The position numbers and the translations under genes are program-made. This document shows, one piece after another, positions 1-64,000 of a stretch of 64,000 nt of DNA; position 1 is the first letter of the stretch; every line of letters starts with the position of its first letter. Under the pieces are notes generated by a model that saw nothing but the letters and a program-made list of their open reading frames with translations, was not told where the DNA came from and ran no database searches. The stretch is taken from NCBI GenBank assembly GCA_947473125.1, contig CANJDH010000005.1, positions 1 to 64,000 of the forward strand. Reading direction: 5' to 3'. This DNA comes from Burkholderiales bacterium. Lineage in GTDB: Bacteria > Pseudomonadota > Gammaproteobacteria > Burkholderiales > JAEUOS01.

Positions 1-348
1 CACCGGCGCCGCCAGCCCCAGCTGCGGCAGGGTTGCGGTGATGAAGACATCCCAGTTGCGCTGCTCACCTAGCGCGCGCCCCAGCGCGCGCAGCGCCGGG
101 CCGAAACGCTTGCGCGCATGACGTGCCGAGGGATCGTCAAAAAACCGCAGTGCGCAGCGCAGGCGCCGCAACGCGACGCGCATCTGGTGCACGAACTCGG
201 GGTCGCTGGACGCGAGTGCGCCCGGGGTATTGGCCTCGAGTTGCTGCAGGCAGGCGGCCGCAATGCGGCGCAGCGCCGCGGCAGGCGTCAAGGCGTCATG
301 CAGGACCGGATTGACCGCCTTGTGTGGGCGCCGCGCGGGAGCGGGCAT
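1..348 (-). CDS. CHAD-domain protein, N-terminal part (cut by window edge)
   Basis: The reading frame starts at ATG 348 and runs off the window, so only the first 116 residues are visible. Residues about 50-70 read FVHQMRVALRRLRCALRFF, and LGEQRNWDVF follows about 30 residues later. These are the His/Arg-rich helices of CHAD domains (conserved histidine alpha-helical domain), which bind polyphosphate. No CYTH triphosphatase domain precedes it, so this is a stand-alone CHAD protein unless one follows outside the window. It lies just downstream of the amidohydrolase on the same strand with an 11-base gap. The family is clear from sequence; polyphosphate binding is known for the family and is inferred here. 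Confidence 0.8.
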   Translation of the reverse strand, partial: MPAPARRPHKAVNPVLHDALTPAAALRRIAAACLQQLEANTPGALASSDPEFVHQMRVALRRLRCALRFFDDPSARHARKRFGPALRALGRALGEQRNWDVFITATLPQLGLAAPV

Positions 349-359
349 GGCGACCGGGG

Positions 360-1364
360 TCAGTCCATGCCCAAAAACCGGCGCGCGTTGCCGCTGGTGA
401 TGGCCGCCAGTACTGCGGCATCGAGCCCGCTGCGTTCGAGCAGCCCGATCGGGTCGCCCTCACCCATCGCAAACGGATAGTCGCTGCCGACCAGGATCTG
501 GCCGGCGCCGTAACTCGCGATCAGCAGTTGCACCAGTTTCGGGTCAAACACCACGCAGTCGTAAAAGAATTTGCGCGCATACACCTCGGGCGACTCGGGC
601 ATGGTCTCCTTGGCCTTGGGCATCATGCGCCAGGCGTGCGCGATGCGCGGCAGCATCATCGAAAACGCGCCGCCGCCGTGGCTGAAGGCGATGCGCAGCT
701 GCGGGTGGCGCGCCGCGATGCCGCCGGTGATGATCGCCGCCACCGCCATGCCGATGTCGGCAGGGAACGCCACCGCCTGCTCGGCCAGCGGCCCGACGAT
801 GCGGTCCTGGCCGATCGGGCGCAGCGCATGCACGAAAATCGATGCGCCGAGCTTCTCCGCCGCGGCAAAAAACGGCTCGAAGCGCGCGTCGCCGATCGAC
901 ACGCCGTTGACGTGGGTGGCGATTTCGACGCCGGCAAAGCCGAGCGTGCCCTTCACGTACTCAAGCTCGCGCAGGGCCATGTCCATGTCCTGCAGCGGCA
1001 ATGCGCCCAGGCCGATGAAGCGATCCGGCGCGGCACTGACCATGGCGGCAATCTGGTCGTTGAGATAGCGGATCAGCACGCGGCCGTCATCGGCCGGCAG
1101 CCAGTACGACAGCAATTCGGGCATTGGCGACAACACCTGGCGGCCAACGCGCATCGCGTTCATGCCTTCGATGCGCCGCGGGACGCTCCAGGCGCCGTCG
1201 TTGACGGTGCGGTACACCTTGCCGGAAATCATCACGTGCTGGTGGCAGGCGTGGGCCGGCGCCATCGTCGGCCAAGGGATCTCGGGCGTGGCGCCGCCGT
1301 ACGCGGGAAACTGTTCGGGAACGATGTGGGTATGGACGTCAATGGCGCTGTGGGTGTGGCTCAT
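360..1364 (-). CDS. Amidohydrolase-2 family protein (ACMSD-like decarboxylase/hydrolase)
   Basis: This 334-residue TIM-barrel metalloenzyme shows the N-terminal metal motif DVHTHIVPEQF, a mid-barrel His in AFSHGGGAFSM and the C-terminal Asp in LVGSDYPFAMGEGDP. That pattern fits amidohydrolase family 2, which includes aminocarboxymuconate-semialdehyde decarboxylase, gamma-resorcylate decarboxylase and 2-pyrone-4,6-dicarboxylate hydrolase. The substrate cannot be read from sequence. The ATG at 1364 opens directly on the metal motif and matches the usual family length. It is divergent from glyQ and heads a two-gene unit with the CHAD gene. A role in aromatic or tryptophan breakdown would fit the rest of the window but is inference. 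Confidence 0.8.
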   Translation of the reverse strand: MSHTHSAIDVHTHIVPEQFPAYGGATPEIPWPTMAPAHACHQHVMISGKVYRTVNDGAWSVPRRIEGMNAMRVGRQVLSPMPELLSYWLPADDGRVLIRYLNDQIAAMVSAAPDRFIGLGALPLQDMDMALRELEYVKGTLGFAGVEIATHVNGVSIGDARFEPFFAAAEKLGASIFVHALRPIGQDRIVGPLAEQAVAFPADIGMAVAAIITGGIAARHPQLRIAFSHGGGAFSMMLPRIAHAWRMMPKAKETMPESPEVYARKFFYDCVVFDPKLVQLLIASYGAGQILVGSDYPFAMGEGDPIGLLERSGLDAAVLAAITSGNARRFLGMD

Positions 1365-1558
1365 GATTTCTGGTGGTTTGGGCAGGATGGGGAAGGGGTG
1401 GAGAAAAGCCTGTCAATGCCGTCATCATAGACCGCTGCGAATCGGCGCGCCGTGCGGCGGCGAACCGGGCGACGTCACCGCAGGGCCCGGAAGCAGCAAG
1501 TTGCATCGGCTAAAATTGCAGGTTCCGCCTCCTTCAGAATCGATCGGAATCGACCGGC

Positions 1559-2488
1559 ATGATCACGTTCCAGCAAATCATCCTGCGCCTGCAGGAATAT
1601 TGGGACAAACAGGGCTGCGCCCTGCTGCAGCCCTACGACATGGAAGTCGGCGCCGGCACCTCGCACACCGCCACCTTTTTGCGCGCCCTCGGCCCGGAAC
1701 CCTGGAAAGCTGCCTACGTGCAGCCGAGCCGCCGCCCCAAAGACGGCCGCTACGGCGAAAACCCGAACCGCATGCAGCATTACTACCAATATCAGGTGGT
1801 TCTCAAACCTGCGCCTGCCAACATCCTTGACCTGTATCTTGGGTCTCTTGAGGCGCTCGGGTTTGACTTAAAGCAAAACGACGTGCGTTTTGTCGAAGAT
1901 GACTGGGAAAATCCGACCCTCGGCGCCTGGGGCCTGGGCTGGGAAGTCTGGATGAACGGCATGGAAGTGACGCAGTTCACCTATTTCCAGCAGGTCGGCG
2001 GCATCGACTGCAAGCCGATCACCGGTGAAATCACCTACGGGCTGGAGCGCCTCGCGATGTACCTGCAAGGGGTCGAGCGCGTGTTCGACCTGAAATGGAC
2101 CGAGAGCCTGACCTACGGCGACGTGTACCTGCAGAACGAGCAGGAACAGTCGGCCTACAACTTCGAGTGGAGCGATGTCGATTTCCTGCTTGATGCCTTC
2201 GGCGCCCACGAGAGACAGGCCAAACTGCTGATGGAGCAGAAGCTGGCGCTGCCGGCCTATGAGCAGGTATTGAAAGCCGCACACACCTTCAACCTGCTCG
2301 ATGCGCGCGGCGCGATCTCGGTGACCGAGCGCGCCGCCTACATCGGCCGGATCCGCAACCTCGCGCGCAGCGTGGCGCAAAGCTACCTCGACAGCCGTGC
2401 GCGCATCGGCTTCCCGATGGCACCAAAAGCCTGGGCTGATGAAGTGACTGCTCAACTCGCCAAACAACAAGAGAAAAAGGCGGCCTGA
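1559..2488 (+). CDS. glyQ: Glycine-tRNA ligase alpha subunit
   Basis: GlyQ is the catalytic alpha subunit of the alpha2beta2 glycyl-tRNA synthetase; it activates glycine with ATP and charges tRNA-Gly in the cytosol. The 309 residues match the family length. The N-terminus [20 protein letters not shown] is the typical GlyQ start, followed by class II core motifs such as [19 protein letters not shown] and [19 protein letters not shown]. The beta subunit gene follows after 2 bases. The 194-base gap upstream, shared with the divergent amidohydrolase, contains TAAAAT at 1511-1516 as a possible -10 element, without a convincing -35. No T-box or other leader structure was recognised. Confidence 0.98.
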
Positions 2489-2490
2489 CC

Positions 2491-4650
2491 ATGCACAAGA
2501 ATCTGCTGGTCGAGCTGTTCGTTGAAGAGCTGCCGCCGAAATCCCTGAAGAAGCTGGGCGAATCGTTTGCCGCGTCGTTCAGTGCCTCCCTGAAAGCGCA
2601 GGGCCTCGCCGAGGCGTCGGCGGTTACGTCGTTCGCGACGCCGCGCCGCCTGGCGGTGCACATGACCCAGGTAACTGGCAAGGCCGCCGACAAGGCGGTC
2701 TCGCAAAAGCTGATGCCCGCCAGCGTCGGCCTCGACGCATCGGGCCAGGCGACCCCCGCCTTGCTCAAAAAGCTCGCCAGCCTCGGCGCCGGGCCGGAAG
2801 CAGTGCCGTCTCTCTCGCGCAAACCCGACGGCAAAGCCGAAGCCCTGTTTTTCGACAGCATGGTGCCGGGCGCTTCGCTCGCTGAAGGCGTGCAAAAAGC
2901 ACTGATCGAGACAATCGCCAAACTGCCGATCGCCAAGGTGATGGGCTATCAAAAGGCCGACGGCTGGAGCACCGTGCATTTCGTGCGGCCGGCACACGGG
3001 CTGATTGCGCTGCATGGCGCCGACATCGTGCCGGTCACGGCACTCGGCCTGACGGCAGGGCGCATCACCCACGGACATCGCTTCGAAGCCGCAGCCGATT
3101 CGATCAGCATCAACGACGCCGACAGCTACGCCGCCCAGCTTGAAGCCGAAGGCGCCGTGATTGCAAGCTTTGCCGCACGCCGCGCGGAAATTACCAAACA
3201 AATTGCCGCCGCCGCGCAGGTAGCGGGAACCGCGGCCGGCGCCAACCTCAAGCCGATCGACGACGACGCATTGCTCGATGAAGTGACCGCCCTGGTCGAG
3301 CGCCCCAACGTGCTGATCGGCACCTTCGAGAGCGAATACCTCGACGTGCCGCAGGAATGCCTGATCCTCACCATGAAGGCCAACCAGAAGTATTTCCCTC
3401 TGCTCGAAAGCGCAGGAAAACTCACCAACAAATTCCTGATCGTCAGCAACATCCGCCCGGCCGATGCGTCAAAAGTGGTCGGCGGCAACGAGCGCGTGGT
3501 GCGCCCGCGCCTGGCCGACGCGAAATTCTTTTTTGACCAGGACCGCAAGAAGACGCTCGAATCGCGCGTGCCCGGGCTGGCCCGCGTGGTGTACCACAAC
3601 AAGCTGGGCACCCAGGGCGAACGCGCCGAGCGGGTGCGTGCCATCGGCCACGCCGTTGTCAACCTGTTGCGCATGGCGGTGGTGCCGTATACGGCGCTCG
3701 CCAAGGACGAGCTCGACGTGCTTGACAGCAAGGTGCAGGAAGCTGCGCGCCTTGCCAAGACCGACCTGCTCACCGACATGGTCGGCGAATTCCCGGAGCT
3801 GCAGGGCATCATGGGCGCCTACTACGCGCGCCACGAAGGCCTGCGCGACGGTGTCGCGATTGCGATCGAAGACCACTACAAGCCGCGCTTCGCCGGCGAC
3901 GCGCTGCCGCGCAACCACACCGGCACCGTGGTGGCGCTCGCCGACAAGCTCGAAACCCTGGCCGGCCTGTTCGGCATCGGCCAGATCCCGAGCGGCGACA
4001 AGGACCCGTTCGCACTGCGCCGCCATGCGCTCGGCGTGATCCGCATCCTGATCGAAAAAAACCTGGCCATCGGCCTGGGAGCCTTGGTGGATGCGGCTTT
4101 TCGGGCTTTCCCCGCCGACAGCGTGGATCTCAACACCGCACCCAAGCTGATCGAATTCATGTTCGACCGCCTCGCCAACCAACTGCGCGAGCAAGGGTTT
4201 TCGGCGCAGGAAGTCGATGCCGTGCTGGCCTTGCGGCCCGACCAGTTACGCGACATCCCGAAACGCCTTGCGGCGGTACGTGCCTTTGCGGCCCTGCCCG
4301 AATCGGCTGCCCTCGCGGCCGCCAACAAGCGCGTCGGCAACATCCTGAAAAAAGTCGAGGGCGCAGTCCAAGCCACTGTCGACCCCGCGCTGTTGGTCGA
4401 AGCCGAAGAGAAGGCGCTCGGCAATGCACTCGCCGCCGTCAAGCCCGACGCCGATGCCGCGTTCGAGCGCGGCGATTACACCGCATCGCTCAAGGCGCTC
4501 GCCGCCCTCCGGGAGCCGGTGGACGCGTTTTTCGAGAAGGTGATGGTCAATGCCGAAGACGCAAAGCTGCGCGCCAACCGCCTCGGCCTGCTTGCGACGC
4601 TGCACGCGGCGATGAACCGCGTGGCCGACCTGTCGCGCCTGGCGGCGTGA
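2491..4650 (+). CDS. glyS: Glycine-tRNA ligase beta subunit
   Basis: GlyS is the tRNA-binding beta subunit that pairs with GlyQ. At 719 residues it is slightly longer than many family members (about 690). It begins MHKNLLVELFVEELPPKSLK, the typical start, and carries the conserved HD-like segment FPELQGIMGAYYARHEG and the signature DKLETLAGLFGIGQIPSGDK with DPFALRR next to it. The C-terminal region (from about residue 600) is the anticodon-binding part. The ATG follows glyQ by 2 bases, and its last 4 bases overlap the waaF start. A stretch at about 4078-4108 resembles the dispersed TTGGTGGGAG repeat, but it may be chance. Confidence 0.98.
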   Translation: MHKNLLVELFVEELPPKSLKKLGESFAASFSASLKAQGLAEASAVTSFATPRRLAVHMTQVTGKAADKAVSQKLMPASVGLDASGQATPALLKKLASLGAGPEAVPSLSRKPDGKAEALFFDSMVPGASLAEGVQKALIETIAKLPIAKVMGYQKADGWSTVHFVRPAHGLIALHGADIVPVTALGLTAGRITHGHRFEAAADSISINDADSYAAQLEAEGAVIASFAARRAEITKQIAAAAQVAGTAAGANLKPIDDDALLDEVTALVERPNVLIGTFESEYLDVPQECLILTMKANQKYFPLLESAGKLTNKFLIVSNIRPADASKVVGGNERVVRPRLADAKFFFDQDRKKTLESRVPGLARVVYHNKLGTQGERAERVRAIGHAVVNLLRMAVVPYTALAKDELDVLDSKVQEAARLAKTDLLTDMVGEFPELQGIMGAYYARHEGLRDGVAIAIEDHYKPRFAGDALPRNHTGTVVALADKLETLAGLFGIGQIPSGDKDPFALRRHALGVIRILIEKNLAIGLGALVDAAFRAFPADSVDLNTAPKLIEFMFDRLANQLREQGFSAQEVDAVLALRPDQLRDIPKRLAAVRAFAALPESAALAAANKRVGNILKKVEGAVQATVDPALLVEAEEKALGNALAAVKPDADAAFERGDYTASLKALAALREPVDAFFEKVMVNAEDAKLRANRLGLLATLHAAMNRVADLSRLAA

Positions 4651-5705
4651 ACCGGCGGCCCGGCCGCATCCTGGTCGTAGCGCCCAACTGGCTGGGCGAT
4701 GCGATCATGGCGCAACCGCTGCTGACGCTCCTCAAGGGCAAGACCGGCGCCCTGATCGATGTGGTTGCGGTGCCGGCGGTGGCACCGGTGTTCCGGCGCA
4801 TGCTCGAGGTGAGCCGCGTGATCGAAGCCGATTTTCGCCACGGCGCCCTCGACATGAAGGCGCGCTGGAAGTTGGGCCGCTCGCTGCGCCTGGACCAGGC
4901 CGGCCAGCCGCAGTATGCACAAAGCTACGTGCTGCCCAATTCATGGAAGTCGGCATTGGTGCCATTTTTCGCCGACGTGGCAGTGCGCGTCGGCTATGCC
5001 GGCGAGGCACGCGTCGGCTTGATCGACGTGCGGCACCCGAACCCGAAAAAAAATACCGCGCGCGAACCGATGGCGCTGTTCTACGCGCGTCTCGCCGACC
5101 TGCCGGGCAAACCCTTGCCGAAACTGGCCGAACCGTTCCTGATGACCGACCCATTGCGCGTGATCGCCGCCAAGGTCAACCTCGGCTTGCACCCGGCACA
5201 GAATCTGGTAGCCCTGTGCCCGGGCGCCGAGTACGGCCCGGCGAAACGCTGGCCCGCCGAGTATTTCGCCGAGGTGGCAGGCAAGCTCAAGGCGCGCGGT
5301 TTTACGCCAATCGTGCTCGGCGCGCAAGGTGACGTGCCGGCCGGCCTCACCATCGAACAACTCTCCGCGGGCGCCGCGATCAACCTGGCAGGAAAGACCA
5401 GCCTCGACGACGCGATCAACCTGATTGCCGGCAGCCGCGCAGTGATCACCAACGATTCGGGCCTGATGCACGTGGCCGCCGCGCTCGGCAAACCACAACT
5501 CGCGCTGTTCGGTTCGTCCAGCCCGGAACACACGCCGCCGCTGTCGGGCCTGGCGCGCGTGATTACGCTCAAGGTCGAGTGCAGTCCGTGCTTCGCGCGC
5601 GAATGCCCGCTCGGACATTTCAAGTGCATGCGCGAAATGAAGCCTGCGCGGGTGCTGGATGAATTTGACGGATTGGGTGATTTGATAACATCGGCGACGC
5701 CATGA
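4647..5705 (+). CDS. waaF: ADP-heptose:LPS heptosyltransferase II
   Basis: This GT-B fold glycosyltransferase of family 9 adds the second heptose to the lipopolysaccharide inner core on the cytoplasmic face of the inner membrane. The 352 residues fit WaaF. The N-terminal motif RILVVAPNWLGDAIMAQPLL binds the acceptor side. The nucleotide-sugar half contains ALCPGAEYGPAKRWP and TNDSGLMHVAAALGKPQLAL. The start is GTG at 4647, overlapping the glyS stop as GTGA, which indicates translational coupling. Its stop overlaps the next ATG as ATGA. Linkage of LPS core genes with glyQS occurs in betaproteobacteria. Confidence 0.94.
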   Translation: MNRRPGRILVVAPNWLGDAIMAQPLLTLLKGKTGALIDVVAVPAVAPVFRRMLEVSRVIEADFRHGALDMKARWKLGRSLRLDQAGQPQYAQSYVLPNSWKSALVPFFADVAVRVGYAGEARVGLIDVRHPNPKKNTAREPMALFYARLADLPGKPLPKLAEPFLMTDPLRVIAAKVNLGLHPAQNLVALCPGAEYGPAKRWPAEYFAEVAGKLKARGFTPIVLGAQGDVPAGLTIEQLSAGAAINLAGKTSLDDAINLIAGSRAVITNDSGLMHVAAALGKPQLALFGSSSPEHTPPLSGLARVITLKVECSPCFARECPLGHFKCMREMKPARVLDEFDGLGDLITSATP

Positions 5706-6145
5706 GCACAAAAATATTTACGACCCCACAAGATTGCGAAGCGGCGTTTTACGACGCACTGGAAAAATCCGACCTGGAAGCCATGATGGCGGTCTGGGCC
5801 GAAGACGAAGACGTGCTGTGCATCCACCCCGGCGGCCCGCGGGTCAGCGGCCATGCCGCGATCCGCGAGATCTGGCGCCAGATGTTCGCCGGCGGCGCGC
5901 GCCTCGCGGTCTACGTCGGCCAGGTGATGGCGACCCAGGCGATGATGATGGCGGCGCACTCGGTGCACGAATTCATTTCGATGAAGGGCGAGCCGCGCCC
6001 GGCGCACCCGGTGGTCGCCACCAACGTCTACATCCGCTCCGGCAACGGCTGGCGCATGATCGTGCACCACGCTTCAGCCACCCCGCAAAAAGGTGCGCAG
6101 CCAGCCGAAAGCACGCCGGCGCAGCGCCCCAAGACCCTGCATTGA
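5702..6145 (+). CDS. SnoaL/NTF2-like (ketosteroid-isomerase fold) protein
   Basis: This 147-residue protein has the NTF2-like alpha+beta cone fold pattern of the SgcJ/DUF4440-type group. The N-terminal helix (FYDALEKSDLEAMMAVWAED) is followed by CIHPGGPRVSGHAAIREIW, then beta strands ending in RSGNGWRMIVHHASATP. Members include small-molecule isomerases and stress-related binding proteins; no specific function can be assigned. The ATG overlaps the waaF stop, and its own stop overlaps the TTG start of the next gene, so it is embedded in the waaF operon. The last about 20 residues, after the conserved HHASA strand, look disordered. Confidence 0.8.
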   Translation: MSTKIFTTPQDCEAAFYDALEKSDLEAMMAVWAEDEDVLCIHPGGPRVSGHAAIREIWRQMFAGGARLAVYVGQVMATQAMMMAAHSVHEFISMKGEPRPAHPVVATNVYIRSGNGWRMIVHHASATPQKGAQPAESTPAQRPKTLH

Positions 6146-7122
6146 AACCTTCCGGCTACTCCGCTGCATGGTGGTTGCCGGGAGGACATGCGCAAACCAT
6201 CCTTCCTGCGCTGGCGGGCCGGCGCGCGTCGCTGGCTTATACGCGTGAGCGCTGGCCCAGCGTTGATGCCGCAGGAAGGCCGGATGGCGACTTCATCGAT
6301 GTTGATTTTTTGCCGTGGATTGACGGCGCGCCACTGGTGGTGCTGTTCCACGGCCTTGAGGGCAGCTCGCAAAGCCACTATGCAACCGCGATGATGCGCG
6401 CGCTGGCGGAGCGCGGCTGGAACGGCTGCGTGCCGCATTTTCGCGGCTGCTCGGGCGAGCTCAACCTGCTGCCGCGCGCCTACCACTCGGGCGACTCGGC
6501 CGAGATCGACTGGATCATTTATCGCCTGATCGAAACCAAAAAGCCGCCGCGCCTGTATGCGGCCGGGGTCTCGCTGGGCGGCAATGCCCTGGCGAAGTGG
6601 GCAGGCGAGCAGGGTGATGCGGCGAAACCTTTGGTGGGAGCCATTGCCAGCGTGTCGTCGCCGCTCGACCTGGCCGCCGCAGGGGTTGCATTGGGGCAGG
6701 GATTCAACATGGTCTACACGCGCATGTTCCTCGACACGCTCAAAAAGAAGAGCGCGGTGAAGCTGCGTCAGCATCCTGGCCTGTTCGACGGCAGTGCGGT
6801 ACTGGGTGCACGCGACCTGTACGAATTCGACAACCTGGTCACCGCGCCGCTGCACGGCTTTCGCGATACCGACGACTACTACGCGCGCGCCTCGGCCAAG
6901 CCCTGGCTGCGCCACATTGCCGTGCCGGCGCTGATCCTCAATGCGCGCAACGACCCGTTCATGCCGGCCGGTGCGCTACCCAACATACACGACGTGTCGC
7001 CCAGCGTTACGCTTGAACAACCGCAGCATGGCGGCCATGTCGGATTTGCACGCGGAATCCTGCCCCCGGGTAACATCGACTGGCTGCCCCACCGATTGCT
7101 GGCTTTCTTTTCGCAACACTGA
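6142..7122 (+). CDS. YheT-like alpha/beta hydrolase
   Basis: This is an alpha/beta hydrolase of the YheT/AB-hydrolase-4 family, whose physiological substrate is mostly unknown. The start is TTG at 6142: it overlaps the previous stop as TTGA and gives the family-typical beginning YSAAWWLPGGHAQTILPAL. The nucleophile elbow is GVSLGGNALAKW (Ser about residue 144), the oxyanion region is VLFHGLEGSSQS, and the likely catalytic His is in QPQHGGHVGF near the C-terminus. Length is 326 residues against about 330-340 for the family. Residues about 161-169 (KPLVGAIA) are encoded by a copy of the dispersed TTGGTGGGAG repeat. The upstream GC-rich frame that extends this ORF is non-coding. Confidence 0.88.
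   Translation: MKPSGYSAAWWLPGGHAQTILPALAGRRASLAYTRERWPSVDAAGRPDGDFIDVDFLPWIDGAPLVVLFHGLEGSSQSHYATAMMRALAERGWNGCVPHFRGCSGELNLLPRAYHSGDSAEIDWIIYRLIETKKPPRLYAAGVSLGGNALAKWAGEQGDAAKPLVGAIASVSSPLDLAAAGVALGQGFNMVYTRMFLDTLKKKSAVKLRQHPGLFDGSAVLGARDLYEFDNLVTAPLHGFRDTDDYYARASAKPWLRHIAVPALILNARNDPFMPAGALPNIHDVSPSVTLEQPQHGGHVGFARGILPPGNIDWLPHRLLAFFSQH
6622..6647 (+). repeat. Dispersed TTGGTGGGAG repeat, copy inside the yheT-like gene
   Basis: The sequence GAAACCTTTGGTGGGAGC matches the repeat consensus, but the right arm (CCATTGCC) has lost its complement to the left arm. It is read in the frame that encodes KPLVGA. It could be a decayed insertion or coincidence with the hydrolase sequence. Confidence 0.45.
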
Positions 7123-7133
7123 AAAATTTTCCC

Positions 7134-8528
7134 ATGCCCGATTCGACCCGCCCCCCCCAACTGCCCGCGGAAATCTTCAAGGCCTATGACATTCGCGGCA
7201 TCGTCGGCAAGACCCTGACGCCGGCGATTGTCGAATTGATCGGCCGCGCCATCGGCAGTCTGGCACGCGAACGCGGCGTGACCGAGATCGTGGTCGGCCG
7301 CGACGGCCGCCTTTCCGGCCCGGCGCTGATTGCAGCGCTCGCCACCGGCTTGCGCGCCGCCGGCATCAATGTGATCGACGTCGGCATGGTTGCCACGCCG
7401 CTCACCTACTTCGCCGCCTACGAACTCGACGCCGGATCGTGCGTCATGGTCACCGGCAGCCACAACCCGCCCGACTACAACGGTCTCAAGATGGTGGTGG
7501 CCGGCGAGACGCTGTACGGCGACACCATCACTGCGCTGCGCACACGCATCGAGGTGAGCAACTTCGCTTCGGGCAGCGGCACCCTGCGGTCCCACGAGAT
7601 TCGCGAGGCCTACTTCGCGCGCGTAACAGGTGACGTCAAGCTGGCACGGCCGATGAAGATCGCGATCGATTGCGGCAACGGCGTGGCCGGCGCCTTTGCG
7701 CCCGAGCTGTTCCGGCGCCTCGGTTGTACCGTAACCGAGCTGTTCTGCGACGTCGACGGCAATTTCCCGAACCACCACCCGGATCCGTCGGTGCCGAAGA
7801 ACCTGGCCGACCTGATCGCCTGCGTCAAAAGCGGTGATGCCGAACTCGGCCTGGCCTTCGACGGCGACGGCGACCGCCTCGGCGTGGTCACCAAGGACGG
7901 CCACATCATCTACCCGGACCGGCAGTTGATGCTGTATGCGGCCGACGTGCTCTCGCGCAACCCCGGCGCCACCATCATTTACGACGTCAAGTGCACGCGC
8001 AACCTGGGGCCCTGGATCAGCGCGCACGGCGGCACGCCGCTGCTCTGGAAAACCGGCCACTCCTTGGTCAAGGCGAAGATGCGCGAAACCGGCGCCCAAC
8101 TGGGCGGCGAGATGAGCGGCCACACTTTTTTCAAGGAGCGCTGGTACGGTTTTGACGACGCGCTCTATGTCGGCGCGCGCCTGCTCGAAATCGTGTCCCG
8201 GTCGGCCAATCCGAGCGCGGTGCTCGACGCCCTGCCCGATTCGATCACCACGCCCGAATTGCAGTTGGCGCTCAACGAAGGCGAGCACTTCGCGCTGATC
8301 GCCAAGTTGCAGCGCGACGCAAAATTTCCCAACGCCGAACGCGTGATCGACCTGGACGGCCTGCGCGTCGAATACAAGGACGGCTTCGGCCTGGCGCGCG
8401 CATCCAACACCACGCCGGTGGTGGTGCTACGTTTCGAGGGTGAAACGCAAGAGGCTATGCTGCGTATCCAGGCCGATTTTCGCGCGGCGCTGCTTTCGGC
8501 CAAGCCCGACGCCGTGCTGCCGTTTTAA
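7134..8528 (+). CDS. Phosphomannomutase/phosphoglucomutase
   Basis: This 464-residue alpha-D-phosphohexomutase interconverts mannose or glucose 1- and 6-phosphates, supplying sugar nucleotides for LPS and polysaccharide. The active-site phosphoserine loop is VTGSHNPPDYNG (Ser 109), the metal-binding loop is DGDGDRLG (residues 243-250), the sugar-specificity loop is LGGEMSGHTFF, and the C-terminal phosphate-binding region is LARASNTTPVVVLRFE. It resembles AlgC/ManB-type bifunctional enzymes of proteobacteria. The ATG at 7134 lies 11 bases after the hydrolase stop; no strong ribosome-binding site is seen. Its place downstream of waaF suits a cell-envelope sugar operon. Confidence 0.93.
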   Translation: MPDSTRPPQLPAEIFKAYDIRGIVGKTLTPAIVELIGRAIGSLARERGVTEIVVGRDGRLSGPALIAALATGLRAAGINVIDVGMVATPLTYFAAYELDAGSCVMVTGSHNPPDYNGLKMVVAGETLYGDTITALRTRIEVSNFASGSGTLRSHEIREAYFARVTGDVKLARPMKIAIDCGNGVAGAFAPELFRRLGCTVTELFCDVDGNFPNHHPDPSVPKNLADLIACVKSGDAELGLAFDGDGDRLGVVTKDGHIIYPDRQLMLYAADVLSRNPGATIIYDVKCTRNLGPWISAHGGTPLLWKTGHSLVKAKMRETGAQLGGEMSGHTFFKERWYGFDDALYVGARLLEIVSRSANPSAVLDALPDSITTPELQLALNEGEHFALIAKLQRDAKFPNAERVIDLDGLRVEYKDGFGLARASNTTPVVVLRFEGETQEAMLRIQADFRAALLSAKPDAVLPF

Positions 8529-8564
8529 ACCCCGCCGTCTGAATTACATGCGCAGCGCGCCACC

Positions 8565-9182
8565 ATGAGCTTTGACACCTCCGTCATCGCCGCAATGGCG
8601 AAATGGCCGGATGTGCCGGATGTCTACAACTGGCTGCTGCTCGACGCGCGCGGACGCTACCGCGTGCGTGCCCGCGACTATGAAAAGAGCGGCCGCTTCG
8701 ATACGATCGGCAATTCCGCAGTGGTCGAATTCATCGGGCGCAATACCGCCTGCGACGCGAGCGGGCGCTGGTATTTCCAGAACGGCCCGCAGCGGGTATT
8801 CTTCAAACTCGAATGCACGCCGTTTGTGGCGCGCCTGCAGCCTCACGGCATGCCGCTGCTGCATACCGGGGCCGCAGTCACGCGCGTCGACGCGGTGTGG
8901 ATCGACGAGCATGCGGCGGCGATTCTGGAGACCGATGCCGGACCGGCGCTGGTCGATGACCGCGACAATGCCGCCTTTCTCGCAGGCCTAAAACCTATGG
9001 TGGGAGCGGTTCTTGAAGATTCACTGCTAGAAGAATGGCTGCAGGAGCCGGTCTCCGGGAAGCTGGTTTGGGAAGTTTGCGCTACCCGCATACCGGTCGG
9101 GTCGATGCTGCGCGCCACGCTGCCAGCACGCTTTGGCTTCGTGGCTGCCCCGCAAGCGCCGGATGGCGCCGCAGACTGCTGA
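8565..9182 (+). CDS. Conserved uncharacterised protein (about 200 residues)
   Basis: No function is recognised. The N-terminal half is well ordered and opens with a pattern I recall from a conserved proteobacterial family of unknown function (VYNWLLLDARGRYRVR, then VEFIGRNTACDASGRWYFQNG). It has no signal peptide or membrane segment. From about residue 142 (LKPMVGAVLEDS) the coding sequence coincides with a copy of the dispersed TTGGTGGGAG repeat, and the remaining 55 residues may be a repeat-altered tail. It is convergent with the CHAT gene, with 43 bases between stops. The ATG at 8565 was chosen because it precedes the conserved region. Confidence 0.72.
   Translation: MSFDTSVIAAMAKWPDVPDVYNWLLLDARGRYRVRARDYEKSGRFDTIGNSAVVEFIGRNTACDASGRWYFQNGPQRVFFKLECTPFVARLQPHGMPLLHTGAAVTRVDAVWIDEHAAAILETDAGPALVDDRDNAAFLAGLKPMVGAVLEDSLLEEWLQEPVSGKLVWEVCATRIPVGSMLRATLPARFGFVAAPQAPDGAADC
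8987..9018 (+). repeat. Dispersed TTGGTGGGAG repeat, copy inside an uncharacterised gene
   Basis: CCTAAAACCTATGGTGGGAG followed by CGGTTCTTGAAG matches the repeat, with one change in the core. The gene reads through it in the LKPxVGA frame, the same frame as in the YheT-like gene. Confidence 0.55.
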
Positions 9183-9225
9183 ACCGTATTCCAGCTGGAG
9201 CGCCGGACACTGGCGCCGCGCGGTT

Positions 9226-12200
9226 TCAGGATCCGTCGCCCACCAGCGAAAACGGCGCCCAGAACAACGGGTGGGCATACGAGTAAGCGGCCTTGCCGGC
9301 GCCGTCCCTGGCTTCCCCGGCATCGATCAGATCCAGCATTGTTGAACGCAAGGCATCCGCCTTCGACAAGGCAGGCTGCGCAGCCTGGCGCCGGAAGATG
9401 CCGGTGGTGATTTGTTTGGCAGAGACGGTTTCCACCGGCCAGCTGGATGCGAGCAAGGCACGCGTACCGGCATAGAAGAACGCACGACCCAGACCCGACA
9501 GCGCCTCGGCGCCCTCCGCCGAACCGCTGGCCGTATTGCACGCCGACAGCACGACCCAGTCTGCATCGAGCTTGAGGTTGAGGATTTCCTCAACCGTGAG
9601 CAGGCCATCGCCTTCGACACCGGCCACATCCGGAGCCGTTAGCGCCAGTGCCGGCTGGTCGAGGCCGTTGAGTTCACCCGGCACCAGGCCATGGGTGGCA
9701 AACAGGATCACCCGCTTGCTGCGCCAGTCGCGCGCCTTGACTTCCTTTTCGTTCGCGCCGGTTTGCAGCAGCACATCCGACGCCGCGCCAAAGATCGCCG
9801 CGATTTCGCGCACTTCATCGTTGGTATCGGGCAGGCGCGCCAGGCGTGCCAGTTCGGCGCTGTCGACCTGGTCTAGGCGGCCGGCGCTACGCAGCGCCAC
9901 CGCAACGCCGCCGCGCACGGTGACGCTGGCCGCAGCCGTCGCCGCAGTCTGCGCCGTCATCTGTGCACGACTAAAGATCGGGTCGCCGATGCCGGCAAAA
10001 CTCAATGTCTTGTCGGTGCGCGCCGGCAGTGCGCGCAGGGTCACCAGCGCGTTTACCGACGGCACCTGGGTGATCGCATGGCGGCGCACCAGCCAGGGCA
10101 CGTTGCGGTACTCAACATAGGCCGGCATCGCGTCGAGGCGCACCACCGCCGGCGCCGTCGGCAGGAGCGCGAAGGGCAGCGCGGCGAGCGCGCCATTAGC
10201 CGAGACAATGAGCTGCTTGCTGTCACCGAAGGCGGCCGCCACCGGCGCCAGCACGATCCGATAAATCTCGTGCGCGTCGTCAAGCGCAAACGGCGGCACG
10301 CCGGGCAGACCGTGCGAAAACGGGTCAACGGTGCGGCGCACGCGCGCGGTCAGCGCTTCGATGGCCTTGGCGCCTACCGGTGCCGCATGAAACGCCGGGG
10401 CGCCGGCCTTGGGCACGGCCCAGACAAAGGTGCGCGTTTCGCCGCTCAGCACAGCGAGGAGGGCTTCGCCGGGGCGCAGCACGCGCTGGGCATCGGCAAT
10501 GGTTGGCGGCCGGGGCGCGATCAGATTGGCATAAGCCGGAAAGCGCCGTTCGATGTCGGCTGCCAGGGTGGCTTGCTCCTTTTCAATGACGCCTATGCGT
10601 ACGCGCATGTCGCCGATGACCTTGGTCAGTTGCTTCTCGATGGGCGCCGCGAGCAGACTGCCGAGGGTGCGATGCAGGGTCGACAGTTCCTCGCCGAAGT
10701 CCTGCTCGCGTCTTACCACTTCGGCCAACTGCGGGTCGGCCGAGGCGCGCGCCGCCGATGACGCCAGAGCCTTTTGCACGCTGCCGGCGCGCAGCAAATC
10801 GGCAGCGGTGAAGCCTTCCTGGGCGGCGGGCTCCTTGAAGAGGCTCGCGAACTCCGGCCCCTGCATGTCGGCCAGCAGCCCCAGATAGCTCTCGAGGATG
10901 TGGCCGAAGATACGCTTGCCAAGCGACTCGCTGCCGCCGTCGTTGCTGCGCAGGCGCGCATCGGCGATGGTGCGCACCGCATCCCGATACAGGCTGAGTG
11001 CCGCGGCCTTGGCACCGCCGGCCTGCAGGGCCATCGCCTTGGCGCCTTTGGCCTGCCCGGTCAAGACATGTGCCGCGCCGAAGCGCGTTTCGAAGCGCTG
11101 CACCAGCGCGTCGGCCACCGGCAGGGCGCGCGCGCCCTGCCCGGATTGCGCCAGCGCGATCACGTAGGTAGCACCAGCGCCAGGGTTGCGCTGTGCCTCG
11201 CCGGTCCAGCGTTCGACCTGCGCCGTCGCTTCGGCATAGGCACCTCTTACATACAGTGCTTGTGCATACTCGCCGCGCGCACGCGCGACCAGGCCGCTGC
11301 CATCTTCGGCCCCCACCCGTTCGTAAATGCGCACCGCCTCGCCAAGCAGTGCCTCGGCATCGGTGAAGCGGCCTTGGCGCGAATAGACCGCACCCAGCGC
11401 TCCGAGGGCACCGGCCACCTGAGGCGAGTCGCGCCCGACGCGCGCAATGACGCGCTGCACCTGGGCGCGCAACAGGATTTCGGCATCGACGTGGCGGCGC
11501 TGCTGCATCAGCACCGCCGCCCAGCCCAGTTCGCAGACGTCACGCGAGGCCTGCGAGCCATCCGGCGTGGGTGCGTCTGTACCGAGTGCCGCAAAGCGCT
11601 GGTTCGCCAGTTGCGCATCGTCAATGCTCGCCTCGACGGCGCGCTTGAATGCCGCATCAGCCTCGACCAGTTTGCCGCGCACGAATAGGTGGCTGCCGCG
11701 CAGGCATTCGAGCCCGCTGCGCCAGGCATGCCGATACCAGCCCGCTGCGCGCGAATTGCTCATCGACAATTGGTACGCGTGGTCGGCTTGCCGCTGCGCC
11801 TCGTCGGCCCCGCTGACGTCACCCATGGCGGCACGGTCGATGGCGACGCGCCCATAGGCCCCGATCAGGAATCCGGCCAGCGGCCGCAGGCCGATCACCT
11901 CGTTGACCAATTCCATCGACTGTGTCAAATCGCCATACAGCCGTTCACGCACCGCCAAATCGAACAGGATCCGTGCGGCAGCGTCGGTGCCGCGCGCCAG
12001 CATGGCGTTGCGGCGTTTGATCTCGAGTTCCTTGCCGGTCTGGCCCAATTCTTCGGCGGCCTGTCCCTGGCGGCGCAGGAACACGATTTGCTCGCGCAGC
12101 GCCGCGCTCGCCGGGAACGGCTCGGCCAGCATCGCCTTGAGCTCGGATATGCGTTCCGGGCGCGGCTTGGCCGCCTCGATCTGGGCGACCAGATCCTTGA

Positions 12201-12303
12201 TCGATTTTGGCGGCGCCGTTTCCGCCGACGCAGCCAGTGCGGCGCAGAGAAGCGCTGCCCCCGCGACTGCGCGTATCACACCTGCCCTCAACAACCAGTT
12301 CAT
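9226..12303 (-). CDS. Exported CHAT-domain (caspase-like) protein with TPR region
   Basis: The protein has 1025 residues. The N-terminus has a Sec-type signal (hydrophobic VIRAVAGAALLCAALAASA, cleavage near ASAETA), so the product is probably periplasmic or outer-membrane associated. Residues about 40-480 are Ala-rich helical repeats of TPR type (for example VAGALGALGAVYSRQGRFTDAEALL). The CHAT domain fills the last about 400 residues and keeps the caspase-clan dyad: His about 871 in ILFATHGLVPGE and Cys about 922 in VVLSACNTASGSAEG, then LGRAFFYAGTRALLASSWPV. CHAT proteases cleave specific partner proteins. The start at 12303 was chosen over one 8 codons upstream because it overlaps the FecR-like stop as ATGA. 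Confidence 0.88.
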   Translation of the reverse strand: MNWLLRAGVIRAVAGAALLCAALAASAETAPPKSIKDLVAQIEAAKPRPERISELKAMLAEPFPASAALREQIVFLRRQGQAAEELGQTGKELEIKRRNAMLARGTDAAARILFDLAVRERLYGDLTQSMELVNEVIGLRPLAGFLIGAYGRVAIDRAAMGDVSGADEAQRQADHAYQLSMSNSRAAGWYRHAWRSGLECLRGSHLFVRGKLVEADAAFKRAVEASIDDAQLANQRFAALGTDAPTPDGSQASRDVCELGWAAVLMQQRRHVDAEILLRAQVQRVIARVGRDSPQVAGALGALGAVYSRQGRFTDAEALLGEAVRIYERVGAEDGSGLVARARGEYAQALYVRGAYAEATAQVERWTGEAQRNPGAGATYVIALAQSGQGARALPVADALVQRFETRFGAAHVLTGQAKGAKAMALQAGGAKAAALSLYRDAVRTIADARLRSNDGGSESLGKRIFGHILESYLGLLADMQGPEFASLFKEPAAQEGFTAADLLRAGSVQKALASSAARASADPQLAEVVRREQDFGEELSTLHRTLGSLLAAPIEKQLTKVIGDMRVRIGVIEKEQATLAADIERRFPAYANLIAPRPPTIADAQRVLRPGEALLAVLSGETRTFVWAVPKAGAPAFHAAPVGAKAIEALTARVRRTVDPFSHGLPGVPPFALDDAHEIYRIVLAPVAAAFGDSKQLIVSANGALAALPFALLPTAPAVVRLDAMPAYVEYRNVPWLVRRHAITQVPSVNALVTLRALPARTDKTLSFAGIGDPIFSRAQMTAQTAATAAASVTVRGGVAVALRSAGRLDQVDSAELARLARLPDTNDEVREIAAIFGAASDVLLQTGANEKEVKARDWRSKRVILFATHGLVPGELNGLDQPALALTAPDVAGVEGDGLLTVEEILNLKLDADWVVLSACNTASGSAEGAEALSGLGRAFFYAGTRALLASSWPVETVSAKQITTGIFRRQAAQPALSKADALRSTMLDLIDAGEARDGAGKAAYSYAHPLFWAPFSLVGDGS

Positions 12304-12956
12304 TTCGGCCGGCGGTTTTCCACCCATGCATCAAGGTCCTTGACTATATCGCTGTTGGGCTGCTTGGCCTGCATCACCCGGACGAGCTGCTTCATTTCAT
12401 CGTACATCGAGTAGTTCTGCACCACGGTGTAAAGGTAGATCTCGGGCATGATGTCGTCGGCCGGGGCCGCCGATTTCATCGATTCATAGGTCTTGCGCGC
12501 TTCGCGCACTTCGGCGGCCTGGTCGGCCGTCAGGGTGGAAGGGGTAATGCCGCGCACCATCACGCTCCCGGCGCGACCCAGCTTGGCGATTTGCATCATC
12601 TCCGGAGTTTGCGCGAGCCTTTGCGGTACGCCGCCGGGCAGCTGCGAAACTTCCGGCTGGCCGGATTGGCCACGGCTTTCAGAGGGGCCCACGGTAAAGG
12701 CCGCCGGCCCCTTCCAGGACTCCTGGCGCCCATTGGAAAAATAGACCACGCGCACGCTGGCACCGGCCGGCACCCGCACCACGTCGCTGTCGCGCAGTTT
12801 CATGTAGGCAGTGGCACGCGCCGTCGAGCCGCCTGCCGGCTGATACTGCACCTCACCCGACAGCTGGTTGATCATGCCGGCATCGCCGGCGCTTTGTGCG
12901 AACGCGGTGGATATGGCCAACACACACGAGGCGACCCAGATCAACAGGAGTTTCAT
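12300..12956 (-). CDS. FecR-domain secreted protein
   Basis: This 218-residue exported protein starts at ATG 12956, which follows GGGAGAA by 4 bases and opens a clean signal peptide (MKLLLIWVASCVLAISTAFA, then Q). The domain after it (SGEVQYQ, DSDVVRVPAGASVRVVYFSNG, WKGPAAFTVG) is FecR-like, as in periplasmic proteins that carry signals or bind ligands. The C-terminal 90 residues are helical (YLYTVVQNYSMYDEMKQLVR). The stop overlaps the CHAT start by 4 bases, so the two are co-translated. FecR plus CHAT-TPR pairs look like a functional unit, perhaps regulator or substrate plus protease; this is inference. Confidence 0.85.
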   Translation of the reverse strand: MKLLLIWVASCVLAISTAFAQSAGDAGMINQLSGEVQYQPAGGSTARATAYMKLRDSDVVRVPAGASVRVVYFSNGRQESWKGPAAFTVGPSESRGQSGQPEVSQLPGGVPQRLAQTPEMMQIAKLGRAGSVMVRGITPSTLTADQAAEVREARKTYESMKSAAPADDIMPEIYLYTVVQNYSMYDEMKQLVRVMQAKQPNSDIVKDLDAWVENRRPK

Positions 12957-13219
12957 GACGTTCTCCCAAACTTTCCGCAACAAGGCGCAATTATGCTCCG
13001 GGAATAACGGCAGCGTGTGACGAACGGATGGCGCGCTCGCGAAAATTCGGGTTGGCGCACGCGCCGGCGCAAGGCCTGAAACGGGCGCTGTGCGCTACCT
13101 GTTGAGGCAGGCCCCGCTACTTTGGTCGGTTACCGCATTCGTCGCGCCAAACCGTGTAAATTCTGTTTCATCGCAACGCCGTGCCGGCGCGGGCGGCAAA
13201 ATCAGAAAGTGGAGGAATC

Positions 13220-13642
13220 ATGGCTGTGACCTATCAAAAACCGTCGGGCGCCTTTATCGGCGCCTCCTGGGTGGCGCTGCTGGTGGGCGCAGGCACGTTC
13301 ATCGTGGCGCTGTGGAACGCCTCGATGCCCGAATATGAAAAGGGCTATTACTTCACCGTGTTGATGTACGGCCTGTTTTCCTGCGTATCCCTGCAAAAGG
13401 CCGTGCGTGACCGGCTCGAAGGCATTCCCGTGACTGGTATTTATTACGGCCTCGCCTGGGTATCGGTGGGGCTCACGATCCTGCTGTTGCTGGTCGGCTT
13501 GTGGAATGCCAAGATGGCGTCTGCCGACAAAGGCCTCTATGCCATTGCCTTCCTGATGAGTTTGTTCGCGGCAATCGCGGTTCAAAAGAACACCCGCGAC
13601 ACCAAGTTGATCGAAGACCCCGACGGTCCGGGTACTGAATAG
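13220..13642 (+). CDS. YiaA/YiaB-type inner membrane protein
   Basis: This 140-residue membrane protein contains two copies of the YiaAB two-helix unit: FIGASWVALLVGAGTFIVALWNA with YYFTVLMYGLFSCVSLQKAVRD, and LAWVSVGLTILLLLVGLWNA with YAIAFLMSLFAAIAVQKNTRD. Four transmembrane helices are predicted, and each unit ends in QK(A/N)xRD. The family function is unknown. The ATG at 13220 is preceded by GTGGAGGA. The 263-base region upstream, shared with the divergent FecR-like gene, holds no recognisable gene or strong promoter motif. Confidence 0.88.
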   Translation: MAVTYQKPSGAFIGASWVALLVGAGTFIVALWNASMPEYEKGYYFTVLMYGLFSCVSLQKAVRDRLEGIPVTGIYYGLAWVSVGLTILLLLVGLWNAKMASADKGLYAIAFLMSLFAAIAVQKNTRDTKLIEDPDGPGTE

Positions 13643-13668
13643 CACCAGGCCTGCGGAACCAATGCTGA

Positions 13669-15036
13669 TCAGGCGGTGTTAACAAGTTCGCGCGCGAGTT
13701 CGTTGTGCCGCTCTACCAGAAGCGGCAGATCAACCGACGTCAGGTGCCCTTCCCTCACCACCACACGGCCGTTGACGATGGTGTAGTCGGCGCGGCGCGG
13801 TGCACAAAACAGCAGCGCCGCCACCGGATCATGCAGGGCGCCGGCAAAGGTGACGTCGTCGAGACGGTACAACGCAAGGTCGGCAGCCATGCCGGGCGCG
13901 ATCATGCCGACGTCGTCGCGCCCCAGTACGCGCGCCCCACCGCGGGTGGCGAGCTCCAGCGCGGCGCGCGCACCCATGGCACCGGGCCCGTGCCCGACGC
14001 GTGCCAACAACATCGCCTGGCGCGCTTCTCCCAGCAGGTCGCTGCCGTCGTTCGACGCCGAACCATCCACGCCCAGCCCGACCGGCACGCCGGCACGACG
14101 CATGGCGCCGATCGGCGCGATGCCGCTGGCAAGGCGCATGTTCGAGCAGGGACAGTGCGCGACGCCGGTTCCGGTGGCGCCGAAGCGCGCAATGCCCGGC
14201 GCATCGAGCTTGACGCAGTGCGCGTGCCAGACGTCGTCGCCAAGCCAGCCGCAGTCTTCGGCGTATTCGGCCGGCGTCATGCCAAACTTTTCCCTGGAGT
14301 AGGCAACATCGTTGTCGTTTTCCGCCAGATGCGTATGCAAGCGCACGCCGTGGTCGCGGCCGTAGCTGCGCGCCAGCGCCGCTGACTCGCGCATCAGATC
14401 GCGGCTGACCGAAAACGGCGAGCACGGCGCAGCGGCAATGCGCGTCATCGCATGGCGCGCCGGGTCGTGCCAGCGTTCAATCAGGCGCTGCGTGTCCTTG
14501 AGGATCGCGGCCTCCTTCTCGACCAGCCGGTCCGGCGGCAGGCCCCCCATGCTCTCACCGACACTCATGGCGCCGCGCGTGGCGTGAAAGCGCATGCCGA
14601 TGCGGGTAGCAGCCTGAATCGAGTGGTCCAGCGTGCAGCCGTTCGGGAACAGGTAGAGGTGATCGCTCGAGGTCGTGCAGCCGGACAGCAGCAATTCGGC
14701 CATGGCGACCTGGGTCGAGACTTCGAGCATTTCGGGCGTAAGGCCGGACCAGATCGGATACAGGACTTTCAGCCAGGCGAACAGCTCTGCGTCCTGCGCG
14801 CCGGGCACAGCGCGCGTGAGCGTCTGGAACATGTGGTGGTGGGTGTTGATCAGGCCGGGGATCACTGCGTGCCGGCGCGCATCGATCACTTCATCGGCCA
14901 GTGCTGGCAATTGGCCTGCCGGACCGATGGCCTCGATCAGATTGCCGCGCACCAGCACGCTGGCATCCGCCAGTTCCGTGCGCACGTCGTCCATGGTCGC
15001 AACGACGCGTGCGTTCTTGATCAATAGTGTGTTCAT
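13669..15036 (-). CDS. 8-oxoguanine deaminase
   Basis: This 455-residue amidohydrolase of the TRZ/ATZ group matches 8-oxoguanine deaminases (PA0142 type), which convert 8-oxoguanine to urate. Metal ligands are seen in INTHHHMFQTLTRAVP, HTHLAENDNDV, VWHAHCVKLD and VGLGVDGSASNDGSD. Phe/Met-rich NTHHHMFQTLTR and the CPCSNMRLASGIAPI segment are typical of this group rather than of cytosine deaminases. The ATG overlaps the guanine deaminase stop by 4 bases. Position at the end of the purine operon supports a role in clearing oxidised guanine to the same end product as xanthine dehydrogenase. Confidence 0.88.
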   Translation of the reverse strand: MNTLLIKNARVVATMDDVRTELADASVLVRGNLIEAIGPAGQLPALADEVIDARRHAVIPGLINTHHHMFQTLTRAVPGAQDAELFAWLKVLYPIWSGLTPEMLEVSTQVAMAELLLSGCTTSSDHLYLFPNGCTLDHSIQAATRIGMRFHATRGAMSVGESMGGLPPDRLVEKEAAILKDTQRLIERWHDPARHAMTRIAAAPCSPFSVSRDLMRESAALARSYGRDHGVRLHTHLAENDNDVAYSREKFGMTPAEYAEDCGWLGDDVWHAHCVKLDAPGIARFGATGTGVAHCPCSNMRLASGIAPIGAMRRAGVPVGLGVDGSASNDGSDLLGEARQAMLLARVGHGPGAMGARAALELATRGGARVLGRDDVGMIAPGMAADLALYRLDDVTFAGALHDPVAALLFCAPRRADYTIVNGRVVVREGHLTSVDLPLLVERHNELARELVNTA

Positions 15037-16331
15037 GGCGGATTGAGAAGTTGGCCCAAAGTATAGGTCGCTGCAACGGTGCGCTCATCGCCGAGGTGCA
15101 TCAACGCAAAAAGCCGGTCAATGGCATCGTCGCGCAAATGGTTGCGGCGACTCAGCGCAGGTGTCGCTGCAGGGCTAAGGACCACCAGGTCTGCTTCCTT
15201 GCGAGGCATAAAGTTGCCAATGGTTTCCTCCAGACCAAGGCTGCGTGCACCGCCTAAGGTAGCCAGATACAAGGCTTCCATCGGATGCAAGGCCGTGCCC
15301 AGAAGCTGCTGCACCTTGTAACCCTCCGCCATCGTTGTCAGCAATGAGTAGCTCGTGCCGCCGCCAACGTCAGTGGCAAGGCCCGTGCGCATCCCGGCCT
15401 CACGCGCCTGCTGATAATTGAACAGGCCGCTGCCTAGAAACAAGTTGGAAGTCGGGCAGAACGCCGCAGCGGCTCCGGTACTCGCCATGCGCGCACGGTC
15501 GGCGTCGTCCAGCCAGATGCAATGCCCGTAGATCGCACGCTCACGCAGCAGCTCATGGCGATCATAGACATCCAGATAGCTGCGTGCGCCGGGAAACAGC
15601 TCGTGCGCCCATGCCACTTCACCCTGGTTTTCCGCCACATGGCTCTGGATCCACGCGTCAGGATGCTCGCGCGCCAGGCGGGTGCAGGCAGCGAGCTGCT
15701 CGGGCGACGAGGTCGGGGCAAATCGCGGAGTAATCGCGTAACCGAGCCGATCGCGTCCGTGCCAGCGCTCGATCAGCGCCTTGCTGTCGCGGTAGCCTGA
15801 TTCGGCGGTATCGCGCAGGTCAGCGGGGCAGTTGCGGTCCATCAACACCTTGCCGGCGATCATGCGCAGGTTTCGACCTTGCGCCGCTTCGAAAAATGCA
15901 TCCACCGACTGCGGGTGCACCGTGCAGAACACCGCCGCCGTGGTGGTGCCGTTTTCAAGCAGCCGGTCGAGGAAGAACTCGGCGACGCCGTCGGCATGAG
16001 CACGCTCGGCAAATTTGCGCTCTTCAGGAAAGGTATAGCGCTCCAGCCAGTCGAGCAGTTGCGTGCCGTGGCTGGCGATCACGTCCACTTGCGGGTAGTG
16101 CACATGGCAATCGATGAAGCCCGGCACGATCAGATGGCCACGCCAGTCGTCGATGGCGACGTCCGGCCCGAGTTGCGGCAACAGTGTCGCAGCGGGCTGC
16201 AGCGCTTCGATGCGCCCGTCGCGCACCAGCAGGAGGCCGTCGTGCACCGCTTCACATGCAGTCGCATCCCCGCCGGGGCCGGGGTCGGCAAGGCAGTGCA
16301 GGAAATCGCCGCGAATCGCTTTGGTCGTCAT
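15033..16331 (-). CDS. guaD: Guanine deaminase
   Basis: GuaD hydrolyses guanine to xanthine and ammonia with a zinc centre. The 432-residue protein shows GFIDCHVHYPQVDVIASHG, the signature LLDWLERYTFPEE, metal ligands in SHVAENQGEV and IYGHCIWLDD, and the late Asp in LATDVGGGTSYSLL. All match the guanine deaminase family. The product feeds xanthine dehydrogenase encoded upstream in the same block. Its stop overlaps the start of 8-oxoguanine deaminase. A strong hairpin terminator lies just upstream, between this gene and the BMP lipoprotein gene, so it may have its own promoter or depend on read-through. Confidence 0.93.
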   Translation of the reverse strand: MTTKAIRGDFLHCLADPGPGGDATACEAVHDGLLLVRDGRIEALQPAATLLPQLGPDVAIDDWRGHLIVPGFIDCHVHYPQVDVIASHGTQLLDWLERYTFPEERKFAERAHADGVAEFFLDRLLENGTTTAAVFCTVHPQSVDAFFEAAQGRNLRMIAGKVLMDRNCPADLRDTAESGYRDSKALIERWHGRDRLGYAITPRFAPTSSPEQLAACTRLAREHPDAWIQSHVAENQGEVAWAHELFPGARSYLDVYDRHELLRERAIYGHCIWLDDADRARMASTGAAAAFCPTSNLFLGSGLFNYQQAREAGMRTGLATDVGGGTSYSLLTTMAEGYKVQQLLGTALHPMEALYLATLGGARSLGLEETIGNFMPRKEADLVVLSPAATPALSRRNHLRDDAIDRLFALMHLGDERTVAATYTLGQLLNPP

Positions 16332-16375
16332 GCTGTGGTGCTCATGTGCTGCTGCCCATGCGATGTCCGAAAAAA

Positions 16376-16406
16376 AGCCCGTTCGCCGTTGACGGGCGAA
16401 CGGGCT
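16376..16406 (-). terminator. Rho-independent terminator after the BMP-type ABC operon
   Basis: Read on the minus strand this is a 12-bp perfect stem (AGCCCGTTCGCC arms) with a 7-base loop, followed by a run of T (the plus-strand A-run at 16371-16376). It sits directly after the stop of the substrate-binding lipoprotein gene and before guaD. Confidence 0.85.
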
Positions 16407-16420
16407 GCTGGCCTCACCTA

Positions 16421-17587
16421 TTACTTGTTGCTCGGCACCTTGCCTTCAACGCCCTTGACGTAAAACATGATGCCGGAGATGAACTTGTCATCGCCCTTGG
16501 CATCCTTGGCCAGCACTTCCTTGCCGTCATTGCCCATCAGCGGCCCGCTCCAGACATTGAATTTGCCTTCCTTGATTTCGGCTTTCTTGTCTTCGGCCAT
16601 CTTCTTGACGTCGGCGGGCACCATGTCGCCCAGCGCCACCACGTCAATCGCGCCTTCCTTCATGCCCCACCAGTTGGTCTCGCCCTTCCAGGTGCCATCG
16701 AGCGCATCCTTGATCGCCTTCTTGTAATACGGCGCCCAATTGATGATGGCCGAGCCGAGATGGGCCTTGGGGCCGTAGCTGGTCATGTTGCTGTCCCAGC
16801 CGAAGGCCAACTTGCCCATTTTCTCAGCGGTCTGCAATACGGCCGGCGAATCGGTGTTTTGCAGCAGCACGTCGGCGCCGCCGTTGATCAGCGCGGTCGC
16901 GGCTTCGGCTTCCTTGCCCGGGTCAAACCATTTGTTGATCCAGACCACCTTGGTCTTGACCTTCGGGTTGACGCTTTGCGCACCGAGGGTGAAGGCGTTG
17001 ATGTTGCGCACCACCTCGGGAATCGGGATCGAGGCGACGAAGCCCAAGGTATTGGTCTTGGTCATCTTGCCGGCAATCATGCCTGCGACGTAAGCGCCTT
17101 CGTAGGCACGCACGTCGTAGACGCGCATGTTGTCGGCACTCTTGTAGCCAGTGGCATGCTCGAACTTCACGTCCTTGAATTCGGGCGCAACCTTGAGCAT
17201 CGGCTCCATGTAACCAAAGGTTGTGCCGAAGATCAGCTTGTTGCCTTGCGAGGCCATGTCGCGGATCACGCGCTCGGCATCGGCGCTTTCCGGCACATTT
17301 TCGACGAACGAGGTCTTGATTTTGTCGCCGAACTCCTTCTCGGCTTCCTTGCGCCCCAGGTCGTGCGCGTAGGTCCAGCCGCCATCGCCGACCGGGCCGA
17401 CGTAGGCGAACGCGATCTTGAGCGGCTCGGGTTTTGGTGCGGCCTTGGGCGCCTCGGCAGCCTTGGGGGCGTCAGCGGGCTTGGCCGCCGGTTTGGGTTC
17501 TTCCTTGCCGCAACCGGCCAGGCCCGCAGTCAGTCCGATGGCCGCCAGCATGGCGGTGAGCAACAACGATCTACGCAGGTTCAACAT
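16421..17587 (-). CDS. BMP-family purine/nucleoside-binding lipoprotein
   Basis: This 388-residue lipoprotein has a signal peptide ending in the lipobox LTAGLAGC, followed by an Ala/Pro/Lys linker and a Bmp (PnrA-like) ligand-binding domain. Visible family motifs are KIAFAYVGPVGDGGWTYAHD, TSFVENVPESADAERVIRD and INGGADVLLQNTDSPAVLQ. BMP proteins bind nucleosides or purines and deliver them to a RbsC-like permease pair. The ATG at 17587 is preceded by GAGGAG. Downstream is a strong terminator. With guaD and xdhABC beside it, the ligand is probably a purine base or nucleoside; this is inference from context. Confidence 0.9.
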   Translation of the reverse strand: MLNLRRSLLLTAMLAAIGLTAGLAGCGKEEPKPAAKPADAPKAAEAPKAAPKPEPLKIAFAYVGPVGDGGWTYAHDLGRKEAEKEFGDKIKTSFVENVPESADAERVIRDMASQGNKLIFGTTFGYMEPMLKVAPEFKDVKFEHATGYKSADNMRVYDVRAYEGAYVAGMIAGKMTKTNTLGFVASIPIPEVVRNINAFTLGAQSVNPKVKTKVVWINKWFDPGKEAEAATALINGGADVLLQNTDSPAVLQTAEKMGKLAFGWDSNMTSYGPKAHLGSAIINWAPYYKKAIKDALDGTWKGETNWWGMKEGAIDVVALGDMVPADVKKMAEDKKAEIKEGKFNVWSGPLMGNDGKEVLAKDAKGDDKFISGIMFYVKGVEGKVPSNK

Positions 17588-17612
17588 GACAACTCCTCTG
17601 TAATGGAACGAT

Positions 17613-18527
17613 TCAAGGGTGAAACGGCTTGCCCAGACTGGCGGGCATGTTCAAACGGATAAAGGCCGGATTGCGCGAAACGAGCGCCAACACGACGATC
17701 GTGGCGATGTACGGAAGCATCGACAGCAATTGTGATGCAATTTCCACGCCTTCTGCCTGCAAGGCGAATTGAATCATGGTGACGCTGCCAAACAGATAGG
17801 CCCCAAGCGCGACGCGCCAAGGCTTCCATGTCGCAAACGTGGTCAACGCCAGCGCAATCCAGCCACGCCCGGCCACCATGCCCTCGACCCATAGCGGCGT
17901 ATAGATCAGCGACAGGTAGGCGCCGGCAAGGCCGCAGCAGGCGCCGCCAAATGCCACCGTACCAACCCGAATGCCGCGTACCGGAAAGCCGATCGCGTGC
18001 GCCGACTCGGGCGATTCGCCGACCGCGCGAATCGTCAGCCCCAAACGGGTGCGCGCCAGCACCCACGCAACCACGCCGGTCAGGAGCAGCGCCAGATACA
18101 CCATCGGATGCAGCTTGAACAAGGCCGTGCCGAAAAAGGGAATCTCGGACAGGCCCGGAATCGCAAAATTGGTCTGGAACGGGACGGTCTTGCCGACATA
18201 GGCCAAACCGGCAAAGGCCGACAGGCCGGCGCCAAACAAGGTGAGCGCCAGCCCGGTGGCGTACTGGTTGGTGACAAGGCCGATTGCCAGGCCGGAGAAG
18301 ATCAGCGAGAACAGCACGCCCGCCACGGCGCCGGCGATCAGGCCGGCGGTCGCGCTGCCGGTATGGAAGCCGACCGCGAAGCCGGCGGCGGCGGCGATCA
18401 GCATCATGCCTTCTGCACCAAGGTTGAGGATGCCGGAGCGTTCGTTGATCAATAGGCCAATGCCGGCGAGCAACAAGGGAGTGCCCGCAGAGAGTGTCGC
18501 GGCGATCAGCGAGGCGAGTTGTTCCAT
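17613..18527 (-). CDS. ABC transporter permease (nucleoside/purine importer, subunit 2)
   Basis: This 304-residue inner-membrane permease of the branched-chain/ribose superfamily is close to YufQ/NupC-type subunits. It opens with a long hydrophobic N-terminus and shows ERSGILNLGAEGMMLIAAAAG, the hallmark loop of this family, and the cytoplasmic coupling segment RTRLGLTIRAVGESPESAHA. About eight membrane helices are visible. It follows the partner permease by one base and precedes the BMP lipoprotein gene, forming the membrane channel with it. Confidence 0.9.
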   Translation of the reverse strand: MEQLASLIAATLSAGTPLLLAGIGLLINERSGILNLGAEGMMLIAAAAGFAVGFHTGSATAGLIAGAVAGVLFSLIFSGLAIGLVTNQYATGLALTLFGAGLSAFAGLAYVGKTVPFQTNFAIPGLSEIPFFGTALFKLHPMVYLALLLTGVVAWVLARTRLGLTIRAVGESPESAHAIGFPVRGIRVGTVAFGGACCGLAGAYLSLIYTPLWVEGMVAGRGWIALALTTFATWKPWRVALGAYLFGSVTMIQFALQAEGVEIASQLLSMLPYIATIVVLALVSRNPAFIRLNMPASLGKPFHP

Positions 18528-18528
18528 C

Positions 18529-19581
18529 TCAGGCTTTCCGCAAACGATAGTGGATGAAGGTATCGGCGGTCAACAGGGCGAGCAGCAACATGCCCTGGAA
18601 TACGCCGGTGATGGCAGCAGGCAGCCCGAGGCGCGACTGCGAAAGCTCGCCGCCAATGTAAATGAGCGCCATGATGAAGGACGCGAATACACAGCCGCCC
18701 GGATGCAGGCGCCCAAGCCAGGCAACGATGATGGCGGCAAATCCGTAGCCGGGCGAGATTTGCGGCGTGAGTTGCCCGAGCGGGCCCGCCACTTCGAGCG
18801 CGCCGGCCAGCCCCGACAAGGCGCCGCAGAGCAACAGCGACGCCCAGATGCCTTCGCGCGCAGAGAAGCCGGCAAAGCGCGCTGCCAGCGGCGCCTGCCC
18901 TGCCACCTGCAAGCGGAATCCCGCCTTCGATTTCGACAAAAATATCCACGCCGCGGCCAGCACCACCACCACAATCAGGACGCCCCACGACAGGCGCGTG
19001 CCGGCAAACAGCTTGGGCACCATCGCCGCCGCATCGAACGTCTTGCTGTAGGGAAAATTGAATCCCTTGGGGTCTTTCCAGGGGCCGTTGACCAGGTAGA
19101 TCAACAGCAGGCCGCCGACGTAAGTCAGCATCAGGCTCACCAGGATTTCATTGGCGTTGAACTTGTCGCGCAACAGCGCGGTGATCGCCGCCCATGCCAT
19201 GCCGCCAAGCATGCCGGCGAGCAGCACCAGCACGAAAAACGCGCGGGTCGAGTCGGGAGAGGCGAGCAGCGCCATGCCGCCGGCCGCCACCCCGCCCACC
19301 ACCAACTGCCCCTCGGCGCCAATGTTCCAGACGTTGGAGCGATAGCAGATGGCCAGGCCCAGGGAACACAGCAGCAGGGGAATCATCTTGAGCGCGACCT
19401 CGGAGAGGCCGCGGGCATTTTCCAGCGGCGTGACGAAAAATACCCTGAGGCTCGCGGCCGGATTCTTGCCGAGCGCCAGAAACAGCAGCGTGCCGAACAC
19501 CACGGTGATCGCCAGCGCGATCACCGGAGCGGCATAGCCCATCAGTTTCGAGGGCACGGGGCGCGCTTCAAGCCGCAGCAT
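18529..19581 (-). CDS. ABC transporter permease (nucleoside/purine importer, subunit 1)
   Basis: This 350-residue permease is of YufP/NupB type. It starts with a short cytoplasmic N-terminus and a helix (YAAPVIALAITVVFGTLLFL). The family loop SNVWNIGAEGQLVVGGVAAG and the coupling region KSKAGFRLQVAGQAPLAARF are visible. Its start overlaps the end of the ATPase gene by 14 bases, and it is followed after 1 base by the second permease, so the importer genes are translated together. Confidence 0.9.
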   Translation of the reverse strand: MLRLEARPVPSKLMGYAAPVIALAITVVFGTLLFLALGKNPAASLRVFFVTPLENARGLSEVALKMIPLLLCSLGLAICYRSNVWNIGAEGQLVVGGVAAGGMALLASPDSTRAFFVLVLLAGMLGGMAWAAITALLRDKFNANEILVSLMLTYVGGLLLIYLVNGPWKDPKGFNFPYSKTFDAAAMVPKLFAGTRLSWGVLIVVVVLAAAWIFLSKSKAGFRLQVAGQAPLAARFAGFSAREGIWASLLLCGALSGLAGALEVAGPLGQLTPQISPGYGFAAIIVAWLGRLHPGGCVFASFIMALIYIGGELSQSRLGLPAAITGVFQGMLLLALLTADTFIHYRLRKA

Positions 19582-21106
19582 GCTGTACCTCCGCGCCGGC
19601 GCCGCTCGCCGGCGCGCCGCCCATCAGTTCGCCGATCTGCTCGATGGTGGCATCGCGCACCGCGATGCGCTGCGACAAACGGCCGTTGGCGATGACATAC
19701 AGGGCATCGCAAATCTCGAACAGCTCTTCAAGTTCTTCGGAGACCACCAGCACCGCCGAACCGGCGTCGCGCAGGGCGACGATTTCCTGTCGAATCTGCG
19801 CCGCCGCGCCGACATCGACGCCCCAGGTCGGCTGCGACACCACGAACACCTGCGGACTCTTTACCACTTCACGGCCGACAATGAACTTCTGCAGGTTGCC
19901 GCCCGACAGACTCTTCGCCGGTGCCGCCGGCCCCGCCGCCTTGACGCCGAAGCGCTCGATGATGCTGCGCGCCAGCGTGGTGATTGCCGCATGCGAGATC
20001 AGGCCATGGCGCGTCAGCCCGGTGTCGTGGGTCAGCAAGGTATTGAGGTCGAGCCCGAGCGCCGGCACCGCGCCGCGGCCGAGGCGCTCTTCAGGCACAA
20101 ACGCCAGGCCCAGCGCACGTCGCGCTACCACCGGGAGGCGACCGATCGCCGTATCGCCGATACGTATCGACCGCGCCGGGGCGCGCGCGTCTTCACCGGA
20201 AATCGCCGACAGCAATTCGTTCTGGCCGTTGCCCGACACGCCGGCGATGCCGACGATTTCACTCTTGCGCACCACCAGCGAGACGTCGTGCAAGGGCTTG
20301 CCGGTGCGCTCCTGCGGCTCCATCGACAGATGGTCGATGATCAACTGGTCGGCACCGGCTTCGCGCGCCACGCCGGTGGCACGCGGCGGCTCGGCGCCGA
20401 TCATCAGGCGCGACAGGCTCGCCACCGATTCTTCGCGCGGGTTGCACACGCCCGTCACCCGGCCGCCGCGCAACACGGTGGCGCGTGAACACAGCGTACG
20501 CACCTCTTCAAGCTTGTGGCTGATATAAAGAATCGCCACGCCCTCGCTCGACAACTGGTGCAGGGTGCCGAACAGTTTTTCGACCGCCTGCGGCGTCAAC
20601 ACCGAGGTTGGTTCATCCATGATCAGCAGCGACGGCTGCTGCAGCAGGCAGCGGATGATCTCGACACGCTGGCGCTCGCCCACCGACAGCGAATACACGT
20701 GCTGCGACGGGTCCACCGGCAGGCCGTAGCGCCGGCCCATGGCCTCGATGTCGCGCGCCAGCTGGGCGCGATCCAGCTTGCCGGGCAGCGCCAGCGCAAC
20801 GTTCTCGACAACGGTCAGCGTATCGAACAGCGAGAAGTGTTGGAACACCATGCCGATGCCGAGCTTGCGCGCCTGCGCCGGCGACGAGGGCTGCACCACG
20901 GCGCCGTTCCAGCGCATCTCGCCGCTGTCGGGGCGGGCAGCGCCGTAGACTACTTTCATCAGGGTCGACTTGCCTGCACCGTTCTCGCCGATCAACCCGT
21001 GGATCTCGCCCGGCGCGACCGTGAGCGACACGTTGTCATTGGCGAGCACGCCGGGATAGCGCTTGCTGATGCCGGTCAGCTGCAGGCGCGCGGCGAGTTC
21101 AGGCAT
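19568..21106 (-). CDS. ABC transporter ATP-binding protein, double ATPase (nucleoside/purine importer)
   Basis: This 512-residue protein has two ATPase domains, as in YufO/NupA and RbsA. The first has a full Walker A (GENGAGKST), signature LSVGERQRVEI and Walker B LLIMDEPTSVL. The second has a degenerate Walker A (GVSGNGQNELL) with signature LSGGNLQKFIVGRE, a common asymmetry in this subfamily. The start at 21106 is chosen because MPELAARLQLTGISKRYPG begins the first ATPase domain; the frame continues upstream only as overlap with xdhC. It overlaps the xdhC end by 8 bases. Confidence 0.9.
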   Translation of the reverse strand: MPELAARLQLTGISKRYPGVLANDNVSLTVAPGEIHGLIGENGAGKSTLMKVVYGAARPDSGEMRWNGAVVQPSSPAQARKLGIGMVFQHFSLFDTLTVVENVALALPGKLDRAQLARDIEAMGRRYGLPVDPSQHVYSLSVGERQRVEIIRCLLQQPSLLIMDEPTSVLTPQAVEKLFGTLHQLSSEGVAILYISHKLEEVRTLCSRATVLRGGRVTGVCNPREESVASLSRLMIGAEPPRATGVAREAGADQLIIDHLSMEPQERTGKPLHDVSLVVRKSEIVGIAGVSGNGQNELLSAISGEDARAPARSIRIGDTAIGRLPVVARRALGLAFVPEERLGRGAVPALGLDLNTLLTHDTGLTRHGLISHAAITTLARSIIERFGVKAAGPAAPAKSLSGGNLQKFIVGREVVKSPQVFVVSQPTWGVDVGAAAQIRQEIVALRDAGSAVLVVSEELEELFEICDALYVIANGRLSQRIAVRDATIEQIGELMGGAPASGAGAEVQHAAA

Positions 21107-22025
21107 GCGCAACCCCTTGCGCAACGGCCGCGCGCCGCGCAAGCAGGTCGGCCGCGACGCTGACCGCGATCGCCCCGGGGTGCTTGTTCTTGGATCCTTC
21201 CGCCGGCGCACCGATCGGGCAGGTCAACCGGCCCGCATCGAGGCCGCGCTCCGCCAGGCGCCGCTGGAATAGCTGCGCCTTGGTGTCAGAGCCGATCATG
21301 CCGAGGTAGCCCAGGTCCGTGCGCCGCAGCAACTGCGTGACGATGTCCAGATCCAGCGCATGGCTGTGGGTCAGTACCAGCACGTCGGCACCTTCGGGAA
21401 TGTCATCAACTTCGTCGGCAGGATGGTCACTTTGCAGCACACGCACATTCTGCGCCAATACGGCAGGATATTGTGCCTCGCGGCTGTCCACCCAGGTCAG
21501 CACACACGGCAAGGTGCCAAACACCTGGGCCAATGCGCGACCGACATGGCCGGCGCCGAACACCCATACATGCCAAGGGCGAAAGCGGTGGCGCGTCACC
21601 ACGGCGCCCGGGTTTACGACCTCGGCCAGGCGGGTATGGGGTGCTGCGGCATCCGGCTGCGTCGCCAGCGAAATGTCGCCACCATCTTTTTCTGCTACGG
21701 CCAGCGCTTCAACCCAAGGTCGCTCGGCAGCGGTGACCGGGCGGAACAGCAGATCGACTGCCCCACCACAGCACTGCCCGAGCGCGGGCCCAAGCGGATA
21801 GTGGCGCTGCGTCGCGCTGTTTTTGCCGAGGCGCAGCCACTCGCGCGCCAGTTCGGTCGCCTTGAGTTCAAGGTGGCCACCGCCGATCGTGCCCTCCACC
21901 ACCGCATGTGTCACGACCATGCCGGCACCCTCTTCGCGCGGCGCCGAGCCGCGCACGCCCGCGACCGACACCCACACGCAGGGCGTGGCGCGATCAAGAA
22001 GCGAGAGCAGATCCTGAAATTGCAT
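21099..22025 (-). CDS. xdhC: Xanthine dehydrogenase accessory protein XdhC
   Basis: XdhC is a chaperone that binds the molybdenum cofactor, promotes its sulfuration and loads it into XdhB. The 308-residue protein has the N-terminal XdhC/CoxI domain with APREEGAGMVV, GTIGGGHLELKA and the conserved GQCCGGAVDLLF. Then comes a Rossmann domain (WVFGAGHVGRALAQVF, YLGMIGSDTKAQLFQRR). The ATG at 22025 matches the family start. A dispersed repeat copy fills the gap to xdhB. It sits between the dehydrogenase subunits and the importer. Confidence 0.93.
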   Translation of the reverse strand: MQFQDLLSLLDRATPCVWVSVAGVRGSAPREEGAGMVVTHAVVEGTIGGGHLELKATELAREWLRLGKNSATQRHYPLGPALGQCCGGAVDLLFRPVTAAERPWVEALAVAEKDGGDISLATQPDAAAPHTRLAEVVNPGAVVTRHRFRPWHVWVFGAGHVGRALAQVFGTLPCVLTWVDSREAQYPAVLAQNVRVLQSDHPADEVDDIPEGADVLVLTHSHALDLDIVTQLLRRTDLGYLGMIGSDTKAQLFQRRLAERGLDAGRLTCPIGAPAEGSKNKHPGAIAVSVAADLLARRAAVAQGVAHA

Positions 22026-22030
22026 GTCGC

Positions 22031-22060
22031 GAAAAGTGTTGGTGGGAGCGGGTTTCAGGA
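22031..22060 (+). repeat. Dispersed TTGGTGGGAG repeat between xdhB and xdhC
   Basis: GTGTTGGTGGGAGCGGGTTTCAGG matches the core and right arm of the repeat. The minus-strand stop codon of xdhB (22055-22057) lies within it (CCTGAAAC), so the repeat supplies the end of xdhB. Confidence 0.7.
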
Positions 22061-24414
22061 CGTCGTCGGCCTGGGATCGTTGGTGGAAGCGCTTCTCCGG
22101 CTGTCGAGCAGGCCGTCGATGGCATTCAATACTGCTTCCGGCGTGGCGGGGGCATCGAGTGTGGGAGAGACGCGATAGTCCGCGACGCTCGCCACCGCGT
22201 CGCGAATCGCGTGGTACACCGAGAGCGCCAGCATCAGCGGTGGCTCGCCCACCGCCTTGGAGCGGTAAATGGTGTCTTCGACATTGGGCCGGCCCTCGAC
22301 CAACCTGACGTTGAACACCTCGGGAATGTCGGCCGCCGTCGGAATCTTGTAGGTCGACGGCGCGTGGGTCGCGAGGCGTCCCTTGGCATCCCACCACAGC
22401 TCTTCGCTGGTGAGCCAGCCGGCGCCCTGGATGAAGCCGCCTTCGACCTGGCCGATGTCCAGCGCCGGATTGAGCGAGCTGCCGGCGTCGTGCAGGATGT
22501 CGGCGCGCTCGATGCGGGTTTCGCCAGTGAGCGTATCGACGGCCACCTGGGTGCACGCGACCCCGTAGGCAAAGTAATAGAACGGCCGTCCCTTGAGCTC
22601 GGCGCGGTTCCAGTTGATTTTGGGCGTGGCGTAAAAGCCCTGTGCCGACAGCGACACGCGCGCGAACCAGGCCTTGTGCGCGAGTTCCGCGAAGGGCATC
22701 GAGTGCGCGTCCGCGCTGACCCGGCCGCCGGCAAACTGCACGCCATCGGCGTTCACGTTCCAGAGCCTGGCCGCGTGGGCGGCAAGGCGCGCCCGGAGTT
22801 GGCGGCACGCGTCTCGCGCCGCCATGCCGTTGAGGTCCGAGCCGCTTGATGCCGCCGTGGCCGAGGTGTTGGGCACCTTGCTGGTGTCGGTAGCCGTCAC
22901 GCGCACCTGGTCAACGGCAATGCCGAGCTCCTGCGCCACCACCTGCGCCACCTTGGTGTGCAGGCCCTGGCCCATTTCAGTGCCGCCGTGGTTGAGGAGC
23001 ACCGATCCGTCGGAGTACAAGTTGAGCAGCGCGCCGGCCTGGTTGAAGTGCGTCGCGTTGAACGAGATGCCGAACTTGACTGGCGTCAGCGCGATGCCGC
23101 GCTTGACGATCGGGCTCGCGGCATTCTGCTTTCGGAGCGCGGTGCGGCGCGTCCGGTAGTCGGACGAGAGTTCGAGTTCGTGCGTGATCGGCTCCAGAAT
23201 GTTGTCTTCGATCACCTGCCCATAGGGCGTTTCGTTGCGCGTGTCGGACCCGTAGTAGTTGGCGCGGCGCACATCAAGCGGGTCCAGGCCGAGCTGGCGC
23301 GCAATGCAGTCGAGCGCATGCTCGATCACGAACATGCCCTGCGGCCCGCCGAAGCCGCGAAACGCAGTGTTCGACACCGTGTGCGTCTTGCACTGCAGAT
23401 TGCGCACCGTCACGTGCTCCAGAAAGTAGGCATTGTCAACGTGGCAGATGGCGCGGTCGTTCACCGGCCCGGAGAGGTCGGATGAATAACCGCAGTTGGA
23501 CGCGAGCATGAAATCGGCGCCAAGGATGCGGCCGTCGCCGTCGAACCCGACCTCATACTCGAGCAAAAACGGATGGCGCTTGCCGGTGATGACCATGTCG
23601 TCGTCGCGATCGAGGCGCAACTTGACCGCGCGCCCGGTCTTGAGCGCCGCGATCGCAGCCAGAGCGGCGAGCAGGGCCGGTTGCGACTCCTTGCCGCCAA
23701 AACCGCCGCCCATGCGCCGGCATTCGATACGCACCAGGTGACTGGCGCAGCCCAGGGCATGCGCGACGATGTGCTGCACTTCGGTCGGATGCTGGGTCGA
23801 TGACACCACCCGCACCTGGCCATCTTCTTCGGGAAAGGCGAAGGCGATCTGCCCTTCGAGATAAAAATGGTCCTGCCCGCCGCAACGCGTGCGGCCAGTG
23901 ATGCGATGTGGTGCCTCGCGCATCGCGCCTGCGGCATCGCCCCGGGTCAACGTACGCGGCGGTGCGATGTAGAACTGCTGGTCCAGCGCGTCCTCGATCG
24001 TCAGGATCGCGGGCAGCACCTCGTATTCGACCTGGGCAAGCTTCGCGGCGCGGCGCGCGGCGTGGTGCGAATCGGCCAGCACCAGGAACATCGGCTGGCC
24101 CTGGTACTCCAGCAGGGTTTCGGCCAGCAGCGGGTCATCGGGCTTGATGCCGCCGTAATTGTTGGCGCCGGGAATGTCGACATGCGTGAGCACCGCCACC
24201 ACCCCCGGATGGGCGCGCACGGCCGACAGGTCGATGCGCTTGATGCGCGCGTGGGCATGCGGCGACACGCCGAAGGCGGCATGCAGGGTGCCGATGGGTT
24301 CCGGCACGTCGTCGGCATAGCGCGCTTCACCGCTGACCTGCAGGTGCGCCGATTCGTGGCGCAGCGATTCGCCTGCGGCGCCGCTGAGCGTTGACGGGGA
24401 GACAGGCGCGTTCA

Positions 24415-24415
<1 letters not shown>
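22055..24415 (-). CDS. xdhB: Xanthine dehydrogenase molybdopterin-binding subunit
   Basis: XdhB carries the molybdenum cofactor that oxidises hypoxanthine and xanthine to urate. The 786 residues fit bacterial XdhB. Visible motifs include GEARYADDVPEP near the N-terminus, RMGGGFGGKESQ, TAFRGFGGPQGMFVIEHA, the MGQGLHTKVAQVVAQELGI cofactor segment and, near the C-terminus, KAVGEPPLMLALSVYHAI, whose Glu in GEPP is the catalytic base in this family. The ATG shares one base with the xdhA stop (TGATG). The last few codons run into a copy of the dispersed repeat. Confidence 0.95.
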
Positions 24416-25923
<1,508 letters not shown>

Positions 25924-25930
25924 GGAAACG

Positions 25931-25981
25931 CCACTATAGGGGCTGGCGCGCCGAACCAGCATAATGGCGGGGTTATAGTGG
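25931..25981. promoter_or_regulatory. Divergent xdhA/lysR promoter region with inverted TATAGTGG boxes
   Basis: CCACTATA (25931-25938) and TATAGTGG (25974-25981) form an inverted pair 35 bases apart, giving a TATAGT -10-like box facing each gene. Between them GCTGG (25942-25946) and CCAGC (25956-25960) form a dyad with a 9-base spacer, with a T and A 13 bases apart inside it, close to the T-N11-A form of LysR sites. No good -35 boxes are seen. Confidence 0.45.
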
Positions 25982-25997
25982 GTATGGCCGGAAAGAT

Positions 25998-26936
25998 ATG
26001 CGCGAAGCGCTCGATGTGCATCTGTTGCGGGTGTTGCACGCCGTGGTGACGGCATCAAGCGTGTCGCGCGCCGCCGACAAGCTCGACATTTCCCAGCCCG
26101 CCGTAAGCGCCGCGTTGAAGCGCCTGCGCGACCTGACCGGCGATGCGCTGCTGGTGCGCACCCGCAACGGCATGGCGCCGACCAGCCGCGCCCTGGAACT
26201 GCTGTCGCACGCGACGCGCGCACTCAACGGCATCGACGCGATCCTGCAGCACGGCCAGCATTTTGTGGCCGCCGATTCGGTGCGCACTTTCAGCGTCGCC
26301 GCGCCCGACTTCCTCGATGCGCGATTCCTGCCGGCGCTGATCGGGCGCATCGGCCGGCTCGCGCCGAATACGCAGATCGCGATCCGCCCGCTCAGTTTCG
26401 ACATGGACTACGAGCGCCTGCTCGAACAAGGCGAGGTCGACGTGGTGGTCGCCAACTGGCCGAACCCGCCACCCTACCTGCGCCTGGCACCGCTCTACGA
26501 GGATGAAGTCGTGGTGATGATGCGCCCGGCGCACCCGCTGGCGAAAAAAGCCTCGCTCAGTGCCGCCGACTACCGCAGCGCCCAGCACATCGCGCCGCTG
26601 CGTTATGCCGGCGGCGTACGCGGCAGCATCGACGAGCACCTCGCCTCGATCGGCATGCAGCGCATGCACCGCGTGTCGCTGCCTTACTTCAACCTGGTGC
26701 CCTATGTGCTGCAGGATACCGACCTGCTGTTCACCACCGGGCGGCGCTTCGCCGAGAGCTGCGCGCGCGTCACGCCGCTCAGGATCGTCAAGGCGCCGCT
26801 GGGCTTCCCGCCGATGAAGTTCTACCAGCTATGGCATGAACGCACGCATGATGCGGCGGCGGCGCGCTGGCTACGCGAGCAGATCAGCGCCGTGGTGTCG
26901 GCGGGCGACGCCCCACCCGGTTCATTGCATGGGTGA
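25998..26936 (+). CDS. LysR-family transcriptional regulator (next to xdhA)
   Basis: This 312-residue LysR-type regulator has an N-terminal winged helix (residues about 5-62: LLRVLHAVVTASSVSRAADK, then SQPAVSAALKRLRDLTGDAL) and a periplasmic-binding-protein-like effector domain. It is transcribed away from xdhA with 74 bases between the two ATGs, the classical LysR arrangement, so it probably controls the purine genes, perhaps with a purine as effector. The last 15 bases overlap the end of the convergent NIPSNAP gene. Control of xdhABC is inferred from position only. Confidence 0.92.
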   Translation: MREALDVHLLRVLHAVVTASSVSRAADKLDISQPAVSAALKRLRDLTGDALLVRTRNGMAPTSRALELLSHATRALNGIDAILQHGQHFVAADSVRTFSVAAPDFLDARFLPALIGRIGRLAPNTQIAIRPLSFDMDYERLLEQGEVDVVVANWPNPPPYLRLAPLYEDEVVVMMRPAHPLAKKASLSAADYRSAQHIAPLRYAGGVRGSIDEHLASIGMQRMHRVSLPYFNLVPYVLQDTDLLFTTGRRFAESCARVTPLRIVKAPLGFPPMKFYQLWHERTHDAAAARWLREQISAVVSAGDAPPGSLHG

Positions 26937-27236
26937 AAATGCGGTCGGCCGCATGATGCGGTTTTCCTGTTTAATGACTCGCGTGCCTGCCTGGAGCCGA
27001 TAGGCGTTCCACTCCGGGTCGGCGTATAGCGCCGCGCGCCTTTGCTCACGCTCGACCATCGACGCATAGCGCCAGAAATGCACCACCTGGTTGAGCACCT
27101 CGGTCTCCGTGACGAACCAGCCGACCGGTGTACCAAGGTGCGTCCAGTGGATCGGCTTGCCATGCCGCTCGTAGTTGTCCAGGTAGGCAGCCAGTTGCCC
27201 GGGAACGATCGTGTAAGTACGCTCTTCGAGGATCAT
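26922..27236 (-). CDS. NIPSNAP-family protein (first of three)
   Basis: This 104-residue ferredoxin-like-fold protein of the NIPSNAP family begins MILEERTYTIVPGQLAAYL and contains ETEVLNQVVHFWRYAS, EREQRRAALYADPEW and a C-terminal QENRIMRPTAFSP. The three NIPSNAP genes in this window share these positions. In bacteria such genes often sit in aromatic or organic-acid catabolic operons; biochemical function is unknown. It is the last gene of the long minus-strand block, after the Bug receptor gene with a 16-base gap. Confidence 0.87.
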   Translation of the reverse strand: MILEERTYTIVPGQLAAYLDNYERHGKPIHWTHLGTPVGWFVTETEVLNQVVHFWRYASMVEREQRRAALYADPEWNAYRLQAGTRVIKQENRIMRPTAFSPMQ

Positions 27237-27252
27237 GCGGCACTCGCCCGGG

Positions 27253-28239
27253 TTACTGCAGTTGAATATTGTTGGCCTTGATCACCCGCGCCCACTTGAC
27301 CGTGTCGTCCTGGACCATCCTGCCCAGCTCCTCGGGAGTGGACACGGCAGGATCAAGGCCCAGGCCGGAAAAGCGCTCGCGCACGTCCGGCGCCGCGATG
27401 ACCCGCGCCAGTTCGGCATTCAATTTCAGCGTGATCTCGCGCGGCAGGCTGGCCGGTGCGAACAGCGCATACCAGGCGCTAGCTTCGAAACCCGGCAAGC
27501 CGGCTTCAGCAATGGTCGGCACGTCCGGCGCGGCGCCGCTGCGCTTCGACCCGCTTACGCCCAGGGCGCGCAGCTTCCCGTCACGCACCATCGGAATCAC
27601 TGCCGCCACGCTGTTGAACATCATGGACACGCGTCCGGCCACGAGATCGGGCATCACCTGCCCCGAACCCTTGTAGGGTACGTGCACCGTGTCCACACCG
27701 GCCAGCCCGTTGAACATGGCGCCCGACATATGCTGGACCGTGCCGGCGCCGGCCGAGGCATAGGTCAGCTTGCCAGGGTTCGCCTTTGCGTGGGCTACGA
27801 GTTCCTTGACCGACTTTGCAGGCACGTCATTCGCCACTACCAGCATCACCGCCGTATAGGCCACCAATGACACCGGCGTGAAATCCTTGAATCCGTCATA
27901 AGGCATGCTGGCGTACAGGCTCTGGTTGATCGACTGCGTCGCCGTCGTGGTCATGAGCAGCGTGTAGCCGTCCGGCGGCGATTTTGCGACTGCATCCGCA
28001 CCCAGATTGCCCCCCGCACCGGGCTTGTTGTCGATGATCACTGACTGCCCCAGTGCGGCGCCCAACTTCTGCCCAATGACCCTACCCAGGATGTCCGGCG
28101 CGCCTCCCGGGCCGTACGGCACCACGATGCGGATCGGCTTGGCGGGATAGGTTCCTTGGGCGTGGGCTGCAACTGACCAGACCACGCACATTCCGAGAAA
28201 AAGTGAAATCGGTGCGCAAAGCAGGAGGCGGGTTCTCAT
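27253..28239 (-). CDS. Bug-family (tripartite tricarboxylate type) substrate-binding protein
   Basis: This 328-residue periplasmic binding protein has a signal peptide (LLLCAPISLFLGMCVVWSVAAHAQ) and the Bug hallmarks YPAKPIRIVVPYGPGGAPDIL, VIIDNKPGAGGNLGADAVAK and VDTVHVPYKGSGQVMPDLV. Bug proteins bind small carboxylates, either for a TctAB permease or as orphan sensors. No TctA/TctB genes are near, so it is an orphan. It follows the hydratase gene by 42 bases, and its ligand is probably an organic acid of the same pathway (inference). Confidence 0.92.
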   Translation of the reverse strand: MRTRLLLCAPISLFLGMCVVWSVAAHAQGTYPAKPIRIVVPYGPGGAPDILGRVIGQKLGAALGQSVIIDNKPGAGGNLGADAVAKSPPDGYTLLMTTTATQSINQSLYASMPYDGFKDFTPVSLVAYTAVMLVVANDVPAKSVKELVAHAKANPGKLTYASAGAGTVQHMSGAMFNGLAGVDTVHVPYKGSGQVMPDLVAGRVSMMFNSVAAVIPMVRDGKLRALGVSGSKRSGAAPDVPTIAEAGLPGFEASAWYALFAPASLPREITLKLNAELARVIAAPDVRERFSGLGLDPAVSTPEELGRMVQDDTVKWARVIKANNIQLQ

Positions 28240-28281
28240 TGGGTTGTGCTTCCGGCGGAAAGTGGTTGTGCGTGATCGGGC

Positions 28282-29061
28282 TTATGCAAACACTGCGCGC
28301 ACACAGCCCAATCCGGCGATCTGCGCATTGAAGGTATCACCAGGCTGCGCGGCCACCATCGGCCCGAGCGCACCGGTCATCAGCACGTCACCAGCCATGA
28401 GCGGACGGCCAACGCGCGCCATGGTACGCGCCAGCCACGCGGCAGCGTTGAGCGGGTTGCCAAGGCAGGCCGCGCCGACACCGAGCGACACCACCTCGTT
28501 GCCGCGCTCCATCACCATGCCGGCAAGCCGCAGGTCGATCTGATTGAGCATCACCGGCGTGTCGCCGAGCACAAACAAACCGGACGAGGCGTTGTCGGCA
28601 ATCGTGTCGGCCAGCTTGATGTCCCAATTCTGAATGCGGCTGTCGACAATTTCGAGCGCGGGCAGGCAGTAGGCCACCGCGCGGATCATGTCGGCCACGG
28701 TGGCATCGGCATTGGTCACGTCGCGCTCCAGCACCAGCGCGACTTCGGCTTCAACGCGCGGCTGGATCGTGCGTTCCGCCGCAATCGCTTCGCCGTTGCT
28801 CACCAGCATGTCGGCGAACAGCATGCCGTAGTCGGGTTGGTCGACGCCGAGTTGTTGCTGCACTGCCTTGGCGGTGAGGCCGATCTTGCGGCCGGTCAGG
28901 CGCCGGCCGGCGGCGAGTGCCGCTTCGGTATTGATGTTCTGAATCGCATAGGCGGCCTCAGCATTGACCGGGCCGATGGTGTCGCGCAGCGGCGCAATCG
29001 GCGCGCGTTGGCGTTCTGCGTCGCGCAGTGAAGCGGCTAAAACCGGGTATTGATCGCGCAT
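28282..29061 (-). CDS. 2-keto-4-pentenoate hydratase / oxalocrotonate decarboxylase family (MhpD-like)
   Basis: This 259-residue enzyme is of the fumarylacetoacetase-related MhpD/DmpH family, which hydrates 2-oxopent-4-enoates or decarboxylates 4-oxalocrotonate late in meta-cleavage pathways. Visible motifs include [55 protein letters not shown] and [20 protein letters not shown]. Glu/Asp ligands for the metal lie in the EAEVALVLE and EIVDSR strands. Two ATGs are possible: the one at 29067 directly abuts GGGAGG, so the one at 29061, with 6-base spacing, is preferred. The gene overlaps the SDR gene upstream. Confidence 0.86.
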
Positions 29062-29063
29062 CT

Positions 29064-29795
29064 TCATCCTCCCAAATGGCGGCCGCCATCGCAATCGATG
29101 ATCGCGCCATTGACGAAGGTGTTGGTGGTCACCATTGCCACCGCCTGCCCTACATCGTCCGGTGTGCCGACGCGTTTGACCGGCACCACTGCCGCCATGT
29201 CGGCGTAGAGTTTGGCGCGCGCTTCTTCAGGCATCGCCTTGCGCCAATAAGGGGTGTCGATGAAGCCCGGCGAGACCGCGTTGACACGCACCGGTGCCAA
29301 TTCGAGCGCAAGTGGGCCGATCATCGCGTGCAGTGCGCCGTTGGTGGCGGCGAGGCCCGCCATGCCGCGGATCGCCAGGCGCGCCGCTGCGCCGCTCACC
29401 CAGGTGATCGACCCGGCCCCGCGCAATTGCGCCAGCGCCGCCATGGTGATGCGCTGGTAGTGCCAGAACTTGTTGTCGAAGCCGGCGCGCATCTTGGCTT
29501 CGTCGAGCGTGCGGTACGGGCCGATGGCGCTGCCGCCGCCAACGCACACCACCAGATGATCGAAGGCACCGAAATCAGTGAAGGCCTTTGCGAGGGCAGC
29601 GCCATCCGCTGCATTGACTGCAAAGCCGCGCGTGCCATCGGGAAGGGTCTTGAGGGCGCTGTCGAGATTGCCTTGCGTGGAGCCGGCAATGGCTACCCCG
29701 GCACCCAGCGCAGCTAGCGCCTGCGCCGAGGCGAGGCCTATGCCGGAGCTGCCGCCGAACACCCAGGCGCGCTGTCCTTTCAAGGAGGGCGTCAT
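29064..29795 (-). CDS. SDR-family protein with altered catalytic residues
   Basis: This 243-residue short-chain dehydrogenase/reductase fold protein has the cofactor glycine motif [19 protein letters not shown] (residues about 14-32) and the late SPGFIDTP segment. The active-site Ser is present ([10 protein letters not shown]), but the usual YxxxK is replaced by [12 protein letters not shown], so both Tyr and Lys are absent. It may be a divergent subfamily with other chemistry or a binding role. It lies between the hydratase and the F420-type oxidoreductase genes, all on the minus strand, with a 3-base gap upstream. Confidence 0.82.
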
Positions 29796-29798
29796 GTC

Positions 29799-30434
29799 CT
29801 AGGCTCCGCGCCGGATCAGGGCGAACGCGTAGTCGCGCGTCAGCCCCTGGCGGTAGGCGCAGTAAATCCACAGTTGCGCCATCGGTTCAAGCACGCGCGC
29901 CATTTTGAGGTTGCCGGCGTCGATGGCTTCAAAGCCGATCGCGGTGGCGAGGTCGAGCACCACGCCCTTGGCGGCCTGGTCGTCGCCCGCTACAAACATG
30001 ACAGCGTGGCGCTGCTCCATCACTGGATCGTCCATCACGTTAAAACCGGTGCTGTTGAAGGCCTTGACCACGTTGGCGCCATTGCTCCAGCGTGACACCT
30101 GCTCGGCCCCCGAATCGGTGTGGCCGATGGTAAGCGCGAGATCAGCGCCTAACGGGTTGGTGGCGTCGATCAGAATTTTGCCGGCCAGGTCGCCGCACTC
30201 CGCCAAGGCGGCCTGCGTGGTGTTCCATGGCGTCGCGAGCAACACCACGCTTGCGCCCTTGACGGCGGCGGCACTGGTCATGAGCTGCCCCTTGCCGCCG
30301 GTCTGCGTGACCAGGCTTTGATACTTCTCGCGCGCCGGGTCGCGCACTCCAAACAAAATCTCGTGGCCGGCGGCGGCCCAGCGTTTGCCGAGCGCGCCGC
30401 CGACATTGCCGGCGCCGATGATGGCGATTTTCAT
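29799..30434 (-). CDS. NADPH-dependent F420 reductase-type oxidoreductase
   Basis: This 211-residue Rossmann protein is of the F420-dependent NADP oxidoreductase family: MKIAIIGAGNVGGALGKRW binds the dinucleotide, then FGVRDPAREKY, VVLLATPWNTTQAAL and KILIDATNPLG. In proteobacteria that lack F420 such proteins act as NAD(P)-dependent reductases of unknown substrate. The start is placed at 30434, where MKIAIIG begins the fold; the frame upstream (11 codons) lacks family sequence. It follows the AMP-ligase-like gene after 29 bases. Confidence 0.84.
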   Translation of the reverse strand: MKIAIIGAGNVGGALGKRWAAAGHEILFGVRDPAREKYQSLVTQTGGKGQLMTSAAAVKGASVVLLATPWNTTQAALAECGDLAGKILIDATNPLGADLALTIGHTDSGAEQVSRWSNGANVVKAFNSTGFNVMDDPVMEQRHAVMFVAGDDQAAKGVVLDLATAIGFEAIDAGNLKMARVLEPMAQLWIYCAYRQGLTRDYAFALIRRGA

Positions 30435-30463
30435 GATGCCAAACCTTTCGTGTGAGAGAACCT

Positions 30464-32164
30464 TCAATCGGGGAATAAACGGTGTGCGTAACGGTTGCGC
30501 ACAAAGGCACGGCGCAGCGCGAGCGATGCGGTGAGCTCGCCGTTGCCGGGGTCAAGCGGGCGCGGCAGCACGATGTGACGCGCGATGCGCGCCTGCAGCG
30601 GCAAGCACTGGTTGGCACGCGCCACCGCGTCAGAGGCAATCTGCTGCACCTCGGCCGAATCGGCCAGGCTGCGCGCAGTGGTGAAGGCCAGCCCGCGCAT
30701 ACGGGCCCAGTCGCGCACGGCGGTTTCGTCGAGCTCGATCAATGCCGTGATGCCGGTAGCCGGCCCGCCCACCGCCACCGCCTGGTTGACGAAGGTGGAC
30801 ACCGCCAGTTCGCGCTCGATCAGCCCGGCCTGCACCGGATCACCCTCTGCCACGTGCAGGCAATCGACGCCGCGCCCCAGGAGTTGCATTCCGCCGGTGG
30901 TCTGCAATGCGAGATCACCGGTCGCCATCCATTGGGCGTTGCCGCTGCTGCGTACCAGCAACTCGCTGGCGCCGTCCAATTGCGCCGACACGTGGGAAAA
31001 CCACTGTAGCGTGGGGGAGGCCGGCGTGGACGCCGCATTGCCTGCGGCGAGCACAGCTACCGGCCCGGCGGCGTCAGCGAGGCTGTAGATGCCAGTTACC
31101 GATTTACCGAGATGTGCAAAACATTCCGTGCTGGCCGCAGACAACTGATCGTAGCCACAGCCGAGCCAGGTGGCGCGCGCGAGGCCAAGGGCATTGAGCA
31201 GGGGCCGGCCCGCCAGCCAGGCGAGCGGGCCGGACGCCGCACCGTGCGCCAATACCTGCGTGAACAAGGCTTGGCGCACGCCACCGGCGCGTTCGATGCG
31301 CGCCACGGTTTCGCGGCGCATGCGCTCATAGGCGCGCGCCGGCGCGGCAACCAAAGCGGGCGAAGCTTCGCGCAACTCGATTTGGGTCAGCATGCGGCCC
31401 TCGCCGAAGCAGGGTACCGCACCCGTGACCGCCGGCGCGGCGACGCAAAAGAAATGGCCGAGTGGGTCGGCCAGCGCGAACTGCGCAGCCAGCAAGGCGC
31501 CCGCGGCGAATGGCACGCGCCCTCGCGCGCCCTGCATCATGGTGAGCAAGGCGTGGTGTGAGAAGGTCAACAAGCGGGCATCGCCGCACACCCCACCCGA
31601 GTACAGCGCCAATCCGGGTGCGCTGCCGGACAAGAGCGCGGTGCGCACCGCCAGCGCCGCAGCGCGACCGTCGAGCGCCCCGCCTTGTTCGACCACTGCG
31701 GCCAGCGGCTCTACCTTGACGTGGCGGTAACCGCGCACGCCTTTGGCATCGATTACCAACAGGCGCTGCAACTGCGGCAAGCGGGAGAGCACGTCGGCGG
31801 CCTTGTCCACCTGCTCCTGATCTTCGGCAATCAGGATCGAGACGCCGGCCTCCTCGCAATACGAGGCCAGCGCACCTGGTGCAATCGTCGGATGCAGCAA
31901 CAAGGGGCGCAAGCCGGCAAGCTGGCAGGCGTACACAGCCAGCACGGCATCGATGCGCTGACCCGACAGGATTGCTACTGTTTCGCCGCGTTGCGTGCCT
32001 TCGGCATCGAGGCCGAGTGCGCAATCTTCGATCCAGCGTGCGCACGCGCCCCAGCCATGCCGCTCCCAGATGCCGTAGCGCTTTTGCAGGAAGGCGAGTG
32101 ATTCCGGCGCGGCAGCAGCGCGCGCCAGCGCGGCACCAGCGAGGGTGGTGCTCAGTTCAGCCAT
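30464..32164 (-). CDS. Acyl-CoA synthetase-like protein with eroded active site
   Basis: This 566-residue protein has the adenylate-forming fold of the AMP-ligase often found in branched-chain-type ABC importer operons (recognisable pieces: MAELSTTLAG, GIWERHGW, LIAEDQEQVDK, KGVRGYRHVKVEPL, and ARIARHIVLPRPLDP near the C-terminus). The ATP-binding loop, normally YTSGTTGxPK, reads YSGGVCGDAR at residues 188-197. The C-terminal segment that normally reads ELTRTRKLRR reads ELTASLALRR, so the Lys is Ala 549. No YGxTE is seen. The TGD of the hinge region remains (MATGDLALQ). The frame is open and full length. Catalytic ligase activity is unlikely; a structural or regulatory role is possible. Confidence 0.78.
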   Translation of the reverse strand: MAELSTTLAGAALARAAAAPESLAFLQKRYGIWERHGWGACARWIEDCALGLDAEGTQRGETVAILSGQRIDAVLAVYACQLAGLRPLLLHPTIAPGALASYCEEAGVSILIAEDQEQVDKAADVLSRLPQLQRLLVIDAKGVRGYRHVKVEPLAAVVEQGGALDGRAAALAVRTALLSGSAPGLALYSGGVCGDARLLTFSHHALLTMMQGARGRVPFAAGALLAAQFALADPLGHFFCVAAPAVTGAVPCFGEGRMLTQIELREASPALVAAPARAYERMRRETVARIERAGGVRQALFTQVLAHGAASGPLAWLAGRPLLNALGLARATWLGCGYDQLSAASTECFAHLGKSVTGIYSLADAAGPVAVLAAGNAASTPASPTLQWFSHVSAQLDGASELLVRSSGNAQWMATGDLALQTTGGMQLLGRGVDCLHVAEGDPVQAGLIERELAVSTFVNQAVAVGGPATGITALIELDETAVRDWARMRGLAFTTARSLADSAEVQQIASDAVARANQCLPLQARIARHIVLPRPLDPGNGELTASLALRRAFVRNRYAHRLFPD

Positions 32165-32952
32165 CGCTTTGCCTGCCGGTAATGTTTGACATCACGAAAG
32201 CTCTTGCGCCCGCCCTCGGCCCCGCCGAGATAGAAATTCTTCACATCCTGGTTGCCGGCCAATTCGGCAGCATTGCCTTCGAGCATGATCGAGCCGCTCT
32301 CGAGAATGTAGGCATAGTCAGCGTTGGCCAGCGCAACGCGCGCGTTCTGCTCGACCACCAGCATCGCCACCCCGGTGCTTTGGTTGATCTGGCGGATGAT
32401 GGCGAAAATCTCGGCGACGATCTTGGGAGCGAGGCCGAGTGATGGTTCGTCAAACAGAATCACGCGCGGGCGCGCCACCAGCGCGCGGCCGATTGCCAGC
32501 ATCTGCTGCTCACCGCCCGAGAGATAGCCGCAAATCTGGCGGGCGCGCTCCTTCAGACGCGGGAAGAAGGCGTATACCTCGTCGAAGTCGCGCGGCGCGG
32601 CGTGCCGGCCGCCAAGCGCATTGCAGGCGGCCACCAGATTTTCCTCGACCGTCATGTCGGTGAACAACTGGCGGCCCTCACGCACATGGAACAGGCCGCG
32701 CCGCGTCAGGGTGTGCGGTGCCAGGCCCGTGGTATCGGCGCCGTCGAATGCGACGCGGCCACCGCTGATTTCACCATTCTCCAGCGGCAACAGGCCGGTG
32801 ATGGCTTTGAGGGTCGTGGTCTTGCCCGCCCCGTTGGAGCCGAGCAAGGCGACGATCTTGCCTTCGGGCACCGCGAGCGACAAGCCGCGCAGCACTTGCA
32901 GCGTGCCTTGATACACCACGTCGAGCGCGGTCACTTCAAGAGCGTTGGCCAT
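32152..32952 (-). CDS. Branched-chain-type ABC transporter ATP-binding protein (LivF-like)
   Basis: This 266-residue cytoplasmic ATPase is of LivF type: LEVTALDVVYQGTLQVLRGL, Walker A LGSNGAGKTTTLKAITG, the Q-loop segment RRGLFHVREGRQLFTDMTVEENL (longer loop at residues about 84-106), signature YLSGGEQQMLAIGRAL, and Walker B VILFDEPSLGLAP. A short extra tail (YLGGAEGGRKSFRDVKHYRQ) is common in the importer subfamily linked to AMP-ligase genes. The end overlaps the ligase-like gene start by 13 bases. It powers the importer together with the LivG, LivH, LivM and binding-protein genes upstream. Confidence 0.92.
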   Translation of the reverse strand: MANALEVTALDVVYQGTLQVLRGLSLAVPEGKIVALLGSNGAGKTTTLKAITGLLPLENGEISGGRVAFDGADTTGLAPHTLTRRGLFHVREGRQLFTDMTVEENLVAACNALGGRHAAPRDFDEVYAFFPRLKERARQICGYLSGGEQQMLAIGRALVARPRVILFDEPSLGLAPKIVAEIFAIIRQINQSTGVAMLVVEQNARVALANADYAYILESGSIMLEGNAAELAGNQDVKNFYLGGAEGGRKSFRDVKHYRQAKRWLN

Positions 32953-32974
32953 GGCGGGTCATAGAAGAGGAAGG

Positions 32975-33005
32975 CTGAAGAGTGTTGGTGGGAGCGGCTT
33001 GCAGG
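32975..33005 (+). repeat. Dispersed TTGGTGGGAG repeat between the livF-like and binding-protein genes
   Basis: CTGAAGAGTGTTGGTGGGAG followed by CGGCTTGCAGG is a near-consensus copy with weakly complementary ends (CTGAA, TGCAG). It fills most of the 86-base gap and could act as an mRNA-stabilising or attenuating hairpin between the abundant binding protein and the ATPase. Confidence 0.7.
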
Positions 33006-33038
33006 CGCATGCCCGGACGGCTCTTCGGGGATGGCTGC

Positions 33039-34250
33039 CTACTTGACCGACATCCAGGCCGACACCGGCACCGGCTTCATGTCGGCCTTGGCGTCGAAGC
33101 GCACCACCTGCGCGACCGGAATGCTGTAGCCACTGAGCGTGACCGGCGCGCCGATCAGGCCGCCGGTGTCCCAGCCCTTGACGGCCTTGAGCGCGTCGCG
33201 CAGGTTTTCGCCGGTGAGCGCTTTTTTTGCGGCCAGCGTGTCATCAGCCGCTTTGACGAACAGCATCATTGAGGCCCAGCCTTGCATGTAGTAGATGTCG
33301 GGGTAGCCGTCGTATTTGGGATCACGCTTGCGCTTGATGTCGTCAATCGCTTTGAGCGTCGGTGCGGTGGCGCCCGCCGTGTTCCACGCGTAGTTGGAAA
33401 CACCGATGAAACCGTCGGCGGCGTCGCCGGCGCGCTTGAGAATCGTGCGCGACCCTTCCCAGAAGGTACCCATGAATTTGGTCTCGAGCTTGTACTCGCG
33501 CGCCAACTTCATCACCTCGGTGAAGATCGGCGCGCCGCCGAATCCGTGGATGATCGTGAAGTCGGGTTTGGCCTGGCGCAGCTTGATGGTCTCGGCCGTG
33601 ACATCAACGTCACGGAATTTCATTTCGGTGATCAGCACCACGTCAATACCGAGCTCGGCGGCGCGTTTTTTCAGGAACTCCAGCGGGTCGCGCCCGTATT
33701 CGGAGGCGCTGTGGATCACCGCCAGTTTGGCGCGCCCGCCCTTGTGGCTGTCCTTGATGTGCTGGAGCAGCGCACCCACCGCTTCGCTGTAGGTCGGGCC
33801 GCTCATGAAGTGGTAGCCGTATTTCTGCGCGTCGATCAGGTCTGAAGCGTACGAGGTCGAGGTCATCAGCACCTTGTAGCGCTCGTTGTTCTCCTGCGAG
33901 GCGGCGCGGATGAAGCCGGTGCCGTCGCCAAACACCGCGACCGGCTTGTCCGATGCCATGAACTTCTTGAACGCGGCGACCGCCTGATCGACCTTGTATT
34001 GGGTGTCCTCCACTAGGAATTTCACCTTCTTGCCGCGCACTCCGCCCTTGGAATTGACGAAGTCTATGTAGTCCTTCATGCCTTCGAGCTGGTCTTTGGC
34101 CACGGCGGCGAACGGGCCGGTCAGTGGCAGCGTCGCAGCGAACACCACCTCGTCCGTTGCCTGCGCGCGCACCGTGCCGGGCAGGCCGGTGCTCACTGCA
34201 ACGGCGCTGGCCGCGGCAAATGTGTTGAAACCTCTGCGTGTGATGTGCAT
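33039..34250 (-). CDS. ABC transporter substrate-binding protein (branched-chain amino acid/aromatic acid type)
   Basis: This 403-residue periplasmic protein is of the Peripla_BP_6 (LivK-like) family. The N-terminus has a twin-arginine-like start (MHITRRGFNTFAAASAVAVS) ending near VRAQA. The domain shows VVFAATLPLTGPFAAVAKDQ and YHFMSGPTYSEAVGALL. The ATG at 34250 follows GGAGACAAGC and opens the signal peptide; the frame extends upstream without family sequence. Proteins of this branch often bind aromatic or dicarboxylic acids rather than amino acids; the ligand here is unknown. The livF-like gene lies downstream and livM-like gene upstream. Confidence 0.92.
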   Translation of the reverse strand: MHITRRGFNTFAAASAVAVSTGLPGTVRAQATDEVVFAATLPLTGPFAAVAKDQLEGMKDYIDFVNSKGGVRGKKVKFLVEDTQYKVDQAVAAFKKFMASDKPVAVFGDGTGFIRAASQENNERYKVLMTSTSYASDLIDAQKYGYHFMSGPTYSEAVGALLQHIKDSHKGGRAKLAVIHSASEYGRDPLEFLKKRAAELGIDVVLITEMKFRDVDVTAETIKLRQAKPDFTIIHGFGGAPIFTEVMKLAREYKLETKFMGTFWEGSRTILKRAGDAADGFIGVSNYAWNTAGATAPTLKAIDDIKRKRDPKYDGYPDIYYMQGWASMMLFVKAADDTLAAKKALTGENLRDALKAVKGWDTGGLIGAPVTLSGYSIPVAQVVRFDAKADMKPVPVSAWMSVK

Positions 34251-34281
34251 GCTTGTCTCCTTGTTGTAAATGAAAAACAGC

Positions 34282-35355
34282 TCAGGTTTTGAACGGCCAC
34301 ATTTGCAGCGACACGCGCGCGCGCCGCACAATTTCGGCCAGGCCGAACGGCTCGAACAGCAGGAAGCCGACGATCAACAGGCCAAATACCAGCTCGCGCG
34401 CCGAGGCGAGCATGATCGCGCCCTTGACCGCGTCGGCACCGGCCAAGGCCGACACCACGGCCTTGAGAATCTCGGGCACCGCAACCATGAACAGGGCGCC
34501 GAGGATCGACCCGAGCACCGAGCCCAGGCCACCGACGATGATTGCGGTCAACTGAAAGATCGACGCGGTGAAGGTGTATTGCTCGGGGTTGACCACCTTG
34601 AAGAAGTAGGCCATCAAAGCCCCGGCGATGCCGGCGTAGAACGAGGCGATGGCAAACGCGAGCAGCTTGGTGCGCAGCAGGTCGATACCAAGCACCTCGG
34701 CCGAGTAGTCACGCTCGCGCACCGCGATGAAGGAGCGTCCAATGCGGGTGCGGAACAGGTTGTGCGCCGCCAGGCACATCAGCACCGTGACTGGCATGAT
34801 CAGCCAGTAGAGACGCATGTCGGAGTCGAGGCGAATGCCGAAGAAGCTCGCCGGCGCGACCTGGAAGCCGCGATCGCCACCGGTGACCGACTCCCAGTGC
34901 TGGGCCGCGAACAGGAACAGGTACTGCGCGGCCAGCGTGGCAATCGCCAGATACAGGCCCTTTATGCGCAAGCTCGGCAGGCCGACGATCAGGCCCGCAA
35001 AGGCCGCCATCAAGCCGCCAAACGGCACGGCCAGCCAGAACGGCCAGCCGAATTTCACGGTGGCCACCGCACAGGAATAGGCACCGATGCCATTGAACGC
35101 GGCATGGCCGATCGACAGCAGACCGGTGTAGCCGGTCAGGATGTTGAGGCCGATGACGCTGACAACTGTCATCGCTGCCACACACGCAAGGTAGACCAGA
35201 TAGTCGCCCGCAACGAAGGGAAACAGCGCGAGTAACCCGAGCAGCAGCGCCAGGCCCAGGCGGCGCTCGCCGCTGTCGAGCCAAGCGGCCGTTGCGCGGT
35301 AATTGGACGGTGCAATGCCGGCACGCGGGCCGACCAGGTCGAGGGAGAAGCTCAT
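34282..35355 (-). CDS. Branched-chain-type ABC transporter permease (LivM-like)
   Basis: This 357-residue inner-membrane permease has about nine membrane segments. Family features include VIGLNILTGYTGLLSIGHAA, FNGIGAYSCAVATVKFG and the coupling loop RIGRSFIAVRERDYSAEVLG. A hydrophilic N-terminus of about 25 residues precedes the first helix. The start overlaps the livH-like stop by 4 bases (ATGA), so the two permeases are co-translated and form the heterodimeric channel. Confidence 0.92.
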   Translation of the reverse strand: MSFSLDLVGPRAGIAPSNYRATAAWLDSGERRLGLALLLGLLALFPFVAGDYLVYLACVAAMTVVSVIGLNILTGYTGLLSIGHAAFNGIGAYSCAVATVKFGWPFWLAVPFGGLMAAFAGLIVGLPSLRIKGLYLAIATLAAQYLFLFAAQHWESVTGGDRGFQVAPASFFGIRLDSDMRLYWLIMPVTVLMCLAAHNLFRTRIGRSFIAVRERDYSAEVLGIDLLRTKLLAFAIASFYAGIAGALMAYFFKVVNPEQYTFTASIFQLTAIIVGGLGSVLGSILGALFMVAVPEILKAVVSALAGADAVKGAIMLASARELVFGLLIVGFLLFEPFGLAEIVRRARVSLQMWPFKT

Positions 35356-36224
35356 ATGCGTTCGATCTCCTTGCGGCCAAACAGGCCGTGCGGGCGCACC
35401 AGCAGCACCGCGAGCACAACGATGAAGGGCATGATTTCGCGGTATTGCCCGCCGAGGTAGGCGCCGGTCATGCTTTGCAGCCAGCCGATGATCAGACCGC
35501 CGACAATCACCCCGGCCAAACTATCGAGGCCGCCGACGATCAGTACCGCCAGCACCGACAGCGCGAGGTCGCCGAGGTGCGGTGTAAGGTTGTTGATCGC
35601 GGCCAGCAGCACGCCGGCAAAACCGCCCGCTGCAGCGGCCAGACCCCATGTCAACGCCGATATCACCGGTACGTTGATGCCGACTGCATAAGCGTTGACC
35701 TGGCTTGATGCGGCGGCGCGCATGGTAACGCCACCGCGCGTGAAGCGAAAGTAGAGCAGGCACGCGGCGATCACCGCCATGCTGATCACAAAGCTCCAGA
35801 ACACCGCGCCGGGAATCAGGATGTCGCCGATAAAGATGGGCTTGCGCGGCACCAGCTCGGGCAGGGTTCGTTGCTCCTGCCCCCAGATCAACCCGGCCGC
35901 GCCCTTGAGCACCAGGCCCAGACCGACGGTCGCCATCACGATCGACAGCAGCGGCTGACCGGCCAATGCGCGCAGCACGGTGCGTTCGATCAGCACGCCC
36001 GTGAGCAGTGCAAACAGGACCGTCGCCAGCAGCGCGATCGACCAGTGCAGGCCGGCCAGTTGATTGACCGACAGGAAGATGTAAGCACCCAGCATCATCA
36101 ACTCGCCCTGCGCGAAATTGAAAACGCCGGTTCCCTTGAACACCAGCACGAAGCCCAGCGCCATCAGCGCGTACATGCCGCCCGAGGCGATTCCCACCAT
36201 GCTGTATTCGATGAACAGGTTCAT
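35352..36224 (-). CDS. Branched-chain-type ABC transporter permease (LivH-like)
   Basis: This 290-residue permease starts MNLFIEYSMVGIASGGMYAL and shows the LivH signature ALGFVLVFKGTGVFNFAQGE and the coupling region RGGVTMRAAASSQVNAYAVG. The ATG at 36224 is chosen because it opens the first conserved helix; the frame continues for 56 codons upstream within the livG-like gene as a shadow. It is 5 bases after the livG-like stop. Confidence 0.93.
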   Translation of the reverse strand: MNLFIEYSMVGIASGGMYALMALGFVLVFKGTGVFNFAQGELMMLGAYIFLSVNQLAGLHWSIALLATVLFALLTGVLIERTVLRALAGQPLLSIVMATVGLGLVLKGAAGLIWGQEQRTLPELVPRKPIFIGDILIPGAVFWSFVISMAVIAACLLYFRFTRGGVTMRAAASSQVNAYAVGINVPVISALTWGLAAAAGGFAGVLLAAINNLTPHLGDLALSVLAVLIVGGLDSLAGVIVGGLIIGWLQSMTGAYLGGQYREIMPFIVVLAVLLVRPHGLFGRKEIERI

Positions 36225-36229
36225 GCCGT

Positions 36230-36994
36230 TCAGCCCTCTCCCAGATAGGCTTCGATCACGGCCGGGTCGGCGCGCACCTGGTCGGGTGTGCCGGAACTGA
36301 GCTTCTGGCCGAAATTGAGCACATGAATCTGATCCGACAGATCCATCACCATGCCCATGTCGTGCTCGATCAGCAGCACGGTCACGCCCCACTCTTCGCG
36401 CACATCGAGGATGTAGCGCGCCATGTCTTCCTTCTCTTCGCGATTCATGCCTGCAACCGGCTCATCGAGCATCAGCAACTTGGGGCGCATCGCCAGCGCG
36501 CGCGCCAGCTCGACGCGCTTCTGCAGGCCGTAAGAGAGCGCCGACACCGGTGCGTCGCGGAAGTCGGCCAGATGCAGCAGATCGACGATGTCGCGCTCGA
36601 TCTTTCCGCGTAGTTGCGCTTCTTCGCGCGCGGCGCTGCCGATGTACCAGGCCGCCGGCAGCACCCCTGACTTGAGGTAATGATGCGCGCCAAGCTTGAT
36701 GTTGTCGAGCACGGTGAGGCCACGGAACAACGCGATGTTCTGGAAGGTGCGGGCCATGCCGAGCGCGGCGCGCCTGTTGGCCTTGACCAGGGTGATATCG
36801 GCACCGGCGAACGCAACCGCACCCGACTGGGGTCGGTAGAACCCCGAGATCACGTTGTACAGGCTGGTCTTGCCGGCGCCGTTGGGGCCGATCACGGAGG
36901 TTACCGTGCCTTCCTCCACGGCCAGAGATACGCCGGTTAGCGCCTTCACGCCGCCAAAAGCGAGCGAGACATCGCGGATTTCGAGCAATGACAT
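36230..36994 (-). CDS. Branched-chain-type ABC transporter ATP-binding protein (LivG-like)
   Basis: This 254-residue ATPase is of LivG type: MSLLEIRDVSLAFGGVKALT, Walker A IGPNGAGKTSLYNVISG, the LivG-typical ALGMARTFQNIALFRGLTVL, signature LSYGLQKRVELARALAM and Walker B LLMLDEPVAGMNREE. The ATG at 36994 opens the domain; the longer frame is a shadow. It follows the NIPSNAP gene by 8 bases. It is the second ATPase of the importer. Confidence 0.93.
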   Translation of the reverse strand: MSLLEIRDVSLAFGGVKALTGVSLAVEEGTVTSVIGPNGAGKTSLYNVISGFYRPQSGAVAFAGADITLVKANRRAALGMARTFQNIALFRGLTVLDNIKLGAHHYLKSGVLPAAWYIGSAAREEAQLRGKIERDIVDLLHLADFRDAPVSALSYGLQKRVELARALAMRPKLLMLDEPVAGMNREEKEDMARYILDVREEWGVTVLLIEHDMGMVMDLSDQIHVLNFGQKLSSGTPDQVRADPAVIEAYLGEG

Positions 36995-37002
36995 GGCAGC
37001 GT

Positions 37003-37350
37003 CTATTTCCAGGCAGGCCCATCCCACTGTGCATTCCAGGGGAGCGGCGAAAAAGAAGTGGGCCTGATGAGGCGACTTTCCTGACGGGAAATCAGCGGCA
37101 GAAGCTTTTGGCCCAACGCGACAAATCCCGGGTCTTTCCACAGCGCGGCACGCCTCGCATCGCGATCTGCAGCGTCGCGATAGGCCCACAACTGGATTAC
37201 CTGGTTGAGCTCACCAGTCTCGGTGGTGAAGTACCCGATCAGGTTGCCGCAATATTTCATCTGCAGCGGCAAGCCTTCCTTTTCGAATACCGGCAGGAAT
37301 TCCTGCAGTTTGCCCGGGTGGAAGGTGTAGGTACGATGGTCAATCAACAT
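37003..37350 (-). CDS. NIPSNAP-family protein (second of three)
   Basis: This 115-residue protein begins MLIDHRTYTFHPGKLQEFL and has FTTETGELNQVIQLWAYRDA, DRDARRAALWKDPGF and QESRLIRPTSFSPL, aligning throughout with the other two NIPSNAP proteins of the window. The start at 37350, with GAGGA upstream, is preferred over one ten codons earlier (37380) because it matches the other family starts. It sits between the cupin and livG-like genes. Role unknown; its linkage to an organic-acid importer and CoA genes suggests a part in acyl or aromatic-acid metabolism. Confidence 0.86.
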   Translation of the reverse strand: MLIDHRTYTFHPGKLQEFLPVFEKEGLPLQMKYCGNLIGYFTTETGELNQVIQLWAYRDAADRDARRAALWKDPGFVALGQKLLPLISRQESRLIRPTSFSPLPWNAQWDGPAWK

Positions 37351-37376
37351 GGGAGTCCTCGTGCTCGCGGGATCAA

Positions 37377-37925
37377 TCAACCCTGCACCCCGACCATGCC
37401 GGGGTTCCAGTTCCTGTAAAACTTTTCGAACACGGCCGGCGGCACCACGATGCCGGTGTGCGGGTCACCGCCGTGGTCGAAAATGGCCATCATGTAGCCG
37501 TCCGTGTCATCGAGATTCTCGAAGGTGCGAAACACCCCGGCCGGCACCGAAACCACATCGAAAGGTTCCAGGTCGATGGACTCGGCGAGGTCCTCACCCC
37601 AGAACATGCGAAAGCGCGTGTTCAGCGACATGAACACCTCGTTGTAGGGGTGCGAATGCACCGTCGGCCGGATGCCCTTGGACAGGGTCGAGATCGACAG
37701 GTGAAAGTTGTGCGGCAGGTTGATCGGTGCCGGCCCGCCGGTATTGCCGGGGGAAAGCATGTAGGTGACGCTGCGCTTGCCGCTCTGCTCCTTGAGGTCG
37801 GGAAAAGCGCCCGGGTCGGGCTGCCGGTTGCGAAACCGCGCGACACGACTCTCCATTTCCGCGCGCGAGCAGGCCTGGCTGTGACCGGGCTGGCGCAGGT
37901 GTTCGGGGCGGATTGCGGGGTTCAT
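37377..37925 (-). CDS. Cupin-domain protein
   Basis: This 182-residue protein has a single cupin barrel in its C-terminal two thirds. The metal motif region is GIRPTVHSHPYNEVFMSL (two His and a Glu in cupin-1 spacing), followed by FDVVSVPAGVFRTFENL, the second cupin motif, in which the usual His is Phe or absent. Cupins here may be dioxygenases or isomerases or simply bind ligand. The start overlaps the acyl-CoA synthetase stop by 4 bases. The N-terminal 60 residues (RNRQPDPGAFPDLKEQSGKR) are less structured. Confidence 0.82.
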   Translation of the reverse strand: MNPAIRPEHLRQPGHSQACSRAEMESRVARFRNRQPDPGAFPDLKEQSGKRSVTYMLSPGNTGGPAPINLPHNFHLSISTLSKGIRPTVHSHPYNEVFMSLNTRFRMFWGEDLAESIDLEPFDVVSVPAGVFRTFENLDDTDGYMMAIFDHGGDPHTGIVVPPAVFEKFYRNWNPGMVGVQG

Positions 37926-40015
37926 GTCGAGACTCCTTTCAAGGCGATCAGTGCGTCGAGCGCGTATGCGCCGTCGGGGCGCGCCAGCACCGGGTTGAGG
38001 TCAATGCCGGCAACGCGCTCGCAGTTGTCGGCAGCGATTTCGGAAACGCGCGCAATCAGGGCGGTCAATGCGTCGAGATCGGCAGGGGGGGCGCCTCGGT
38101 AGCCCTGGAGCAGGCGCCCGATGCGTGTGGCATCGAGCATCTGGCGCGCTTCAGCCGCGCTGACCGGGGCCAGACGCAGGCTCACATCGCCGAGCAGTTC
38201 GGTCAGCACCCCACCCGCGCCCGCCGTGACAACTGCGCCGAAGACGGGATCAACATGCGTGCCAACCAGCACTTCGATGCCGGCGTTCAGTTGCCTGGCG
38301 ATGATGACGCCTTCGATTCGCGCGGTGGGCATGCGTTGCCTGACGCGCGCCATCATCGCGTCGAACTCGGCTTCGACCTGCACGGCGTCCATCAAGCCGA
38401 GCGTCACGCCGCCGGCTTCGGTCTTGTGCGCGATATCGGGCGATAGAATTTTCATCACTACCGGGAAACCCAGTACCAGAGCGGCTTGGCGGGCATCAAC
38501 CGCGCTCGCCGCCCGTTGCTCCGGGGCAAATGAAATGCCCAGGCGTGCGAGGGATTGCTTGGCTGCTGCTTCGGTCGACACATCGCCGTCGAGGATTTGC
38601 GCGGCGCGTTGCGTTGGCGTCGATGGCGTGGTCGCAGCGCGCCGGCCTAGCGCACTGCACGCCGCAATCGCATTGACCGCACGGGTTGGATCGGCGAACA
38701 CGGCGATTCCCTGCTTCTCCAGTTCGGCGGTCAGTGATGCGTCAGCCAGCAGCACAGCGACAAACGGCAGACCCGCATGGCGCTGTCGCAAGGCGTAGAG
38801 CGATTCGCGCAGTTGCGACCAGTGCGTCGGGTTGCGCCCGATGTGGGCGAGATAGCACAGCACCGAGTCATAGGGACGGCTCGCCAACACGCACTCGGTG
38901 ATGCGGCTGTAGAGCGACAAGTCGCCAATGATGGCAGCCGACGTGTCGACCGGATTGACGCCGCCCGCCAGCGGCACCAGCGCGCTGATGGCGGCTTGTG
39001 CTTCAGTGGTGACCGGCGCAAGATCGAGGCCGCGCGCTTCTGCGGCATCGGCGGCGAGTACGCCGATCCCACCCGAGGTAGTGATTACCGCCAGCCGCTG
39101 GCCGCGCGGCAGTGGCGTCACACTGGCCAGGTACGCCACATCGACAATTGCCTCCAGGCTCGAGGCGCGGTACACGCCGTATTGCCGCAGCACCGCATCG
39201 AACACGCGGTCTTCCCCAGATAGCGAGCCGGTATGGGTCGCCGCAGCTTGCGCGCCCGCTTGCGAGACACCCACCTTCATTGCAATCACCGGCTTGGCGG
39301 CAGCGCGCGCAGCGGCCAGGGCGCGAATCAGTTTCGCGCCGTCCTTGCAGCCTTCGAGCGCCATCACGATGACCTGCGTGGCCGCATCGGCCGCGAGAAA
39401 CTCGACACACTCGGCGACGTCCACGTCGCACTCGTTGCCGGTGGCGACGAAGTGCGAGAAACCCAAACCGCGCGCTTGCGCCAAGCCAAAAAAGTAGGAG
39501 CCGAAGGCGCCCGATTGGGTCGCCACGCCGACCGCGCCGCTGCGCGGCCACGCGCCATCGAGCGCAGTGGCGAAGGTGCCGAAGAAATGGTCACCGGCAT
39601 TGAACAAACCCAGGCTGTTGGGGCCCAGCAGGCGCATGTCGTACGCGTCGGCGATCTCGCGCAACTGGGCCTGCTCGCGCTGCCCCGCCGCACCGCCTTC
39701 GCCGAAACCGGCCGAGAAGATCTGTACTGCGCGCACGCCCTTGCTGGCGCACGCCTGTAAGGCACCCAGTACGGCCTTGCCGGGCAGGACGATGATCGCC
39801 TGTTCGACATCGGCGGGGATGGCGGCGAGCGCGGGGTAGGCAGTCAACTCCTGCACCGAGGTGGCGCTCGGGTTGACCGGATAAATTGCGCCCGCGTAGC
39901 CCGCGCGCTTGAGAAATGCAATCGGGCGTCCGCCGATCTTGTTCGGGTCGCTCGATGCGCCAATCACCGCCACCGAGCGCGGACGAAACAACGAATCGAG
40001 CGGGTGCGCCACCAC
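37922..40015 (-). CDS. NDP-forming acyl-CoA synthetase (acetyl-CoA synthetase, ADP-forming type)
   Basis: This 697-residue fused alpha-beta protein has a CoA-binding domain (PRSVAVIGASSDPNKIGGRP, IYPVNPSATSV), ligase domains with GVATQSGAFGSYFFG and the His-containing ATHTGSLSGEDRVFDAVL, and a C-terminal ATP-grasp domain (FPVVMKILSPDIAHKTEAGG). Such enzymes convert acyl-CoA, ADP or GDP and phosphate to acid and ATP, or activate acids in reverse. The start is a GTG: two adjacent GTG codons (40015 and 40012) are possible, just after the enoyl-CoA hydratase stop; the longer frame upstream is a shadow. It may replace the eroded AMP-ligase as acid-activating enzyme of this block. Confidence 0.88.
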   Translation of the reverse strand: MVAHPLDSLFRPRSVAVIGASSDPNKIGGRPIAFLKRAGYAGAIYPVNPSATSVQELTAYPALAAIPADVEQAIIVLPGKAVLGALQACASKGVRAVQIFSAGFGEGGAAGQREQAQLREIADAYDMRLLGPNSLGLFNAGDHFFGTFATALDGAWPRSGAVGVATQSGAFGSYFFGLAQARGLGFSHFVATGNECDVDVAECVEFLAADAATQVIVMALEGCKDGAKLIRALAAARAAAKPVIAMKVGVSQAGAQAAATHTGSLSGEDRVFDAVLRQYGVYRASSLEAIVDVAYLASVTPLPRGQRLAVITTSGGIGVLAADAAEARGLDLAPVTTEAQAAISALVPLAGGVNPVDTSAAIIGDLSLYSRITECVLASRPYDSVLCYLAHIGRNPTHWSQLRESLYALRQRHAGLPFVAVLLADASLTAELEKQGIAVFADPTRAVNAIAACSALGRRAATTPSTPTQRAAQILDGDVSTEAAAKQSLARLGISFAPEQRAASAVDARQAALVLGFPVVMKILSPDIAHKTEAGGVTLGLMDAVQVEAEFDAMMARVRQRMPTARIEGVIIARQLNAGIEVLVGTHVDPVFGAVVTAGAGGVLTELLGDVSLRLAPVSAAEARQMLDATRIGRLLQGYRGAPPADLDALTALIARVSEIAADNCERVAGIDLNPVLARPDGAYALDALIALKGVST

Positions 40016-40017
40016 TG

Positions 40018-40809
40018 CTATCGACCGGTGAATACCGGTTTGCGTTTTTCGATGAATGCGTCGATCGCCTCGGCGTGGTCGCGCGACAGATGCGACTGGG
40101 TTTCGAGGGACACCCCGAATTCGAAGGTCGACAGGGCAAGATTCCTGAGCGTGTGGTTGATCGCCTTCTTGGTGCCGCGCAGCGCCAGCGGCGCGCCCTT
40201 GAGGAGCTTCTCGGCGAGGCCATAGACGCGCGCATCGAGCTCCGCATCGGGTACCGCGTAGGTGATCAAGCCCAGACGCGCCGCTTCCCGGGCATCGATG
40301 TTGTCGCCGAGGAACAGAAGCTCCTTGGCTTTCTGGAAGCCGATCAGCATCGGCCACATCAGCGCGCCGCCGTCCCCCGCTACCAGGCCGACCTTCACGT
40401 GCGGGTCGCCAATCACCGCCGACTCCGCGGCGATGGCAATGTCAGCGTATACGGCAAGGGTCGCACCCAGGCCGGTGGCGGCGCCGTTGACGCGCGCGAT
40501 CAGCGGTTTGTCGAGGTCGAGTATCGAATAGAACAGGCTGCGCGCCTCGTCAACGGTGTCGTTCCACAATGTGTGATCGGCAATTTTTTCCTTCATCGCG
40601 CGGATGTCGCCGCCCGATGAAAACGCATCGCCGGCGCCGGTGAGCACGACGACTTCCGCTTCGGCATCCTGGGCAACATCGCGAAACACGCGCGACAGCT
40701 CGTTGTGCATGCGCACGTTGGCGGCGTTCTTGACTTCCGGACGGTTCATGATCACCGTCAGGATGCGCCCGCGCCGCTCGAACTTGATGTGCTGGTAGGA
40801 CTCGTACAC
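40018..40809 (-). CDS. Enoyl-CoA hydratase/isomerase
   Basis: This 263-residue crotonase-fold enzyme shows the first oxyanion-hole segment GAGDAFSSGGDIRAMKEK and the second RVNGAATGLGATLAVYADIA with the typical ESAVIGDPHVKVGLVAGDG, in which one of the two catalytic Glu positions is replaced by Val/Gly-type residues, as in several aromatic-pathway crotonases. It acts on an unsaturated or ring-derived acyl-CoA in the cytosol. It lies between the SDR gene (2-base gap) and the acyl-CoA synthetase gene. Confidence 0.9.
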   Translation of the reverse strand: MYESYQHIKFERRGRILTVIMNRPEVKNAANVRMHNELSRVFRDVAQDAEAEVVVLTGAGDAFSSGGDIRAMKEKIADHTLWNDTVDEARSLFYSILDLDKPLIARVNGAATGLGATLAVYADIAIAAESAVIGDPHVKVGLVAGDGGALMWPMLIGFQKAKELLFLGDNIDAREAARLGLITYAVPDAELDARVYGLAEKLLKGAPLALRGTKKAINHTLRNLALSTFEFGVSLETQSHLSRDHAEAIDAFIEKRKPVFTGR

Positions 40810-40811
40810 GG

Positions 40812-41582
40812 TCAGCGCCCCCCGGCGACCGGCAGCGTCGCACCGGTAACGTACGAAGCCTCCGGCGAGAGGAACCAGAGAATGGCATTGGCGACCTCCT
40901 CGGGCTTGCCGGCGCGCTGCATCGGCATGCGTGTCGCATAGCGCTGCAGGCGCGAGGCGTCGCCAGCTTCGGCGTGGATGTCGGTTTCAATCAAGCCGCA
41001 GGAGACGCAATTGACGCGAATGCCTTCGGTCGCCACTTCCGACGCCAGGCCGTAGTTGAAGGTCTCGAGCGCGGCCTTGGCCGCCGCGTAATGCACCAGT
41101 TCGTTGGGGGAACCGGTCTTGGCAGCCATCGAGGAGACATTCACCATGGCACCGCCGGCACCGCCGTTTTTGGTCGAGACGCGGCGCACGAACTCGCGGG
41201 CGCACAGGAACGCGGCAAATACGTTGACGTCAAAGGTGCGTTTGAGCACCGCAAGATCGAGCTGTTCGACGCGCCCGATCCTGCCTGGAACACCGGCATT
41301 GTTGACCAGCGCAGATACCGGCCCGAACGCGGCCTGCGCTTGGTCAAACATCCGGGTCACGTCGGCCTCCTGGCTGACATCGCCGCGCACCGCGATGGCG
41401 CGCCCGCCCTGCGCGGCGATCCAGTCGACAACGCCCTTTGCGGCAGCATCGTTGGCCACGTAATTGACCGCGACGGCGTAGCCGCGCAATGCAGCCAGCT
41501 TGGCGGTTGCGGCGCCGATGCCGCGCCCCGCCCCGGTGATGATCAGTGTCCCGTTCAATTGCGCCACCCGATTGGCTGTCAA
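40812..41582 (-). CDS. SDR-family oxidoreductase (3-oxoacyl reductase-like)
   Basis: This 256-residue classical SDR has the cofactor motif ITGAGRGIGAATAKLAALRG, NNAG in ALVNNAGVPGRIG, Ser in VNVSSMAAKTGSPN and an intact YAAAKAALETF (YxxxK), then ILWFLSPEASYVTGATLPVAGGR. It probably oxidises or reduces a hydroxyacyl or cyclic alcohol intermediate with NAD(P). It is the first gene of the long minus-strand block and is divergent from a LysR gene, with 76 bases between the starts. Confidence 0.92.
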   Translation of the reverse strand: MTANRVAQLNGTLIITGAGRGIGAATAKLAALRGYAVAVNYVANDAAAKGVVDWIAAQGGRAIAVRGDVSQEADVTRMFDQAQAAFGPVSALVNNAGVPGRIGRVEQLDLAVLKRTFDVNVFAAFLCAREFVRRVSTKNGGAGGAMVNVSSMAAKTGSPNELVHYAAAKAALETFNYGLASEVATEGIRVNCVSCGLIETDIHAEAGDASRLQRYATRMPMQRAGKPEEVANAILWFLSPEASYVTGATLPVAGGR

Positions 41583-41658
41583 GAGCGGCGTATGCTAGTG
41601 TCGCGGTCAGCCGCACGATAGAGGGCGGCGCCGATAGTGGCCATCGGAGACAACGATT

Positions 41659-42612
41659 ATGGCGGTGCACAAGAATATCGACCTGCAATTGCTGGAGTGC
41701 TTCGACACCTTGATGCGCGAGCGCAATGTGTCGCGTGCTGCAGAGCGTATGGGTCTGTCGCAATCGGCGATGAGCGAGACGCTGGCGCGGCTGCGCGACC
41801 GCTTCGACGACCCGCTGCTGGTGCGTGGCCGCGAAGGGATGCAACCGACCCCGCGAGCATTGGAGCTCGCCCCGAAAGTGCACGACATCGTCGCGCGCTT
41901 GCGTGAGCTGTCGTCAGGTCCTGAGGAATTCGAGGCTGACGCCTGTAGCACCCGCTTCCGGCTGACAACATCCGACTACACACAGTTCCTGCTGATGCCG
42001 CGCCTCGTCGAAAAACTGACGGCGGTGGCACCGCTAGTCTCTGTCGACGTGCTGCCGGTCAACATCCGTCGGGTCGAAGAGGCGCTTGATTTGGGTGAAA
42101 TTGACCTTGCAGTGGCCTATTTTATTGACCCGCCGCAATCGCTCAAGCGCCGGCCGTTGTTCAGGGAACGATACGTCGGCGTTGCCCGCAAGGGCCACCC
42201 GGAAATCAGGCCGGACCTCACCGTGGCACAATTTTCCGCATTGCGGCACATTTCGGTGGCACCAAGCGGACTGACCTATTTCAGCGGCGCTCTCGATTCG
42301 ATGCTCGCGGTCGACGGCCTGTCGCGGCGCATCGCCATTACGAGCCCGCACTTCCTTCTCGCGGCCTATCTGGTGGCGAGTTCCGACCTGGTCCTGGCGA
42401 TTCCTTCACGCGCCGCGCACCGCCTTTCGGCGCTGCTGCCGCTGACGGTATTCGACATCCCGCTGGCGCTTCCCGAAATCCAAATAGCGATGTATTGGCA
42501 CGAACGCAGCCACAATAGCAGCGCGCACCAGTGGTTTCGGGATCAAGTACGTGAAGCGCTGCCACGTGATCTGGCCAAACCCGAAGTACAGCTGCGCATC
42601 GCAACGCGCTGA
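41659..42612 (+). CDS. LysR-family transcriptional regulator (NodD/NahR-like group)
   Basis: This 317-residue LysR regulator has a winged helix in LLECFDTLMRERNVSRAAER and MSETLARLRDRFDDPLLVRG, and an effector domain. The N-terminal sequence with RGREGMQPTPRALELAPKV resembles the group with NahR, NodD and SyrM-type regulators of aromatic catabolism. Its position, divergent from the SDR gene heading the importer and CoA block, suggests it regulates that block. The intergenic region contains CGATAG repeated with a 16-base period (41615-41636 region) as a possible binding feature. The target and effector are inferred. Confidence 0.92.
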   Translation: MAVHKNIDLQLLECFDTLMRERNVSRAAERMGLSQSAMSETLARLRDRFDDPLLVRGREGMQPTPRALELAPKVHDIVARLRELSSGPEEFEADACSTRFRLTTSDYTQFLLMPRLVEKLTAVAPLVSVDVLPVNIRRVEEALDLGEIDLAVAYFIDPPQSLKRRPLFRERYVGVARKGHPEIRPDLTVAQFSALRHISVAPSGLTYFSGALDSMLAVDGLSRRIAITSPHFLLAAYLVASSDLVLAIPSRAAHRLSALLPLTVFDIPLALPEIQIAMYWHERSHNSSAHQWFRDQVREALPRDLAKPEVQLRIATR

Positions 42613-42620
42613 ACACCGCA

Positions 42621-42650
42621 GCTGCCGCAGCACGGTGCTGAAGCGGCAGC
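42621..42650. terminator. Possible bidirectional hairpin between convergent genes
   Basis: GCTGCCGC (42621-42628) and GCGGCAGC (42643-42650) are 8-bp complementary arms, with AGCAC and GTGCT forming an inner stem. It lies between the LysR stop (42612) and the stop of the convergent membrane protein gene (42655). There is no T-run, so termination on either strand is uncertain. Confidence 0.45.
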
Positions 42651-42654
42651 ACGG

Positions 42655-42978
42655 TTAGAGCAGCGCCACCGGAAACACAATCGCCAGCAGCAGGCCGATC
42701 GTGACAATGAACAGGAAGGGCGCAATCGCGCGACGCACACTGCCCGTGCGAATCGCCAGATAGGCAAACGGCGGGATCAGGATCGTGCCGACCCACGCCG
42801 CGTACCAGGGCCAGCCCCAGGGCGTGGCGAAGCGCCCCATCAGGCCGTACCACGCAAACGACGCTGCAATCGCGATCAGCATCGCGCCGACAATCAGCGA
42901 GGCCGCATCGGGAGGGGCGTCAGGCCCTGCGTCTGGCAGGCCCGCGCTTGGCGAATCCGGTGCGGGAGGCTCGGCCAA
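42655..42978 (-). CDS. Small membrane protein of unknown function
   Basis: This 107-residue protein has an acidic, Pro/Ala-rich N-terminus (about 27 residues) and three hydrophobic segments (AASLIVGAMLIAIAASFAWY, YAAWVGTILIPPFAYLAIRT and FLFIVTIGLLLAIVFPVALL). No family is recognised. It starts at ATG 42978, directly after the argB stop region (2-base gap), so it is probably cotranscribed with argB, which is upstream on the same strand. Coding is supported by the membrane pattern and tight spacing. Confidence 0.7.
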   Translation of the reverse strand: MAEPPAPDSPSAGLPDAGPDAPPDAASLIVGAMLIAIAASFAWYGLMGRFATPWGWPWYAAWVGTILIPPFAYLAIRTGSVRRAIAPFLFIVTIGLLLAIVFPVALL

Positions 42979-42980
42979 GC

Positions 42981-44276
<1,296 letters not shown>

Positions 44277-44747
44277 TTAGTGGATTGCCAAAAGTTTCCG
44301 GGTTTCCGCAACTTTTTTCGGCAGCGTCAGCTTGAGCACGCCATCTTCGTAGCGGGCGGATGCTGCAGCCTGGTCGATTTCGGCCGGCAATTCAAAACTG
44401 CGGCCCACCGCGCCAACGCTGCGCTCGGTGTAGACCACTCGCGCGCCGCTACCTTCAACCTGGCCCGCGCCGTCTTTGCCGGTCGCTTCGGACTTGTATT
44501 CGGCACTGATCGAAACCTGGGCGCCGTCAATCTCGATCTTGATGTCGTCCTTCTTCAGACCCGGCAGGTCGGCCTCGACAAGATAGCTGTTGCCCTCTTC
44601 GCGAACGTCGAGCTTGAAGCCGCGCACCTTGGCCGCCGGCGCAGCACTCACCGGGCGCACCAGAAAGCCCTGCAGCAGGTCGTCGAGCCTGCTCGCAAAC
44701 GGATCGCGACGTTGCACATACGAAGGCGAGAAAAATGATGTGGTCAT
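44277..44747 (-). CDS. Hsp20/alpha-crystallin small heat shock protein
   Basis: This 156-residue protein keeps unfolding proteins soluble under stress, forming large cytosolic oligomers. The N-terminal arm MTTSFFSPSYVQRRDPFASR is followed by the alpha-crystallin domain (VREEGNSYLVEADLPGLKKD, GRSFELPAEIDQAAASARYE) and ends with DGVLKLTLPKKVAETRKLLAIH, containing the conserved G-x-L-x-L-x-x-PK form. The ATG at 44747 is preceded by GAGGAG; an earlier ATG five codons upstream lacks this. A sigma-32-like promoter lies about 80 bases upstream. Confidence 0.94.
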   Translation of the reverse strand: MTTSFFSPSYVQRRDPFASRLDDLLQGFLVRPVSAAPAAKVRGFKLDVREEGNSYLVEADLPGLKKDDIKIEIDGAQVSISAEYKSEATGKDGAGQVEGSGARVVYTERSVGAVGRSFELPAEIDQAAASARYEDGVLKLTLPKKVAETRKLLAIH

Positions 44748-44823
44748 GCTGCTACTCCTCAAATGAAATGGATCGTTCAGGGTCCGCGCCGCGCAGTCTT
44801 TGCGCAGCGGCGTCGTGAAACAT

Positions 44824-44851
44824 ATATCGGGCAGGCTGCGGCGATTTCAAG
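44824..44851 (-). promoter_or_regulatory. Sigma-32-like heat shock promoter of hsp20
   Basis: On the minus strand CTTGAA (44851-44846) is followed after 14 bases by CCCGATAT (44831-44824), close to the sigma-32 consensus CTTGAAA-N11-16-CCCCATnT. The predicted leader of about 70 bases contains a 9-10-bp GC-rich hairpin (TGCGCA, loop, TGCGC core), and may also influence translation. Confidence 0.7.
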
Positions 44852-45033
44852 TCTCTGAAAGACTGGGCGCGGCTCGGCCACCCGCACGCCCGTGCGCTTC
44901 GAAAGCGGCCTTAGATGGACGCATGCGGCGGATTTTCAAGTGCGCCGGGAATATCGGCCATAGACCGCTAAAATGGCGCTCCTGGACTTTCTGCTTACGG
45001 ATAAGCCCATCAACCCACTTCAAGGAGAACATC

Positions 45034-45153
45034 ATGGGCAGAGGCGATAAACGCACCGCCAAAGGCAAACGCTTTCGCAGCTCTTACGGCAATTCGCGCG
45101 ACCACAAGGTTGCCGAAAAGAAAGCAGCCCCGGCCAAACCGGGCAAGAAGTAA
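45034..45153 (+). CDS. 30S ribosomal protein bTHX
   Basis: This 39-residue, strongly basic peptide starts MGRGDKRTAKGKRFRSSYGN and ends in a Lys/Ala/Pro-rich tail. It matches the small-subunit protein THX found in Thermus and many betaproteobacteria, where it fits in a cavity of the 30S head. The ATG follows AAGGAGAAC. TAAAAT at 44969-44974 is a possible -10. It stands alone between hsp20 (divergent) and the CWC gene. Confidence 0.9.
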   Translation: MGRGDKRTAKGKRFRSSYGNSRDHKVAEKKAAPAKPGKK

Positions 45154-45180
45154 TCAGACGTAAGCGACAAGCGGTCAGTC

Positions 45181-45387
45181 ATGACTGTCGCCGTGCCGCA
45201 ATCGGCCTGCAGCCGTTGCGGCACCCTGTTTACCTGCGGTATGAATGCAGGACAAACCGCCTGCTGGTGTGCCGACTTCCCCAGGCTGCAAGAGATCGAC
45301 CCGGCAGCGACCTGCCTGTGTCCAGATTGCCTCGGTGCTGCCCTGGCGGCACCACAAGCCCCGCAAGCTACCGGCGACGTCTCCTGA
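45181..45387 (+). CDS. Cysteine-rich CWC-family protein
   Basis: This 68-residue protein has a cluster of cysteines in two CxxC pairs: CSRCGTLFTCG with a following CWCADFP (the CWC motif that names the family) and CLCPDCLGAALAA. The spacing suggests a small metal-binding knuckle. Function of the family is unknown. It follows bTHX by 27 bases and is probably cotranscribed with it. The start ATG is at 45181, with no strong ribosome-binding site. Confidence 0.82.
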   Translation: MTVAVPQSACSRCGTLFTCGMNAGQTACWCADFPRLQEIDPAATCLCPDCLGAALAAPQAPQATGDVS

Positions 45388-45388
45388 G

Positions 45389-45610
45389 AAACGTCTGAAC
45401 GCTGCCCCATTTGGCTCGGACTTGACTGGTGCGATCAGCCAAACGATCGCCTTTGGGTTCAACAGCGTCAAACCGATCCTGGCGCAAGGTGCGGCGCTGA
45501 GCGACGTACCCATGCTGGCCGGGTTTGACGAAGACATCACCGCGGCGGTTGCCGACGGTGCCACCGTAGAAATAGATCCGGCGGCAAAGACGCTCACGGT
45601 GATCGGCTAG
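45389..45610 (+). pseudogene. 5'-truncated fragment resembling aconitase X swivel domain
   Basis: An open frame of 73 codons directly after the CWC stop has no start codon near its beginning but reads like the C-terminal end of an aconitase-X-type swivel domain (DUF126-like): PILAQGAALSDVPMLAGF and DGATVEIDPAAKTLTVIG. The lengths and the missing catalytic N-terminal part suggest a gene remnant. The first about 15 residues (KRLNAAPFGSDLTGA) are not family-like. The assignment rests on remembered family pattern and is moderate. Confidence 0.45.
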
Positions 45611-45649
45611 CAAACCGCCGCCTGCAAGGGGCGCCGCGAAGCAGTGGCC

Positions 45650-45973
45650 TTACCCGGCGAGGGGGAAAAACGGCGCCGGTGTCATCAGGCAATTTTCCTG
45701 TTTCTCGAGCGCACCGAGCTTGGCGCTCTCGACGGTATACGCCAGCCACTCGGGGTCAGCCCACAGCGCCGCGCGCTTGCGTTCGCGGTCGCCGGCGTCG
45801 TCGTAGGCCCAGATGTGCAGGTACTGGTTCACGTTGCCGGTCTCGGTGACCAGGAAAGCCAGGGGCTGGCCGAGGAAGCGGGTTTGCGGCCCCTTGCCCA
45901 TTTTTTCGTACAGTGCCAGGTGCTTCTTGATGGTGGAAGGCCGGCAGGTATAGGTGCGCACGTCTAGCAGCAT
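45650..45973 (-). CDS. NIPSNAP-family protein (third of three)
   Basis: This 107-residue protein begins MLLDVRTYTCRPSTIKKHLA and contains LVTETGNVNQYLHIWAYDDA, DRERKRAALWADPEW and QENCLMTPAPFFPLAG. The start at 45973 matches the other NIPSNAP proteins; the longer upstream frame is a shadow. It is the last gene of a minus-strand set with 2-hydroxychromene-2-carboxylate isomerase and a quinone-type reductase, again linking NIPSNAP to catabolism of aromatic or unsaturated acids. Confidence 0.86.
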   Translation of the reverse strand: MLLDVRTYTCRPSTIKKHLALYEKMGKGPQTRFLGQPLAFLVTETGNVNQYLHIWAYDDAGDRERKRAALWADPEWLAYTVESAKLGALEKQENCLMTPAPFFPLAG

Positions 45974-46032
45974 GGAGGTTTCCTTGGTAGGGTAAAGAGG
46001 CGTGGTGAACGGGGGACCGGCATGAAAATCAG

Positions 46033-46677
46033 TCAGGCTCGCGACAGGCCCAGCTTGCCGAGGCGCCAGCGCAGGGTGTTGATGCGGTCTTCGCCGAAAA
46101 ACGGCTCGCCGTTGAGCGCAAAGGTCGGGACGCCCCAGTGGCCGGCGGCGGTCAAGGCCAACTGGTTCTCTTCCACTGCGGCAAGGTGTGCCGCCGGATC
46201 GGCAATCGCCGCGTCCATCGAGGCGAGGTCCAGGCCGGCGCGCTGCGCGGCGCACGCCAGATGGTCGCCCAGGTGCCAGTCGCGCGTGCCGCCGAATATC
46301 ACGTGCGACACCTCGAAGGCAAATTCGATTCCGTGACCGCGACGCTCCGCCTCCACTCCGAGAAATGTCAGGCGGTGGATATACGGCTGCTCGGCGGCGA
46401 TCTTGTAGGTCTTCATGTCCTGCACGATCGGGTCGGGCGAAGGCCAGGCGCGCACCATGCCGAGCATCTCTGCGCGGCGCGGAAAATCGACCGCGATGTA
46501 GCGCGCCCGCTTCATGTTCTCCGGGCTGAAAAAATCGGGCTCGCGCACCGCCAGCGGCAGCACCGGACGAAAGCGGATCGTCACATCGAAATCCTGCACC
46601 AGCTTGCGCGCACCGGGCGTGGCCAGGTACGAATAGGGGCTGCGAAAAGACCAGAACAGATCAATCGGGGTCGCCAT
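46033..46677 (-). CDS. 2-hydroxychromene-2-carboxylate isomerase family (DsbA-like fold)
   Basis: This 214-residue GST-kappa/DsbA-fold enzyme matches NahD-type isomerases, which open the chromene ring in naphthalene-type degradation using glutathione. The N-terminal IDLFWSFRSPYSYLATPGAR holds the Ser-Pro-Tyr active-site region instead of a CxxC thioredoxin motif. Further landmarks are HWGVPTFALNGEPFFGEDRI and the final RWRLGKLGLSRA. It starts at ATG 46677. The true substrate may not be naphthalene-derived, because no ring dioxygenase is nearby. Confidence 0.9.
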   Translation of the reverse strand: MATPIDLFWSFRSPYSYLATPGARKLVQDFDVTIRFRPVLPLAVREPDFFSPENMKRARYIAVDFPRRAEMLGMVRAWPSPDPIVQDMKTYKIAAEQPYIHRLTFLGVEAERRGHGIEFAFEVSHVIFGGTRDWHLGDHLACAAQRAGLDLASMDAAIADPAAHLAAVEENQLALTAAGHWGVPTFALNGEPFFGEDRINTLRWRLGKLGLSRA

Positions 46678-46728
46678 GAAGGGTGTGCCTTGTTCCGTAA
46701 CTGGTAGGGGGCATTGCGTGCGCCCGTC

Positions 46729-47715
46729 CTAAGCCGACATGTCGACCACAAAACGCCCGCGCGCGCCGCCCGCCAGCACCTGTGCCAATGCCTCCGGCAG
46801 TTGCTTCAGTGCAATCGTCTGCCGGATCACGTCAAGATGGCGCGGCCGCAGGTCGGTGGCGATGCGGTGCCAGATGCGCGTGCGTAGCGGCATCGGGCTG
46901 TTGGCGTTGATGCCGATCAGGCGCACCCCACGCAGGATGAACGGCAGCACCGTAGTCGGCAGTTCGGGCCCCGCAGCATTGCCGAACGCCGCGACCACGC
47001 CGTTTTGCTGCAGCGAGCGGAGCAGCGCGGCCAGGGTTTCGCCGCCCACCGAATCGACGCCGCCGGCCCACAGCGCCTTGTCGAGAGGCTTTTTGCCCGG
47101 GCCAAAAGTTTCACGCGGCAGCACCTCGGCCGCGCCCAGCCGCTTGAGGTAATCGGCTTCGCCCGCCTTGCCGGTAATCGCCGAAACGCGATAACCGCGC
47201 GCCGCAAACAGGTCGATGGCAACGCTTGCAACGCCGCCGGTGGCGCCGGTGACGGCGATCGGGCCGGCTGAGGGCGTCAGGCCATTGAGCTCCATGGCAT
47301 CGAGCGACAGCGCCGCCGTGTAGCCGGCCGCACCCATCGTGGCGGCATCGATCAGGCTCAAGCCTTCAGGCAGCGGCAGCACCCATTCGGCCGGCACACG
47401 CGCGTATTGCGCGTGGCCGCCGTCGTGGTCGACGCCGATGCCGAATCCATGCACCACCACCGGCGTGCCGGCCGTGAGGACCGGGTCCGCAGACGATACG
47501 ACCGTGCCGGTGAGGTCGATGCCGCCGATGCGCGGGTACTGGCGCACGATGGCGTTACGCCCCGCCGCGGCCAGCGCATCCTTGAAATTGACGCTCGTAT
47601 ACGCCACCTTGATCAGGACGTCGCCAGGCGAGAGTTCGTCATCCCGCAGGGACACAAAGCCGGCAGCGGGCGCGGGCTCGCCAGCGCTGAGGCGGTAGGC
47701 CTGGAACGTGTGCAT
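46729..47715 (-). CDS. MDR-family quinone/acrylyl-CoA reductase (YhdH/AcuI-like)
   Basis: This 328-residue zinc-independent medium-chain reductase shows LIKVAYTSVNFKDALAAAGR, the YhdH/YhfP signature, and the cofactor motif AVTGATGGVASVAIDLFAAR. AcuI-type members reduce acrylyl-CoA with NADPH, and others reduce quinones. It contains LGAAEVLPRETFGPG and IGINANSPMPLRTRIWHRI typical of this group. It follows the tautomerase gene with 10 bases between and precedes the isomerase gene on the minus strand. Confidence 0.9.
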   Translation of the reverse strand: MHTFQAYRLSAGEPAPAAGFVSLRDDELSPGDVLIKVAYTSVNFKDALAAAGRNAIVRQYPRIGGIDLTGTVVSSADPVLTAGTPVVVHGFGIGVDHDGGHAQYARVPAEWVLPLPEGLSLIDAATMGAAGYTAALSLDAMELNGLTPSAGPIAVTGATGGVASVAIDLFAARGYRVSAITGKAGEADYLKRLGAAEVLPRETFGPGKKPLDKALWAGGVDSVGGETLAALLRSLQQNGVVAAFGNAAGPELPTTVLPFILRGVRLIGINANSPMPLRTRIWHRIATDLRPRHLDVIRQTIALKQLPEALAQVLAGGARGRFVVDMSA

Positions 47716-47725
47716 GGCGCGGGCC

Positions 47726-47914
47726 TCAGGTTTTTTCGGACCAGGGAATGCCGGCAGTGGCCCAATCCTGCTTCTTGATGTCGGTATAGATGATGTCCAC
47801 GGCGTCCTCGGAGCACTTCAGGATCTTTGCGGCCTCGCGGGTGACGGCCTGTGCGAATTCCTTTTTCTGCTGCGGGGTACGGCCTTCAAACAACTCAACG
47901 CGGATCATGGGCAT
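47726..47914 (-). CDS. 4-oxalocrotonate tautomerase-family protein
   Basis: This 62-residue protein begins MPMIRVELFEGRTPQQKKEF, so Met removal would expose the catalytic Pro-1 of the tautomerase superfamily. The Arg in IRVELFEGR and Arg in the EAAKILKCSEDAVDIIY region match substrate-binding positions. Members tautomerise 2-hydroxymuconate. The start at 47914 is preferred because MPMI is the family start; the longer frame upstream is a shadow. It heads the set of MDR reductase, isomerase and NIPSNAP genes. Confidence 0.9.
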   Translation of the reverse strand: MPMIRVELFEGRTPQQKKEFAQAVTREAAKILKCSEDAVDIIYTDIKKQDWATAGIPWSEKT

Positions 47915-48048
47915 GCTGTTCTCCTCGAACAAGGGGCGACACGGGAAGGTCAATGCGGGGCACGGGGCTTCGTGCATAATCGACCGCCAGTTTAATCGCT
48001 CCCCCTGTTGCGTTTCCTGCATCCGCTTTCGACCCGATTGACGCCGCC

Positions 48049-48528
48049 ATGCCTGCCGAACAACGCCTCCAAGAACTGGGTCTGGTCCTGCCGGCGCCGC
48101 TGCAATTACCGCCCGGCGTGCGCCTGCCGTTTGTGCCGGTGCGCATCGTGGGCAGGCGTGTCGCCGTCTCGGGCCACGGCCCGCTGGATGTACACGGCAA
48201 TTTGGCCGGGCCGTTCGGCAAGGTCGGCGCCGACGTAACGCCCGAGCAGGCGCATGAGGCGGCCCGTCTGACGCTGCTGGCGATCCTGGCCGATCTGAAA
48301 GTGGCACTCGGCAGCCTCGACCGCATCAGCGCGTGGTGCAAGCTGCTGGGCATGGTGAACGCCGCGCCGGGGTTCAGCGCCATGCCGCAGGTAATCAATG
48401 GCGCGTCCGATTTGATACTCGATATTTTCGGCCCCGACATCGGCGCCCATGCGCGCTCGGCAATCGGCGTGGCGGAACTGCCCTGGAACATCCCGGTGGA
48501 GATTGAAGCGGAAGTGGAAATTAACTGA
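48049..48528 (+). CDS. RidA/YjgF-family protein (first of two)
   Basis: This 159-residue RidA-like trimer-forming protein has GRRVAVSGHGPLDVHGNLAG, TPEQAHEAARLTLLAILADL and the C-terminal IGVAELPWNIPVEIEAEVEI. RidA removes reactive enamines and imines; in other members the trimer has different roles. It lacks the exact R/N pattern of canonical RidA as far as can be seen (ARSAIGVAELPWNIPV), so enzymatic role is uncertain. It is divergent from the tautomerase gene and is followed by the repeat-bracketed island. Confidence 0.86.
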   Translation: MPAEQRLQELGLVLPAPLQLPPGVRLPFVPVRIVGRRVAVSGHGPLDVHGNLAGPFGKVGADVTPEQAHEAARLTLLAILADLKVALGSLDRISAWCKLLGMVNAAPGFSAMPQVINGASDLILDIFGPDIGAHARSAIGVAELPWNIPVEIEAEVEIN

Positions 48529-48556
48529 GAGCCGGAAAACTTTCCCTACGAACCGG

Positions 48557-48585
48557 CCTGAAAGCGTTGGTGAGAGACGTTCTTC
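48557..48585 (+). repeat. Dispersed TTGGTGGGAG repeat at the left edge of the toxin-antitoxin island
   Basis: CCTGAAAGCGTTGGTGAGAG followed by ACGTTCTTC is a diverged copy. It shares the GAGACG-TCTT right half with the copy at 49737, which marks the other edge of the island. Confidence 0.65.
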
Positions 48586-48712
48586 ATGGCACAGGCTCTG
48601 TGACCCTGATCCACCAAGGCTCTCCAGCCTGCGCCTCAGCCCAAATCGCCGACAGCAACTCCGCCTGCGCCAACACCGTCTTGGTCGCTTCCTCCTGCAA
48701 ATCCGGCGGGTA
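48584..48712 (-). pseudogene. C-terminal remnant of a type I restriction enzyme R subunit
   Basis: The minus-strand frame reads YPPDLQEEATKTVLAQAELL and then SAIWAEAQAGEPWWIRV to a stop at 48584. This resembles the last about 45 residues of HsdR proteins (usually YPPDKQE-x-A-x-x-TVL-x-QAE). Upstream the frame enters the 40-bp direct repeat and then has no family sequence, so only the tail survives. It indicates that a restriction-modification locus once lay here. The match is from memory of the family; identity is moderate. Confidence 0.55.
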
Positions 48713-48750
48713 GTCTACTGGGGATGGCGGCGTTATGGCAGGGCCATAAA
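48711..48750 (+). repeat. 40-bp direct repeat, left copy
   Basis: TAGTCTACTGGGGATGGCGG starts a 40-base sequence that recurs exactly 900 bases downstream at 49611, with 36 of 40 positions equal, same orientation. The two copies flank the mntA-hepT pair. The left copy joins the HsdR remnant. Confidence 0.88.
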
Positions 48751-48776
48751 GAGAAGGTTGAAAGCCCAGTGCGACG

Positions 48777-49100
48777 TCATGCCTGCACGACCACATACGC
48801 CCGCTCAATTTCGCGATGGAACGTAGCCGGGATGCGCGCCCAATCCACCACATCGACGCGAATCGGCAGATCGCTTTCCACCAGGGCATCGCGTAGGTCT
48901 TCGAGGTGACTCGTTTCCTGTTTGAGGTCTGCCGGTTGACGCACGACCAGATCGAGGTCGCTGGCTTCGTGGCCATCGCCGTTGACACGGCTGCCGTAAG
49001 CCCACACTACGGCTTGAGGCAAGTGCTGCTGCAGCACCTGCCGAAGCAACGCGAGGTGCTTTGGCTTCAAGTCCAGCCGGTGTGTGGTGATGGAGGACAT
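48777..49100 (-). CDS. mntA: MntA-type nucleotidyltransferase antitoxin
   Basis: This 107-residue minimal nucleotidyltransferase shows the motif GS-x10-DxD (GSRVNGDGHEASDLDLVV, Gly-Ser to Asp-Leu-Asp), as in MntA antitoxins that add AMP residues to a Tyr of HepT. The third acidic residue is probably in RVDVVDWARI. The ATG shares one base with the hepT stop (TGATG), so the pair is translationally coupled. The pair sits alone on the minus strand between two direct repeats. Confidence 0.9.
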   Translation of the reverse strand: MSSITTHRLDLKPKHLALLRQVLQQHLPQAVVWAYGSRVNGDGHEASDLDLVVRQPADLKQETSHLEDLRDALVESDLPIRVDVVDWARIPATFHREIERAYVVVQA

Positions 49101-49531
49101 CAGTTGTTCGCCTCGCTGAAACGTTCGCGCAGGATCGCTTCAAGATGCGCCACGTCGGTGATGAAGTCGGGGATAAGTACGAGGGTTTGCTTGGCGAAAA
49201 CTTCGCCGTAGTCGTGCGCGGTGTTGTTGCGGTTGTCGCGATAGGTGAACCAGCGCTCGACTTCTTCGAGCGTCATCAGGCCATGGGTGGCGGATAGGCG
49301 CAGCAGTTCTTTTACTGGCGTGGCGTCGAGTTTTTTGGCGCTGTGGCCGTAATCGCGCAGGGCTTTCTTCAACAGTTTGAAGCTGGTTTCCTGGGTGAGT
49401 TCATAACCTTTGACGATGGCGTTACGGTAGATTTCCTGGTCGATGCTTTCCGGCGCGGCTTGCTCGAAGAAAGTGAGCGACGAGCGCAGGGTCTGGATGC
49501 AACGCTTGAGGTGATCTGTGTTGAGTGTCAT
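49100..49531 (-). CDS. hepT: HepT-type toxin (HEPN nucleotidyltransferase-binding protein)
   Basis: This 143-residue HEPN-domain protein has the RNase motif R-x4-H-x-Y as RNNTAHDY (within DNRNNTAHDYGEVFAK), and the helix IYRNAIVKGYELTQETSFKL. In the HepT/MntA system the toxin cleaves RNA and is silenced when MntA AMPylates the Tyr of this motif. The Tyr is present here. It precedes mntA. The start at 49531 follows the 40-bp repeat and a short leader. Confidence 0.9.
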   Translation of the reverse strand: MTLNTDHLKRCIQTLRSSLTFFEQAAPESIDQEIYRNAIVKGYELTQETSFKLLKKALRDYGHSAKKLDATPVKELLRLSATHGLMTLEEVERWFTYRDNRNNTAHDYGEVFAKQTLVLIPDFITDVAHLEAILRERFSEANN

Positions 49532-49610
49532 GGGCGAAGAGCTCCGGCGTCGCTGTGTTTCCTGGCGGCTTTGGTGGCCATGATGCGTGTCTCTTGTTTT
49601 TTGGACTGTC

Positions 49611-49650
49611 TAGTCTACTGGGGATGGCGGAGTTTGGGCAGCGCCATAAA
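49611..49650 (+). repeat. 40-bp direct repeat, right copy
   Basis: TAGTCTACTGGGGATGGCGG followed by AGTTTGGGCAGCGCCATAAA matches the copy at 48711, with four changes in the second half. It lies 80 bases upstream of the hepT start codon on the plus-strand side. Confidence 0.88.
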
Positions 49651-49736
49651 GCATAATCGGATGTCGATTTAACCGCATAGATATCTTCTGCAGTCCCATG
49701 GCAAGTTCCCGAACCCATTTCCCATCACAGCGCCGT

Positions 49737-49767
49737 CCTGAAACCTTTGGTGGGAGACGATCTTGAG
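49737..49767 (+). repeat. Dispersed TTGGTGGGAG repeat overlapping the MFS gene start
   Basis: CCTGAAACCTTTGGTGGGAG followed by ACGATCTTGAG is a near-consensus copy. Its GGGAG lies 7 bases before the TTG start of the MFS gene (49763) and so could serve as the ribosome-binding site. Confidence 0.75.
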
Positions 49768-50974
49768 CCGCACCCACTGGAAAGCGGCGGTGGCAGCGCT
49801 TCTCCTCGGCGTGATGGCAGCAATTTTCATCGGCAAGCTGCCGCCGGCGATCCCCGCGTTGCGCGCCGAATTCAACCTGAGCCTGGCCCAATCGGGCTGG
49901 ATGGTGTCGATGTTCAATACCCTCGGTGTGGTCGCCTCGATCTTCATGGGGCTGTTCACGGCGCGTGCCGGCGCCTGGCATTTGTGCGTGGCCGGCGCCA
50001 CGGCGATGCTGCTCGGCGCCCTGGCCGGCGCCCTGGCACCAAGCTCGGCGCTGCTGCTGGCAAGCCGCTTTCTCGAAGGCGTCGGCTTCCTGTGCATCGT
50101 GGTGGCCACCCCGGCCCTGCTGATGCGTGCCACCGCCGACGCCGACCGCAAGCGCGTATTCAGTTTCTGGGGCGCCTACATGCCTACCGGTACCACGCTG
50201 GGCATGCTGCTTGCGCCGCTGCTGATCGCGGCGCACGGCTGGCGCGCGTTGTGGCTCGCCACCGGGCTGTGCGCCCTGGCCGCGATCATCATGCTGGTAT
50301 TGCGCCGCGACGATTACGCGGCACCGCCGGGCGCGGTGCAGGCGCTGCCGACCTGGCGTGCCAGCGCCGGGCCGCTCAAACGCGCCGGGCCATGGTGGAT
50401 CGCGCTGGCCTTTGCTTGCTATGCCTTCAACTACTACGCGATCATGGTATGGCTCCCCACCTTCATGGTCGGCGAGCGCCAGACGCCGCTGCTGATCGCC
50501 TCGCTGCTCACGGCGCTGGTGGTGGCGGTCAACATCCCCGGCAACCTGCTTGGCGGCATGTTGATGCACCGCGGGTTTTCGCGCGGCAGCAACGTCTGCA
50601 TCGCCGGCATCGCCACCGCGCTGACCTGCCTAATGATTTTCTCGCCCGCGCTGCCGGACTGGCTGCGCTACCTGGGCTGCGTGGCGTTTTCATTTTCGGT
50701 CGGCGTGTTGCCCGGCTCGGTCATGTCGGCCGCGCAAACCCACGCGGCCAACCCGGCGCAGGTAGGCACGATCCAGGGCATGATCAACCAGGGCTCGAAC
50801 CTGGGCCAGTTCATCAGCCCGCTGCTGGTCACCAGCATCGTCGGCGTCGGACTGGCGTGGAACAACATGCTCGCCCTGCTGCTCGGCACCAGTGCAATCA
50901 TCATCGTTGCGGGGCTGGTGCTGCGCCGCATCGAGCAGCGTATTGACGCGGAAAGACCTGCCGTCAGCCGTTGA
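49763..50974 (+). CDS. MFS transporter (CynX/NimT-like)
   Basis: This 403-residue inner-membrane protein of the major facilitator superfamily has 12 predicted helices. The N-terminal half carries LPPAIPALRAEFNLSLAQSG and ASIFMGLFTARAGAW. The last helix ends in RRIEQRIDAER. The group includes cyanate and nitroimidazole-type transporters; the substrate is unknown. The start is TTG at 49763, preceded by GGGAG from a dispersed repeat; a later in-frame Met is inside helix 1. It is convergent with the uncharacterised gene at 50964 by an 11-base overlap. Confidence 0.86.
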   Translation: MSRTHWKAAVAALLLGVMAAIFIGKLPPAIPALRAEFNLSLAQSGWMVSMFNTLGVVASIFMGLFTARAGAWHLCVAGATAMLLGALAGALAPSSALLLASRFLEGVGFLCIVVATPALLMRATADADRKRVFSFWGAYMPTGTTLGMLLAPLLIAAHGWRALWLATGLCALAAIIMLVLRRDDYAAPPGAVQALPTWRASAGPLKRAGPWWIALAFACYAFNYYAIMVWLPTFMVGERQTPLLIASLLTALVVAVNIPGNLLGGMLMHRGFSRGSNVCIAGIATALTCLMIFSPALPDWLRYLGCVAFSFSVGVLPGSVMSAAQTHAANPAQVGTIQGMINQGSNLGQFISPLLVTSIVGVGLAWNNMLALLLGTSAIIIVAGLVLRRIEQRIDAERPAVSR

Positions 50975-51461
50975 GGCGTTGCTGGAACTCCGCCCAGAAC
51001 GCGTCGGCCCTGGCTTTGCTGCTGGTGATCGAGTCGATGCCGTTGCGCGCGCGCTCGGCCGCCGCGATCAACTCTTCACGGGTCTTGGCGCGCTCGACAC
51101 GCATGCAGTAATCGTCGCCCATCGGCCCCATCGCTGAAGAGGCCCGGCGCGAAGTCCATTTGCGCAATTCCTCGAACGACATCGCAGCGGGCGCTGCAAC
51201 CGCTGCGGGCGCGGCACCGGCCGGAGCGCCCGTCGGGGCGGCTCCAGCGGGCACCATCTCGATGAAACCGCCGGTCGCAAGCGTTTCCAGCGCCGCGTCG
51301 ACATCACCCATCGCGCCGAGCTTGGCCTGCAGATCCGAAACCGGCTTGATGCCGTCGATCATCACCAGCGCCATGCGCGCGACCCCTGGCAGCTTGACGC
51401 TGCGCTCGGCAAATTGCGCAGCGCCGGATGCGGTTTTGCGATAAATATCGGTCTGTGCCAC
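50964..51461 (-). CDS. Uncharacterised protein with Ala/Pro-rich linker
   Basis: This 165-residue cytosolic protein has a short N-terminal domain (YRKTASGAAQFAERSVKLPG, ALVMIDGIKPVSDLQAKLGA, up to about residue 75), a low-complexity Ala/Pro/Gly linker and a C-terminal helical domain (MSFEELRKWTSRRASSAMGP, ERARNGIDSITSSKARADAF). The first domain, with the RxxKLPGxxRxxLxxIDG pattern, is common in betaproteobacterial proteins of unknown function. The start at 51461 is a GTG preceded by GGGGAG; another GTG lies four codons upstream. No enzymatic motif was found. Confidence 0.75.
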   Translation of the reverse strand: MAQTDIYRKTASGAAQFAERSVKLPGVARMALVMIDGIKPVSDLQAKLGAMGDVDAALETLATGGFIEMVPAGAAPTGAPAGAAPAAVAAPAAMSFEELRKWTSRRASSAMGPMGDDYCMRVERAKTREELIAAAERARNGIDSITSSKARADAFWAEFQQRLNG

Positions 51462-51544
51462 GCATCTCCCCACTGTGACGTACGGACAGGTTTACCTTAA
51501 CGCAATTGACCATGGGGCGCAAACCGCAACGCAACATGCTTGCG

Positions 51545-53011
51545 TCATGAGATGTTTTTTATCAGCTCCGTTTTCCGGACCTTGCCCAGCGCCGTCTTGG
51601 GCAGTGCGTCGACAAACACGATGCGGCGCGGATGCTTGAAGCGCGCCAGGCGGCCGTCGAACAACTGCATGACGCTGGCCGCGTCGATCTGCGCGCCAGG
51701 CATCCTCACGACCACCGCTACCGCGGCCTCGCCCCAGCGCGCGTCTTCAAGACCCACCACCGCAGCCTCGAGGATGTCGGAACAATCGGCCAGCACGTTT
51801 TCCAGTTCGGCCGGGTAGACGTTCTCGCCGCCCGAGATGATCATGTCCTTGGAGCGCCCAACGACATGGAAAAAGCCCGCATCGTCCTGATAGGCCAGGT
51901 CGCCACTGGCGAACCAGCCATCCTGGAACGAGGGATTATCCGCATCGTTCCAGTACCCGTGCATCACGTTGAGGCCGCGAATCAGGATTTCGCCGACCTG
52001 CCCGCGCGGTACTTCCACCCCCTCTGGATTTGCCAGTTTCGCTTCGACATGCAGGCCCACCTTGCCGGCGCTACCGGGATGCGCCATCGCGTCTTCAGCT
52101 CGCAGGTAAATCGACACCGGCCCGGTTTCGGTCGAGCCATACACCTGGCACAGCGGCACGCCCTTGGCATGTACCGCCGCAATCTGCGATGCGGGAATCA
52201 CCGATGAGCCGGCGTTGAGCAATTTGAGCGACGCGAAATCGGTGGGGGCCCAATCGGGGTGGGCCAACGCTGCGCGCAGTGTCGCCGGCACCATCAGTGA
52301 CATCGTCGGGCGGCGCGCCGCGACATCACGCAGCCACGCGCCGGGGTCGAAGCGCGCATGCAGCGTAACGGTGGCGCCCGCATGCAGGGCCGGCAGGGTC
52401 TGGATGCACAGCCCGCCCACATGAAACAGTGGCAGCACCGTGAGCACGTGGTCGGCCGGCGAGAAATCGTGTGCATGCGTCGAGATCACGCAGTTCCACA
52501 ACAGGTTGGCCTGGGTGTGCAACGCACCCTTCGGTTTCCCGGTGGTGCCCGAGGTATAGACCAACAGCACCGGTGATTCGTCGGTTCCCGCGAGCGGCCC
52601 AGTCGAATCGGCGGCAGCATCCCCAAGAGCCTTGGTGGACAAGGGTTTGCAGCCGATGGCATCGGAAAGCTGTGCCGCTGCTGCAGCGTAAGCGGCATCG
52701 GCCACCAGCAGACTGGCGCCAGCATGCTGGAGGATGGCTTCATGCTCGGCGGGCGCCAACCGAAAATTGAGCGGCAGCAAAATGGCGCCAATCCGCGCCA
52801 GCGCGAACAACAGGTCGAACAACGCCGGATCGTTGAGGCCGAGGTAGGCCACCCGATCGCCAGGCTTGACGCCCTGTGCCAGCAGTACGGTGGTCGCGCC
52901 CTCGATGCGCTGCCACAGCGCCGCATAGCTGGTGTCGGCGCCCTCGAAGTGCAGCGCCGCCTTGTGCGGCGTGAACGCCGCGTGGCGCTCGATGATGCGC
53001 GACAGGTTCAT
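51545..53011 (-). CDS. Acyl-CoA synthetase (AMP-forming, fatty or aromatic acid CoA ligase)
   Basis: This 488-residue adenylate-forming enzyme has an intact VYTSGTTGKPKGAL loop, the VYGSTETGP motif, FASGDLAYQDDAGFF, RSKDMIISGGENVYPAELE and a C-terminal Lys in LPKTALGKVRK. It activates a carboxylic acid with ATP and CoA, in contrast to the eroded homologue at 30464. The start at 53011 is preceded by GAGGAG and opens MNLSRIIERHAAFTPHKAAL. It follows the acyl-CoA-dehydrogenase-fold gene in a minus-strand set headed by the nicX-like gene, which suggests an aromatic or heterocyclic acid as substrate. Confidence 0.92.
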   Translation of the reverse strand: MNLSRIIERHAAFTPHKAALHFEGADTSYAALWQRIEGATTVLLAQGVKPGDRVAYLGLNDPALFDLLFALARIGAILLPLNFRLAPAEHEAILQHAGASLLVADAAYAAAAAQLSDAIGCKPLSTKALGDAAADSTGPLAGTDESPVLLVYTSGTTGKPKGALHTQANLLWNCVISTHAHDFSPADHVLTVLPLFHVGGLCIQTLPALHAGATVTLHARFDPGAWLRDVAARRPTMSLMVPATLRAALAHPDWAPTDFASLKLLNAGSSVIPASQIAAVHAKGVPLCQVYGSTETGPVSIYLRAEDAMAHPGSAGKVGLHVEAKLANPEGVEVPRGQVGEILIRGLNVMHGYWNDADNPSFQDGWFASGDLAYQDDAGFFHVVGRSKDMIISGGENVYPAELENVLADCSDILEAAVVGLEDARWGEAAVAVVVRMPGAQIDAASVMQLFDGRLARFKHPRRIVFVDALPKTALGKVRKTELIKNIS

Positions 53012-53264
53012 GCCGTCAGACTCCTCGTGCACAGTGCCCGACGGTGGCACCCACGCCGCACGCCGCCATGGACAAGCCGCCAAAGCTGCGATTCATCGTC
53101 AGCAATTGCGCGGGATTGCGCAGGCGATTGAGCACGCGCGAGGCAAAGCAGGTGGATGCGTCCATGGCCGGCAGGCCAACCACCGTCGGAGCAGCCGCGC
53201 AAACGGGCATGCCGGAAACGATGCAGGCAGATGGAGACTTGCATCGCGGGACTCTACCGGCTTT
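53012..53264. other. 253-base gap with an uncertain 64-codon minus-strand frame
   Basis: No known gene is recognised. On the minus strand, 53210 to 53016 is an open frame of 64 codons (PAMDASTCFASRVLNRLRNP then LLTMNRSFGG) whose SFGG recalls the end of ketoacyl synthases, but it lacks the rest of a fold and its codon use is ordinary. It could be a gene remnant or a chance frame. Confidence 0.25.
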
Positions 53265-54545
53265 CTAGGTCGCCGGCTCTTCATCACGCTCGCCCGGCTC
53301 GTACAGGCATTCGCGTCCGAGGCGGTCAATGCACAGCTCGGCAGTGAGGGGCAGCATCAGCGAGCCACAACGCGAATCGCGGTACATGCGTTCCAGCGGC
53401 AGCGATTTCAACATCGATTGCCCGCCGCAGGTGCGCACTGCGAGGCGGCACAGGTCGTTGGCGTTTTCCATGATCGTGTAGTGCGTTGCGTACATGCCGA
53501 GGCGCACTTCCTTGGTCGGGTCGACTTTGGCGGCGCGCGCGTTCTGCAAAAACAGCGCGCGCGTCTGCTCGAGCTTGACCTTCATCTCGGCTACCGCAAC
53601 CTGCTTGGTCGGGTACATGCGGCGCTTGACCGGCGGCGTGTTCGGCACTTCGCCGCGCAGGTACTGCACCGTGAAATCGTAGGCCGCCTGCGCGATGCCC
53701 ATGTAGGTCGGCGACAGCGTCGCAAACATGTGCGGCCAGCGCATCACGGCCTGCGCATAGGTGCCCTCGGGCATCAGGCGCTCGGAATCGGGCACGAACA
53801 CGTCCTTGAACAACAGCGTGCGTGACACCGTGCCGCGCATGCCCAGCGGGTCCCAGTCACCGACCATGCTCACGCCGGGCAGATCGCGCTGCAGCGCCAG
53901 GTACATCGAGTCATGCTGAGTGGCACCCGGCCTGTCAACGGTACACAGGATGCCGTAGTAGTCGGCAGCGCCGGCCAGCGACGCGAAGATCTTCTTGCCG
54001 TTGACGACGTAGCCGCCGTCGACTTTTTTCGCCAACGTACCCCACGGCGCCTTGCCGGCTGCCGCCGCGCCGCCTTCTGAAAACGGCTGCGAATAGATCT
54101 TGCCTTCCTCGACGATGCGCTTGAAATGCACCGTCCGGTTCTTCTCGTGGTCGGCGCGCTGCTCGGGCGTCATGTCGAGGTCGTCCGCCACCTGGCCGGT
54201 CCAGATGGTCGAGCACACGTGCATGTTCCAGGTGAGCGCGGTGGCGCCGCAGTGGCGGCCGATTTCGGCTGCGACCATCACGTAAGTGGCGAAATCGGCG
54301 CCCCAGCCGCCATACTGCTCGGGCACGCAGATGCCCATCAGGCCGGCGCGGTGCATGTCGGCGTAATTTTCGAACGGGAACACCGCATCGCGGTCGATCT
54401 GCCCGGCGCGCGCGGCGAACTTGTTGCGCCCGAGGTCTCCGGCAATCGCCAGCAGCTGCTTTTGCTTGTCAGTCAGCTCGGTGTAGTCGCCGGCAATCGA
54501 CGGCGGAACGTAACGCGCGGCAGGGGCGGCAGGATTGGCAGACAT
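53265..54545 (-). CDS. Acyl-CoA dehydrogenase-fold flavoprotein, possible monooxygenase-type variant
   Basis: This 426-residue flavoprotein of the acyl-CoA dehydrogenase superfamily has N-terminal helices (QKQLLAIAGDLGRNKFAARA), the middle domain GGYVVNGKKIFASLAGAADY and a C-terminal helical domain. The usual catalytic Glu region (YEGT or the like) reads MYRDSRCGSLMLPLTAELCI, so a Glu at the standard position is not seen. Homologues without this Glu include flavin monooxygenases such as DszC. The ATG at 54545 is preceded by GAGGAG. It is followed on the same strand by the CoA ligase gene. Confidence 0.86.
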   Translation of the reverse strand: MSANPAAPAARYVPPSIAGDYTELTDKQKQLLAIAGDLGRNKFAARAGQIDRDAVFPFENYADMHRAGLMGICVPEQYGGWGADFATYVMVAAEIGRHCGATALTWNMHVCSTIWTGQVADDLDMTPEQRADHEKNRTVHFKRIVEEGKIYSQPFSEGGAAAAGKAPWGTLAKKVDGGYVVNGKKIFASLAGAADYYGILCTVDRPGATQHDSMYLALQRDLPGVSMVGDWDPLGMRGTVSRTLLFKDVFVPDSERLMPEGTYAQAVMRWPHMFATLSPTYMGIAQAAYDFTVQYLRGEVPNTPPVKRRMYPTKQVAVAEMKVKLEQTRALFLQNARAAKVDPTKEVRLGMYATHYTIMENANDLCRLAVRTCGGQSMLKSLPLERMYRDSRCGSLMLPLTAELCIDRLGRECLYEPGERDEEPAT

Positions 54546-54557
54546 GCGACAGGCTCC

Positions 54558-55352
54558 TCAGCTCTTGAAATGTTGCTGCAGAAAGGTCAGCACTGCGGCG
54601 TTGAACGCCTCCGGCTGCTCCATGTTGGCCAGGTGGCCGACGCCGGGCAGGCACACGTATTGCGCACCGGGAATCTTCGCCGCCATTTTTTCCATCACTG
54701 CGGGCGGCGCGTTCTTGTCGTGCTCGCCGGCCAGGCACAAAGTCGGCACGCGAATGTTGGCGAGATTGTCGAGACGATTGAACGACACGATCGCAGCGAG
54801 TGCCACACGGTAGCTAGTTTCCGGTACGCGCGACATCACGGCCACGGCGGCGGCGATCGCGGCAGGCGTTGCGTCGGGTGCGACCATGCCGCGCACCAGC
54901 TCGGGCGCAAGCCCGGCCATGCCACGCCCCGCGTCGAGGGGCGCGAAGCGGCTTTGCAAGAACTGGTTTTGCCATTCGCCGCCGGGCTTGCCGAACGCGG
55001 GCGAGGTGCCGGAGAGAATAAGGCCGTGAATCTTTTGCGGAAACAGCGCATAGGCCTCCTGCGCGATCATGCCGCCCATGCTGTGGCCGAGGATGACGTT
55101 GGTGGCAGCGCCAACCTGATCCATTAGGGATTCAAGCGCGCGCGCCAGGCCTTCGTTGGTGTAGGGGCTGATACCCGGAGAGGCGCCATAGCCGGGCATG
55201 TCCCAGGCAATGCCCCGAAAACCCGCTCCCACCAAGGCTTTCAGGGTGTCGGGCCAGGCCTCCTTGGCGCCGCCGACACCGTGCAGCAGGAACACCGCGG
55301 CGCTGCCGCGGCCTGCGTCGCCCTGAGCCGTATCGAGGCAAGCCGGAATCAA
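54558..55352 (-). CDS. Alpha/beta hydrolase (NicD-like candidate)
   Basis: This 264-residue hydrolase has the oxyanion segment VFLLHGVGGAKEAW, nucleophile elbow LGHSMGGMIAQEAYALFPQK and a late His in VGHLANMEQPEAF. The start is TTG at 55352, which overlaps the stop of the NicX-like gene (TTGA). In nicotinate degradation NicD, an alpha/beta hydrolase, deformylates N-formylmaleamate, the product of NicX; the direct coupling to a NicX-like gene makes that the most plausible role here. Residues 36-47 (TLKALVGAGFRG) are encoded by a copy of the dispersed repeat read in reverse. Confidence 0.82.
   Translation of the reverse strand: MIPACLDTAQGDAGRGSAAVFLLHGVGGAKEAWPDTLKALVGAGFRGIAWDMPGYGASPGISPYTNEGLARALESLMDQVGAATNVILGHSMGGMIAQEAYALFPQKIHGLILSGTSPAFGKPGGEWQNQFLQSRFAPLDAGRGMAGLAPELVRGMVAPDATPAAIAAAVAVMSRVPETSYRVALAAIVSFNRLDNLANIRVPTLCLAGEHDKNAPPAVMEKMAAKIPGAQYVCLPGVGHLANMEQPEAFNAAVLTFLQQHFKS
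55213..55246 (-). repeat. Dispersed TTGGTGGGAG repeat inside the hydrolase gene
   Basis: On the minus strand CCTGAAAGCCTTGGTGGGAG followed by CGGGTTTTCGGGG is one of the best copies, with complementary ends. It is read in the LKxLVGA frame, as in the other in-gene copies. Confidence 0.65.
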
Positions 55353-56395
55353 GCGAGGTCTCCCTCGAGCACACCGCTATCGACGATCAAATCGCCGTCG
55401 AGCATTACGGTGCAGTTGCGCAGCGGCAGGTCGAAATGCCCCAGCGTATGGCGCCCGGCCACTTCGTTGGCGCCGGTCGAATACAAAAAGTTGCCGGCGA
55501 AGGCGCGCAGTTCGGTACCGTTGCAGTCGTTCTTGTCGTAGAACAGCATCGAATCCCAGCGTGCTTGCGGGTTCATGCCCCAGCCGACGTGCGACACTGC
55601 GTAGGCTTCCTGGTCGCCCCAGGCCGCGAAGTAGCCGCGCATCAGGTCGGCGTCGAGCGATGCGCCGGCGATGTTGGTGACGTAATCGTTTTCGATCGTC
55701 AGCACCACCGGCTTGTCGAGGTAGCGCTTGAAGGTGAGGTTGACGTCGCCTTCGTTGAGCACCAGCGTGCCGTTGACGCTGGCTTCGGCCGGAAACGCCA
55801 GGCACAGGCCGCCCGGCCAGTGCGCGATGGTGCCGGGCTTGGCGGTGTAACCCCAGACGCCGCCGACGCGCGCGTTCTCAAGGTTGATCTTGAGGTCGGT
55901 GCCGACCAGCGAGGTCACATGCATCAGCTTGGCAGCGCGCAGACGCTTCATGCCGGCCTTGACCTTGGGTTCGAGCGCCGCGTCAGGCATGCAGCGCTCG
56001 AGGATTTCCGGATGCTCGTTCGACACCATCAGGACGCGCGCGCCATCTTTCAGGATCTCGGGCAGCTCGGGCGCATGCAGCAGGCCTTCGACCGTCAGGT
56101 CGGCGACAAAGGTCGATGCAGCAAGCGCGCCGACCACCGGGGCCAACCGCTGGATCGCGTCCGACGCACCGGTGGAGCGCACCGGCACCGGCGCAGCGAG
56201 CTTCGGGCTAGGCAGAACGATGTGAAACGGCCGCGCGCCGAGCCGTGCCAGCGCCAGTTCTGCCAACTGCACGTTGACCGGCCGCGATTGCGTTTCCGAC
56301 AGGATCGCGGCGGTGTCTCCGGCCTTGACCCCGCACAGGCCGAACACCTGGGCGAAACAGTCGATCCATTTTGCCTCGATGCGTTGTTGCAGCAT
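55349..56395 (-). CDS. NicX-like 2,5-dihydroxypyridine 5,6-dioxygenase family protein
   Basis: This 348-residue protein matches the M29-like fold of NicX (350 residues), which opens the ring of 2,5-dihydroxypyridine with an Fe(II) centre. Candidate metal ligands are His in AVSHVGWGMNPQARWDSM and the His/Asp of RHTLGHFDLPLRNCTVMLDG. It contains ILSETQSRPVNVQLAELALA and GVWGYTAKPGTIAHWPGG. The ATG at 56395 fits the family length. The stop is coupled to the NicD-like gene, and a MarR gene is divergent, as in the nic cluster. Substrate specificity is unproven; a related hydroxypyridine or other N-heterocycle is possible. Confidence 0.86.
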   Translation of the reverse strand: MLQQRIEAKWIDCFAQVFGLCGVKAGDTAAILSETQSRPVNVQLAELALARLGARPFHIVLPSPKLAAPVPVRSTGASDAIQRLAPVVGALAASTFVADLTVEGLLHAPELPEILKDGARVLMVSNEHPEILERCMPDAALEPKVKAGMKRLRAAKLMHVTSLVGTDLKINLENARVGGVWGYTAKPGTIAHWPGGLCLAFPAEASVNGTLVLNEGDVNLTFKRYLDKPVVLTIENDYVTNIAGASLDADLMRGYFAAWGDQEAYAVSHVGWGMNPQARWDSMLFYDKNDCNGTELRAFAGNFLYSTGANEVAGRHTLGHFDLPLRNCTVMLDGDLIVDSGVLEGDLA

Positions 56396-56463
56396 GGCGT
56401 ACTCCTTGTCGTGAAGAAAGCAGGGGCGGGCATTGCCAACCACCCGACATTGAGCGATGATAT

Positions 56464-56475
56464 ATGAAAATTCAT
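56464..56475. promoter_or_regulatory. Palindromic operator candidate between nicX-like and marR genes
   Basis: ATGAAAATTCAT is a perfect 12-base palindrome (arms ATGAA, spacer AA) in the 94-base divergent region, 15 bases before the MarR ATG. It is of the size bound by MarR dimers when combined with its AT-rich flanks (GATATATG, GCAATTG). Confidence 0.55.
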
Positions 56476-56489
56476 GCAATTGGAGCATC

Positions 56490-56942
56490 ATGGCGGCGCC
56501 AGCGAAACGTTTCATCGACGATTACCTGTCGTATCTGCTGGCACGCGCCAGCCACGCGGTCTACAAGGAATTCGACCAGCAGGTGCGCTCGGCCGGCCTG
56601 GCATCGCTCGAATGGCGCGTCCTGGCCACCCTGTCGGATGGTGACGGCTCGACCGGCGGCATGACCATCGGCGAACTGGCGCAGGAAGTGCTCGCCAAGC
56701 AGCCCACGCTGACCAAACTGATCCAGCGCATGGCCGACGCCGGCTGGGTCAGCATTGGTGCAGACCCAGCCGACGCGCGCCGCACCCTGGTGCGCGCCAA
56801 TGCCCGGGGCAAGCGCGTCGTGGCGCGGCTGATCGACGCCGCGCGCGCCCATGAAACCGCGCTGCTTGCAGGGCTCTCGGCGCGCGAAGTGACGCGCCTC
56901 AAGGCGGTGCTGCGCGGCCTGGTGCGGCGTCCCGCCGCGTGA
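56490..56942 (+). CDS. MarR-family transcriptional regulator (NicR-like position)
   Basis: This 150-residue winged-helix repressor has SHAVYKEFDQQVRSAGLASL, EWRVLATLSDGDGSTGGMTI, the recognition region LAKQPTLTKLIQRMADAGWV and DARRTLVRANARGKRVVARL. It is divergent from the nicX-like gene with a palindrome between, as NicR is from the nic genes. It probably represses the nicX-nicD-like operon until an aromatic or pyridine acid binds. The ATG at 56490 follows TGGAG with 4 bases of spacing. Confidence 0.9.
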   Translation: MAAPAKRFIDDYLSYLLARASHAVYKEFDQQVRSAGLASLEWRVLATLSDGDGSTGGMTIGELAQEVLAKQPTLTKLIQRMADAGWVSIGADPADARRTLVRANARGKRVVARLIDAARAHETALLAGLSAREVTRLKAVLRGLVRRPAA

Positions 56943-57027
56943 GGGCTCCCCTCATTGATGGCGCCGGCCAGGACCACCCAATCATTACTACAATGACGCT
57001 CCCATCATTGGCGTATTGCCGCTCACC

Positions 57028-58581
57028 ATGCATCAACAACCCGAGGATCTGGCCGGCTGGCTGGATCAACTGAAGCAGCAAGCAATCGAGGCGGCGATCC
57101 CGGAGATCGATGCGACGCTTGAGCAATTCGCCGACGCAGGGCTGTCGGGCCTGCAATTGTTTCCGCTGCTCGAACGCATCCGCCTCGCCCTCCCCGCCCA
57201 GATTGCGCGCGCCGCCAAGGCCTGGTACGCCGATCGCCCGCTGCCGCTGGCGCCGGCGGAGCGCGCCATGCTGGCGGCGGTGCAGCATGTATTCGGCAAG
57301 CTTTCGGATATGTACTGGTTGTGCTGCCAGCAGTTTGAACGCGAACCCGAGTCGGAGGTGCGCAACCAGAACTTGGCCGCATCACTACAACGCTGCGTGC
57401 ACGCCCTGGTGAGCCGGATGATTGAAGACTATCGGGCGCGCCAGGTGATCGAACCGGGCATCTGGCTGGCCCTGCACCGCATGCTCGACAAGTCGCACGC
57501 CCTTAATTTGGGCCGATTGTCGATCCCGGACGAACTCAACCCGACCGGCGCTTCGTCGCTCGATTCCACCTACGGGCGAGCCGTACTGCTCGCCTCAGCC
57601 CAGGCCGGCGCCATGACGCCGCGCAACCTGGACGGCACGCTGGCACTGACCGGCATCCTTGAACCCTACATCGATTGCTCGTGGCAGGCCGGCGACACCC
57701 AGGCCGAAAACCGCGTGCAATCCACCGGGCGGCTGCGCGTGCTCCGGGCTGCCGGCGCGACCCACCTGCTCAACAACACGCGCCTGTCCGGCGCCCTTGG
57801 CGCCTGTGCGCAGAAGCTGGCGGCGGGAGAAGAAGTGGCATCCCTGGATGTGCTGCCGATTGCGCGCAGTGAGCTGTCCGGGCTCCTGGCGCGGCTGCAT
57901 CGGGTCTGGTGCGGTACCGGCGAGATTCGCGGCACGCCGCGTGAACGAACCGACGAGCACGCCGAGGTGGCCTCCGGCTTCTATGCGATCTACCGCCTTG
58001 CCAACGAGGGGGTGTTCACGATTCCCCGCGAGTTTCATGTCTACGCCAACAGTGGCCGGCCCGGTGAAGGAGGCGCCGCGGTGCCCTCCGAACTGGCCGA
58101 CAGTGGTGACTCGGCGCCCTGGCACATCCTCGACCGCAGCGGCGAGGGCTTGCGCGCGGCGCGCAGTGCCGACGGCGGGCGGCTGACCCGCGCCTGCCTG
58201 ATGGGCTTTCGCATCGACGTCGCCGGCAAGGTGGTGGATTTTTCCCTCGGCGAGGTGCGCTGGGTGCAGGAGGACCCGAACCCGATATCCCCGGGCATCG
58301 CCGCCGGCATCAAGCTGCTGCCGGGCAAGGTGTGGCCAGCCGTCATGCGCGGCCAGGGCGGGCGTGACGGCACCATGTATCAGGAGGTCGCACCGGTATT
58401 CATGCTTGAGCAGACCGCGTCGCCAAAACTGATCGTCCCCAGCGGTTGGTGGCAGGTGGATCGGGTGGTCGATATCTGGCGCAACGGCGTGTTGTCGCGC
58501 CTGCGCATGGGCGAGGTGGTGCTGCGCGGCTCGGATTTCGAAACCGGGCGCTTCCAGGTCGAGAAGGCGGCAACGCGCTAG
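57028..58581 (+). CDS. Large uncharacterised protein with PilZ-like C-terminal region
   Basis: No function is recognised. This 517-residue protein has an N-terminal helical half (MHQQPEDLAGWLDQLKQQAI, PAERAMLAAVQHVFGKLSDM) and, from about residue 370, beta-rich sequence (RACLMGFRIDVAGKVVDFSL, GEVRWVQEDPNPISPGIAAG, RLRMGEVVLRGSDFETGRFQ). The end resembles PilZ-like barrels of betaproteobacterial proteins, but the c-di-GMP-binding RxxxR motif is not evident. It has no signal peptide. The ATG at 57028 is preferred over a TTG four codons upstream. It is convergent with the hydroxylase gene (9 bases between stops). Confidence 0.78.
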   Translation: MHQQPEDLAGWLDQLKQQAIEAAIPEIDATLEQFADAGLSGLQLFPLLERIRLALPAQIARAAKAWYADRPLPLAPAERAMLAAVQHVFGKLSDMYWLCCQQFEREPESEVRNQNLAASLQRCVHALVSRMIEDYRARQVIEPGIWLALHRMLDKSHALNLGRLSIPDELNPTGASSLDSTYGRAVLLASAQAGAMTPRNLDGTLALTGILEPYIDCSWQAGDTQAENRVQSTGRLRVLRAAGATHLLNNTRLSGALGACAQKLAAGEEVASLDVLPIARSELSGLLARLHRVWCGTGEIRGTPRERTDEHAEVASGFYAIYRLANEGVFTIPREFHVYANSGRPGEGGAAVPSELADSGDSAPWHILDRSGEGLRAARSADGGRLTRACLMGFRIDVAGKVVDFSLGEVRWVQEDPNPISPGIAAGIKLLPGKVWPAVMRGQGGRDGTMYQEVAPVFMLEQTASPKLIVPSGWWQVDRVVDIWRNGVLSRLRMGEVVLRGSDFETGRFQVEKAATR

Positions 58582-58590
58582 CCCGGCAGT

Positions 58591-60954
58591 TCAGCGCGCC
58601 GCCGCGGCCAAGGCGGCCTGTTTGCGCGCCGCCTTCAATTGCACTTCTTTTTGTGCCGCGGTTTCCTTGGCGCGCGCTGCCAGCGAGTGCGCCTGCTGCG
58701 CTCCAGAGAGATACTGCTTTGGCCAGCCGACGTCGCGGTAGTCGTATTCGGCCGCCGCGTGCAGCGTGAAGTAGGGATCCGCCAAATGCGGACGCGCCAG
58801 CGCCACCAGGTCGGCCCGGCCTGACGCGAGCAAGGTATTGACCTGGTCTGCAGTGGTAATGGCGCCAACCGCCATGGTGGCGATGCCGGCGTCGTAGCGC
58901 ACCTGCTCCGAGAATTGCGCCTGGAACATGCGCCCGTAGACCGGCTTGGCGGCCGGGTCGGTCTGGCCGGTCGAGACGTCGATCAGGTCGGCGCCATGCG
59001 CCTTGAACATCCTCGCCACTTCTACGGTGTCCTTGCCGGTCATGCCGCCGGGCATCCAGTCGGTGGCCGACAGGCGCACGCTCATCGGTTTATCCTGCGG
59101 CCACACGGCGCGCACGGCGTCCCACACTTCGAGCGGCCAGCGCAGGCGGTTCGCCAGAGCGCCGCCGTATTCGTCAGTGCGCTTGTTGGTGACGGGCGAG
59201 ATGAAGCTCGCCAGCAAATAGCCGTGCGCCATGTGCAGTTCGAGCATGTCGAAGCCGCAGCCGACGGCGCGTTTCGCGCTCGCAACGAATTGATCGCGGA
59301 TCTTGTCCATGTCGGCGCGCGTCATTTCGCGCGGCACCTGGTTGCCGCCGGCGTAGGGCAATGGCGACGGCGCAACCAGCGGCCAATTGGCTTTTTCGTC
59401 GCGCAAGGGCCGGTCCATCTCGTGCCAACCGAGCTGGGTCGAACCCTTGCGCCCGGCGTGGCCGAGCTGCAGGCAGACCTTGGCGTCGCTGTTGGCGTGC
59501 ATGAAGTCGACGACGCGCTTCCAGCCGGCGGCGTGCGCGTCGCTATACAGGCCGGTACAGCCCGGGGTGATGCGTGCGTCGGCGCTCGGGCAAGTCATTT
59601 CGGTGAACACCAGGCCGGCGCCGCCGATGGCACGCGCGCCGTAGTGCACCAGGTGCCAGTCGCCGGGCAGGCCGTCCTGGGCCATGTACTGCGCCATCGG
59701 CGACACCACCACGCGGTTGCGCAGCGCCATGCCGCGCAGATGGAACGGCGCGAACATCGGCACGGCCTTGAAGTCCTTGGGCAAATTCGCTCCCTCGGTC
59801 TTCGCGACTTCGCCGTTCCACCAACCTTCGAGTTCAGCGACAGTGCCGGCATCGCGCATGCGCATGTTCTCGAAGGTAATCGCCTTCGAACGGCTCATCA
59901 GGCTGAAGTTGAACTGCACCGGGTCCATGTTCCAGAAACGGCGCACGTTTTCAAACCACACCAGCGAGACGTTGGCCGCGTGCTGGATCCGGTCCGCCTC
60001 TTCGTGGCGCGTGACATCGTAGTCGCGCAGCGCGGCGAGCTGGTCCTTGGGGTGACGCAGGATCGAAGCGTGCAGGCCGATCGCATCTTCGAGCGCCAGC
60101 TTGGTGCCCGAGCCGATCGACCAGTGCGCGGTGTGCGCCGCGTCGCCGAGCAGGACCACGTTGTCGTGGCTCCATTTCTCGCAACGGATCGCCGGGAAAT
60201 TGCGCCAGTGCGAGCGGTTGGTCAGCACCTTGTTGCCCTGGAGGATGTCGCCGAACAGCTCCTCGCAGTAACGCGCGGTGCGCTCTTCGTCCTGGATCGT
60301 CAGGCCAGATTTGGCAAACGCCTCATCGGTGGTTTCGAGCACGAAGGTGCATTGCGGCGCGTCGCCGGGCCGGGTGAACATGTAGGCGTGCAGGTTCCAG
60401 ATGCCGTGCTCGTTTTCCCGGAACGCATAGGTGAACCCGGGCAATTCCATGTCGGCGCCGAGCCAGCAAAATTTGTTGGTGCGCAGGTCGACACTGGGGT
60501 TGAAGTGCTGCTTCCAGCGCTCGCGCACCGCGCTGTTGATGCCGTCGGCCGCGATGACCAGGTCGGCGTTGCGCGCCACCTCGTCGATAGTCTGTGCTTC
60601 GGTCTGGTAGTCGATCGCAATGCCGAGCTGCCCGGCGCGAATCTGCAGGATGCTCAACAGGTTGTGGCGGCGCAGCCCGGAGAAACCGTGGCCGCCGGAC
60701 TTCATCACGTGGCCCTTGTAATGGACGTAGATGTCGTCCCAGTAGGCGAAACTCCTCGCGATGTTGCGGTACGAAGGCTCGTCGGCACGGCGCAGTGTGT
60801 CGAGGGTTTCGTCGGAAAGCACGATGCCGAAGCCGAAGGTGTCGGTGGGCGCGTTGCGCTCGGACACGTGGATGTCGGCGTTCGGAAAACTTTTCTTGAT
60901 CAGGATCGCCGAATAAAGACCAGCCGGACCGCCGCCGAGGACTTCGACTTTCAT
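58591..60954 (-). CDS. Two-domain flavin enzyme: salicylyl/2-aminobenzoyl-CoA hydroxylase-reductase
   Basis: This 787-residue protein fuses an FAD monooxygenase (residues about 1-370: MKVEVLGGGPAGLYSAILIK, VVLLGDAAHTAHWSIGSGTK) with an old-yellow-enzyme-type NADH:flavin oxidoreductase (about 400 to the end: RVVVSPMAQYMAQDGLPGDW, ELHMAHGYLLASFISPVTNK). This architecture belongs to 2-aminobenzoyl-CoA monooxygenase/reductase and salicylyl-CoA 5-hydroxylase. It dearomatises or hydroxylates a CoA-activated aromatic acid. The start at 60954 opens the FAD motif. It is divergent from a RidA-like gene with a perfect palindrome between. Which CoA ester is used cannot be read from sequence. Confidence 0.92.
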   Translation of the reverse strand: MKVEVLGGGPAGLYSAILIKKSFPNADIHVSERNAPTDTFGFGIVLSDETLDTLRRADEPSYRNIARSFAYWDDIYVHYKGHVMKSGGHGFSGLRRHNLLSILQIRAGQLGIAIDYQTEAQTIDEVARNADLVIAADGINSAVRERWKQHFNPSVDLRTNKFCWLGADMELPGFTYAFRENEHGIWNLHAYMFTRPGDAPQCTFVLETTDEAFAKSGLTIQDEERTARYCEELFGDILQGNKVLTNRSHWRNFPAIRCEKWSHDNVVLLGDAAHTAHWSIGSGTKLALEDAIGLHASILRHPKDQLAALRDYDVTRHEEADRIQHAANVSLVWFENVRRFWNMDPVQFNFSLMSRSKAITFENMRMRDAGTVAELEGWWNGEVAKTEGANLPKDFKAVPMFAPFHLRGMALRNRVVVSPMAQYMAQDGLPGDWHLVHYGARAIGGAGLVFTEMTCPSADARITPGCTGLYSDAHAAGWKRVVDFMHANSDAKVCLQLGHAGRKGSTQLGWHEMDRPLRDEKANWPLVAPSPLPYAGGNQVPREMTRADMDKIRDQFVASAKRAVGCGFDMLELHMAHGYLLASFISPVTNKRTDEYGGALANRLRWPLEVWDAVRAVWPQDKPMSVRLSATDWMPGGMTGKDTVEVARMFKAHGADLIDVSTGQTDPAAKPVYGRMFQAQFSEQVRYDAGIATMAVGAITTADQVNTLLASGRADLVALARPHLADPYFTLHAAAEYDYRDVGWPKQYLSGAQQAHSLAARAKETAAQKEVQLKAARKQAALAAAAR

Positions 60955-61004
60955 TGGACACCCCAAATGACATTCGCTATAATTACTTTAAGTCTAAAGT
61001 AATT
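60954..61004 (+). promoter_or_regulatory. Divergent promoter with a perfect MarR-type palindrome
   Basis: AATTACTTTA (60981-60990) and TAAAGTAATT (60995-61004) are 10-bp inverted arms around AGTC. A perfect TATAAT (60978-60983) overlaps the left arm, with TTGGAC (60954-60959) 18 bases upstream as -35, for the plus-strand RidA gene. A protein bound to the palindrome would block this promoter and probably also that of the hydroxylase gene. Confidence 0.72.
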
Positions 61005-61035
61005 TCGCGTGACAAGCAAACGGCAGGAGCGTCCC

Positions 61036-61452
61036 ATGCAAATCCTTCAACCGCCGGACTGGGTCAAACCCCGCGGCTATGCAAACGGCATCGCCGCACG
61101 CGGCACCCTGGTGTTCGTGGCCGGCCACGTCGGCTGGGATGCCACCAAACCGGACGCCAGCGGCCGTCCCACCTGGCCGGCGCTTGATTTTGCCGGGCAG
61201 ACGCGCCAGACCCTGCTCAACATCGTGGCAGTGCTCAAGGAAGCCGGCGCCAAGCCGGAACACATCGTGCGCCTCACCTGGTACGTGCGCGACCGCGACG
61301 AATACGTGGCCGCGTGGCCGGCGATCGGGCCGATTTACAAGGAGATCATCGGCCGGCATTTCCCGGCGATGGCGGCGCTCGGCGTCACTGCACTGGTTGA
61401 ACCCGAGGCGCGCCTCGAAATCGAAGCGACAGCGGTAGTGCCTGATCCATAA
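61036..61452 (+). CDS. RidA/YjgF-family protein (second of two)
   Basis: This 138-residue protein has GYANGIAARGTLVFVAGHVG, TRQTLLNIVAVLKEAGAKPE, HIVRLTWYVRDRDEYVAAWP and AALGVTALVEPEARLEIEAT, the typical trimer-core pattern with Glu near the C-terminus. RidA-like proteins next to aminobenzoyl- or aminoaromatic-CoA enzymes may hydrolyse the imine produced after ring dearomatisation, which fits the adjacent hydroxylase (inference). The ATG at 61036 follows AGGAG. It is followed by the Bug gene after 4 bases. Confidence 0.9.
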   Translation: MQILQPPDWVKPRGYANGIAARGTLVFVAGHVGWDATKPDASGRPTWPALDFAGQTRQTLLNIVAVLKEAGAKPEHIVRLTWYVRDRDEYVAAWPAIGPIYKEIIGRHFPAMAALGVTALVEPEARLEIEATAVVPDP

Positions 61453-61456
61453 GGCC

Positions 61457-62446
61457 ATGATGAAAGCGCCCGTCCGCCTCCTCGCCATCGCCGCGCTCTG
61501 CCTCGGGGCGGGCATCGTGCTGTGCAACCCCGCCGCAGCGCAGCCTTACCCGAACAAGCCGATCCGCATCGTCGTGCCCTACCCGGCCGGCGGCGGCATC
61601 GACATCCTGTCGCGCGTGATCGGCCAGCGCCTGTCGCAGCGTTTCAACCAGTCGGTGGTGGTGGAAAACAAGCCGGGCGCCGGCACCATCGTCGCGGCCG
61701 AAGCGGTGGCACGCGCCGCCGCCGACGGCTACACCCTGCTGATCACGACCGACGCGACCATGAGCGTCAACCCGTACCTGTACGCGAAGCTGCCCTACGA
61801 TCCGGTAAAGGATTTCGCGCCGGTCACGCAACTGGTGTTCCTCAACCAGTTGCTGGTGGCCAATGCGGCGCTGCCTGCGGGCAACCTGAAAGAGCTGGTG
61901 GCCTACGCCAAGGCCAACCCGGGCAAGCTCAACTACGCCTCCTACGGCATCGGCAGCCAGCCGCACCTGGCGATGGAAATTTTCAAGAATCAGGCGGGCG
62001 TCGACATCGTGCACGTGCCCTACAAGGGGATCCCGCAGGCGGTACCGGCGGCGATCGCCGGTGAAGTGCAACTGACGTTCTCGGGCGCCGCCTCGACGCA
62101 GGCCCACATCAAGGCGGGACGCCTCAAAGCCCTGGCGATCGGCGGTAGCGCACGGCTGGCGTTGCTGCCGGAGGTGCCCACCTTCGCCGAATCGGGATTT
62201 CCCGACGTACCGGCCAATGCCTGGTTCGGTTTGTTCGCGCCCGCGGGCACCCCGCGCGAGGTGATCACGCTATTGCATGCCGAAGTGACGCGCCTGTTCA
62301 AGGATCCGGAGTTTGTACAAAAGGAAGTCGCCGCCAAGGGCTACGAGCTGGTCGCCGGCACGCCGGAGGCGTTTGTCGCGTTCCTTGTGGGCGATGCAAA
62401 GCGCAACGCCCAGGCGGTGCGCATTTCCGGGGCACGCGCCGAATAG
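61457..62446 (+). CDS. Bug-family (tripartite tricarboxylate type) substrate-binding protein
   Basis: This 329-residue periplasmic protein has a signal peptide (LLAIAALCLGAGIVLCNPAAA) and Bug motifs YPNKPIRIVVPYPAGGGIDI, VVVENKPGAGTIVAAEAVAR and VDIVHVPYKGIPQAVPAAIA. No TctAB permease is near. The start may be 61457 or 61460 (ATGATG). It lies between the RidA-like and gcdH genes in a plus-strand set driven by the palindrome-bearing promoter; its ligand is probably the aromatic acid or a breakdown product. Confidence 0.92.
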   Translation: MMKAPVRLLAIAALCLGAGIVLCNPAAAQPYPNKPIRIVVPYPAGGGIDILSRVIGQRLSQRFNQSVVVENKPGAGTIVAAEAVARAAADGYTLLITTDATMSVNPYLYAKLPYDPVKDFAPVTQLVFLNQLLVANAALPAGNLKELVAYAKANPGKLNYASYGIGSQPHLAMEIFKNQAGVDIVHVPYKGIPQAVPAAIAGEVQLTFSGAASTQAHIKAGRLKALAIGGSARLALLPEVPTFAESGFPDVPANAWFGLFAPAGTPREVITLLHAEVTRLFKDPEFVQKEVAAKGYELVAGTPEAFVAFLVGDAKRNAQAVRISGARAE

Positions 62447-62499
62447 GCCAGGCTCGCCCGCCCCCAGGCGACCAGGGCTGGTTCGCCGCAGGCCCCGAA

Positions 62500-62505
62500 T
62501 ATAAT
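62500..62505 (+). promoter_or_regulatory. -10 element candidate for gcdH
   Basis: TATAAT lies 39 bases before the gcdH ATG in a 97-base gap after the Bug gene. No good -35 is seen at the usual distance, so the site is uncertain. Confidence 0.4.
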
Positions 62506-62543
62506 CTTTCCCTCCCTCGCCATTCCCCTTTCACGAGCCAACC

Positions 62544-63737
62544 ATGCCGTCGCACAAAACTGAAAAAGCCCAATTCCACTGGGACGACCCGCTGCTGCTG
62601 AACGACCAGCTCACCGAAGACGAGCGCATGGTGCGTGAGGCCGCCTATGAATACTGCCAGTCGAAACTCGCGCCGCGCATCCTCGAATCGTTCCGCCACG
62701 AAACCACCGACCCGGAAATCTTCCGCGAAATGGGCGCCATCGGCCTGCTCGGCCCGACCATCCCCGAACAGTACGGCGGCCCGGCCCTCAACTACGTCTG
62801 CTACGGGCTGATCGCGCGCGAAGTCGAGCGGGTTGACTCCGGCTATCGCTCGATGATGAGCGTGCAGTCGTCGCTGGTGATGGTGCCGATCAACGATTTC
62901 GGCTCGGAAGCGCAAAAAAAGAAATACCTTCCAAAGCTAGCCACGGGCGAATGGATCGGCTGCTTCGGCCTCACCGAACCAAACCACGGTTCCGACCCGG
63001 GCTCGATGATCACGCGCGCCAAGTCGGTGGACGGCGGCTTCCTGGTGTCAGGGGCCAAGATGTGGATTTCCAACTCGCCGATTGCCGACGTGTTCGTGGT
63101 GTGGGCCAAGAACGATGCCGGCCGGATCCGCGGCTACATCCTCGAAAAAGGCATGAAGGGCCTCTCCGCCCCGAAAATCGAAGGCAAGTTCGGCCTGCGC
63201 GCCTCGATTACCGGCGAGATCGTGATGGACGAGGTGTTCGTCCCCGCCGAAAATGAACTGCCCAACGTCGAAGGCCTGAAGGGCCCGTTTACCTGCCTCA
63301 ACTCGGCGCGCTACGGCATCGCCTGGGGCGCGCTCGGCGCGGCGGAAGATTGCTGGCATCGCGCGCGCCAATACGTGCTTGACCGCAAGCAGTTCGGCCG
63401 CCCGCTCGCTGCCAATCAATTGATCCAGAAAAAGCTTGCCGACATGCAGACCGAGATCACCCTGGGCCTGCAGGGTTGCCTGCGCCTCGGGCGCATGAAG
63501 GATGACGGCACCGATTCAGTCGAGATCACCTCGATCATGAAGCGCAATTCCTGCGGCAAATCGCTCGACGTGGCGCGCCTGGCGCGCGACATGCTCGGCG
63601 GCAACGGCATCTCCGACGAGTACGGCATCATCCGCCACATGGTGAACCTCGAAGTGGTCAACACCTACGAAGGTACGCATGACATCCACGCCCTGATCCT
63701 CGGGCGCGCGCAGACCGGGATTCAGGCCTTCCAGTAG
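62544..63737 (+). CDS. gcdH: Glutaryl-CoA dehydrogenase
   Basis: GcdH oxidises and decarboxylates glutaryl-CoA to crotonyl-CoA, at the end of benzoyl-CoA-type and lysine breakdown. The 397-residue protein has the family N-terminus [40 protein letters not shown], the FAD region [18 protein letters not shown] and [20 protein letters not shown]. Catalytic Glu is in [17 protein letters not shown]. Presence beside the hydroxylase and ligase genes indicates that ring-cleavage products may leave as glutaryl-CoA. The TATAAT upstream may give it its own promoter. Confidence 0.95.
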
Positions 63738-63747
63738 CCGGGCGCCG

Positions 63748-63780
63748 GCCCGAAACCCTTGGTGGGAGCCACTTTCGGGC
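63748..63780 (+). repeat. Dispersed TTGGTGGGAG repeat downstream of gcdH, best palindrome
   Basis: GCCCGAAACCCTTGGTGGGA and GCCACTTTCGGGC form an 8-bp perfect stem (GCCCGAAA with TTTCGGGC). It starts 11 bases after the gcdH stop and may stabilise or terminate the transcript, though there is no T-run. Confidence 0.8.
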
Positions 63781-63786
63781 AATCGA

Positions 63787-63802
63787 CTTGACGCAAGTCA
63801 AG
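63787..63802. promoter_or_regulatory. FNR/Anr-type dyad CTTGAC-GCAA-GTCAAG
   Basis: A perfect 6-bp dyad with a 4-base spacer matches the FNR-family box layout (TTGAT-N4-ATCAA, here TTGAC-N4-GTCAA). No gene in the window begins downstream of it within 200 bases; it may control a gene beyond 64000. The remaining sequence to the window end holds no recognisable gene. Confidence 0.55.
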
Positions 63803-64000
63803 CCGCGCACGGCATGCTGCCCGGATGTGCCGCGCAACGCTGAAATACGCCGCTGGCCCCCGGCCAACGTGAGATATGTCAAGGAAATGCCATTTCAGGG
63901 GGCGCAAAATCCGCGCTCGCCAACGGAACCTGTTATGCATTGCCATTGGCATAGATAGAGTGTGCATGACGCATTTTTGCCGTCACGCAAACAGCCCCCC

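Follow-up and report, generated by a model that had tools for sequence, protein, structure and literature searches.

The gene pair on contig CANJDH010000005.1 raised the question of whether a caspase-like protein and a small partner, both predicted to be exported, act as a system of their own or belong to a larger one. In the window, by which we mean the whole 64,000-nucleotide stretch that was analyzed, the gene for the small protein (P0002) lay upstream of the gene for a TPR-CHAT protein (P0001), both on the minus strand, and the 4-base overlap noted in the original prediction was confirmed (Table 1). The neighbors of the pair appeared metabolic by inspection. Among the window genes inspected, no gene for a CHASE2 and class III cyclase stood beside the pair; a complete set of CHAT, CHASE2 cyclase, and small-protein genes was present elsewhere in this genome, on contig C50, and a search of the genome for a peptidase C14 gene found none. 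Our main reading, to which we assign a probability of about 0.5, is that the window pair represents a satellite copy, devoid of the cyclase, of a conserved envelope signaling module made up of an exported TPR-CHAT protein, a CHASE2 cyclase, and the small protein, in which the protease would regulate the cyclase by acting on the small protein or together with it.

Table 1. Features of the gene pair on contig CANJDH010000005.1
Feature	Position	Strand	Details
TPR-CHAT protein P0001, 1025 aa, predicted exported	9226..12303	-	signal peptide ~1-26, helical/TPR ~35-595, CHAT 676-1023
Small partner P0002, 218 aa, predicted exported	12300..12956	-	signal peptide ~1-20, beta-sandwich ~23-109, linker ~122-142, TPR-like helical ~144-215
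ATGA overlap, 4 bases: small-gene stop / CHAT-gene start	12300..12303	-	
His871 codon, ATHG motif	9691..9693	-	computed from start 12303
Cys922 codon, LSACNTA motif	9538..9540	-	computed from start 12303

Sec signal peptides were predicted at both N-termini, as had been claimed for the two proteins, by a crude self-written rule (n-region charge, h-region, and AxA-like site) that is not a SignalP equivalent; it placed the cut sites near residue 20 of P0002, between AFA and QS, and near residue 26 of P0001. The same rule was passed by 53 of 58 small-protein ORFs and 27 of 36 CHAT ORFs, compared with 190 of 797 other ORFs, counts that include both copies of the duplicate contigs L027/L028/L047 and L020/L021/L022. 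The picture of a periplasmic or surface CHAT protease with a FecR-like partner was retained for the exported TPR-CHAT protein and its exported small partner, but not for the nature of that partner, which was not FecR by any sequence test applied.

Membership of the small protein in the FecR family was dropped after four negative tests. P0002 had no FecR match in Pfam at E ≤ 1, none of 45 small-protein family members matched FecR (PF04773) at E ≤ 0.5, a search of the source genome with that Pfam family found five places, none inside the window, and profile-profile alignment of the small-protein family with 29 FecR domains from seven genomes (hhalign) gave a probability of 3.1%. The list of structures matching P0002 was filled by its TPR-like half, so the lack of FecR structures there was uninformative. 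The family alignment (A4) comprised P0002 and 44 small-protein ORFs from the 40 loci described below, leaving out the ORFs of L049, L053, L063, and the first L041 copy, which had broken or doubtful frames. The small protein is composed of a beta domain, possibly retention-module-like, and a TPR-like helical domain. For the beta domain, PDB 5ix9, which we take to be a LapA-type retention module, was the top hit of both Foldseek (E 0.011) and VIA (Z 10.2 over 76 residues at rmsd 3.1), and one of the 45 family members weakly matched NF033682 (NCBIfam; E 0.0011). A likeness to LapA-type modules (5ix9, NF033682) would lie in the fold of this domain; a difference is that no adhesin is attached to the small protein. 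When solved structures were searched with the small-protein profile, all matches were short and weak (E of at least 0.17) and were taken as chance. The two domains are joined by a conserved linker, IAKLGRAGSVMVRG.

A scan of named genomes with the small-protein profile yielded 40 loci. A CHASE2 adenylate cyclase gene adjoined the small gene in 34 of them, and the usual gene order was CHAT, cyclase, small protein. In 20 of the 25 loci with a TPR-CHAT gene, this gene stood immediately ahead of the cyclase gene on the same strand, often with overlaps of 1 or 4 bases, and CHAT and the small protein occurred together again in the distant loci L102 and L107. At some loci, a peptidase C14 caspase gene took the place of CHAT, and C14 genes were seen in the similarly built loci L023, L025, L026, and L064. 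The small gene was solitary in four loci, and several others held the cyclase and the small gene with no CHAT seen, which indicated that CHAT is dispensable for the core. Judged by length, L027, L028, and L047 were the same contigs as L020, L021, and L022, which went into the search profiles, so that three of the 40 loci were not independent of those profiles. The association of CHAT with the small protein, proposed from this one locus, reached far beyond the source genome (25 of 40 loci), but the conserved unit included the CHASE2 adenylate cyclase and was not a self-contained pair.

Controls were drawn from outside the module. With search profiles built from module members, a CHAT or C14 gene was found near none of 20 CHASE2 control regions, which were hand-picked at intervals among the listed rows of a phylum sample, and a match to the cyclase profile occurred within 1.5 kb in one of 27 CHAT loci from a class sample. 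All 34 cyclases tested, a set (A7) of 33 of the 34 cyclase loci plus the C50 copy, with L049 omitted for a broken frame, matched both CHASE2 and Guanylate_cyc. The metal Asp residues, Lys533, Asn618, and Arg622 were kept in all 34 and Asp615 in 33, a pattern that we take to be of the adenylate type. Membership of CHAT, the CHASE2 cyclase, and the small protein in one module was well supported.

The position of the window copy within this module was less regular. The nearest relative of P0001, and the sole close one found, was G004 (52% identity), near which the small-protein gene was not found; the window pair in the strict sense was not conserved because this relative stands alone, and neither gene of the pair need rely on the other. 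A first scan of the named genomes with P0001 alone as the query had given 112 pattern matches and zero relatives. Absence of the pair beyond this genome, which the original prediction had named as evidence against itself, was seen for G004, and the association was nonetheless widespread elsewhere. In the clade of the window CHAT, according to a quick version of the CHAT tree, the small gene was adjacent or one gene away in two of three members; in one of them (L051), the cyclase and the small gene were divergently adjacent. The row most identical to P0002 was the C50 copy (54%), although P0002 clustered with a solitary copy on contig C11 of its own genome, apart from the C50 operon copy.

The linker motif G[GS][VI]xVR was kept in P0002. 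Among small proteins encoded at CHAT loci it was present in 28 of 29, compared with two of nine at cyclase loci with no CHAT seen and one of four solitary ones, counts from which L049, L053, L063, and the first L041 copy were excluded. L058 had a CHAT gene and no motif, and L036 was solitary with the motif. This relation of linker to CHAT is confounded by kinship, as most motif-less rows belonged to distant lineages and a single clade accounted for all three losses among solitary copies. Retention of the motif in P0002, the lack of a cyclase gene in the window, and the 4-base overlap, which suggests coupled translation, are consistent with a pair that has departed from cyclase signaling and works as a stand-alone exported protease with its own regulator, in line with the original proposal of a protease whose partner may be its substrate or inhibitor. 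We consider this unlikely: no small gene stands beside the nearest CHAT relative, and the cyclase accompanies the small protein more often (34 of 40 loci) than CHAT does (25 of 40), which points to the cyclase as its first partner.

The TPR-CHAT protein itself matched the Pfam CHAT domain (PF12770) with E 2.4e-49 and 168.8 bits against a curated cut-off of 24, in addition to TPR repeats, and all 23 CHAT proteins submitted reached that cut-off. The intact His and Cys that had been placed at about residues 871 and 922 were found at those positions and were invariant in all 23 proteins aligned (A5: P0001 and 22 of the 25 CHAT loci, with L031, L039, and L049 omitted). A matching H/C pattern was present in 33 of 41 CHAT ORFs; among those without it were ORFs that are split, truncated, or distant. 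The predicted model of P0001 (mean pLDDT 75.0) had the TPR-CHAT fold, matching that of Craspase (7y84) with Z 27.1 over 603 residues at rmsd 6.8. Among PDB entries, the CHAT profile matched DdvA of Myxococcus best (E 0.0047; the other two at 0.2 or above), and the model aligned with DdvA over 556 residues at rmsd 4.2. It is doubtful, but conceivable, that CHAT is a non-proteolytic switch that binds a ligand or partner and uses the protease fold as a sensor, as may hold in DdvA, described in the accessible part of one report as an anti-sigma factor whose signal is not known (PMC4374960). However, DdvA has a Cys at the aligned position, and selection on the His/Cys dyad argues for catalysis. The assertion of a cytosolic location for the described bacterial CHAT proteins was incomplete, as DdvA is a transmembrane anti-sigma factor and a membrane segment is predicted in HetF according to the accessible text (PMC8406250). 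DdvA (PDB 8rot and 8rw5), so far as the titles of its structures describe it, shares with the module a TPR-CHAT fold in a transmembrane-signaling protein and differs in being a single fused protein of the membrane that acts as an anti-sigma factor, with no cyclase.

A defense or cell-death effector resembling Craspase, the reading to which the fold match with 7y84 would lend itself, is very improbable, given that the proteins are exported by the crude rule and that a cyclase sensor is the usual partner. PADLOC assigned no family to P0001 or P0002; in 15 of 23 CHAT proteins its sole match was a generic TPR model, and a defense system was rejected. A mobile element was likewise rejected, as P0002 had no match at E 1e-5 in plasmid and phage collections. 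Chance neighborhood of unrelated exported proteins with an accidental overlap, for which the solitary relative of P0001 and the clustering of P0002 with another solitary copy might speak, is just as improbable against the co-occurrence of CHAT and small protein in the named loci, in L102 and L107, and within the window CHAT clade.

The module resembles several known systems. CHASE2-FecR operons are already known; in the literature searched, no text was found that joined CHAT to CHASE2 or to FecR. In Campylobacterota, clusters with a CHASE2 cyclase, a phosphodiesterase, a FecR-domain outer membrane protein, and a TPR protein were read by their authors as one pathway (PMC9239204). They share with our module a CHASE2 cyclase that is accompanied by a TPR protein and a small exported one. 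In contrast, no phosphodiesterase was identified in the CHAT module, its small protein fails the FecR tests, and the words CHAT and caspase do not occur in the accessible portion of that paper. The CyaD1/Clr locus of S. meliloti, with SMc02177 (FecR domain) and the Clr target SMb20495 (TPR), shares the CHASE2 cyclase, exported partner genes, and cAMP output, as far as the available text describes it (PMC5498481). The Burkholderia BiofilmReg operon, which encodes a LysM-FecR protein and a CHASE2 histidine kinase, likewise has an exported partner encoded beside a CHASE2 sensor; it differs in its histidine kinase output and LysM, and CHAT is not mentioned in the accessible part of the source (PMC5192318). 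Craspase Csx29 shares TPR, CHAT, and the His/Cys dyad, and is a protease that releases a signaling brake, Csx30 on a sigma factor; it differs in its CRISPR effector partner and, according to the sections available, has neither a cyclase nor export (PMC10028731).

Returning to the module reading, we propose a periplasmic location for both the TPR-CHAT protein and its small partner. The CHAT protease may be activated when the TPR part binds a partner or an envelope signal, and would then cut or grip the small protein at its flexible, conserved interdomain linker; the altered small protein would change the CHASE2 sensor and with it cAMP synthesis in the cytoplasm. The window pair might act in trans on the C50 cyclase or be freed to work alone. 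In S. meliloti, CyaD1 lacking CHASE2 produced cAMP constitutively, according to the available text (PMC5498481). More tentatively, the periplasmic TPR-CHAT protein could be the input of a transmembrane second-messenger pathway, in which the Arg/Gly linker is cut and the cut form relieves a CHASE2 brake on an adenylate cyclase; CHAT and peptidase C14, two families of caspase fold, would then have come to this role independently. The LapG-LapA-LapD system, which also combines a cysteine protease of the periplasm with a retention module and a second messenger, offers a parallel, although the CHAT module would run from the outside to the inside instead.

What CHASE2 domains recognize is not known, as stated in the accessible part of the BiofilmReg study (PMC5192318); the module supplies a candidate input for these sensors and names a candidate substrate and a candidate cut site. 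The finding also bears on the proteases themselves. Bacterial caspase-like proteases have been discussed mostly as death or defense effectors. An exported one encoded beside a CHASE2 adenylate cyclase makes a role in envelope signaling plausible for such proteases, and suggests that signaling across the cell membrane can involve an enzyme of caspase-like type located outside the cytoplasm.

The two window genes (see table) are joined by an ATGA overlap, the 218-aa gene lying upstream of the 1025-aa gene. The larger protein carried TPR repeats and a Pfam CHAT domain at residues 676-1023 (E 2.4e-49), with His871 within an ATHG motif and Cys922 within an LSACNTA motif, both invariant across 23 aligned CHAT proteins. 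The N-termini of both window proteins passed a crude signal-peptide rule, which was passed by 53/58 small-protein ORFs, 27/36 CHAT ORFs and 190/797 other ORFs. The original prediction was therefore right on the 4-base overlap, the intact His and Cys and, by this rule, the signal peptides. The neighboring amidohydrolase-like, lipoprotein and ABC-transporter-like genes looked, by inspection, like an unremarkable cluster for uptake and deamination.

Positions of the features discussed, on the window or on the named locus
Sequence	Position	Strand	Feature
Window	12956..12300	minus	small-protein gene, 218 aa (P0002)
Window	12303..9226	minus	TPR-CHAT gene, 1025 aa (P0001)
Window	13669-21211	minus	two amidohydrolase-like genes, then lipoprotein and ABC-transporter-like genes
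L019 (contig C11, own genome)	10391-11041		solitary third small-protein copy
L023 (G004:C27)	5834-13904		CHASE2 cyclase clustered with two ORFs resembling the small protein and two resembling peptidase C14
L039	2842-6102		CHAT, split frame
L049	438-2433		cyclase, split frame
L050	8857-9594		solitary small gene
L052	8935-9597		solitary small gene
L055	3545-4222		solitary small gene
L106 (G019:C31)	3236-13692		three CHAT-domain ORFs

The FecR domain first assigned to the partner was rejected by the tests made, as Pfam FecR matched 0/45 family members at E<=0.5 and profile-profile comparison of the small protein with 29 FecR domains gave only 3%. Pfam FecR was found at five places in the own genome, none inside the window. 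The small protein gave a good predicted structure (mean pLDDT 90.6, pTM 0.82), comprising a beta domain, closest over 76 residues to the cell-surface anchoring domain 5ix9 (Z 10.2, rmsd 3.1), and a TPR-like helical half, nearest over 82 residues to Fis1 (Z 8.5, rmsd 3.2). The NCBIfam retention_LapA model touched 1/45 members (E 0.0011).

Searching named genomes with a profile of the small protein yielded 40 loci, mostly from uncultured Betaproteobacteria and some Deltaproteobacteria. When partners were called by profiles derived from members of the module, a CHASE2-cyclase gene adjoined the small gene in 34/40 loci and a CHAT gene was present in 25/40, immediately preceding the cyclase in 20 of those 25. 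Among the others, opposite-strand genes separated CHAT from cyclase in L034 and L046, L051 was divergent, and CHAT came last in L058 and L063. Pfam confirmed both CHASE2 and Guanylate_cyc in 34/34 cyclases submitted, and CHAT in 23/23 proteins. The cyclases kept residues of the adenylate type. Six loci were without cyclase: in L032 and L065 the contig breaks off immediately upstream, and the small gene is solitary in L036, L050, L052 and L055; the last three occupy one conserved site directly after a universal-stress-like gene and have lost the linker motif described below. The small gene was doubled in tandem after the cyclase in L029, L030, L037, L038, L039, L041, L043 and L048, and the split frames in L039 and L049 reflect decay or assembly error. 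In more distant loci (L023, L025, L026, L064), a peptidase C14 caspase gene stood in place of CHAT; further distant CHAT-cyclase sets were L100, L101, L102 and L107. A single 13.7-kb contig of a same-order genome (L106) held three CHAT-domain ORFs.

Among 20 control CHASE2 loci chosen out of a phylum sample (17-19 kb stretches), a CHAT or C14 match was found in 0/20 and a weak small-protein match in 1/20. Near 27 CHAT loci of a class sample (flank up to 1.5 kb), a cyclase-profile match occurred in 1/27 and a small-protein match in 0/27. As control loci were almost without co-occurrence, CHASE2 and CHAT are not generally associated, and the gene set is a specific feature of this group.

The own genome contained four CHAT matches, four CHASE2 matches, no C14 match and three small-protein genes, on C5 (window), C50 and C11. 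The full CHAT-cyclase-small set lay on C50; the window pair was in reversed order (small, then CHAT) and without cyclase, and the C11 copy had no CHAT or cyclase match within 14 kb. In a quick tree the window CHAT protein clustered with L051, where cyclase and small gene are divergently oriented, and with G004:C74 from another genome (52% identity across 1000 residues), near which no small gene was found; the window small protein clustered with the solitary C11 copy (97/84). For these reasons the strict pair is not conserved, while the association is real and conserved, the original prediction having covered just part of it.

In the small protein, the stretch linking the two folded domains was modeled with lower confidence (pLDDT 66 at residues 131-140), yet it was conserved as IAKLGR(S/A)GGVxVRG. 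Its core, G[GS][VI]xVR, occurred in 28/29 small proteins from CHAT loci, 2/9 from cyclase loci in which no CHAT was seen and 1/4 solitary ones, counts confounded by kinship, as the losses among solitary copies form one clade. L058 has CHAT but no motif, and L036 is solitary yet has it. The window protein kept the core, as did, by inspection, the C11 copy, in which the neighboring residues are changed. The pattern fits a candidate recognition or cleavage site.

The CHAT model (mean pLDDT 75.0, N-terminal part weak) matched separase 5fby over 320 residues (Z 27.2, rmsd 3.2), the Craspase TPR-CHAT protease 7y84 over 603 residues (Z 27.1, rmsd 6.8) and DdvA 8rw5 over 556 residues (Z 21.2, rmsd 4.2). 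Csx29 cuts Csx30, releasing a brake on a sigma factor (PMC10028731). CHASE2 can itself act as a brake, because S. meliloti CyaD1 without CHASE2 produced cAMP constitutively (PMC5498481); the same paper also places a CHASE2 sensor by a FecR protein. Other reports describe that neighborhood in Burkholderia (PMC5192318) and, with a TPR protein and a phosphodiesterase, in Campylobacterota (PMC9239204), and a metacaspase-CHASE2 fusion in Trichodesmium (PMC3501461). Within the open-access library searched, outside which lie most subscription papers and all preprints, no paper paired “CHAT domain” with “FecR” or “CHASE2”, or “FecR domain” with “caspase”.

Our data show export (by the crude rule), an intact dyad, a membrane sensor cyclase with its catalytic residues kept, and common loci. 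A proteolytic step in the module is a good hypothesis: CHAT would cut or grip the small protein and so tune CHASE2 and cAMP. The CHAT-cyclase-small protein module represents CHASE2 envelope signaling in a new form.

Follow-up and report, generated by a model that had tools for sequence, protein, structure and literature searches.

The block lying between a ridA-like gene and an MFS transporter gene in the window (the whole 64,000-nucleotide stretch of DNA that was analysed) is best explained as the remains of a type I restriction-modification (R-M) operon with the order leader-hsdM-hepT-mntA-hsdS-hsdR, which would have settled between the two flanking genes and then decayed; the probability of this reading is put at about 0.86. 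In its present state, the hsd locus is a remnant that no longer amounts to a working R-M system. A type I R-M operon contains hsdM, hsdS and hsdR, and here only two stubs are left and no hsdS, although the remnants of both operon ends occur in the correct order and orientation. The features of the block and its flanks are the following:

48049-48528, plus strand: ridA-like gene (YjgF/RidA family), left flank; Pfam PF14588/PF01042
48555-48590, plus strand: left (downstream) copy of the TTGGTGGGAG palindrome; similarity to the intact C9 cassette stops at its outer edge
48632-48713, minus strand: hsdR 3' remnant of about 27 codons, YPPDLQEEATKTVLAQAELLSAIWAEA; DNA identity to C9 hsdR 88%, weak match to Pfam T1RH-like_C
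48711-48751, minus strand: leader copy 2 (41-bp repeat), fused to hsdR at a common CTA, the putative deletion join
48777-49100, minus strand: mntA, minimal nucleotidyltransferase antitoxin, 107 aa, GSRVNGDGHEASDLDL; Pfam NTP_transf_2 (PF01909), 38 bits
49100-49531, minus strand: hepT, HEPN toxin, 143 aa; Pfam NTase_sub_bind (PF08780), 68.8 bits
49528-49581, minus strand: hsdM 5' remnant, start at 49581; codons 1-11 match C9 hsdM
49611-49651, minus strand: leader copy 1 (41-bp repeat), 5' of the hsdM start, from the C9 alignment
49735-49769, plus strand: right (upstream) palindrome copy, extending into the MFS start codon
49763-50974, plus strand: MFS transporter gene, right flank; Pfam MFS_1

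Read along the minus strand, the block runs from a palindrome through leader copy 1, hsdM codons 1-11, hepT, mntA, leader copy 2 and approximately the last 27 codons of hsdR to a second palindrome, with a spacer of 85 bp between the upstream palindrome and leader copy 1. The remnants are recognised by comparison with an intact type I R-M operon on another contig of the same genome (contig C9; L032 1896-13839, G000:C9), which encodes full-length HsdM, HsdS and HsdR in the order hsdM-hsdS-DUF262-RhuM-like-ATP-binding gene-hsdR, the cargo names being taken from PADLOC matches and from reading of the sequence. Window positions 49627-49549 (minus strand) align with the region just upstream of C9 hsdM and its first 11 codons (85% over 79 bp), and positions 48713-48556 (minus strand) align, at 88% over 158 bp, with the final codons of C9 hsdR, the sequence beyond them and the palindrome. 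The HsdR-like tail that the earlier note had seen between the left-hand repeats is thus a real hsdR 3' end. The hsdM start of 11 codons following the right-hand repeat was absent from that note, so both ends of the operon are left. From the hsdM start, an ORF of 17 codons (MATKAARKHSDAGALRP; 49528-49581, minus strand) can be read, in which the join falls after codon 11 and the TGA overlaps the hepT start as ATGA. At the other end, the hsdR remnant has CAG at 48629-48631 where the C9 copy has its TAG stop, and its match to T1RH-like_C reaches only 20.7 bits, a weak score below the cut-off. An XRE/ImmA-like gene and Fic-type genes were also observed near the C9 operon.

The inner direct repeats (48711-48751 and 49611-49651) are identical at 37 of 41 positions, or 36 of 40 in the shorter form reported earlier, and are offset by exactly 900 bp, with the mntA-hepT pair between them as had been claimed; Pfam confirms both genes. 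Judging from its matches, the 41-bp repeat is the 5' leader of a type I hsd operon, because C9 matches the block at both ends and because the core CCATCCCCAGTAGACTA is confined to three hsd leaders. With up to one mismatch, this core occurred at three sites in its own genome, namely the two window copies and the position before the intact C9 hsdM, and had no match among a further 299 genomes from this order; nor did a 20-bp exact leader pattern match anything in a genome-contig database. Near-matches to the core on C155 and C91 of the same genome were rejected, as they sit in unrelated coding sequence. The two leader copies show 4 mismatches over 41 sites (approximately 10%), which argues that the duplication was not recent; their divergence says nothing more. 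The genome is a draft of 209 contigs, which could raise the suspicion that the repeats reflect chance or an assembly artefact, but the probability of this is practically negligible: the best ungapped self-match in a 4.5-kb region scored 29, at offset 900, whereas 60 dinucleotide shuffles reached no more than 16, the operon order is coherent, the flanks are conserved, and the hsd remnants diverge from C9 by 12-15% and hence are not misassembled copies.

The pair enclosed by the leaders is probably an HEPN-MNT module of the HI0073/HI0074 type that works as a type VII toxin-antitoxin system, to judge by its motifs and profile matches. HepT carries the motif RNNTAHDY, corresponding to RX4HXY at residues 101-108 (R101/H106/Y108), which is conserved in its relatives, and the adjacent minimal nucleotidyltransferase MntA retains a GS-X-DLD motif (GSRVNGDGHEASDLDL) conforming to the GS-X-DxD pattern. 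Among solved structures in the PDB, MntA matched HI0073 (E 8e-20), and the relatives of HepT were HI0074, TTHA0636 and a Legionella HEPN toxin. The NCBIfam scores fell below the cut-offs for both proteins (MntA_antitoxin, an equivalog model, 38.8 bits against 60; HI0074, a subfamily model, 46.8 bits against 55.8), and the pair is therefore regarded as HI0073/HI0074-like at the level of the subfamily, not as an equivalog. In Legionella, the MNT protein adenylylates a tyrosine of the HEPN protein and thereby blocks its RNase activity (PMC11586414); in the type VII mode, HepT would likewise be an RNase toxin silenced through adenylylation of its HXY tyrosine by MntA. Both genes look intact and constrained, and no relaxation is visible for HepT (omega about 0.1), for which dN/dS to its relatives was 0.06-0.11 compared to 0.07-0.24 among the relatives, values of which most may reflect divergence predating the decay of the operon. 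MntA also matched positions 2-97 of the 485-residue PADLOC model PDLC03138, named 'Type I specificity subunit' (E 5.8e-14), a similarity which suggests that MntA-HsdS fusions exist.

The origin of the pair can be approached through the surroundings of its relatives. A genome-wide search returned 80 HepT relatives, 15 of which had an hsdM within 6 kb, and 14 of these hsdM-near loci fell among the 40 relatives with at least 60% HepT identity. Their usual order, on one strand, is hsdM-hepT-mntA-hsdS-hsdR, often with 20-50 bp between hsdM and the start of hepT, and the closest relatives of all (80-87% identity) lie mostly within intact operons of this kind. The top relative, from a Gallionella MAG (L084, 87% identity), is hsd-embedded, as are L086, L087 and L089; in L087, where hepT-mntA lies between hsdM and hsdS, HsdM and HsdR are both 87% identical to those of C9. 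On the HepT tree, the window protein belongs to a supported clade of eight rows (99/95) in which five of the seven other members are hsd-embedded. The hsd-linked state is clustered on this tree, yet about nine changes of state are required, and gains and losses must therefore be frequent. These placements indicate that hepT-mntA was most likely the resident cargo of the lost operon and not a replacement for it: since the pair is native to hsd operons, it would have been left behind and not inserted in place of the R-M genes. A plasmid DNA similarity search gave no match, and HepT was absent from four other genomes of the family. A Magnetococcales locus (L105 3316-6684) was observed to have an hsdM with a hepT-mntA pair on either side, the two pairs differing from each other. 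When solitary HepT relatives were searched for adjoining hsdM 3' remnants, none scored above shuffles. The single suggestive case was L091 (solitary hepT, 3159), where the sequence just before hepT is similar to the final ~10 HsdM residues of L084 at a nearly equal offset, as might be left by a further decayed hsd operon; in view of the score, no such claim is made for it.

The earlier note had interpreted the block as a discrete mobile or recombined cassette, ending in the 40-bp repeats, that brought in hepT-mntA and displaced most of a restriction locus. Part of this stands, in that the R-M locus has mostly been removed and only the toxin-antitoxin pair is intact, but the repeats are the operon's own leader and hepT-mntA is normal hsd cargo. 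A cassette bounded by the 41-bp repeats is accordingly very improbable, even though perfectly spaced direct repeats do bracket the pair and Campbell-type homologous recombination at the leader would leave such repeats. The repeat is found nowhere else than at hsd leaders, the native place of hepT-mntA is between hsdM and hsdS, hsdM codons come after the right repeat and hsdR codons after the left one, and no transposase or integrase is present among the ORFs listed around the block. The two checks proposed for the cassette, an empty site holding a single 40-bp repeat and further pairs of the repeat with other cargo, also turned out negative. In G004, which belongs to the same family and another genus, the ridA and MFS genes are adjacent, approximately 55 bp apart compared to ~1.2 kb in the window, next to the same AMP-ligase neighbour, and the gap contains no hsd, leader or palindrome sequence; this empty site thus has neither of the repeats, and within the window's own genome the core was seen with no cargo other than hsd operons.

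A different route is suggested by the outer repeats. As described earlier, these share a variant right half, the rare GAGACG, with cores CCTGAAAGCGTTGGTGAGAGACG at 48557 and CCTGAAACCTTTGGTGGGAGACG at 49737, and TTGGTGGGAGACG occurs a single time in the genome. The palindrome itself is a dispersed repeat: CCTGAAANNNTTGGTGGGAG with at most two mismatches gave 178 copies in the genome, about one per 27 kb, compared to none for a reversed-pattern control, and copies within the window include those at 6631, 22039, 32985, 49737, 55226 and 63749. With up to one mismatch, none was found in 30 related genomes. A consensus from 30 copies is palindromic (GGCCTGAAACCC-TTGGTGGGAGC-GGGTCTCAGGCC, ~35 bp) and folds as a hairpin (z -2.5). 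Palindromic, dispersed and present in high copy number, it resembles the REP palindromes of REP/RAYT systems, from which it differs in that no associated transposase gene was found and no copy occurred in the 30 related genomes. The sole Y1/REP-type tyrosine transposase gene of the genome (L082 1159-1866; G000:C22) scored 64 bits against a REP-transposase cut-off of 80, and its ~3.3 kb locus contained no copy of the palindrome, so that it is not flanked by the repeat as a RAYT gene would be. The right-hand copy overlaps the MFS start codon (49747-49763), and its GGGAG could be the MFS ribosome-binding site.

With 178 copies dispersed in the genome, the presence of this palindrome alone does not define a cassette. 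Nevertheless, the relic and the C9 operon are both flanked on both sides by copies in direct orientation, the similarity between window and C9 extends to the palindrome's outer edge and no further, and the site is empty in G004, all of which would fit a history in which the whole block was moved between palindromes by recombination or transposition and the hsd genes decayed later. Such a history is considered unlikely. Intergenic copies of the repeat are common here, common descent accounts for the trailing copy and leaves just the two leading copies as independent cases, the copies bounding the block on either side are not identical, no fresh target duplication was seen, and the only Y1 transposase is the sub-threshold, repeat-free gene on C22. 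The flanking palindromes and the similarity edge are hence suggestive of repeat-assisted movement, but weakly so, given the high frequency of the repeat and the common ancestry of one of the pairs. The broader proposal that a genus-specific palindrome mobilises R-M cassettes between directly oriented copies, with the embedded toxin-antitoxin pair remaining after decay, is quite improbable.

Decay of an hsd operon would require two deletions, one taking out the remainder of hsdM and a second extending from hsdS over most of hsdR. The latter would have brought hsdR next to a leader copy, with a CTA of 3 bp at the join: leader copy 2 finishes with ...AGTAGACTA and is followed by CCCGCCGGAT, corresponding to the hsdR codons YPPD..., and the CTA at the join is common to both parents (C9 hsdR GGCTACCC, leader GACTAGAC), as expected if the junction is a deletion scar with CTA microhomology. 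Two points speak against this model in its simplest form. The C9 operon, like that of G002, carries no hepT-mntA and so is not the immediate parent, and a simple deletion does not yield a second leader, for which an additional duplication or templated-copy step is needed. The extra leader may be a templated copy made during the hsdS-hsdR deletion, or may derive from a second leader-hsdM unit once located downstream of hepT-mntA. The latter would imply an ancestral tandem of leader-hsdM-hepT-mntA followed by leader-hsdM-hsdS-hsdR, a question within the decay model to which slightly less than an even chance is given. The tandem is favoured by L092, where hepT-mntA lies upstream of hsdM, by the pairs on both sides of hsdM in L105 and by the 4 of 41 leader differences, but it takes one duplication and two deletions, where a templated copy requires fewer events. 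No sigma-70 promoter match was found in the leader or elsewhere in the block, so hepT can only be presumed to be expressed now from the hsd leader, with translation of the hsdM leader peptide coupled to it via the ATGA overlap. The pair may have persisted because loss of the antitoxin first would be harmful, while loss of the R-M genes is tolerated.

The locus adds a new, well-documented example of known components, and does not represent a novel type of mobile element. It shares with HepT/MntA type VII systems of the HI0074/HI0073 subfamily the hepT-mntA order, the RX4HXY and GS-X-DLD motifs and sequence matches, and departs from them in its NCBIfam scores below the cut-offs and its place under an hsd leader. 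Compared to the R-M operons that bear hepT-mntA (L084, L086, L087, L089, L103, L110, L111 and L119), it has the same cargo, strand and hsd family, whereas its hsdM, hsdS and hsdR have been lost or survive as stubs, and mntA is followed by a second copy of the leader. Linkage of HEPN genes to R-M operons is established, the model being PrrC-PrrI (PMC3710099, PMC3506569), a type Ic R-M locus that likewise has an HEPN RNase gene within the hsdMSR operon. PrrC is kept inactive by the Hsd complex, whereas HepT is paired with a dedicated antitoxin and can therefore survive the loss of the R-M genes. MNT-HEPN modules are known to be gained and lost among closely related lineages (PMC2701414), and the literature on HepT-MntA or HEPN-MNT with R-M systems and on toxin-antitoxin pairs in hsd operons yielded no paper on a hepT-mntA pair surviving a decayed hsd operon. 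The block shows concretely how an embedded toxin-antitoxin pair can outlive its restriction operon, as the addiction view predicts, and decay of such operons would be one route to solitary HepT-MntA loci. Repeats nested around a toxin-antitoxin pair are not necessarily the ends of a transposon; they can also be left by the decay of an operon.
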